In this document: positions 1-22,713 of the stretch, in pieces
Layout: the number at the start of each line of letters is the position of its first letter
Numbering within the stretch: the first letter of the stretch is position 1
Virus record (IMG/VR): IMGVR_UViG_3300045953_000161
Coordinates: 1 to 22,713 of that record
Length of the DNA: 22,713 nucleotides
From: a virus
Strand: one strand, 5' to 3'
The notes under the pieces: model-generated
Told to the model about the DNA's origin: nothing
What the model saw: only the letters and a program-made list of their open reading frames with translations
Databases searched by the model: none
Made by a program: the position numbers and the translations under genes

Positions 1-53
1 ACCAGCTGGCGCCAGCAGCACGGGCACGCGCGGGTCAGGACTGGGGCGCTCAC
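1..53 (-). CDS. Start of a further gene (truncated by the window edge)
   Basis: GTG at 53 overlaps the preceding stop as GTGA, the junction used at several other places in this operon. Only about 17 codons are visible, beginning MSAPVLTRACPCCWRQL, with a C-x-C-C cluster. Nothing can be said about the function, and the start itself is inferred from the repeated junction pattern. Confidence 0.35.
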   Translation of the reverse strand, partial: MSAPVLTRACPCCWRQL

Positions 54-403
54 CGCGGGCGCCGCTCCGGGACCGCCAGGAGGTAGGCGCAGGGGTCGCC
101 GCTCCGGAGCGCCCACACCCGCTCCCCCTGGTCCAGGGAGAGCAGACACGCCAGGCGCCGCGTCTCGTCGATGGAGGCGCGGGCGATGATCGCCAGGTCC
201 CGGTGCTCCGCGCTGATGGTGCCCACCGCCACGTCCCGGCCGTGGCTGGTGCGGGACTCGCTCCAGAGCACCAGGGCGCCGACGGCGACGAAGCCGACCA
301 GGAAGAGCCCCATGCCCCAGGCACGGAGGCTCCAGCGGCCGACGCCGAGCCGGATGCCGTTGCCGCCGGAGGAGCCGGCCCCGGTCGAGTCGTCCTGGCT
401 CAC
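50..403 (-). CDS. Single-membrane-span protein downstream of the fibre
   Basis: A 117-residue protein whose GTG at 403 overlaps the fibre stop (GTGA). The N-terminal 29 residues are Gly/Ser-rich and polar. A single transmembrane helix follows (MGLFLVGFVAVGALVLW, 31-47). The rest is a charged domain with a helix around RDLAIIARASIDETRRLACL (68-87) and two Cys (86, 105). The upstream frame to 832 is a shadow of the fibre gene. Position after the tail genes makes a lysis-associated or virion-membrane role possible, but no spanin or holin signature is present. It is annotated as unknown. Confidence 0.65.
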   Translation of the reverse strand: MSQDDSTGAGSSGGNGIRLGVGRWSLRAWGMGLFLVGFVAVGALVLWSESRTSHGRDVAVGTISAEHRDLAIIARASIDETRRLACLLSLDQGERVWALRSGDPCAYLLAVPERRPR

Positions 404-1098
404 GTCGGGTCCACCACCGTGACGGGCGCCGCCGCCGGGTCGGTCGTGACCGCCGCGGTCCAGGCCGTCGTCGCGTCGTCCTCCTTGGTGACCGTCAGCG
501 TGCCGCCGCTCAGGGTCTTCTTGTTGCGGAGGAAGCGGAGGGCGTTCACGGGCGACCGGGCCGCCTCGCCCGTCACGGCGCTGAGGTCGCGCTTCAGGAG
601 GGCGTCGGCCAGCTCGGTCCCCACGTCCGCGGCCACCTTGGCGGCCGTGATCGCGTCGCCGGCCAGCTTCCCGGCCGTCAGCGCCCCATCCTGGATCTTC
701 GCCGCCGTGATCGCATCCGTGGCGATCTTGGCCGCGGTCAGCGACCCGTCGAGGAGCGTCACCAGGAGCCCGCCCGCGTTGGTGATCAGCGCGTCGTACA
801 CGGCCGCCGGCAGCACCAGGAAGTCCTGCCACACCGGGAGCGCCCCCGTCTCGTGGACGGCCACGCGGAGCCAGCCGGCCGTGTTGGTGTCGGTCGTGTC
901 CAGCGGGACGCCGTAGTGGCCGTTCTCCATGTGCGTCGCGCCCGCGCTGTTGTTGGTCTGCGCGAACGCCCCGCCGTTCTTCGAGAGCCGGATGTCGGCC
1001 TGGCTGAGCGTCAACGCCGTCTCGGCGGTCTTCCCGTCAGTGTCGTCGAGAAATGGGCCGAAGGGGACCGTCCGCGCGGTGCTTTGCTTGAGGAACAT
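400..1098 (-). CDS. Short tail fibre / tip protein with decapeptide repeats
   Basis: A 232-residue protein from ATG at 1098, four bases after the previous TAG. The longer frame to 1350 is rejected because its N-terminus is Ser/Arg-rich shadow of the previous gene. Residues 1-105 form a compact beta domain (KQSTARTVPFGPFLDDTDGK, LSQADIRLSKNGGAFAQTNN, then HYGVPLDTTDTNTAGWLRVA) of the type found at the N-terminus of many fibre or baseplate proteins. Residues 117-156 are four decapeptide repeats, a likely trimeric stalk. The C-terminus (VNALRFLRNKKTLSGGTLTV, 184-203, then a Thr-rich strand region) is a common ending of such small fibres. A receptor or carbohydrate contact role is inferred. Confidence 0.75.
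   Translation of the reverse strand: MFLKQSTARTVPFGPFLDDTDGKTAETALTLSQADIRLSKNGGAFAQTNNSAGATHMENGHYGVPLDTTDTNTAGWLRVAVHETGALPVWQDFLVLPAAVYDALITNAGGLLVTLLDGSLTAAKIATDAITAAKIQDGALTAGKLAGDAITAAKVAADVGTELADALLKRDLSAVTGEAARSPVNALRFLRNKKTLSGGTLTVTKEDDATTAWTAAVTTDPAAAPVTVVDPT
631..750 (-). repeat. Four decapeptide repeats in the fibre gene
   Basis: Four consecutive 30-base units encode variants of x-D/G-A/S-L/I-T-A-A/G-K-I/L/V-A/Q (for example TDAITAAKIQ). Regular Thr-Ala-Ala-Lys-Ile spacing every ten residues suggests a repetitive fibrous shaft. Confidence 0.75.
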
Positions 1099-1102
1099 GG
1101 GG

Positions 1103-1468
1103 CTAGGCTCCCGCGGCGAGCGTCCGCCGCCGCCGATACGTCGCCTGGAAGACCGGGAGCGTCCCGGCCGCGCCCGCCGCGGGGGCGTGCCGCTGGCCGC
1201 GCCAGAGGGGCCCGCGCGGCGCCTGGAGGAGCCCCAGCGCCGCCGGGCCCTCCCGCCAGAGCGGCACGTACTCGCCGGCCGTGAAGGCGCTCTGCCCGCG
1301 GACGCGGAACTGCCACAGCGCGAACTGGTGCTTGCCGCTGGTGTTGTCAATCTCGTTGCCGAGCACGGTGGTCCCGGCAGAGGCGTTCTTGAGGGTGGGA
1401 CTCGACGAGTCCCCCGCGATGGCCAGGGTGAAGGTGTCCAGGGCCGACCAGAGCGTCTTGCTGGCCAT
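1103..1468 (-). CDS. Small structural-looking phage protein near the tail tip
   Basis: A 121-residue protein from ATG at 1468, behind GAGGAG and 12 bases after the hub stop. The N-terminal 70 residues (KTLWSALDTFTLAIAGDSSS, then TLKNASAGTTVLGNEIDNTS, then LWQFRVRGQSAFTAGEYVPL) read as a beta-sandwich and resemble small tail-associated proteins I have seen in other siphophage tip regions, without a family name. The C-terminal 50 residues are Arg/Ala/Gly-rich but the codons stay strongly G/C-ending in this frame, so they are probably genuine. The stop is four bases before the fibre gene. Confidence 0.65.
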   Translation of the reverse strand: MASKTLWSALDTFTLAIAGDSSSPTLKNASAGTTVLGNEIDNTSGKHQFALWQFRVRGQSAFTAGEYVPLWREGPAALGLLQAPRGPLWRGQRHAPAAGAAGTLPVFQATYRRRRTLAAGA

Positions 1469-1480
1469 GCGTCCGTCTCC

Positions 1481-3148
1481 TCAGTGCAGCAGCAGCCCCA
1501 GCAGGTCCCCGAACGCCGCCGCCGGGTCCTGCTCGACCGCCAGCACGTCGATGGTGCCCTCGTCGAGATGTACCGTCAGCCCGCGCACCTGGCAGGTCAC
1601 CGCCGCCACCCCGAGGGTGTCCAGGAGGGCCCCGTCCACCGTGATGACATCGCCCCGCTCCAGGTGCCACGCCTCGTGCGCCCCGGTCAGCTGCAGGATC
1701 AGCTTCGGGCGCGCCCATTGCTGGAGCCAGTGGCGGGCCACCAGCTCGACGTTGCTGAGGCTCACCACCGACGCGGGCGGGTACGTCGCGGTCCCCGACA
1801 CCACCTCCTCGGCCAGAATCCACGACAGCCCCAGCTCCCCCGCCCGGATGCCCACCCGCGCCGCGTCGGCGTCGAGCACCCCGGTCCGGTCCTCCCCGTC
1901 CACGCGGTAGCCCACCCGGAGGCGGGTCACGAGCTCCGTGGCGGGCGTCCAGTTCCATACGGGGACCCCGAGGGTGTTGCGCGCGTCGAAGGTGTAGGCG
2001 CTCGGGCGGTCCTTGCGCACCAGCAGCCGCCAGGTCGTCCCCTCGATGAAGAGGTCGGACTGGCAGTTGAGCCCCGCCGTCTCCCGGAGCTGCGAGAACG
2101 GCTGGGGGTAGACGAGCATCCCCCACCGGCCGTTCACGGACGCGTAGGCGGCGCGGGCCTCGGCCCAGCTCGTGGCGTCGAAGTCCGCCGTCACCCCGCC
2201 ATACGCTTCGCGGCCGATGAGCTTGAGCGCGTCGGCGGGGTTGTCGAGGAGGAGGTTCGGCGTCCCACTGATGGTGCCGCTGTCGTCGTCCTCCAGGCCC
2301 GTCAGGTCCACCTGGACGGTCCCCACCTGGAGCGGGGCGGCCAGGCTCGGCGCCACGGCGGGCGGCGGCAGCGGGGCCCCGGTGCCCGTGTGGTAGCCCA
2401 GCAGCACGCGCCCGGCCTGGTTCGCCAGGGGGCGGGCCCAGCCGCCCAGGACCGCCTCGACCGCGTCCGCCAGGCGGTGCAGGAACGCCGGCCCGCGCCG
2501 GGTGTGCAGGAGCCGCGGCAGTGGCCAGGGGGCCCGCTCCGGCGCCGCCAGCGGGATCGGCTGCTGGACGTCGCCGGACCCCGTGGGCGGCCGGGGGATG
2601 GCGTTGACGGCCGACAGGTTAAACCGCACCGTGGCCACGACCCGACCGTCGTACAGCGCCGCGTCGTTCGGCTCGGCCACGTAGGGGAGGGTGCTGTCTC
2701 CCACTGGGATGGCCACCCCGTTGACGTACACCGCGTCGATCGAGGCGTGCCGGTGCAGCCCCGGCGCTTCCGCCACCGCGTAGACGTGCTCATCGACCAC
2801 GAGGTACACGGTGACCCCGCGGGCGTGGGCGGCGGCGCTGGTGCCCTGGGCCGCGCGGGTCAGGCCCGAGAAGGTGCGCGCGGACGGGTTGCGCGAGGTA
2901 TAGGTCCACCGCTCGTTCTCGATCTGGAGGACGCCGCTGTCCGGGCACTTGGCCACCACCGCCGACCGGCTCACCGTGATCGTCGCCGGGGTCCCCGCCG
3001 AGGCGATGGCCACGGCCAGCGTGTCCGACTCCCCCACCTGGATCGGGATGGCCGTGGCTCGTTTCACCACCCCGAGGGCGTAGGGCAGCACGGCCCGCTC
3101 GGCCATCGGGTGCAGCGTACCTTGGCTGCCGGCGCCCAGGAGGATCAC
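1481..3148 (-). CDS. Tail hub / baseplate protein with an inserted beta domain
   Basis: A 555-residue protein with GTG at 3148 overlapping the previous stop (GTGA). The 68-residue upstream extension in frame is His/Arg-rich shadow sequence and rejected. Residues 66-117 (CPDSGVLQIENERWTYTSRN, then FSGLTRAAQGTSAAAHARGV) form a small beta unit also seen in the tail tube protein. Residues 132-185 include VYVNGVAIPVGDSTLPYVAE. The C-terminal half (about 300-540) carries features of tail hub proteins: ALKLIGREAYGG (307-318), RWGMLVYPQPFSQLRETAGL (341-360), FIEGTTWRLLVRKDRPSAYT, then LVARHWLQQWARPKLILQLT (469-488) and LERGDVITVDG (496-506). Such proteins form the trimeric tip hub. There is no NlpC/P60 or lysozyme domain. 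Confidence 0.7.
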   Translation of the reverse strand: MILLGAGSQGTLHPMAERAVLPYALGVVKRATAIPIQVGESDTLAVAIASAGTPATITVSRSAVVAKCPDSGVLQIENERWTYTSRNPSARTFSGLTRAAQGTSAAAHARGVTVYLVVDEHVYAVAEAPGLHRHASIDAVYVNGVAIPVGDSTLPYVAEPNDAALYDGRVVATVRFNLSAVNAIPRPPTGSGDVQQPIPLAAPERAPWPLPRLLHTRRGPAFLHRLADAVEAVLGGWARPLANQAGRVLLGYHTGTGAPLPPPAVAPSLAAPLQVGTVQVDLTGLEDDDSGTISGTPNLLLDNPADALKLIGREAYGGVTADFDATSWAEARAAYASVNGRWGMLVYPQPFSQLRETAGLNCQSDLFIEGTTWRLLVRKDRPSAYTFDARNTLGVPVWNWTPATELVTRLRVGYRVDGEDRTGVLDADAARVGIRAGELGLSWILAEEVVSGTATYPPASVVSLSNVELVARHWLQQWARPKLILQLTGAHEAWHLERGDVITVDGALLDTLGVAAVTCQVRGLTVHLDEGTIDVLAVEQDPAAAFGDLLGLLLH

Positions 3149-4206
3149 GGGAAGGTCACCGTCCCGTCGCGTGTCAGGATGATGTGCGTGGTGTCCCCGC
3201 TCTCGTTCCCGCTGTTCTCGATCCGCACCAGGAGGTCGGCGCCGTTGACGCCGAGCGGCACGTCGAAGTCCACGTTCGCGGTGGGCGCGACCCCGGGGGT
3301 GAAATGCTGGGACGCCAGGATCGCCCCTGGCGTCGGAGGGTTGGTGGTCCACGTAATCGCCTGGAGGGCCGACAGGCTCCCGGGCAGCGTCGTCGCTCGG
3401 GCCACGAGGTCATAACTCGACTCTAGTTGGCCGGCGTTGCGCTTGAGCGGGAGGCGGATGGTCGCCCCCGGATGGGCCGTCGGCCGGCGATGGACGAGCA
3501 GCCACGTGGTCCGCGTGGCGTCCGAGAGCTTCTGCCGGGCCTCGCCGTCGTCGGTCCAGGTCAACGAGGTGCCGTCCGGGTCCAGCGGATAATGTAGCCC
3601 GGTGATGTCCGCGTAGATGTTGAAGGCGTAGAACTCGATGGAGGGCACCTGGTACCCGGCCACCAGCGTATCGAGCCGCACGTCCAGGTAGCGCTCCTCC
3701 CCGACGAGCCGCAGCACGGCCCGCTCGCCGTCCTCGACGGCCACGACGTCGTCCACGCGCAGCTTGCCCCACGTGCGCGCCACGTCGCCCATCGCCGGCA
3801 CCGCGCCGGTCGGCAGCCCGAACCAGACGCGGACCGTGGCCCGCGCGAGTGCCCAGTCGTAGGTGCCCGTGCCGGCGTTGCTCCCATGCCGGAACAAGTC
3901 CGTGAACCGCGCCGCCCCGGCACTCCGCACCGGCCGGGCGTTGGAGAGCGTGATGGCGGCCGTGGCCGGCGCGCCCGACGGCCGGAGGTCCCCGAGAGCG
4001 CCGAGACTGAGCGGGCCCCAGGCCAGCACGATCGGGTCCCACCGCTCGGAGGGGAACGGCGAGGGCTCCGTGGAGAGGTGGAGCGTCAGGCTCGACGGCG
4101 ACGCGCCGAACTGGTCCCGGTAGAGCGTCAGGTCGAGCACGACGTAGGGCCGGGCCCAGCGGCGCTTCCGCGCCAGCGTCTGCGAGGCGGGCAGCGTCGC
4201 CGGCAC
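3145..4206 (-). CDS. Tail tip / baseplate hub component, N-terminal-type
   Basis: A 353-residue protein with GTG immediately after the previous TAG. It begins with a basic segment and many strands: YVVLDLTLYRDQFGASPSSL (21-40), then WDPIVLAWGPLSLGALGDLR (56-75), then AAITLSNARPVRSAG. The central part has RVWFGLPTG and KLRVDDVVAVEDGERAVLRL (147-166), reminiscent of the first domains of phage tail hub proteins ('g.v.i....d......i.l.g'). The last 100 residues, from ATTLPGSLSALQ through LLVRIENSGNESGDTTHIIL, form another beta domain resembling an Ig/CBM-like fold. The gene's stop overlaps the next GTG (GTGA). The two genes together probably make the tip hub. Confidence 0.6.
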   Translation of the reverse strand: MPATLPASQTLARKRRWARPYVVLDLTLYRDQFGASPSSLTLHLSTEPSPFPSERWDPIVLAWGPLSLGALGDLRPSGAPATAAITLSNARPVRSAGAARFTDLFRHGSNAGTGTYDWALARATVRVWFGLPTGAVPAMGDVARTWGKLRVDDVVAVEDGERAVLRLVGEERYLDVRLDTLVAGYQVPSIEFYAFNIYADITGLHYPLDPDGTSLTWTDDGEARQKLSDATRTTWLLVHRRPTAHPGATIRLPLKRNAGQLESSYDLVARATTLPGSLSALQAITWTTNPPTPGAILASQHFTPGVAPTANVDFDVPLGVNGADLLVRIENSGNESGDTTHIILTRDGTVTFP

Positions 4207-4965
4207 CTACAGCTCCTGCTCGAATGCCAGTGGCAGGCCCCAGCGGAGGACGAGGGCGCGGAAGGGGAGGTCCGCCGTGACCAGTCGGGCCCAGCGGGCG
4301 ACGCCGTCCTCGTCCAGCAGGAGGAACGGCAGCGCGCCGCCCTGGATCCCCTCGTAGAACGCCAGCCACGCGGTCTGCTCGGCGGTCGTCAGGTCGTTGA
4401 TGCTGTACGTCTGGACCCAGCGCCGGGGCCCGCGGACGACGCTCCACCGCTGGCCCGAGAGCGCCTCGTGCGTCACGTGGTTCGGCCGGCGGCCCCGCGT
4501 GAACTCCTGGTCGCTCGGCCCCATCGAGAGGCTGAACGCCTGCGACAGCAGCCACTCCGGCACCTGCGGCGCCGCGCCCGCCCCGGTGATCGTCAGCCGC
4601 CAGTAGCGGGCCACCAGGGAGGCGATCGTCCGGGCGAGCGTGTCCGTGCTGCTAGGCGTGAGGCTGTCCCGGACGGTCCAGGCGCTGTTATCCGGCGAGG
4701 ACTCCAAGCTCAGGCTGGCCCCGGTGAGGTTGTGGGTGCTCAGCGGCGTCGAGGCGATTCCCCACCCGCTCACCGCCTGGGTCCCACTCGCCCCCTGGTC
4801 GACGTGGAGGATGCGGGTCCCGGAGGCCGAGGTGTCCTTGTAGGGCGCGCTGGCGTCGCGGTCGAAGAGGTTCGTCTTGGGGTAGCCGGCGTCCTCTCCG
4901 GTGACCGTGAGCGTGACCCCGGGCGTCTCCAGGAGGTTGACCCCGAGGAGGATCGGGCGGGCCAT
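4207..4965 (-). CDS. Distal-tail-like protein
   Basis: A 252-residue protein starting ATG directly after the tape measure stop (TAGATG). The N-terminal half (about 25-140) looks like a discoidin/F5-8C-type beta domain: YPKTNLFDRDASAPYKDTSA (28-47), ILHVDQGASGTQAVSGWGIA (52-71), LSLESSPDNSAWTVRDSLTP (84-103), then VARYWRLTITG. The C-terminal half has RWVQTYSINDLTTAEQTAWL (181-200) followed by GALPFLLLDEDGVARWARLV, the 'PF.l.d..g....vrl' pattern often seen in proteins right after the tape measure. In this position such proteins begin the baseplate or tail tip. The exact family (Dit-type or other) is inferred from order. Confidence 0.7.
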   Translation of the reverse strand: MARPILLGVNLLETPGVTLTVTGEDAGYPKTNLFDRDASAPYKDTSASGTRILHVDQGASGTQAVSGWGIASTPLSTHNLTGASLSLESSPDNSAWTVRDSLTPSSTDTLARTIASLVARYWRLTITGAGAAPQVPEWLLSQAFSLSMGPSDQEFTRGRRPNHVTHEALSGQRWSVVRGPRRWVQTYSINDLTTAEQTAWLAFYEGIQGGALPFLLLDEDGVARWARLVTADLPFRALVLRWGLPLAFEQEL

Positions 4966-7206
4966 CTAGCTCCCCGCCCCGCCGGTGCGGTAGTAGTCCC
5001 CGAGGGCGGAGGCGATGATCCCCACGGTCGCCCCGCTGGGCGCGGCGGCTTCGCGGACGCGCATCCCGAGCCGGGCCATCCCGTCCGAGAGGGCGGTCAC
5101 CCCCTGGGTGGTCTCCTCCACCGCACCCGTGAGGGCCGCCAGCCGGGCCGCGAAGGCGTCGACGGTCACCACGCCCCGGGCCTCGCCCGGCCGCAGCCCG
5201 GCCCGGCGCTCGGCCTCCTCCAGAATGTCCTGGCGGATGCGGTCCGTCCGGGCCTGCGTCCGGAGCCCCGTGACGAGGGCACTCATGGCCGAGGCCAGGG
5301 CCTCGGGGCTGCCCAGCTGGCCGAAGCCCGTCTGGGGCAGCAGGCCGAGGGCCCCGGCCACCAGCTGGTCGAGGGTCGAGCCGAAGCCGCCGGCCCCGGC
5401 CGGGCCGCCGACGCGGCCCACGGTCGTGGGGCCGCCGCCCCCAACCCGACGTTCCGCGGCGCTCACGGACGCGAGGGCCGCCCCCGTCTGCTTCCCGGAG
5501 ACGGCCAGGGCATCAAACGCCGACGCCGACGAGAGCACCCGGGTGGTCATCGTCTCGGCGGCGTCGGCCACCGCCAACATGTCCGCGTCCACGGATTGCC
5601 CGGTGAGTTCCCGGGACACGGCCGCCGAGGCCGCCGCGAGTTGCTGTGACGCGCTCGTGGCACGATCCAACGTCGTGATGAGCTGGAGCCCGGCGGACAC
5701 CACGGCAAACATCGCCTCGGGCATCGTGGCCAGGCTGGAGGCCAGGTCGCGCACGGGCGGGGCCGCCTCAGCCGCGGACTCCCCGACGCGGATCAGCGAC
5801 GAGGCGGCCTGCCCGGTCGCCTCGGACAGCCCCGCCGGGCCGAACGTCTCCAGAATCTGCTCGCGGATGCGCGCGGTCCCCGAGGAGATGGCCTCCAAGG
5901 CCGGGGGCACGGCGGCGGCCAAGCCGGCCGTGACCTTCTGCGTCTTTTCGCGTTCGGCCCGAATGTCCGCTTCTAGTTCGGCGATGATCCGCTTGCGTTT
6001 CTCCGCCTCCTGCTGGACGATGGCCGTCCAGGCGCGCTCCTGCGTCTCCCGCGTCGTGAAGGTCTTCCCGACGGCCGCCAGGGCCGCGGTGGTTTCCTGG
6101 TCCAGGATCGTCAGCTTCTCGGCCGCCGCGAGCTGCAGGGCCGCCACCGTGTCCCCGGCCGCCTGCCGCTCCGCCGCGGCGCGCTCCAGGATCGACGTGA
6201 TGGCGCCTTGCTCCAGCTTGGCCAGGGCCTCACGCTCCTTCGCCACCGCCTGCGGGTCCACCCCCGAGGCGCCGCCGAAGAAGCCCCCCGAGGCGCCGCC
6301 CCCACTGAGCGGCCCGCTCGGCGCCGCGGGCCCGCGGCCCGCCAGCGCGTTGAACCACTCCGCCAGGTCCGTCTTCCCCTGGCGCGCGGCCGTCCCGGCG
6401 GCGGTCAGGTCCTTGATCAACTGCGTGAGCGGGGGCAGCAGCACGCGGCCGATGCCGTGCCCCACGGCGGTCGTCGCGGCGCCGAGCTCGGCCAGCGCGT
6501 CCCCAAACTCGTCGGCCGCCCGGGCCGCGTCCCCGCTCACCACCAGGCCGAGCTCCTCGGCCTTGGCGATGACGGCCGGTAAGCCTTGATCGCTGAGATC
6601 GGCCAGGAGGGGCAGCAACTCGGCGCCGGCCTTCCCGAACACCTCGAGCGCCGCCGCCGTCCGCTGGGCCGGATCGACAATGCCCGCAATCTGCCGCGCC
6701 AACGTCTCGAACTGCTGCTCGGGCGTCTGCCGCCGCAGCTCGGCCAGGTTGACGCCAAGCGCCCGGAAGGTCTCCTGCGCCTCGCCCGTGCTGTGGCCAG
6801 CCGCGACCACCGCCCGCTGCATCTGGCCAAAGCCCCGGGCCACGTCGCCCAGCGCCACCCCCGACTGCTCGGCCAGGAGCCGGAAACTCGACAGGGCCTC
6901 CACGGAGGCGCCCGTCCGACGGGAGAGGTCGTACAGTTCCCCATCCGCCTTCGCCGCGGCGTTCGCCAGGCTCACGAGGGCACTGGCCATGGCTACCACC
7001 GCGCCGCCGGCCGCGCCGGCCACCAGCCCCATCGGCCCCATCCGTGTAATCAGCCCCTGCAGCGCCCGCCCCGCTGTCGGGGACAGCTTCGCGATCGGCT
7101 CGATCCCGATTTGCGTGAGCCGCTGGAGCGCGCCCCCCAGGCGCTCGACCCCCTGGCTGGCCAGATCCCGGAACGCCGCGACGATCTCGATGGTGCTGGT
7201 GGCCAT
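4966..7206 (-). CDS. Tail tape measure protein
   Basis: A 746-residue protein, mostly helical, whose ATG overlaps the stop of the chaperone extension (TGATG). It sets tail length and passes into the host at infection. Features include an N-terminal amphipathic region (FRDLASQGVERLGGALQRLT, 12-31), a hydrophobic segment at about 56-83 (GPMGLVAGAAGGAVVAMASA), and LSRRTGASVEALSSFRLLAE (94-113). The last is the 'T-G-s-s-xx-L-s' signature seen in many tape measures (PhageMin_Tail-like). The centre is Ala/Glu/Gln-rich coiled coil (about 320-430) and the C-terminal part is Ala/Ser/Gly-rich. At roughly 0.15 nm per residue the tail would be near 110 nm. No lysozyme or peptidase motif was seen. Confidence 0.92.
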   Translation of the reverse strand: MATSTIEIVAAFRDLASQGVERLGGALQRLTQIGIEPIAKLSPTAGRALQGLITRMGPMGLVAGAAGGAVVAMASALVSLANAAAKADGELYDLSRRTGASVEALSSFRLLAEQSGVALGDVARGFGQMQRAVVAAGHSTGEAQETFRALGVNLAELRRQTPEQQFETLARQIAGIVDPAQRTAAALEVFGKAGAELLPLLADLSDQGLPAVIAKAEELGLVVSGDAARAADEFGDALAELGAATTAVGHGIGRVLLPPLTQLIKDLTAAGTAARQGKTDLAEWFNALAGRGPAAPSGPLSGGGASGGFFGGASGVDPQAVAKEREALAKLEQGAITSILERAAAERQAAGDTVAALQLAAAEKLTILDQETTAALAAVGKTFTTRETQERAWTAIVQQEAEKRKRIIAELEADIRAEREKTQKVTAGLAAAVPPALEAISSGTARIREQILETFGPAGLSEATGQAASSLIRVGESAAEAAPPVRDLASSLATMPEAMFAVVSAGLQLITTLDRATSASQQLAAASAAVSRELTGQSVDADMLAVADAAETMTTRVLSSASAFDALAVSGKQTGAALASVSAAERRVGGGGPTTVGRVGGPAGAGGFGSTLDQLVAGALGLLPQTGFGQLGSPEALASAMSALVTGLRTQARTDRIRQDILEEAERRAGLRPGEARGVVTVDAFAARLAALTGAVEETTQGVTALSDGMARLGMRVREAAAPSGATVGIIASALGDYYRTGGAGS

Positions 7207-7661
7207 CAGCCGCGTCCCCGCGCCTGCCGCGCCGCCGCCGCCTCACCGGCCGCGTGGGCCGCCGCCCGCGTCGCCGCGGCGGCCTCGGCCTGCGCCGCCC
7301 GCGCCGCCGCCCACTCGGCCGAGTCCGCCACCGTCGCCTCGATCAGGTCCAGCGCGTCCAGATCCTCCGGTCGCTGGTCCTCCAGCCCGCCGGCCACCGG
7401 CAGCACGCCGTAGCGGCGCCACCGGGCCCAGAGCGTCAGCCCGGCCTGGACGGCCGGCGCCTGGACCCGGACCATCGGGCAGACCGACGTCGGCGGGAGG
7501 TCGTCCGGGAAGCCCTCGGGGAGCGTCACGGGCGCCGTCCGGCTCGGGTCGGCCACGCAGTTCCGCTCGGTCACGACGTGGCGACCACGGGCACGACAGT
7601 CCCCGCAGTCCCATTGTTCGTGGGCGGGGAGTCGGCTGAACCAGACGGCGTACTGAAACCC
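7206..7661 (-). CDS. Frameshift extension of the tail chaperone (gpT-like part of a G-T fusion)
   Basis: If ribosomes slip by -1 on GGGTTTC, residues 1-129 of the chaperone are joined to 149 more residues, giving a fusion of 278. The extension begins QYAVWFSRLPAHEQWDCGDC and has four Cys (fusion positions 146, 149, 162, 188) in a C-x2-C...C...C arrangement that could bind zinc. ARWRRYGVLPVAGGLEDQRP and an Ala-rich helix follow. The 'LPVAGGLxDQP'-type segment is familiar from genes just before phage tape measures. A separate start at GTG 7574 (GTGA overlap) would give 122 residues and lose the first two Cys, so the fusion is preferred, but both may occur. The stop overlaps the tape-measure ATG (TGATG). 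Confidence 0.7.
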   Translation of the reverse strand, partial: GFQYAVWFSRLPAHEQWDCGDCRARGRHVVTERNCVADPSRTAPVTLPEGFPDDLPPTSVCPMVRVQAPAVQAGLTLWARWRRYGVLPVAGGLEDQRPEDLDALDLIEATVADSAEWAAARAAQAEAAAATRAAAHAAGEAAAARQARGRG

Positions 7662-8041
7662 GCGGCGACCTCGGGCGGGAGCGCGGCGCTCGCGGCCACC
7701 AGCCGGGTCACCTCGGCAACCAGCTCCTCCAGCAGCTCCGGCGCCACCCGGTCCCGGAGCGCCCACAGCGTCGCCCCGTCCGGGATCGGGGTCCCGTCCG
7801 GCGCCTCGACGTGGACCAGCGTGCCGACCACCGCGCGGACGTAGGCCCCGACCATCTCGTCGGTGTCCAGGTCGCCGCCGGCCGCCCGGGCGCGCAGGAG
7901 CGCCCGCTGCAGTGCCAGCCGCCCGCCCCAGCGGGCCCGCGGCGGCCACAGGTCGGCCGTCACGGTCTCGCCGGGGTCCGCCCCCGGGGGGCGGTAGCGG
8001 ATCACGTACACCTCCAGCCCCAACGGCGGGGGCAGCCGCAT
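7571..8041 (-). CDS. Tail assembly chaperone, gpG-like (zero-frame product)
   Basis: A 156-residue protein from ATG at 8041, behind GGAGGGAGG. It occupies the place of lambda gpG between the tube and tape measure genes. These chaperones coat the tape measure and recruit tube subunits, and are not in the finished virion. Residues 30-75 are helical and Ala/Arg-rich; TLWALRDRVAPELLEELVAE (91-110) is a likely helix. The C-terminal 30 residues are low-complexity (GSADSPPTNNGTAGTVVPV). That is typical of a zero-frame tail overlapping a frameshift region and suggests the conserved sequence there is in the -1 frame. The slippery heptamer spans codons 127-129 (last base of codon 127, then GGT and TTC). 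Confidence 0.75.
   Translation of the reverse strand: MRLPPPLGLEVYVIRYRPPGADPGETVTADLWPPRARWGGRLALQRALLRARAAGGDLDTDEMVGAYVRAVVGTLVHVEAPDGTPIPDGATLWALRDRVAPELLEELVAEVTRLVAASAALPPEVAAGFSTPSGSADSPPTNNGTAGTVVPVVATS
7601..7646 (-). other. Two stem-loops downstream of the frameshift site
   Basis: The first hairpin (7631-7646) starts eight bases after the heptamer: GTC-GG pairs with CC-GAC around a five-base loop, with one bulged base. The second (7601-7629) has CCCCG pairing with CGGGG outside and CCCA with TGGG inside, a seven-base loop CGAACAA and a four-base bulge. The eight-base spacing of the first hairpin is in the range normal for stimulators of -1 frameshifting. Any pseudoknot was not evaluated. 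Confidence 0.5.
7655..7661 (-). promoter_or_regulatory. Candidate -1 ribosomal frameshift site GGGTTTC
   Basis: The heptamer fits X-XXY-YYZ with X=G, Y=T, Z=C and is in the correct phase for the chaperone frame (G-GGT-TTC slipping to GGG-TTT). Gly and Phe tRNAs would keep pairing after the slip. Lambda uses GGGAAAG at the same place in its G gene. The frame entered after the slip is open for 149 codons, right up to the tape measure start. Confidence 0.65.
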
Positions 8042-8054
8042 ACAGCCCTCCCTC

Positions 8055-9251
8055 CTAGTCGAAGACGATGTTGACCGTGTCGCTCCCCGGCGTGGCCGAG
8101 GCCAGCGCCTGGAAGGGAATCTCGAACTCGAACGACGGCCCGCCGCCGTCCACCGTCGGCGGGTCCAGGAAGCGCACCCGGTCCAGGTTGATCGTGACCC
8201 GCTGTGTCCCCGCCGACCCGGCGATGATGGCCACGTCCTCCACCGTCTCGCGCTTGTAGTTGCTGAGGAGCTGGTGGAGCTGCTGCCGGGAGTAGGCCCG
8301 AATCCGGCCCGTCACCTGGAGCGGCCCGGTGCGGACGTACCCGGTCAGGGCCGCCTCCCCGTACTCGTCGAGGCGCGGCTCGAGCTGATTGTCGATGACC
8401 ACCGTCACGCTCTTGACCCGGTGCGCGGTCCCCGTCAGGCTGACGGAGCCCAGCATCACCGGGAGCACGGCGTCCGGCGTGCTGGCATCGGCCCCGGGGG
8501 TGTACGGCTGGACGGTCGCCCCGTTCGAGTGCGACGCGGCCGAGGTCCCGTCCTGGGCGCGCAGCACCGTCAGGGTGTGCGTGCTGTAGTCGATGGCCGT
8601 GACGAGCATGGCCTCGGTGTCGATCTTGATCCGAATCTGGTCCCCGGCCGCCGGCCCGAGGACGAAGGGCCGGGAGTTGGTGACGACCAGCGAGGTCACG
8701 ATGTTGTCGATCCCGCCGTTCAGGGTCGTCACGCCGGCCAACACCGAGGCGCCCCCGAAGCCCTCCAGGGTGACCCGCCCCGACGCCGGTCGGTCGCCGG
8801 AGAGCTCGATCGTGCAGCGGTTGGCCTTGCAGCCCCGAAGGCCGTGGAGGAGGTTGTCATCGAGGAGATGCCAGAGCGTGCAGCTCGTCTCCTCGATATC
8901 GGCCAGGGGGCTGTAGGTGACGCTCACGCCGCCGTTCACCGTCTCCGTCCCGAACAGGTCCTTGAGCAGCACGGCCAGCTCCGGCACCGTCCCGGCGCTG
9001 GCCGACGCCTTGAGGTAGGTGAGGATCGACCAGGCCGAGGGGACCAGCTTCCCCTTGATGAGCTCGGCCACGTCCGGCGTGGCCCGCCGCTCCTCGCTGG
9101 GCACGTTCTGCTCGACGGCGAGCGGCAGCGACAGCCCGGCCAGCACCCGGATCGCGTCGGTGGTGACCGGGTGGACGAGGGTCTGAAAGGTGCTCTCGAC
9201 CTTCGCCCACAGCTTCTCGCCTCGGGTCAGGCCGTAATCGCGCGGCGGCAT
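8055..9251 (-). CDS. Major tail tube protein with an inserted beta domain
   Basis: This is the probable tail tube subunit, which stacks in rings around the tape measure. It has 398 residues from ATG at 9251, with GGAGGGG upstream. The N-terminal half has the features of long siphophage tube proteins: AVEQNVPSEERRATPDVAEL (45-64), then TYLKASASAGTVPELAVLLK (78-97), then LFG. The C-terminal half has VTLEGFGGASVL (160-171), SVTVVIDNQLEPRLDEYGEA (281-300) and a closing region QVTGRIRAYS...FEFEIPFQAL. Residues 180-250 look like an inserted domain (EAMLVTAIDYSTHTLTVLRA, then DGTSAASHSNGATV) that is also seen in the hub-like protein at 1481-3148. Three Cys (124, 141, 146) lie together before the insertion. 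The stop is 13 bases before the chaperone gene. Confidence 0.8.
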   Translation of the reverse strand: MPPRDYGLTRGEKLWAKVESTFQTLVHPVTTDAIRVLAGLSLPLAVEQNVPSEERRATPDVAELIKGKLVPSAWSILTYLKASASAGTVPELAVLLKDLFGTETVNGGVSVTYSPLADIEETSCTLWHLLDDNLLHGLRGCKANRCTIELSGDRPASGRVTLEGFGGASVLAGVTTLNGGIDNIVTSLVVTNSRPFVLGPAAGDQIRIKIDTEAMLVTAIDYSTHTLTVLRAQDGTSAASHSNGATVQPYTPGADASTPDAVLPVMLGSVSLTGTAHRVKSVTVVIDNQLEPRLDEYGEAALTGYVRTGPLQVTGRIRAYSRQQLHQLLSNYKRETVEDVAIIAGSAGTQRVTINLDRVRFLDPPTVDGGGPSFEFEIPFQALASATPGSDTVNIVFD

Positions 9252-9264
9252 GGTGTCCCCTCCT

Positions 9265-9618
9265 CTACCCGGTCTCGGTGATGACGATCTCGAAGGTCCG
9301 ATCCGGCGGGTGGTGGTCCTTGAGCCCGCCGGCCGTGCGGATGAACCACGCCCAGTAGCGCGCGGGCGTGTCCACGTCGCCCGCCGTGAAGGCGTAGGTG
9401 ACCTCCGCGGGCGTGGCCGGCGGCCCGGCGCTCCCCCGCGTGACCCAGACGGCCGCCTGGTCGTTGACCTTCACGGCGTCGGTGTCCTGACGGATCATGC
9501 GGAAAGCGATGGTGTCCGCGCCGCCCGCCACCAGCGGGGTGCCGTCGGCGTTGTAGAGGAACGCGCGGACCAGCCGGAGCCGGTCACCCTCGCCCCAGGT
9601 CCGGGATTGGACTTTCAC
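9265..9618 (-). CDS. Ig-like small phage protein, resembling baseplate upper-protein N-terminal domains
   Basis: A 117-residue protein with GTG at 9618 overlapping the previous stop by four bases (GTGA). The sequence follows the pattern of BppU-N-terminal-like beta-sandwich domains common in phage baseplate and fibre proteins: GDRLRLVRAFLYNADGTPLV (11-30), TIAFRMIRQD (36-45), VKVNDQAAVWV (49-59), AEVTYAFTAGDVDTPARYWA (71-90), then a final strand RTFEIVIT (107-114). Such genes usually lie near tail-tip genes; here it comes just before the tail tube. The family call is by pattern only. Confidence 0.7.
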   Translation of the reverse strand: MKVQSRTWGEGDRLRLVRAFLYNADGTPLVAGGADTIAFRMIRQDTDAVKVNDQAAVWVTRGSAGPPATPAEVTYAFTAGDVDTPARYWAWFIRTAGGLKDHHPPDRTFEIVITETG

Positions 9619-9800
9619 ACCGTCACCAGGGGGACCGGGCGGTCGTGGCTGCCGGGGAGGCGCGCCCCACGGTCGTCGGCGCCCGTGAGGGCCGCGACGC
9701 GGTCGCCGCTGCCGTCGAGGACGACCGGGCGGGCCAGGAGGGTGACGACCTCCGGGGGCGCGCCCGAGATCACGACGACGAGGACGGCCGCCAGCGGCAT
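9615..9800 (-). CDS. 61-residue hypothetical protein
   Basis: ATG at 9800 overlaps the preceding stop (TGATG). Its TGA is itself overlapped by the next gene's GTG (GTGA), so it is tied into the operon at both ends. The protein starts MPLAAVLVVVISGAPPEVVT, a hydrophobic strand or short membrane-like segment, and continues with Asp/Arg-rich sequence ending SHDRPVPLVTV. The N-terminus lacks positive charge, so a signal peptide is doubtful. The longer frame to 10190 is a shadow of the upstream gene. No family is recognised. Confidence 0.55.
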   Translation of the reverse strand: MPLAAVLVVVISGAPPEVVTLLARPVVLDGSGDRVAALTGADDRGARLPGSHDRPVPLVTV

Positions 9801-10606
9801 CAGAGCCCCACCCCGAGCAGCAGCAGCCCGCCCACTGGGATCGCCGGTGGCGCCGCTTCCTGGAGCGCCACGTACACCGAGGCGTTGTCGGCGCTCGGCA
9901 CAGTCGGATCGGAGGCGTTGCTGGTCCCCGTAAAGATGCGGAACTCGCCCCGGACCGCCATGCCCGTCGCCGCCGCGCCCGCGTCTGCCACCGCCTGGGT
10001 GAACGCGGTAAAATCGGTGGTCACGGTAATGGCCGTGGTGGAGTCCGACTCCGTCGCAATCGCCCGCGCCCACAGGTGCTGCGCGTTCGGCGTGGTGAGA
10101 TTGAGCGACCCCGCGTCGGCGCTGTCGTTCGACGCCTCGGTGCCGGCGACCACGCTGACGACGTTGCCGCCCGTGATCGTGAACTCCCACGCCGAGATGG
10201 CCTTGCTAGTCCTGTTGCCGCCAGCGAAATTGAGCGTGATGGTCCCACCGCTGTCGATCTGGTTGGTGAGCTTGCTGTGCCAGAGGCAGACGATCGCCCC
10301 GTTCGCGGCGCTGGCGGCCTGCGCGTTCATCCACTCCCGGGCCTTGCTCCAGGTGTTCCCGCCCGCGGAGTCGGTCACGGTGTCACACTCGGCCGTGTTC
10401 GCGTCGGTGCCGCTGGCGCTGGCCTCGTCGGTGGCGCCGAGCAAGAGGACGACGTTGCCCGCCTCCGCCGTGGCCGACGTGGTACAGGTGACCGCCGCGT
10501 TGCTGGTCGTGCTGTTGGCGTTGCAGACGGTCCCGATGCTGGTCCAGGCGGCCTCGGCCAGCCCGGGGGCCAGGAGGAGCGTGAGGGCCAGGAGGCGCGG
10601 GCGCAT
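9800..10606 (-). CDS. Exported beta-rich protein with hydrophobic C-terminus
   Basis: A 268-residue protein whose ATG overlaps the preceding stop (TGATG at 10606). MRPRLLALTLLLAPGLAEAA is a Sec signal peptide, with cleavage probably after AEA (19). The mature part holds four Cys (28, 41, 74, 107), an even number that could form disulfides outside the cytoplasm. It also has a pattern often seen in secreted jelly-roll domains: AGNVVLLLGATDEAS, then TVTDSAGGNTWSKA, then IVCLWHSKLT, then ISAWEFTITG. It ends PPAIPVGGLLLLGVGL, a Pro-rich stretch followed by about 12 hydrophobic residues, vaguely like a C-terminal sorting signal but without the usual following basic residues. The function is unknown. 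Confidence 0.75.
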   Translation of the reverse strand: MRPRLLALTLLLAPGLAEAAWTSIGTVCNANSTTSNAAVTCTTSATAEAGNVVLLLGATDEASASGTDANTAECDTVTDSAGGNTWSKAREWMNAQAASAANGAIVCLWHSKLTNQIDSGGTITLNFAGGNRTSKAISAWEFTITGGNVVSVVAGTEASNDSADAGSLNLTTPNAQHLWARAIATESDSTTAITVTTDFTAFTQAVADAGAAATGMAVRGEFRIFTGTSNASDPTVPSADNASVYVALQEAAPPAIPVGGLLLLGVGL

Positions 10607-11754
10607 CAGTGGCTCGGCACCGTGCCGGGGGTGCCGTGGGCGGGGGGGCCGCCGACGGGGGCGGTGATGTCTTTGAGAATGAGCTCAATGGCTGGCCGCT
10701 GCGTGCTCACGTCGCTCCAGGCTGAGCCGTTCCAGGTCGCCGCGTGGGCTGAGGCGCCCAGGGGGAATGCCGTCAGCTCGTCGACGCTGGCCACCTCCAG
10801 CGTGTTGAGCTGGACATTGGAGCCGACCCGCTCAATCCCGACGTAGTACGTCGCGCCGAACGAGAGCGTTACCGGGGTATCGTCCCACCAGACCTCGTGG
10901 AAGCGCCGGTCACTGGTCGTGCTCGCACTCTGGTCGCTGTCGAGCGTGACCGCCTGGAGCACGGCGCCGGCGCTATCCCAGAGGCCGACAATCCACGTCT
11001 GCCCCGCGGCCGGCGTGGAAGCGTTGAAGCGCACCCCGACCGCCTGCCAGGTGGCCGCCCAGCCGCTCGGGAGTGTCACCTTGAGCGCCACCCGATGGCC
11101 GCTCGTGCTGGCCACCAGATTCGTGAAGGCCACCACCGGCACGCCGTAGACGCGCGTGGCGCTTTTGACCGCGTAGCTGGGATCTAAGAGCGTGGGCTTC
11201 GCCCATGATCCGGTGGTATCCAGGAGGGGATAGGGGAACGTGGCGCGCTGGTAGATCGAGGCCCCGTTGGCATAGGTGAAGCTCCCGTTGTTGGTGCCGT
11301 CCACCGTGCCACTGCTGTAGTCGATGACCACGGCCATCAGCTCGCCACGGGCCGGGGTGTAACTGTTGCTCAGCGCGACCCATTGCCATGTGCTATTCCA
11401 GGTGGCGTCAGCGGGCGGGGTGAAGGTCGCCGACGCGGGCGACCCACCCCCCAGCACCGTGCCGGTGGGATTCCCCGAGGCGTCCACGCCTTGCAGGCTG
11501 ATCCGATAGGTCGGAGGCGTGCCCGTCCTGACCCCGTAGCGAAAGCCCGCGTGTGTGAGCGCCACCGCCTCGGGCGCGTGAAAGACCACCGCCTGCTTGT
11601 CCGTCGTCGTGTCGAGGGCCACGGTGCTAAAGGTCGTATTGACGTGCCACCCGACGACGCCAGGCAGATACGCCATGAGGGCATCCGACGCCAGGGCCGG
11701 GCCCGGCGCGGCCAGCGCCAGGGCAAGGAGCGCCGCGAGGAGCCGACGCCTCAT
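10606..11754 (-). CDS. Exported beta-rich protein, probable two-domain surface or fibre protein
   Basis: A 382-residue protein from ATG at 11754, four bases after the previous stop. MRRRLLAALLALALAAPGPA and cleavage after ALA (residue 22) give a Sec signal peptide. Two beta-sandwich-like halves follow. The first, about residues 40-185, contains THAGFRYGVRTGTPPTYRIS and then WQWVALSNSYTPARGELMAV and GSFTYANGAS. The second, about 205-345, contains RVALKVTLPSGWAATWQAVG, TWIVGLWDSAGAVLQ and LSFGATYYVGIERVGSN. Both halves share the order 'strand - Y/W-I-x-L-W/Q-x3-G-x2 - long strand - Tyr-rich strand', so an internal duplication is likely. Its C-terminus is Pro/Gly-rich. There are no cysteines in the mature part. 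No enzyme motif was seen; carbohydrate or surface binding is a guess from the fold pattern. Confidence 0.75.
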   Translation of the reverse strand: MRRRLLAALLALALAAPGPALASDALMAYLPGVVGWHVNTTFSTVALDTTTDKQAVVFHAPEAVALTHAGFRYGVRTGTPPTYRISLQGVDASGNPTGTVLGGGSPASATFTPPADATWNSTWQWVALSNSYTPARGELMAVVIDYSSGTVDGTNNGSFTYANGASIYQRATFPYPLLDTTGSWAKPTLLDPSYAVKSATRVYGVPVVAFTNLVASTSGHRVALKVTLPSGWAATWQAVGVRFNASTPAAGQTWIVGLWDSAGAVLQAVTLDSDQSASTTSDRRFHEVWWDDTPVTLSFGATYYVGIERVGSNVQLNTLEVASVDELTAFPLGASAHAATWNGSAWSDVSTQRPAIELILKDITAPVGGPPAHGTPGTVPSH

Positions 11755-11758
11755 GCCG

Positions 11759-12094
11759 CTACTGCACCCGGATGGGCTGCGCGTTGCCGAGGTCCCAGAG
11801 CAAGGTCTTGCCCTCGACCAGCGCCTCGTTCGAGCCGTCCGGCTGCCGCGCCAGCCACCAGGCGATCAGCAGCGTCCGCGCCGTTCCCACGCTGGCGTTC
11901 AGTTCGTTGACGGCCTCGACCGCCGCGGCCAGCGAGGGGTACTCGATCCCGACGCCGCCTTGGAAGAGGAAGATCACCTGCCCGGTCGGGAGCTGGATCA
12001 CGTCCTGCATCGTCACGCTCACCTGCGCCGCGGTCGGGAGGGCCAGGAGCAGGACGGCGGCGAGGGTCAGACACAGAAGGCGCAGTCGGCGCAT
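11759..12094 (-). CDS. Small exported protein (Sec signal peptide), hypothetical
   Basis: A 111-residue protein from ATG at 12094, chosen because GAGGAGGA lies six bases upstream and because this start places a Sec signal peptide (MRRLRLLCLTLAAVLLLALP, cleavage after TAA, residue 23) at the N-terminus. The mature 88 residues include QLPTGQVIFLFQGGVGIEYP (34-53), a helix LAAAVEAVNELNASVG and the segment TLLIAWWLARQPDG (74-87). The frame is also open to an ATG at 12241 that overlaps the stop of the preceding gene (TGATG). That start would add 49 basic residues and bury the signal sequence. I do not recognise the family. It lies four bases before the next exported protein. Confidence 0.7.
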   Translation of the reverse strand: MRRLRLLCLTLAAVLLLALPTAAQVSVTMQDVIQLPTGQVIFLFQGGVGIEYPSLAAAVEAVNELNASVGTARTLLIAWWLARQPDGSNEALVEGKTLLWDLGNAQPIRVQ

Positions 12095-12100
12095 GGTGGA

Positions 12101-12108
12101 TCCTCCTC
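12101..12108 (-). promoter_or_regulatory. Strong Shine-Dalgarno setting the start at 12094
   Basis: GAGGAGGA on the minus strand, then TCCACC, then ATG. It is one of the best ribosome-binding sites in the window. It supports translation from the internal ATG at 12094 rather than only from the overlapping ATG at 12241. Confidence 0.6.
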
Positions 12109-12240
12109 GGCTCACGGGAAGGTGCCCTTCTTTCTTCATCATGACGCCACTCGCGCCAACCCGGCGAGTAGTCAGGACGCGCTCTCGGCGCCGTAGGTAC
12201 CGGGCCTTCTCATACTCGCGCGTCTCTTCGGCTGTCTTCA

Positions 12241-15144
12241 TCAGGGAAATTGGCCCTTGACGTATTGCACGTGGCCACCGACGTTGGTGCTCGCGGAGGT
12301 CTCCAGGCACAGCGCGTTGCTAATCGCAGCTTTGTGGATGATCGCGCCCGCGCCGCCGTGGCTGATGCCCTGGTTGGCCACCCAGTAGTAAGGGCCGAAC
12401 ATTCCGGTTTCCCCGGTCGCGCACGCGGTCCCCGTCCCATAGACCAGCCGGACGTTTGCCGTGGCGGACACCGAGAGGGAGAAGCCGCAGACGTAGATCG
12501 TCTGGTTGGACGTCAGCGCCACCAGCTCGGCGTTGCCATTCAAGCTCGTCTGGTCGATGTTGACGGTGGTCGTGAGGTTCGGGTCGTTGCACATCGACGC
12601 CGTGAACTGGTGCCCGAACTGATTCGCCTTCGGCGCGATGTACTCCCCATTGCTGGCCGTGGCGGTCGGCGTGTCCTCGCGCACCACCAGGACCGCCACC
12701 CCGGTATCGCCGGAGCCCGCCGCCGCGTCCTCGGCCTTCCCCAAGTGCGCCGCCGAGGTGCCCGGCGTCACGCTGGTGCCGATGGTGGCCACGTTGCCGG
12801 TGGAGTCGCTGGCCAGGGTGACTCGCTGCGTGCCCGCCGACGCGGCGCCGTTGTTCACGGCGGTCGCCGTCCCGGCCACCTGGGCGAGATTGAACGGCTC
12901 GTTGTCGGGGAAGCTGAGCACGTCCACGTCCCCGATGTTGTTGGTCCCCGCCGGGAGCGCCGGCAGGGAGAGCACGTCCACCTGCAGCTCGCCCGCGGCG
13001 TCCACCTTGACGCTGCGGAGCGTCGTCGAGTCGGCGCCGCCGATCAGGACCGCGTGGTTCGGGATGGTGCTGCCCGGCACCCGCTCGGCGCCCCAGAGCG
13101 GCACCGAGGGGGCCGGCGTGGCCTGGAGGGCCACCGTCGCGGTCCCACTGGTGTAGGCATCGGCGCGCACCCGAATGTTGGTCACGCCGGCCAGGGCCAT
13201 GAACAGGAACTGCCCGTTCGCGGCGAGCGACTGCGTGGCCGCCTCGCCGCCGAGGCTCCAGACGTCCATCGCCGTCCAGGTCGTCCCACTGTCCAGCGAC
13301 ACCTCCGGGATTAGCGTCGCCACCCAGGTCCCGGTGAGCGCGAAGCCGGCCCCGGGCGCGCCGTTGAGGGCCAGGCTCACGCTGTCCTCGTCGGCGGTGA
13401 TCGTGTCGGAGACGCTGTTGAACGGCCCGATCGTATGGAGCCGGCCCCGGGCGTCCACCGAGAGCACCGTGCGGTCGTTGTTCGCGTCCACCAGGCTCGC
13501 CGGGGTGTCCTGCCGGACGACGCCCGCCATGGTGACCTGCTCGCCGGCCCCGGTCGCGGTGTCCTCCGCGTACTGCGTCCCCCCGCCGCACCCGGCGCTG
13601 CACTCCACCTGGAGGGAGCCGCCCCCGGTCGCGGTCACCTGGGCGGTGTCCGTGCCGTCCGTGAGGCGCACCCGCCCGATCTCGTTCGCGCCGGCCGGCA
13701 GGGCCGGGAGGGTCAGGACGTCCACCTGGAGCTCGCCGCTCGTGTCCGTGGCGACGTCCTGGGTGTTGCCGCCGCCGTCCTTGCCGCCGATGCGGACGGG
13801 GTTGCCGGAGACGGCCGCGCCGTCCGCCGCGGGACCCGCCACGCTCCAGGGGGGCGAGCCCTGGGTGGCGGTCACCGTCCCGCTCACCGGCTGGGTGACC
13901 CCCGAGCCATCGACGTGGAGCCGGCCGGTGGAGACATTGGCCTGCGTGGTGTCCCCGGTCCCGTCGCGGACGATCCCATCGAAGAACGTCCCCGAGCCGG
14001 CATTGGCCGTCACCGTGCCGGTGACGGTCACGGTGTTCCCGACGGCGGTATGCAGCCGGCCGGCGCTGTCCACGATCAGCTCGGTGCGGTCGCCATCGGT
14101 ATCGACCAGGCTCGACGCCGTGTCGCGGCGGACCACCCCGGCCATCGTCACCTTCTCGGCGGCCGTGGCCGCGGTGTCCTCGTCGTACTGGGTCCCGCCG
14201 CCGACCGCCACCTCGGCGCCGCTGGCGTCTCGGAGGTTGACGTGGAGGGCCCGGAACTCGGTGATCCTCGCCGCCGCGGCATCCCCCTCCGTGACGGTGG
14301 CCGGGCTCGTGTCGTCGCGGTAGCCGCCGATGGGGGTCAAGCTGGTCGTGTCCGGGGTGAAGACGGCGCCGTCCGCGATCGAGGTCCCCCCGGAGCCGCC
14401 ACAGCCGGAGGTGCATTCCACCTGGAGCGAGCCCCCCGCGGTGGTGGTCACCTGGGCGGTATCGGTGCCGTCCATGACGCGCACGCGGCCGATCTCGTTC
14501 GACCCGGCGGGCAGGGCGGGGAGATCCACGTGCAGCCGGCCGCCCGAGACGTTCGCCTGGGTGGTGTCGCCGGTGCCGTCCTTCACCACGCCGTCGAAGA
14601 ACGTCCCGGACCCCGCGTTCGCCGTGACGGTGCCGCTCACCGGCTGGGTCACGCCGGACCCGTCCACCTGGAGCCGGCCGCTCGCCACGTTCGCTTGCGT
14701 GGTGTCCCCGGTGCCGTCCTTGATGATCCCGTCGAAGGTGGTCCCCGACACCGTAAAGGTCCCGCTGCCGGCGTTGCAGGTCAGGGTGCCGGAGACGGGC
14801 TGGGTCACGCCGGAGCCGTCCACGTGGAGGCGGCCGCCGCTCACGTTCGCCTGCGTCGTGTCGCCGGTCCCATCTTTGACCACGCCGTCGAAGGTCGTCC
14901 CGTCCACCGTCAGGGCGCCCGACCCGTCACCGACGACGAAGGTGCCGCTGCCGGCGTTGCAGGTGAGGGTGTTGCTCCCCTTGAGATTCACGTCGAGGGC
15001 GCGGGTGTTGCCGTCCACGTCCTCCGCGGTCAGCGGGCCCGGCGGGTCGGAGCTGCCCTTCTGGCCGGACCAGATTTGCATCTGCGCCGTCGCCGGCCCG
15101 GCCAGGCCGAGCAGGAGCGCGCCCACGAGCGCCCATCGCCGCAT
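12241..15144 (-). CDS. Large exported repetitive beta-rich protein, fibre/adhesin-like
   Basis: A 967-residue protein with ATG at 15144 overlapping the preceding stop (TGATG). The longer frame to 15255 is rejected because it lies in the upstream gene. Residues 1-20 (MRRWALVGALLLGLAGPATA) are a Sec signal peptide with cleavage after ATA. The body is built of repeats. Four copies of a 25-26-residue unit around DGTGDTTQANVSGGRLHVD lie at 85-110, 137-162, 183-207 and 388-413. Two copies of a unit around VTMAGVVR-D lie at 317-366 and 522-571. Two long copies and one short copy of LPALPAG-N-IG lie at 208-250, 479-521 and 726-748. The unique C-terminal 120 residues (851-967) hold four Cys (852, 886, 908, 946) and look like a globular beta head. 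Repeats of the 'PAGxNxIGxV' and 'QPVSGTVTA' kinds are familiar from phage fibre-like proteins. A signal peptide is not expected on a virion fibre. Confidence 0.8.
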   Translation of the reverse strand: MRRWALVGALLLGLAGPATAQMQIWSGQKGSSDPPGPLTAEDVDGNTRALDVNLKGSNTLTCNAGSGTFVVGDGSGALTVDGTTFDGVVKDGTGDTTQANVSGGRLHVDGSGVTQPVSGTLTCNAGSGTFTVSGTTFDGIIKDGTGDTTQANVASGRLQVDGSGVTQPVSGTVTANAGSGTFFDGVVKDGTGDTTQANVSGGRLHVDLPALPAGSNEIGRVRVMDGTDTAQVTTTAGGSLQVECTSGCGGSGGTSIADGAVFTPDTTSLTPIGGYRDDTSPATVTEGDAAAARITEFRALHVNLRDASGAEVAVGGGTQYDEDTAATAAEKVTMAGVVRRDTASSLVDTDGDRTELIVDSAGRLHTAVGNTVTVTGTVTANAGSGTFFDGIVRDGTGDTTQANVSTGRLHVDGSGVTQPVSGTVTATQGSPPWSVAGPAADGAAVSGNPVRIGGKDGGGNTQDVATDTSGELQVDVLTLPALPAGANEIGRVRLTDGTDTAQVTATGGGSLQVECSAGCGGGTQYAEDTATGAGEQVTMAGVVRQDTPASLVDANNDRTVLSVDARGRLHTIGPFNSVSDTITADEDSVSLALNGAPGAGFALTGTWVATLIPEVSLDSGTTWTAMDVWSLGGEAATQSLAANGQFLFMALAGVTNIRVRADAYTSGTATVALQATPAPSVPLWGAERVPGSTIPNHAVLIGGADSTTLRSVKVDAAGELQVDVLSLPALPAGTNNIGDVDVLSFPDNEPFNLAQVAGTATAVNNGAASAGTQRVTLASDSTGNVATIGTSVTPGTSAAHLGKAEDAAAGSGDTGVAVLVVREDTPTATASNGEYIAPKANQFGHQFTASMCNDPNLTTTVNIDQTSLNGNAELVALTSNQTIYVCGFSLSVSATANVRLVYGTGTACATGETGMFGPYYWVANQGISHGGAGAIIHKAAISNALCLETSASTNVGGHVQYVKGQFP
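13432..14523 (-). repeat. Second and third coding repeat families in the large exported protein
   Basis: One unit, around DGTDTAQVT...GGSLQVEC with a C-x3-CGG end, is encoded at 14395-14523 and 13582-13710. Another, around EDTA...VTMAGVVR-DT, is encoded at 14047-14196 and 13432-13581. In the second occurrence the two units are directly joined. In the first they are separated by 66 residues of different sequence. This suggests duplication of a module followed by insertion or loss of a piece. Confidence 0.75.
13906..14892 (-). repeat. Four copies of a 25-26-residue coding repeat
   Basis: The copies lie at 14815-14892, 14659-14736, 14524-14598 and 13906-13983. Each encodes a variant of FDG-V/I-V/I-K/R-DGTGDTTQANV followed by GRLHVD. 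The DNA copies differ mainly at third codon positions while the peptide is nearly constant. The repeat is therefore old and kept at the protein level, rather than a recent slippage product. Copies 1 to 3 are close together. Copy 4 is separated by about 540 bases of other repeat types. Confidence 0.85.
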
Positions 15145-15539
15145 CACGCTGTGCCTCCCCAGCCCACCACCTGGCTTGCGTTCGCCGCGATCACGAAGAG
15201 CTTCACCGCGTCGTCGATGGCCACCACCACGTCCCGGCCTGGATAGAGCGGACACCCGGTGCTCGTGGTCACGCCGCTCGGGCCCCAGAACACCGGATGG
15301 GCGTTCGTCGGGAACGCGACGAGCAGCAGGCCGCCGGCTCGGAGTGGCGTCGCGCTGCCGACCAGGGCCTCGGCCGTCACAGTCGGCACCGTCTTCTGCC
15401 CGGCCTTGACCGTCTCGCCGGGCTCCAACTGGACCCGCTCGGCGGTGACGGGCAGCCCGGACTCCGTGCCGACCTGCTTGGCGCCGAGCTTGTGGGTCGC
15501 GGTCCCGGTGAAGGCATAGGCGAGATTGCTGTCGGCCAT
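15144..15539 (-). CDS. Hypothetical beta-rich phage protein, first gene of the cassette
   Basis: A 131-residue protein starting ATG one base after the terminator stop. There is no signal peptide. The N-terminus MADSNLAYAFTGTATHKLGA is followed by many short strands. The second half (GGLLLVAFPTNAHPVFWGPS, 69-88, then TSTGCPLYPGRDVVVAIDDA, 92-111, then KLFVIAAN) has the pattern 'V.wG...vt...G.pL.pG..v.....d...lyvia', which I associate with small jelly-roll or decoration-type domains in phage proteins, though I cannot name a family. Its stop overlaps the start of the large repeat protein by one base (TGATG), so the two are probably translationally coupled. Confidence 0.75.
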   Translation of the reverse strand: MADSNLAYAFTGTATHKLGAKQVGTESGLPVTAERVQLEPGETVKAGQKTVPTVTAEALVGSATPLRAGGLLLVAFPTNAHPVFWGPSGVTTSTGCPLYPGRDVVVAIDDAVKLFVIAANASQVVGWGGTA

Positions 15540-15540
15540 C

Positions 15541-16029
15541 TCACAGCGCTCCCCGGTCGTAGTGGAGCCGCGCCAGCACCCGGGCCGTGAACGTCGCCAT
15601 CCCGGCCGGCACCAGGTCGTCCTGCTCGGCCTCGTCCACCGCCGGGCCTTCCCCGAGCCGGGTCACGATCGCCCCGCGCTGGCCGTGGACGAGGAGGTCG
15701 GCATCGAGGCGGGCCTGGAGGCCGTTCCCCAGGAGCGCATTCTCCACGAGCTGGTAGAACGCCTCCCGGGCCTCCAGGAGCCCGTCCGCCCCCAGCGGCC
15801 CCGGCGGAAAGACGGCGCCATGGACCAGGATCGGCAGATCGACCGCCACCTCGGCGCCGAAGGTCGCCTCCGCGTCGCCGCCGCTGCCGGCCACCACGCA
15901 CGCGCAGGGAAACGCCTCGCTGGGGAGCTTGCTCCAGAGCCGGCGGCCGAGCAGCACCTGGCCGATGCCGGGAAGGGTCTGGAGCTCGGCCACCACCAGC
16001 CGGAGCGCCCGGAGCCGGTGCGAGTCCAC
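15541..16029 (-). CDS. Tail-terminator-like protein (HK97 gp11 / lambda U-like)
   Basis: A 162-residue protein starting with GTG directly after the preceding TAG (TAGGTG). An N-terminal helix (RLRALRLVVAELQTLPGIGQ, 5-24) is followed by strands with FPCACVVAGSGGDAEATFGA (40-59), a central helix LLEAREAFYQLVENALLG (84-101), and a C-terminal strand region ending MATFTARVLARLHYDRG. This alpha/beta layout, with a final 'y..d...p' type strand, is typical of terminator rings that stop tail-tube growth and join the tail to the neck. The assignment rests on layout and position more than on sharp motifs. Confidence 0.7.
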   Translation of the reverse strand: MDSHRLRALRLVVAELQTLPGIGQVLLGRRLWSKLPSEAFPCACVVAGSGGDAEATFGAEVAVDLPILVHGAVFPPGPLGADGLLEAREAFYQLVENALLGNGLQARLDADLLVHGQRGAIVTRLGEGPAVDEAEQDDLVPAGMATFTARVLARLHYDRGAL

Positions 16030-16431
16030 CTAGAGCCCCGCCGCCCTCAGCGCCCGCACCACGCCGTTCCGGAAGGTGCGGAACGCCTGGCGCATGGCCG
16101 TCCGCATCCGAATGCGACGGCGAATCCGCACGGGCCGGGCGAGGGGCTGCCGCTGCCAGCTCTGCGCCCGCGTCCCCCCGTACTCGTGGACCACGGCCGC
16201 CACGGTGTCGGCGGACAGGATGGCCTTCTGGATGGCCCCGAAGGACTCCCGCCGGGCCCGCAGGCCGGCTCGCGTCTGCCCCGTCCGGTCCTGGAACCGA
16301 ATGCTGGCCCGGGCCCGCTGGAGCGCGTCCCCGGGCACCCGCTCGAACGCCTGGCGCCAGTCGGGACCCAGCCGGGCGAGCCGGGCCGGGTGGAGCCGGA
16401 GCCCCTTGCGCGTGACCGTGAGGGTAATCAC
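16030..16431 (-). CDS. HK97 gp10-like neck/tail-completion protein
   Basis: A 133-residue protein with GTG at 16431, one base after the connector stop (TGA-C-GTG). The longer in-frame ATG at 16518 lies inside the connector gene and gives an Arg/Gly-rich, non-protein-like extension, so I reject it. The protein contains KAILSADTVAAVVHEYGGTR (67-86), the 'AxxHExGG' signature of gp10/virion-morphogenesis proteins that join head and tail. An Arg-rich basic stretch follows (VRIRRRIRMRTAM), then a helical C-terminus. It sits between the connector and the terminator, exactly where this gene is found in HK97-like phages. Confidence 0.8.
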   Translation of the reverse strand: MITLTVTRKGLRLHPARLARLGPDWRQAFERVPGDALQRARASIRFQDRTGQTRAGLRARRESFGAIQKAILSADTVAAVVHEYGGTRAQSWQRQPLARPVRIRRRIRMRTAMRQAFRTFRNGVVRALRAAGL

Positions 16432-16432
16432 G

Positions 16433-17044
16433 TCAGAAGGCGAACCGCCGGTGCGGCCACAAGCGCGCCACCGCCAGCCCGTAGAGCCGGTTGCTCTCGT
16501 ACGTCGTGGCCTGCCCATTCAGCGACACCGACACCTCCTCCAGCCGCCGCCGGTCCCGGCGGACGAAGGTGTCGAGGGCCAGGAGGATGGCCGCCTCTTT
16601 CAGCTCGGCCGGCGCGTTCGCGCGGGTGTGCCCCGCCGTGTAGGACACCTTGATCCCGAGCGGACCGCTCCACCACCCGCCCGCGCGCTCCAGATACCGC
16701 CGAGCCTGTGGATCGTTCGGGTTGGGGTCCCCGCGCAGCCGCACCTGGAAGTCGTCCGGGTCGCCATCCGCCTCGGAGAGCCACACGGTTTGCGCCGTCC
16801 CGTCCACCGTCAGGCTGGCGACCGCCGTGATCGGCCACTCCAGCGCCCACAGCCGGCACCCGTCCACCGGGTCCAGCCGGACGTTCGTGTAGCCCGTCGA
16901 GAGCAGCCGCCGGCCGGTCTCCCGCTCCAGCCGGTCGGCTGCCTCATTGAGCGCCGCTACGAGGTTTAGGTCCTCCGTGGACTGGAGCCCGAACGCCTGC
17001 GCCAGGTCCTCGACCGTGACGAGGCTGTGCTCCGCGAGGGGCAC
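16433..17044 (-). CDS. gp6-like head-tail connector protein
   Basis: This is an adaptor that docks under the portal and starts the neck. It has 203 residues from GTG at 17044, seven bases after the previous stop. The N-terminal helices (LVTVEDLAQAFG, then LVAALNEAADRLERETGRRL at 28-47) match the gp6-like/DnaT-like connector pattern. The next segment, YTNVRLDPVDGCRLWALEWP (52-71), resembles the common 'Y..v.dg.g...l.L...Pi' strand, and YTAGHTRANAPAELKEAAIL (136-155) matches the conserved YTaGy-x-x-x-P-x-x-l-x-x-A motif. The C-terminal helix ends near LYGLAVARLWPHRRFAF. Family membership is judged from these motifs and the position after the capsid gene. Confidence 0.85.
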   Translation of the reverse strand: MPLAEHSLVTVEDLAQAFGLQSTEDLNLVAALNEAADRLERETGRRLLSTGYTNVRLDPVDGCRLWALEWPITAVASLTVDGTAQTVWLSEADGDPDDFQVRLRGDPNPNDPQARRYLERAGGWWSGPLGIKVSYTAGHTRANAPAELKEAAILLALDTFVRRDRRRLEEVSVSLNGQATTYESNRLYGLAVARLWPHRRFAF

Positions 17045-17051
17045 GGCCCCG

Positions 17052-17573
17052 TTACGGCGAGCCCTCGGCCGGGCTCAGATGCCGCTCCCCCGCCACGTTA
17101 GTCCCGTGCGCCGCGGTCGGCTTGGCCCGGCCCCGGTACTGGATGTACGTCGCGCCGCCCACCGTCGCGTTCTGGGTCGCGCGCGACACCACCACCCGGA
17201 CGTAGCGTTCCGCCGGGCGCCGGAGGTCGAGATAAAAACTCTTGTCATCGGAGTCGTCGGCCACCGTCTGCCCAGTCCCTGCGAGGTCCGCGCAGTCGGA
17301 GCAGTCCGACGCCGCCCCCTGTTGGGCCTTGATCGAGGTCACGGCCCCCGTCACGATGGCGCCGAAGGGCACCACCACCAACACCCCGTCCCACCCCGCC
17401 ATGTCCAGGGTGGCCCCGTTGATCCCCGTCGCCCCGGCCGCCCCGGCGGTCGGGGTGATGGCGATGGTCAGCTTGGTCTCATCGGCCAGGTAGGCCACCT
17501 GGCCCTGGGCCACCGACCCGAGGAGGGTCAACCCCACGAGCAGGCCCGCGAACAACCCCCGCTGGATGTACAT
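17052..17573 (-). CDS. Small exported protein (Sec signal peptide) in the neck module
   Basis: A 173-residue protein from ATG at 17573, preceded by GGAGGGCTGAGGACC, a good ribosome-binding site. The N-terminus MYIQRGLFAGLLVGLTLLGS is a classical Sec signal peptide, with likely cleavage after SVA (residue 22). The mature part is probably all-beta: a GAAGATGING turn-rich segment, a hydrophobic strand GVLVVVPFGAIVTGAVTSIK (63-82), a Cys pair SDCSDCAD (89-96), then LRRPAERYVRVVVSRATQNA (117-136). The longer frame open to 18224 runs through the two preceding genes and is a shadow. A signal peptide is odd for a gene between capsid and connector genes. Its beta-strand pattern could fit a decoration or surface protein, but no family was recognised. 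Confidence 0.75.
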   Translation of the reverse strand: MYIQRGLFAGLLVGLTLLGSVAQGQVAYLADETKLTIAITPTAGAAGATGINGATLDMAGWDGVLVVVPFGAIVTGAVTSIKAQQGAASDCSDCADLAGTGQTVADDSDDKSFYLDLRRPAERYVRVVVSRATQNATVGGATYIQYRGRAKPTAAHGTNVAGERHLSPAEGSP

Positions 17574-17578
17574 GGTCC

Positions 17579-17731
17579 TCAGCCCTCCGTCGGTGTCAGG
17601 GTCGCGTCGGCCCGGATCGGCAGCCCGGCGGCCTCGACGGCCTCGCGGAGCGCGTCCACCGCGGCCTGAATGTCTGCGCCGTGCGCGTCCGGTACGTTCC
17701 CGTGCGCGGTGATGCGGAGAAACACCTGCAT
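17579..17731 (-). CDS. 50-residue hypothetical protein
   Basis: A very small ORF between two better supported genes. ATG at 17731 lies nine bases after the TAG of the preceding gene, in the context TAG-GGGGGCGTC-ATG, so a G-rich ribosome-binding sequence is present. The protein starts MQVFLRITAHGNVPDAHGAD and continues with an amphipathic Ala-rich helix (22-35) and a short polar tail ending TLTPTEG. The predicted shape is one strand, one helix and one strand. Its stop is five bases before the next start. Codon third positions are strongly G/C like the neighbours, which supports it being coding. I do not recognise a family. Confidence 0.6.
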   Translation of the reverse strand: MQVFLRITAHGNVPDAHGADIQAAVDALREAVEAAGLPIRADATLTPTEG

Positions 17732-17740
17732 GACGCCCCC

Positions 17741-17932
17741 CTACCGCGGGCGGGCCGGGGCCAGGGTCGCGGCCTCCAGGCGCCGCCCCCCGGCCCGGTC
17801 CTCGACCGCCTCGGCCATCCCGTTGTTCAGGAACTGCTCCGCGACCTCCGGCCGGAGGTCGATCACATCCCCCGGCTGGAGGTCCCGGACGTGGACGAAG
17901 GACTCGACGTACTGCCGCATCCGCACCTTCAC
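17741..17932 (-). CDS. Small hypothetical phage protein following the capsid gene
   Basis: A 63-residue protein, starting nine bases after the capsid stop with GTG at 17932. An ATG at 17920 (residue 5) preceded by GAAGGTG is an equally good start. The segment LQPGDVIDLRPEVAEQFLNN (18-37) and the following GMAEAVED resemble the short beta-rich proteins often found just after capsid genes (pattern: a valine-rich strand, then PGD-x-hydrophobic-DL, then a helix ending in G-x-A). The C-terminus is Arg/Ala-rich. The function is not known. A minor head or decoration role is suggested only by position. Confidence 0.7.
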   Translation of the reverse strand: MKVRMRQYVESFVHVRDLQPGDVIDLRPEVAEQFLNNGMAEAVEDRAGGRRLEAATLAPARPR

Positions 17933-17941
17933 GGCGGGCCC

Positions 17942-19336
17942 TCAGCTCGCCGCGTTGACGAAGACCTTGACCGGCCCCGTCCCCGCGTTCAGCAAGTCGC
18001 CGTCCATGCGCGCGAAGGCGAGGAAGGCGACCTGGTGGAAATCGGCGTACCGCTCGTCCAGCCGCAGGAGGGTGATGCCGAGCACGTCGCGGATGAGGTA
18101 CTTGCTGAGATCGCCGAAGAGCACGCTCTTGGCACTCAGCGCCATCGCGGCCACGTCCTGGTTGACGACGATGGGGTAGCCCATCAGCGTGTCGGGCGCC
18201 CCGCCTGCGATGCCGGGGGCCCACAGCGGCCGGCCCGTGCTGTCCAGGATCAGCTTGGTCTTCTTGACGCTGGAGTCGGCCATCATGAAGGCCGCGTTCG
18301 CCCGGTAGGCCGGGTCCACGCTGTGCTCCAGCTCCACGATCGACGTGTACTTCCAGGTAGTGACCTGGCCGTCACCGTTCGGCGCGGTGAAACCCGTCGG
18401 GGCCGCCGTCACGATGCCGTTCGGCTGGCCCGAACCGGTGCCCGTGGTGAAGTGGGTATTGGTGATCCGCCCGATGCGGGTCCCGAGGGCCTCCCCCAGG
18501 TACGCCCCGATGTTGATGGCGTTGTCCTGGAGCAGCTCGGCCGACACCAGCACCTGCTTGCTGGAGTACTTGTAGGCGTCAAGCACAAGCTGGGCGAAGG
18601 CCACATCCTGGTTGGAGACCTGGGTGTTCTCGGCCAGGAGCGCGCCGACGTTCCCGGTGTCGTTCACGGTCGGAATGGGCAGGGCCGCCCCGGTCGAGGT
18701 CCGCAGGATGGTGCAGCGCTGGCGCATCCCCCCGAAGGCCAGGAGGGCCACCTCCAGGGCCCGCATCAGCTCGTCCGGCACCGCGAAGGCCCCGGCCGCG
18801 CCGGTCCCGAGCCCCTGCGCGCGGTACTCCCAGCCGCGCCGGTCCGCCTCCAGGAGCGAGCGCATCGGCTGCGTGGAGAGCTGCACCTCCAGCGTCTTGC
18901 TCGCCGGCTCGATCCCCAGCCGGTCCAGCAGGCTCCGGTCCTCGCTCGTGTAGTTGTACCCGCTCGTCGCCGCCCCCAGCAGCCAGAGGCGCAGGCCGCG
19001 CGCGGCCTCCTCCTGCCCCCGCCGGGCGTAGCGGATGGCCGCGGGCCCGGAGCGCGGCTCGGGCTCGGCCGCGGGCGCCGTCTTCCGGGGCTCGACCTCC
19101 GCCAGGCGGGCCTCGATCGCGTCCTGCTTGATCCGCATCTCGATGTTCTTGCCCAGTGCCTCGATCGCCTGGTCACGGGCCTGCCACTCCTGCTCTTCCT
19201 CGGCAGACATGAGCTCGCGGCCGTCCTTCTGGACCTTGGCGAGCAGCGCGATGTTCTCCTCGTGCAGCCGCTTTCGCTTCTCGACCAGCTCCTTGACCAT
19301 CCCTGGGATCCCCCGCTTCCGCCGGAGGGCGCCCAT
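17942..19336 (-). CDS. HK97-fold major capsid protein with N-terminal scaffold-like domain
   Basis: This is the main shell protein of the head (Phage_capsid family, HK97 gp5-like). It has 464 residues from ATG at 19336. A second ATG at 19300 (residue 13) begins a more natural coiled coil and would give 452 residues, so the start is uncertain between the two. Residues 13-80 are charged and helical, like the HK97 delta domain. An Ala/Pro/Glu-rich linker (81-100) follows, and protease cleavage would probably fall a little after it. The fold region begins near GAAGAFAVPDEL (179-190) and includes ALPIPTVNDTGNVGALLAEN (218-237), a likely E-loop/spine helix segment, GTGSGQPNGIVT (299-310), LMGYPIVVNQDV (384-395) and FGDLSKYLIRD (407-417). 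No sequence clue to covalent cross-linking could be judged. Confidence 0.95.
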   Translation of the reverse strand: MGALRRKRGIPGMVKELVEKRKRLHEENIALLAKVQKDGRELMSAEEEQEWQARDQAIEALGKNIEMRIKQDAIEARLAEVEPRKTAPAAEPEPRSGPAAIRYARRGQEEAARGLRLWLLGAATSGYNYTSEDRSLLDRLGIEPASKTLEVQLSTQPMRSLLEADRRGWEYRAQGLGTGAAGAFAVPDELMRALEVALLAFGGMRQRCTILRTSTGAALPIPTVNDTGNVGALLAENTQVSNQDVAFAQLVLDAYKYSSKQVLVSAELLQDNAINIGAYLGEALGTRIGRITNTHFTTGTGSGQPNGIVTAAPTGFTAPNGDGQVTTWKYTSIVELEHSVDPAYRANAAFMMADSSVKKTKLILDSTGRPLWAPGIAGGAPDTLMGYPIVVNQDVAAMALSAKSVLFGDLSKYLIRDVLGITLLRLDERYADFHQVAFLAFARMDGDLLNAGTGPVKVFVNAAS

Positions 19337-19365
19337 TCATGCGCAACGGGCGCGGCCCACCCGGC

Positions 19366-19389
19366 GAAGCCATCCGGTCGGTTGGCTTC
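19366..19389 (-). other. Hairpin in the leader of the capsid gene
   Basis: A perfect 7-bp inverted repeat, GAAGCCA and TGGCTTC, flanks a 10-base loop. It lies between the candidate promoter and the capsid start, so it would form in the 5' leader of the capsid mRNA. No U-tract follows on the minus strand, so it does not look like an intrinsic terminator. An mRNA-stabilising leader hairpin or a processing site are possibilities. The function is inferred only. Confidence 0.4.
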
Positions 19390-19484
19390 ACCCGATGAGC
19401 GGCGCCCGCCACGGGAGCCGATCACCCTATCGCGCCCCGTCCGCCCCGACCAGCTGGGGCGTGGAGCGGTGCTACCTGGCGCCT

Positions 19485-19512
19485 AGCCTAGCGAGGTCGT
19501 CCGCGGAGTCAA
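19485..19512 (-). promoter_or_regulatory. Candidate sigma70-like promoter upstream of the capsid gene
   Basis: On the minus strand TTGACT (19512-19507) and TAGGCT (19490-19485) are separated by 16 bases. The first matches the -35 consensus at five of six positions. The second matches the three most conserved -10 positions (first, second and last). It begins only eight bases after the protease stop and lies in the largest gap of the window, so it could give extra capsid transcripts. In DNA this GC-rich such a match is uncommon, but the host's sigma factor preference is unknown. No transcript evidence is available. Confidence 0.3.
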
Positions 19513-19520
19513 GCTTTCGA

Positions 19521-20096
19521 TCACCAGCGCGCCGCGCGCGCGGCGGCGGCGGCGCGGAGCTGGGCAATGGTCGGGCGGGCGCTCTGCCGCGCCAGCGCCC
19601 GCTGGGCCACCTCGACGTCGGTGGCCGGGTAGGCCGGCAGGCTCACCACGCTGACCTCCTGCACCCGCATGTCCGTCACGTAGCGGACCATCTGCCCGGC
19701 CTCCCGCCGCCAGTCCTCCCCGTCCGGGAGGGTGCGGAAGGCGAAGCTCATCCCGGACACGTCCCCCCGCTGGAGGGATTCCAGGAGGTCGTCGGCATCG
19801 GTCCGCTTGGGCGGGTCGATCTCCACGTGGAGCCCGTGCCCGTCGGTGGCCACGCGCAGGGTGCCAGCCGACAGCCGGCCGAGTACCTTGGTCGGGTCGT
19901 GGTCGATGAAGGCCCGGAGGTCGATCTGCTCCTCCAGCGTCCGCCGGATGGCCTCCGGGCGGATCACCTCCACGAAGCCCCCCAGATCCACGCTGCGCGT
20001 GTTGAACACGACGGCGGTGCCCCGGATCACGCGCCGGGCCCGCGCCCCAGCCACCTCGGCCCGCTGGGCCGTCCAGCGCCCCCGGCGAATCTCCAT
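19521..20096 (-). CDS. HK97-family prohead protease
   Basis: This is the capsid maturation protease, a herpesvirus-assemblin/HK97 gp4-type serine protease that removes the scaffold-like N-terminus of the capsid protein inside the prohead. It has 191 residues from ATG at 20096, one base after the portal stop (TGA-C-ATG). An in-frame extension to 20270 exists but is Arg/Pro-rich and lies inside the portal gene, so I reject it. Expected motifs are present: IRGTAVVFN (24-32), DHDPTKVLGR with likely catalytic His66 (65-74), GMSFAF with likely catalytic Ser117 (115-120), and QEVSVVSLPAYP (146-157), where this family carries an acidic third residue, here Glu147. The C-terminus is Ala/Arg-rich. It stands directly before the capsid gene, as expected. 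Confidence 0.93.
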   Translation of the reverse strand: MEIRRGRWTAQRAEVAGARARRVIRGTAVVFNTRSVDLGGFVEVIRPEAIRRTLEEQIDLRAFIDHDPTKVLGRLSAGTLRVATDGHGLHVEIDPPKRTDADDLLESLQRGDVSGMSFAFRTLPDGEDWRREAGQMVRYVTDMRVQEVSVVSLPAYPATDVEVAQRALARQSARPTIAQLRAAAAARAARW

Positions 20097-20097
20097 G

Positions 20098-22053
20098 TCA
20101 GGCCGCACGCAGCACCTCCTCCTGAATCCGGTCGGCATAGACTGCCGGGCGCTCGGCTTCCCAGCGCGCGGTGAGCGCGGCCACGGCGGCCGGCAGCGCC
20201 TCGGGCGGCCCGGCGAGCGCTGCCTCCAGCGCCGCCCGCGACTCGGCCGTGGCCGTGGCGACCAGGGCATCGAGGGTGGCGTCGGTGTCCGCCTCCCGGC
20301 CCGCCAGAGCCAGGTGGAGCGCCAGGACGGGCCACAGCCGGCTCCGGGCCCGCGCGGCCTGGCGGGGGTAGAAGCCCGCCATCCAGGCCCGGAGCTTGTC
20401 GGGGGACTCGGCCGCCCGCCGCGCCCGCTCCCCCTCCGTCCGCACGAAGAGCCGGAGCTGGTCTTCCAGGAGCGCCCGCAGCCGGGGGGCCAGGGCGGCC
20501 ACCTGCGCCCGGTGGGCGGTCGTCTCGGCCAGGAGGGGCGCCAGGTCCGACGGCCGGGCCGCCAGGGCCGTCAGCCGCTCGGCCACGCCGTCCAGCGTCG
20601 CCCGCAGCTCGTGCGCCGTCGCGGCGGTCGCGGTGCTCAGGCTCGCCAGCTCGCTGGCCACCGCCGCCACCGTGGCACGCAGGCCGTCGTCCTGGAGGGC
20701 GGCCGGCAACTCGGCCAAGCGCCGCTCCACGTCGGCCAGGACCGGCGCCACCACCAGGCGGACGGCCGCACGGGCGGCCTCGGCCTGGTCCTCGGCGGGC
20801 GGCGGGGCCGGCGCGGGGGCCGGCGGCGGCCGGACCTGGGCGTCCACCACGTCGTTCAGCCGGTCGGCGGGGACCATGTTGGTCGGCACCAAGTACACGT
20901 CCCCGCCCGGAATGGGGTTGAGGTTCTCCTTCTCGCGGATATCGTTGATCGAGAAGAAGCCCCACTGCGAGGCGATGGCGTAGGCCTGAAACCGCGTGAG
21001 CGTGTCCGCCCGCAACACCGCATCGTCGAGAAACTGCGCGAACTGCTGGCCCCGCTCCAGCGGCCGGATCAGGGACCGCGCGATCTCCTGCTCCCACAGC
21101 ACCAGCCAGGGCCGGAGCGTGGTCCGCGCAAAGTCCAGCGCCTCCTGTTCGGTGTTCGAGTACGTCGAGCGCGAGAGGTCGCGGAGCTTGGTCGGGCTGA
21201 TGTTGAAGATGCGGCAGACCTCCAGCACCTGAAACTGCCGCGTCTCCAGGAACTGCGACTCCTCCGGGGGCGTGCCGACGGCGTGGTATTTCATCCCCTC
21301 TTCGAGGATGGCGACCTTGTTCGCCTTGGCCACCCCGCGATGAATCCCGTCCAGGGCGTCGCGCAGGGATTTCTTGACCGTCTCGGACAACCGGCCCGGG
21401 TGCTCCAGGATGCCGCCGAACCGGGTGCCGTTCCCGAAGAACGCAGCGCCGAACTGCTCCGTGGCCATCGTCAGCCCCAGCGCCTCACGGAACAGCCGGA
21501 TGGGCGCGTAGCCCTTCATCGCGTCCCCGAGGCCCGGGAGGTGGAAGATGCGCTCGTCGGGCAGCGTCACCCGCGTCCCGTCGTCCTGGACGAAGTCCCA
21601 CACCCGCCGAGCGCCGTCCATGCGTGGGCTCAGGAGCGGGGGGAAGATGCGGTGGAGCTCGGCCACATCCCCCTTGGCGTTGCGGAGGATCTCCGCGTAG
21701 CCGTTCCCGTGGATCAGCGCGTCCTGCTGGAGCGTCTGCCGGAACACCATCGCGGTGCAGGTCGGGTTGGCGAGGTCGTGGAGAACCGGGTAGAGCGGAT
21801 GGCCCGTGTAGCGTTCCTTCCCCCCAGTCGGCAGGCGCCGGTAGAGGTGCAGGGGGAGCGCGGCCACGCCGTCCGCGATCACCTTGACGGCGGCCCAGAC
21901 GGCCGCGATCTGGAGGGCGGTCTGTTCGGTCACGGCCACGCCGGAGAGCCCGGGGCCGGCGCCGAAGAGCGACACCAGGGCCTTGTCGCCGGAGCCGAAC
22001 GGGCCCAGCCAGTGACTCCGGAGCGTCGCCCACGTTCTACCCCACCGAGACAA
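20098..22053 (-). CDS. HK97-family portal protein with long C-terminal extension
   Basis: This is the portal, the dodecameric ring at the capsid vertex through which DNA enters and to which the neck and tail attach. It has 651 residues. Residues 40-405 are a typical HK97 gp3-like core: VTEQTALQIAAVWAAVKVIA near the start, QDALIHGNGYAEI at 110-122, ISPTKLRDLSRSTYSNTEQE at 285-304, and SINDIREKENLNPIPGGD at 368-385. The usual family length is about 400-450 residues. Here a Pro/Ala linker (408-420) leads into about 230 further residues. These are Ala/Leu/Arg-rich and probably helical (421-535), followed by a segment around WMAGFYPRQA (557-566) that resembles tails seen on some other portals. The start is TTG, chosen because a perfect GGAGGT sits five bases upstream, within the terminase gene. 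Confidence 0.93.
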   Translation of the reverse strand: MSRWGRTWATLRSHWLGPFGSGDKALVSLFGAGPGLSGVAVTEQTALQIAAVWAAVKVIADGVAALPLHLYRRLPTGGKERYTGHPLYPVLHDLANPTCTAMVFRQTLQQDALIHGNGYAEILRNAKGDVAELHRIFPPLLSPRMDGARRVWDFVQDDGTRVTLPDERIFHLPGLGDAMKGYAPIRLFREALGLTMATEQFGAAFFGNGTRFGGILEHPGRLSETVKKSLRDALDGIHRGVAKANKVAILEEGMKYHAVGTPPEESQFLETRQFQVLEVCRIFNISPTKLRDLSRSTYSNTEQEALDFARTTLRPWLVLWEQEIARSLIRPLERGQQFAQFLDDAVLRADTLTRFQAYAIASQWGFFSINDIREKENLNPIPGGDVYLVPTNMVPADRLNDVVDAQVRPPPAPAPAPPPAEDQAEAARAAVRLVVAPVLADVERRLAELPAALQDDGLRATVAAVASELASLSTATAATAHELRATLDGVAERLTALAARPSDLAPLLAETTAHRAQVAALAPRLRALLEDQLRLFVRTEGERARRAAESPDKLRAWMAGFYPRQAARARSRLWPVLALHLALAGREADTDATLDALVATATAESRAALEAALAGPPEALPAAVAALTARWEAERPAVYADRIQEEVLRAA

Positions 22054-22713
22054 GCGTTACCTCCGACCACGTGCCCGCCGGGTGCACCATCGCCCGGCCG
22101 AGGGCCATCAGCAGCGCCACGACCCCGTCGATCCGGTCCGTGCTCTTGGCCTTCGAGGGCTTCCGATTGCCGGCCGGGTCCTGCTCGACCGCGACGTTCG
22201 CCACCATCCAGCGCAGCACCGGGTTGCCGTCGTGGCGCAGGGTGCGCGCGACGATGCGCTTCTCCAGCTCCCGGCAGGCCGCCTGCATCCCCTGGAAACC
22301 CTGGCCGAATCCCACGCACGTCAACCCGTCGCCCTGCAGCTGTGTGATCAACTGCGTCGCGTTCCAGCGGTCGAACGCCAGCTCGCGGACCTGGTGCGCC
22401 TCGGCCCACTGGCCCGCCGCCGCGCGCACATGGTCGTAGTCCACCACGTCCCCGGGCGTGGCCGTGATCCAGCCCTGCTGCGCCCACAGGTCGTAGGGCA
22501 CCCGGTCCCGCTGGGCGCGCCGGCGGATGCCCGACTCGGGGCAGAAGAATTGCGCGCGCACCTCCAGGCCGTCCCCCGTGTCGTCGGGCGCGGCCAGAAC
22601 CAGGGCGGTCAAATCCGTCGTGCTGCTCAGGTCGAGCCCGAGGAACACCGGGCGCCCCGTCAGGTCTGCCCGGTCGGTCCGGCAGGCGTCCCAGGCCGCC
22701 ACGTCCAGCCAGC
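22037..22713 (-). CDS. terL: Phage terminase large subunit, C-terminal nuclease part (5' end outside window)
   Basis: This is the 3' part of the DNA-packaging motor ATPase/nuclease, which cuts concatemeric phage DNA and pumps it through the portal. About 224 residues are visible. The frame stays open to the window edge, so the GTG at 22702 is internal rather than the true start. The visible part is the RNase H-like nuclease domain. It has a beta-strand ending in an acidic residue (VFLGLDLSSTTDLTALVL), a mid-domain segment FDRWNATQLI, and the C-terminal helix RIDGVVALLMALG whose Asp is in the place expected for a metal ligand in Terminase_1/YmfN-type enzymes. The ATPase domain with Walker motifs would lie upstream, outside the window. 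The stop lies 17 bases inside the portal gene, the usual terminase-portal order. Family assignment is by motif recognition. Confidence 0.9.
   Translation of the reverse strand, partial: WLDVAAWDACRTDRADLTGRPVFLGLDLSSTTDLTALVLAAPDDTGDGLEVRAQFFCPESGIRRRAQRDRVPYDLWAQQGWITATPGDVVDYDHVRAAAGQWAEAHQVRELAFDRWNATQLITQLQGDGLTCVGFGQGFQGMQAACRELEKRIVARTLRHDGNPVLRWMVANVAVEQDPAGNRKPSKAKSTDRIDGVVALLMALGRAMVHPAGTWSEVTLVSVG
22059..22064 (-). promoter_or_regulatory. Shine-Dalgarno of the portal gene, supporting a TTG start
   Basis: On the minus strand GGAGGT is followed by AACGC and then TTG (22053-22051). The site lies inside the last codons of the terminase gene. It is the strongest ribosome-binding sequence near this junction and is the main reason for choosing the rare TTG start. 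Confidence 0.6.

Follow-up and report, generated by a model that had tools for sequence, protein, structure and literature searches.

The locus described here raises the question of why an operon that builds a tailed-phage particle should contain several genes whose products begin with predicted signal peptides, since tailed-phage assembly is held to be cytoplasmic. The window analyzed, that is, the whole stretch of DNA under study, is an IMG/VR contig of 22,713 nt from an HK97-type siphovirus, and every gene called in it lies on the minus strand. The gene order begins with terminase, portal, protease, major capsid protein (MCP), two small ORFs, the gene of a protein designated SP5, the head-tail adaptor and the genes at 16030, 15541 and 15144. 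It continues with the genes of the proteins SP1 to SP4, those at 9615, 9265 and 8055, two chaperone-like genes, the tape measure gene, and tail-tip and fibre-like genes (Table 1). In a preliminary description, a cassette of four genes for exported proteins had been placed between a tail terminator (15541) and a tail tube gene (8055), in one operon with virion genes. The operon was confirmed by the gene order and by the joints, with TGATG overlaps at 15144, 10606 and 9800, and a gap of 146 nt before 12094. The names of the two flanking genes derive from gene order, the first being without a PHROG match and the second having its best match elsewhere (Table 1). Nor does that position define such cassettes in general, as the sets found in relatives adjoin portal, capsid or tail genes.

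Table 1. Features of the window and of related contigs; a slash marks the predicted cleavage site.
Feature	Position	Strand	Remarks
Portal protein	20098..22053	-	phrog_12, 5.8e-102; context
HK97-type MCP	17942..19336	-	phrog_10, 1.3e-60; context
SP5, 173 aa, probable capsid decoration protein with gained signal	17052..17573	-	signal peptide MYIQRGLFAGLLVGLTLLGSVAQG/Q
Head-tail adaptor	16433..17044	-	phrog_442, 6.3e-22; context
Small protein without signal, directly upstream of SP1	15144..15539	-	
SP1, 967-aa repeat protein	12241..15144	-	signal peptide MRRWALVGALLLGLAGPATA/Q; C-terminal domain with 4 invariant Cys
SP2, 111 aa	11759..12094	-	signal peptide MRRLRLLCLTLAAVLLLALPTAA/Q; perfect AGGAGG Shine-Dalgarno before ATG
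SP3, 382 aa, orphan	10606..11754	-	signal peptide MRRRLLAALLALALAAPGPALA/S
SP4, 268 aa, minor-tail-like beta-sandwich	9800..10606	-	signal peptide MRPRLLALTLLLAPGLAEA/AW
61-aa gene, uncertain member of the set	9615..9800	-	hydrophobic signal-like N-terminus, score 11.9
Tail tube by position	8055..9251	-	best match phrog_290 'minor tail protein'; context
Tail tape measure protein	4966..7206	-	context
phrog_12102 members in other contigs	L116:2499-3221; L132:1057-1905; L133:6407-7138; L135:2770-3495; L141:6407-7150; L144:2888-3841		fibre-like

Signal peptides predicted in the virion operon

Signal peptides were scored with a heuristic of our own, which looks for a positive n-region, an uncharged hydrophobic core and small residues at -3/-1, and which also picks up signal anchors such as Rz. 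Among 35 genes of lambda, only Lom and Rz reached a score of at least 10, as did 33 of 2811 spurious ORFs (1.2%). The four genes previously described as opening with Sec-type signal peptides (starts 15144, 12094, 11754 and 10606) were confirmed in start and frame, with scores of 12.4, 12.8, 14.3 and 12.1, respectively. Each of their products has a short positive n-region, a hydrophobic core of 8–12 residues and small residues at -3/-1, the features of Sec export and of cleavage by signal peptidase I. When the first 35 residues were shuffled, the observed score was equalled in 0–37 of 2000 trials per protein, and a run of four signal peptides by chance is excluded. The set also proved larger than first noted, as it includes SP5 (score 10.6), which adjoins the MCP gene and had been missed, and, less surely, the 61-aa gene. 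At least five proteins of the operon that builds the particle therefore carry predicted signals, a probable capsid-coating protein among them. After cleavage, the predicted N-termini would be QMQIWSGQK for SP1, AWTSIGTVCNANSTTSN for SP4 and QVAYLADETK for SP5. As had been stated, two of the four original proteins have even numbers of Cys in their mature parts (10, 0, 0 and 4 in SP1 to SP4), and SP5 has 2.

No window protein gave a match above the curated cut-off in Pfam, where SP2 showed a weak likeness, below that cut-off, to DUF6719. No relatives of SP2 were found among the related loci collected, and none of SP3 in those loci, in a scan of viral contigs made for SP3 itself or in phage records. 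An in-frame extension lies upstream of SP2 (12095-12240, MKTAEETREYEKARYLRRRERVLTTRR...) and begins at a TGATG that overlaps the SP1 stop; the perfect Shine-Dalgarno sequence belongs to the real SP2 start.

Relatives with and without a signal

Relatives of SP1, a modular protein made of repeats, occur in 38 viral contigs. A score of at least 9 was obtained for 23 of the 43 family hits, and for two more from an upstream start; another two are incomplete at their 5' end. A predicted signal is kept in most of the 38 loci. The contigs with signals span a GC content of 0.41–0.72. In SP1-family loci, signal genes cluster near the SP1 relative (47 of 209 genes within three genes of it versus 32 of 512 farther away, p = 2e-9). 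Signals recur in diverged relatives, and the order SP1 then SP4 is also found in L005, L020 and L065. The small signal-less protein encoded directly upstream of SP1 has a relative in L006 that is likewise directly upstream of the SP1 relative there.

Exactly four Cys are present in the C-terminal domain of all 21 SP1-family members aligned, and in L054, which is outside that alignment, two of them are absent together, a joint loss that suggests Cys pairing. The four are also conserved in six relatives that lack an N-terminal signal (L007, L019, L037, L076, L078 and L080), which rules out Cys content as sole proof of export: the Cys speak for extracellular stability, not for Sec by themselves. 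Five of these signal-less relatives, those in L007, L019, L076, L078 and L080, carry another N-terminal domain (MRIKIIGENDCARATRHLLR...).

For SP4, 13 distinct relatives were found, five with a signal and eight without. Their alignment places the first Met of the forms that lack a signal precisely at the predicted cleavage site. The domain has 4–7 Cys, often at shared columns, in the members with a signal versus 1–4 in those without. Structure prediction and fold searches, also proposed earlier, gave beta-sandwich-like models for SP4 and SP5 that match minor tail proteins and, remotely, a decoration protein, respectively. The SP4 model, a beta-sandwich (pLDDT 86.7), matched minor tail proteins in BFVD with E values of 5.6e-8 to 1e-3 and TM of about 0.5–0.67, and a search of the PDB returned nothing significant. 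The matched proteins, from Mycobacterium and Gordonia phages, share a beta-sandwich fold with SP4, which has both a predicted signal peptide and four Cys and so departs from the cytoplasmic, signal-less type expected of minor tail proteins.

A scan of viral contigs for SP5 yielded 80 loci, reduced to 66 distinct members, and in nearly all contigs the gene lies 1–3 genes after that of the MCP. The SP5 profile had a single, remote match in the PDB (E 0.0085), the capsid decoration protein of Carin-1 (Cobetia marina phage 1, PDB 8CJZ). The SP5 model (pLDDT 88.7) also matched this structure (8cjz_A, a chain of 129 residues; prob 1.00, TMt 0.55), which is outranked by lectin-type and other beta-sandwich structures, and it matched XepA of PBSX (6i56, E 3.3e-3) at the level of the fold. 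SP5, a putative decoration protein, resembles the Carin-1 protein in profile and fold, with its family encoded beside the MCP gene, but differs in the signal that the window lineage and L109 add.

The signal is rare in this family. It is present in 3 of the 66 rows and is limited to the window lineage (with L040, L082 and L083) and L109, whereas the other 63 members lack it and mostly start right at the domain. In the tree it occupies two separate places, so that two changes are needed, although the starred branches force only one; the signal was gained in the window lineage and, apparently independently, in L109. Mature parts have 2 Cys in every row with a signal versus a mean of 1.1 in those without, a small difference. 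In L083, a 13-kb contig of a sister phage, an exported-type decoration protein is encoded with no further signal gene. The idea that an exported decoration protein goes together with the other signal genes was considered and rejected, as neither L083 nor L109 shows such a link. Two small ORFs lie between the MCP and SP5 genes (17579-17731 and 17741-17932), and in L083, too, two small ORFs of similar length occupy this place.

A fibre-like family, phrog_12102, is encoded directly after the decoration gene and has 11 members with a signal and 16 without. Contigs whose SP5 relative has no signal contain 1,037 genes in all, of which 21 reach a score of 10.5 or higher; many of the 21 are members of this family. 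Core families (MCP, portal, protease, terminase, adaptor and tape measure) had a signal in 1 of 290 cases, a 550-residue MCP call with a start that is probably too far upstream, and the annotated phage records L055-L059 had zero signals in structural genes.

Probable export and possible roles of the proteins

It is very likely that the SP proteins are exported via Sec. Their signals are conserved in relatives, stand exactly at domain boundaries, accompany even and conserved Cys, and occur in a virion operon. The earlier expectation that structural proteins remain in the cytoplasm was tested on the relatives. Because signal-less members of the decoration, minor-tail-like and repeat families sit in blocks of virion genes, the set looks like proteins of the virion exterior to which an export signal was added, and not like unrelated moron genes. 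The occurrence of the same families with and without a signal in relatives suggests that some phages send parts of their outer coat to the outside.

Three roles had been put forward for the exported proteins, namely coating the host surface, acting as decoys or joining the virion after lysis. The last fits best, given the orthologue of a decoration protein in the set; masking or decoy is the main rival. Our first choice, which we put forward tentatively, is that exterior virion proteins are exported by Sec and attached at or after lysis. Late in infection the host Sec system would move them to the periplasm, where the signal peptide would be removed and disulfides would form; virions set free by lysis would then meet the exported proteins and become coated. 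Only exterior proteins could take such a route, since they are the last to be attached and do not have to reach the particle's interior, and this restriction would account for the absence of gained signals among core head and tail proteins. Late addition is physically possible, since pb10 of T5 binds purified capsids with high affinity (PMC5292684). Against late coating, virions and exported proteins would be in separate compartments before lysis, and dilution afterwards would be unfavourable. The window also has an ordinary tail fibre-like gene without a signal (400-1098), and the phage therefore does not depend on the set for its only adhesin. The remote nature of the Carin-1 match, the four Cys of signal-less SP1 relatives and the solitary signal gene of L083 count against this reading as well. 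More broadly, and a little more guardedly still, decoration, fibre and adhesin proteins of some tailed phages might take the Sec route, acquire disulfide bonds in the periplasm and join the particle at lysis, with signals gained and lost family by family.

Alternatively, adhesin and coat domains might have taken on a new task at the host surface or in the periplasm, where they would shield receptors and so prevent progeny from re-adsorbing to debris, or exclude other phages. Llp of T5, a lipoprotein, is an example of such receptor masking and exclusion. Llp and lambda Lom are exported phage-encoded proteins, as the window set is predicted to be, but the former is a lipoprotein and the latter an outer-membrane beta-barrel, whereas the window proteins are soluble-type and beta-rich, some of them orthologous to virion proteins. 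Lom, which has a signal peptide, is sent to the outer membrane and is encoded among tail genes (PMC12309495), speaks for masking, as do the export signals and the adhesin-like families, which comprise the minor-tail-like fold of SP4 and beta-helix and Fn3 proteins with signals in L012 and L036. Surface anchors of either kind, however, were found neither in the N-termini of SP1 to SP5, which when read by eye contain no lipobox, nor in the SP4 and SP5 models, which are not beta-barrels, and masking gives no reason for signals in the decoration and fibre families that adjoin the capsid gene. We consider it unlikely, though still a serious competitor to coating at lysis.

It is improbable that the N-terminal segments serve a purpose other than export, as membrane tethers, assembly leaders or uncleaved parts of cytoplasmic proteins. 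Our heuristic would indeed select some such segments, as it does Rz, but the small residues at -3/-1 are often followed by Q across many phages, the end of the signal coincides with the start of signal-less relatives, and the number of mature Cys is even. Still less probable is lysogenic conversion, in which a prophage would supply surface proteins of benefit to the host, for example adhesins. The proteins are of a beta-rich exported type, and the SP1 domain has seven relatives in bacterial MAG contigs, with bins assigned to Acidobacteriota (four), Nitrospiraceae, Myxococcaceae and Streptosporangiaceae, although the binning of phage contigs is uncertain. That scan used a closer subset of SP1 domains, because 16 distant domains made too divergent a profile for a scan of the collection. 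The genes, however, are part of the late virion operon, in which TGATG overlaps couple them, and orthologues of virion proteins are among the families. Finally, the earlier caution that the true starts may lie downstream of the signals is scarcely credible: an in-frame ATG or GTG does follow soon after the signal in SP1, SP3 and SP5, the case for which rests on relatives and score, but SP4 has no other start until residue 55, inside its domain, the Shine-Dalgarno sequence of SP2 stands upstream of its signal, and diverged relatives have signals as well.

Previous reports and wider occurrence

In the open-access literature, no report of Sec-exported decoration, fibre, minor tail or structural proteins of tailed phages was found; subscription papers were mostly outside this search and novelty is unproven. 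In a review of decoration proteins, the terms signal, periplasm, secret and extracellular are all absent. If such signals are widespread, either particles are finished outside the cytoplasm, or phages recycle coat and adhesin domains as surface shields. Export, if true, would add disulfide-stabilised exteriors to phage biology and would change the annotation of such genes. The one annotated record examined that has a relative with a signal, MW202554, labels it 'glycoprotein repeat domain-containing protein'.

Two other phage contigs have runs of about five or six consecutive signal-peptide genes (L035:6596-13578 and L062:9914-17632). In the window, an overlapping pair of genes (7206-7574 and 7571-8041) lies just before the tape measure gene, the usual spot for the frameshift pair of tail chaperones.
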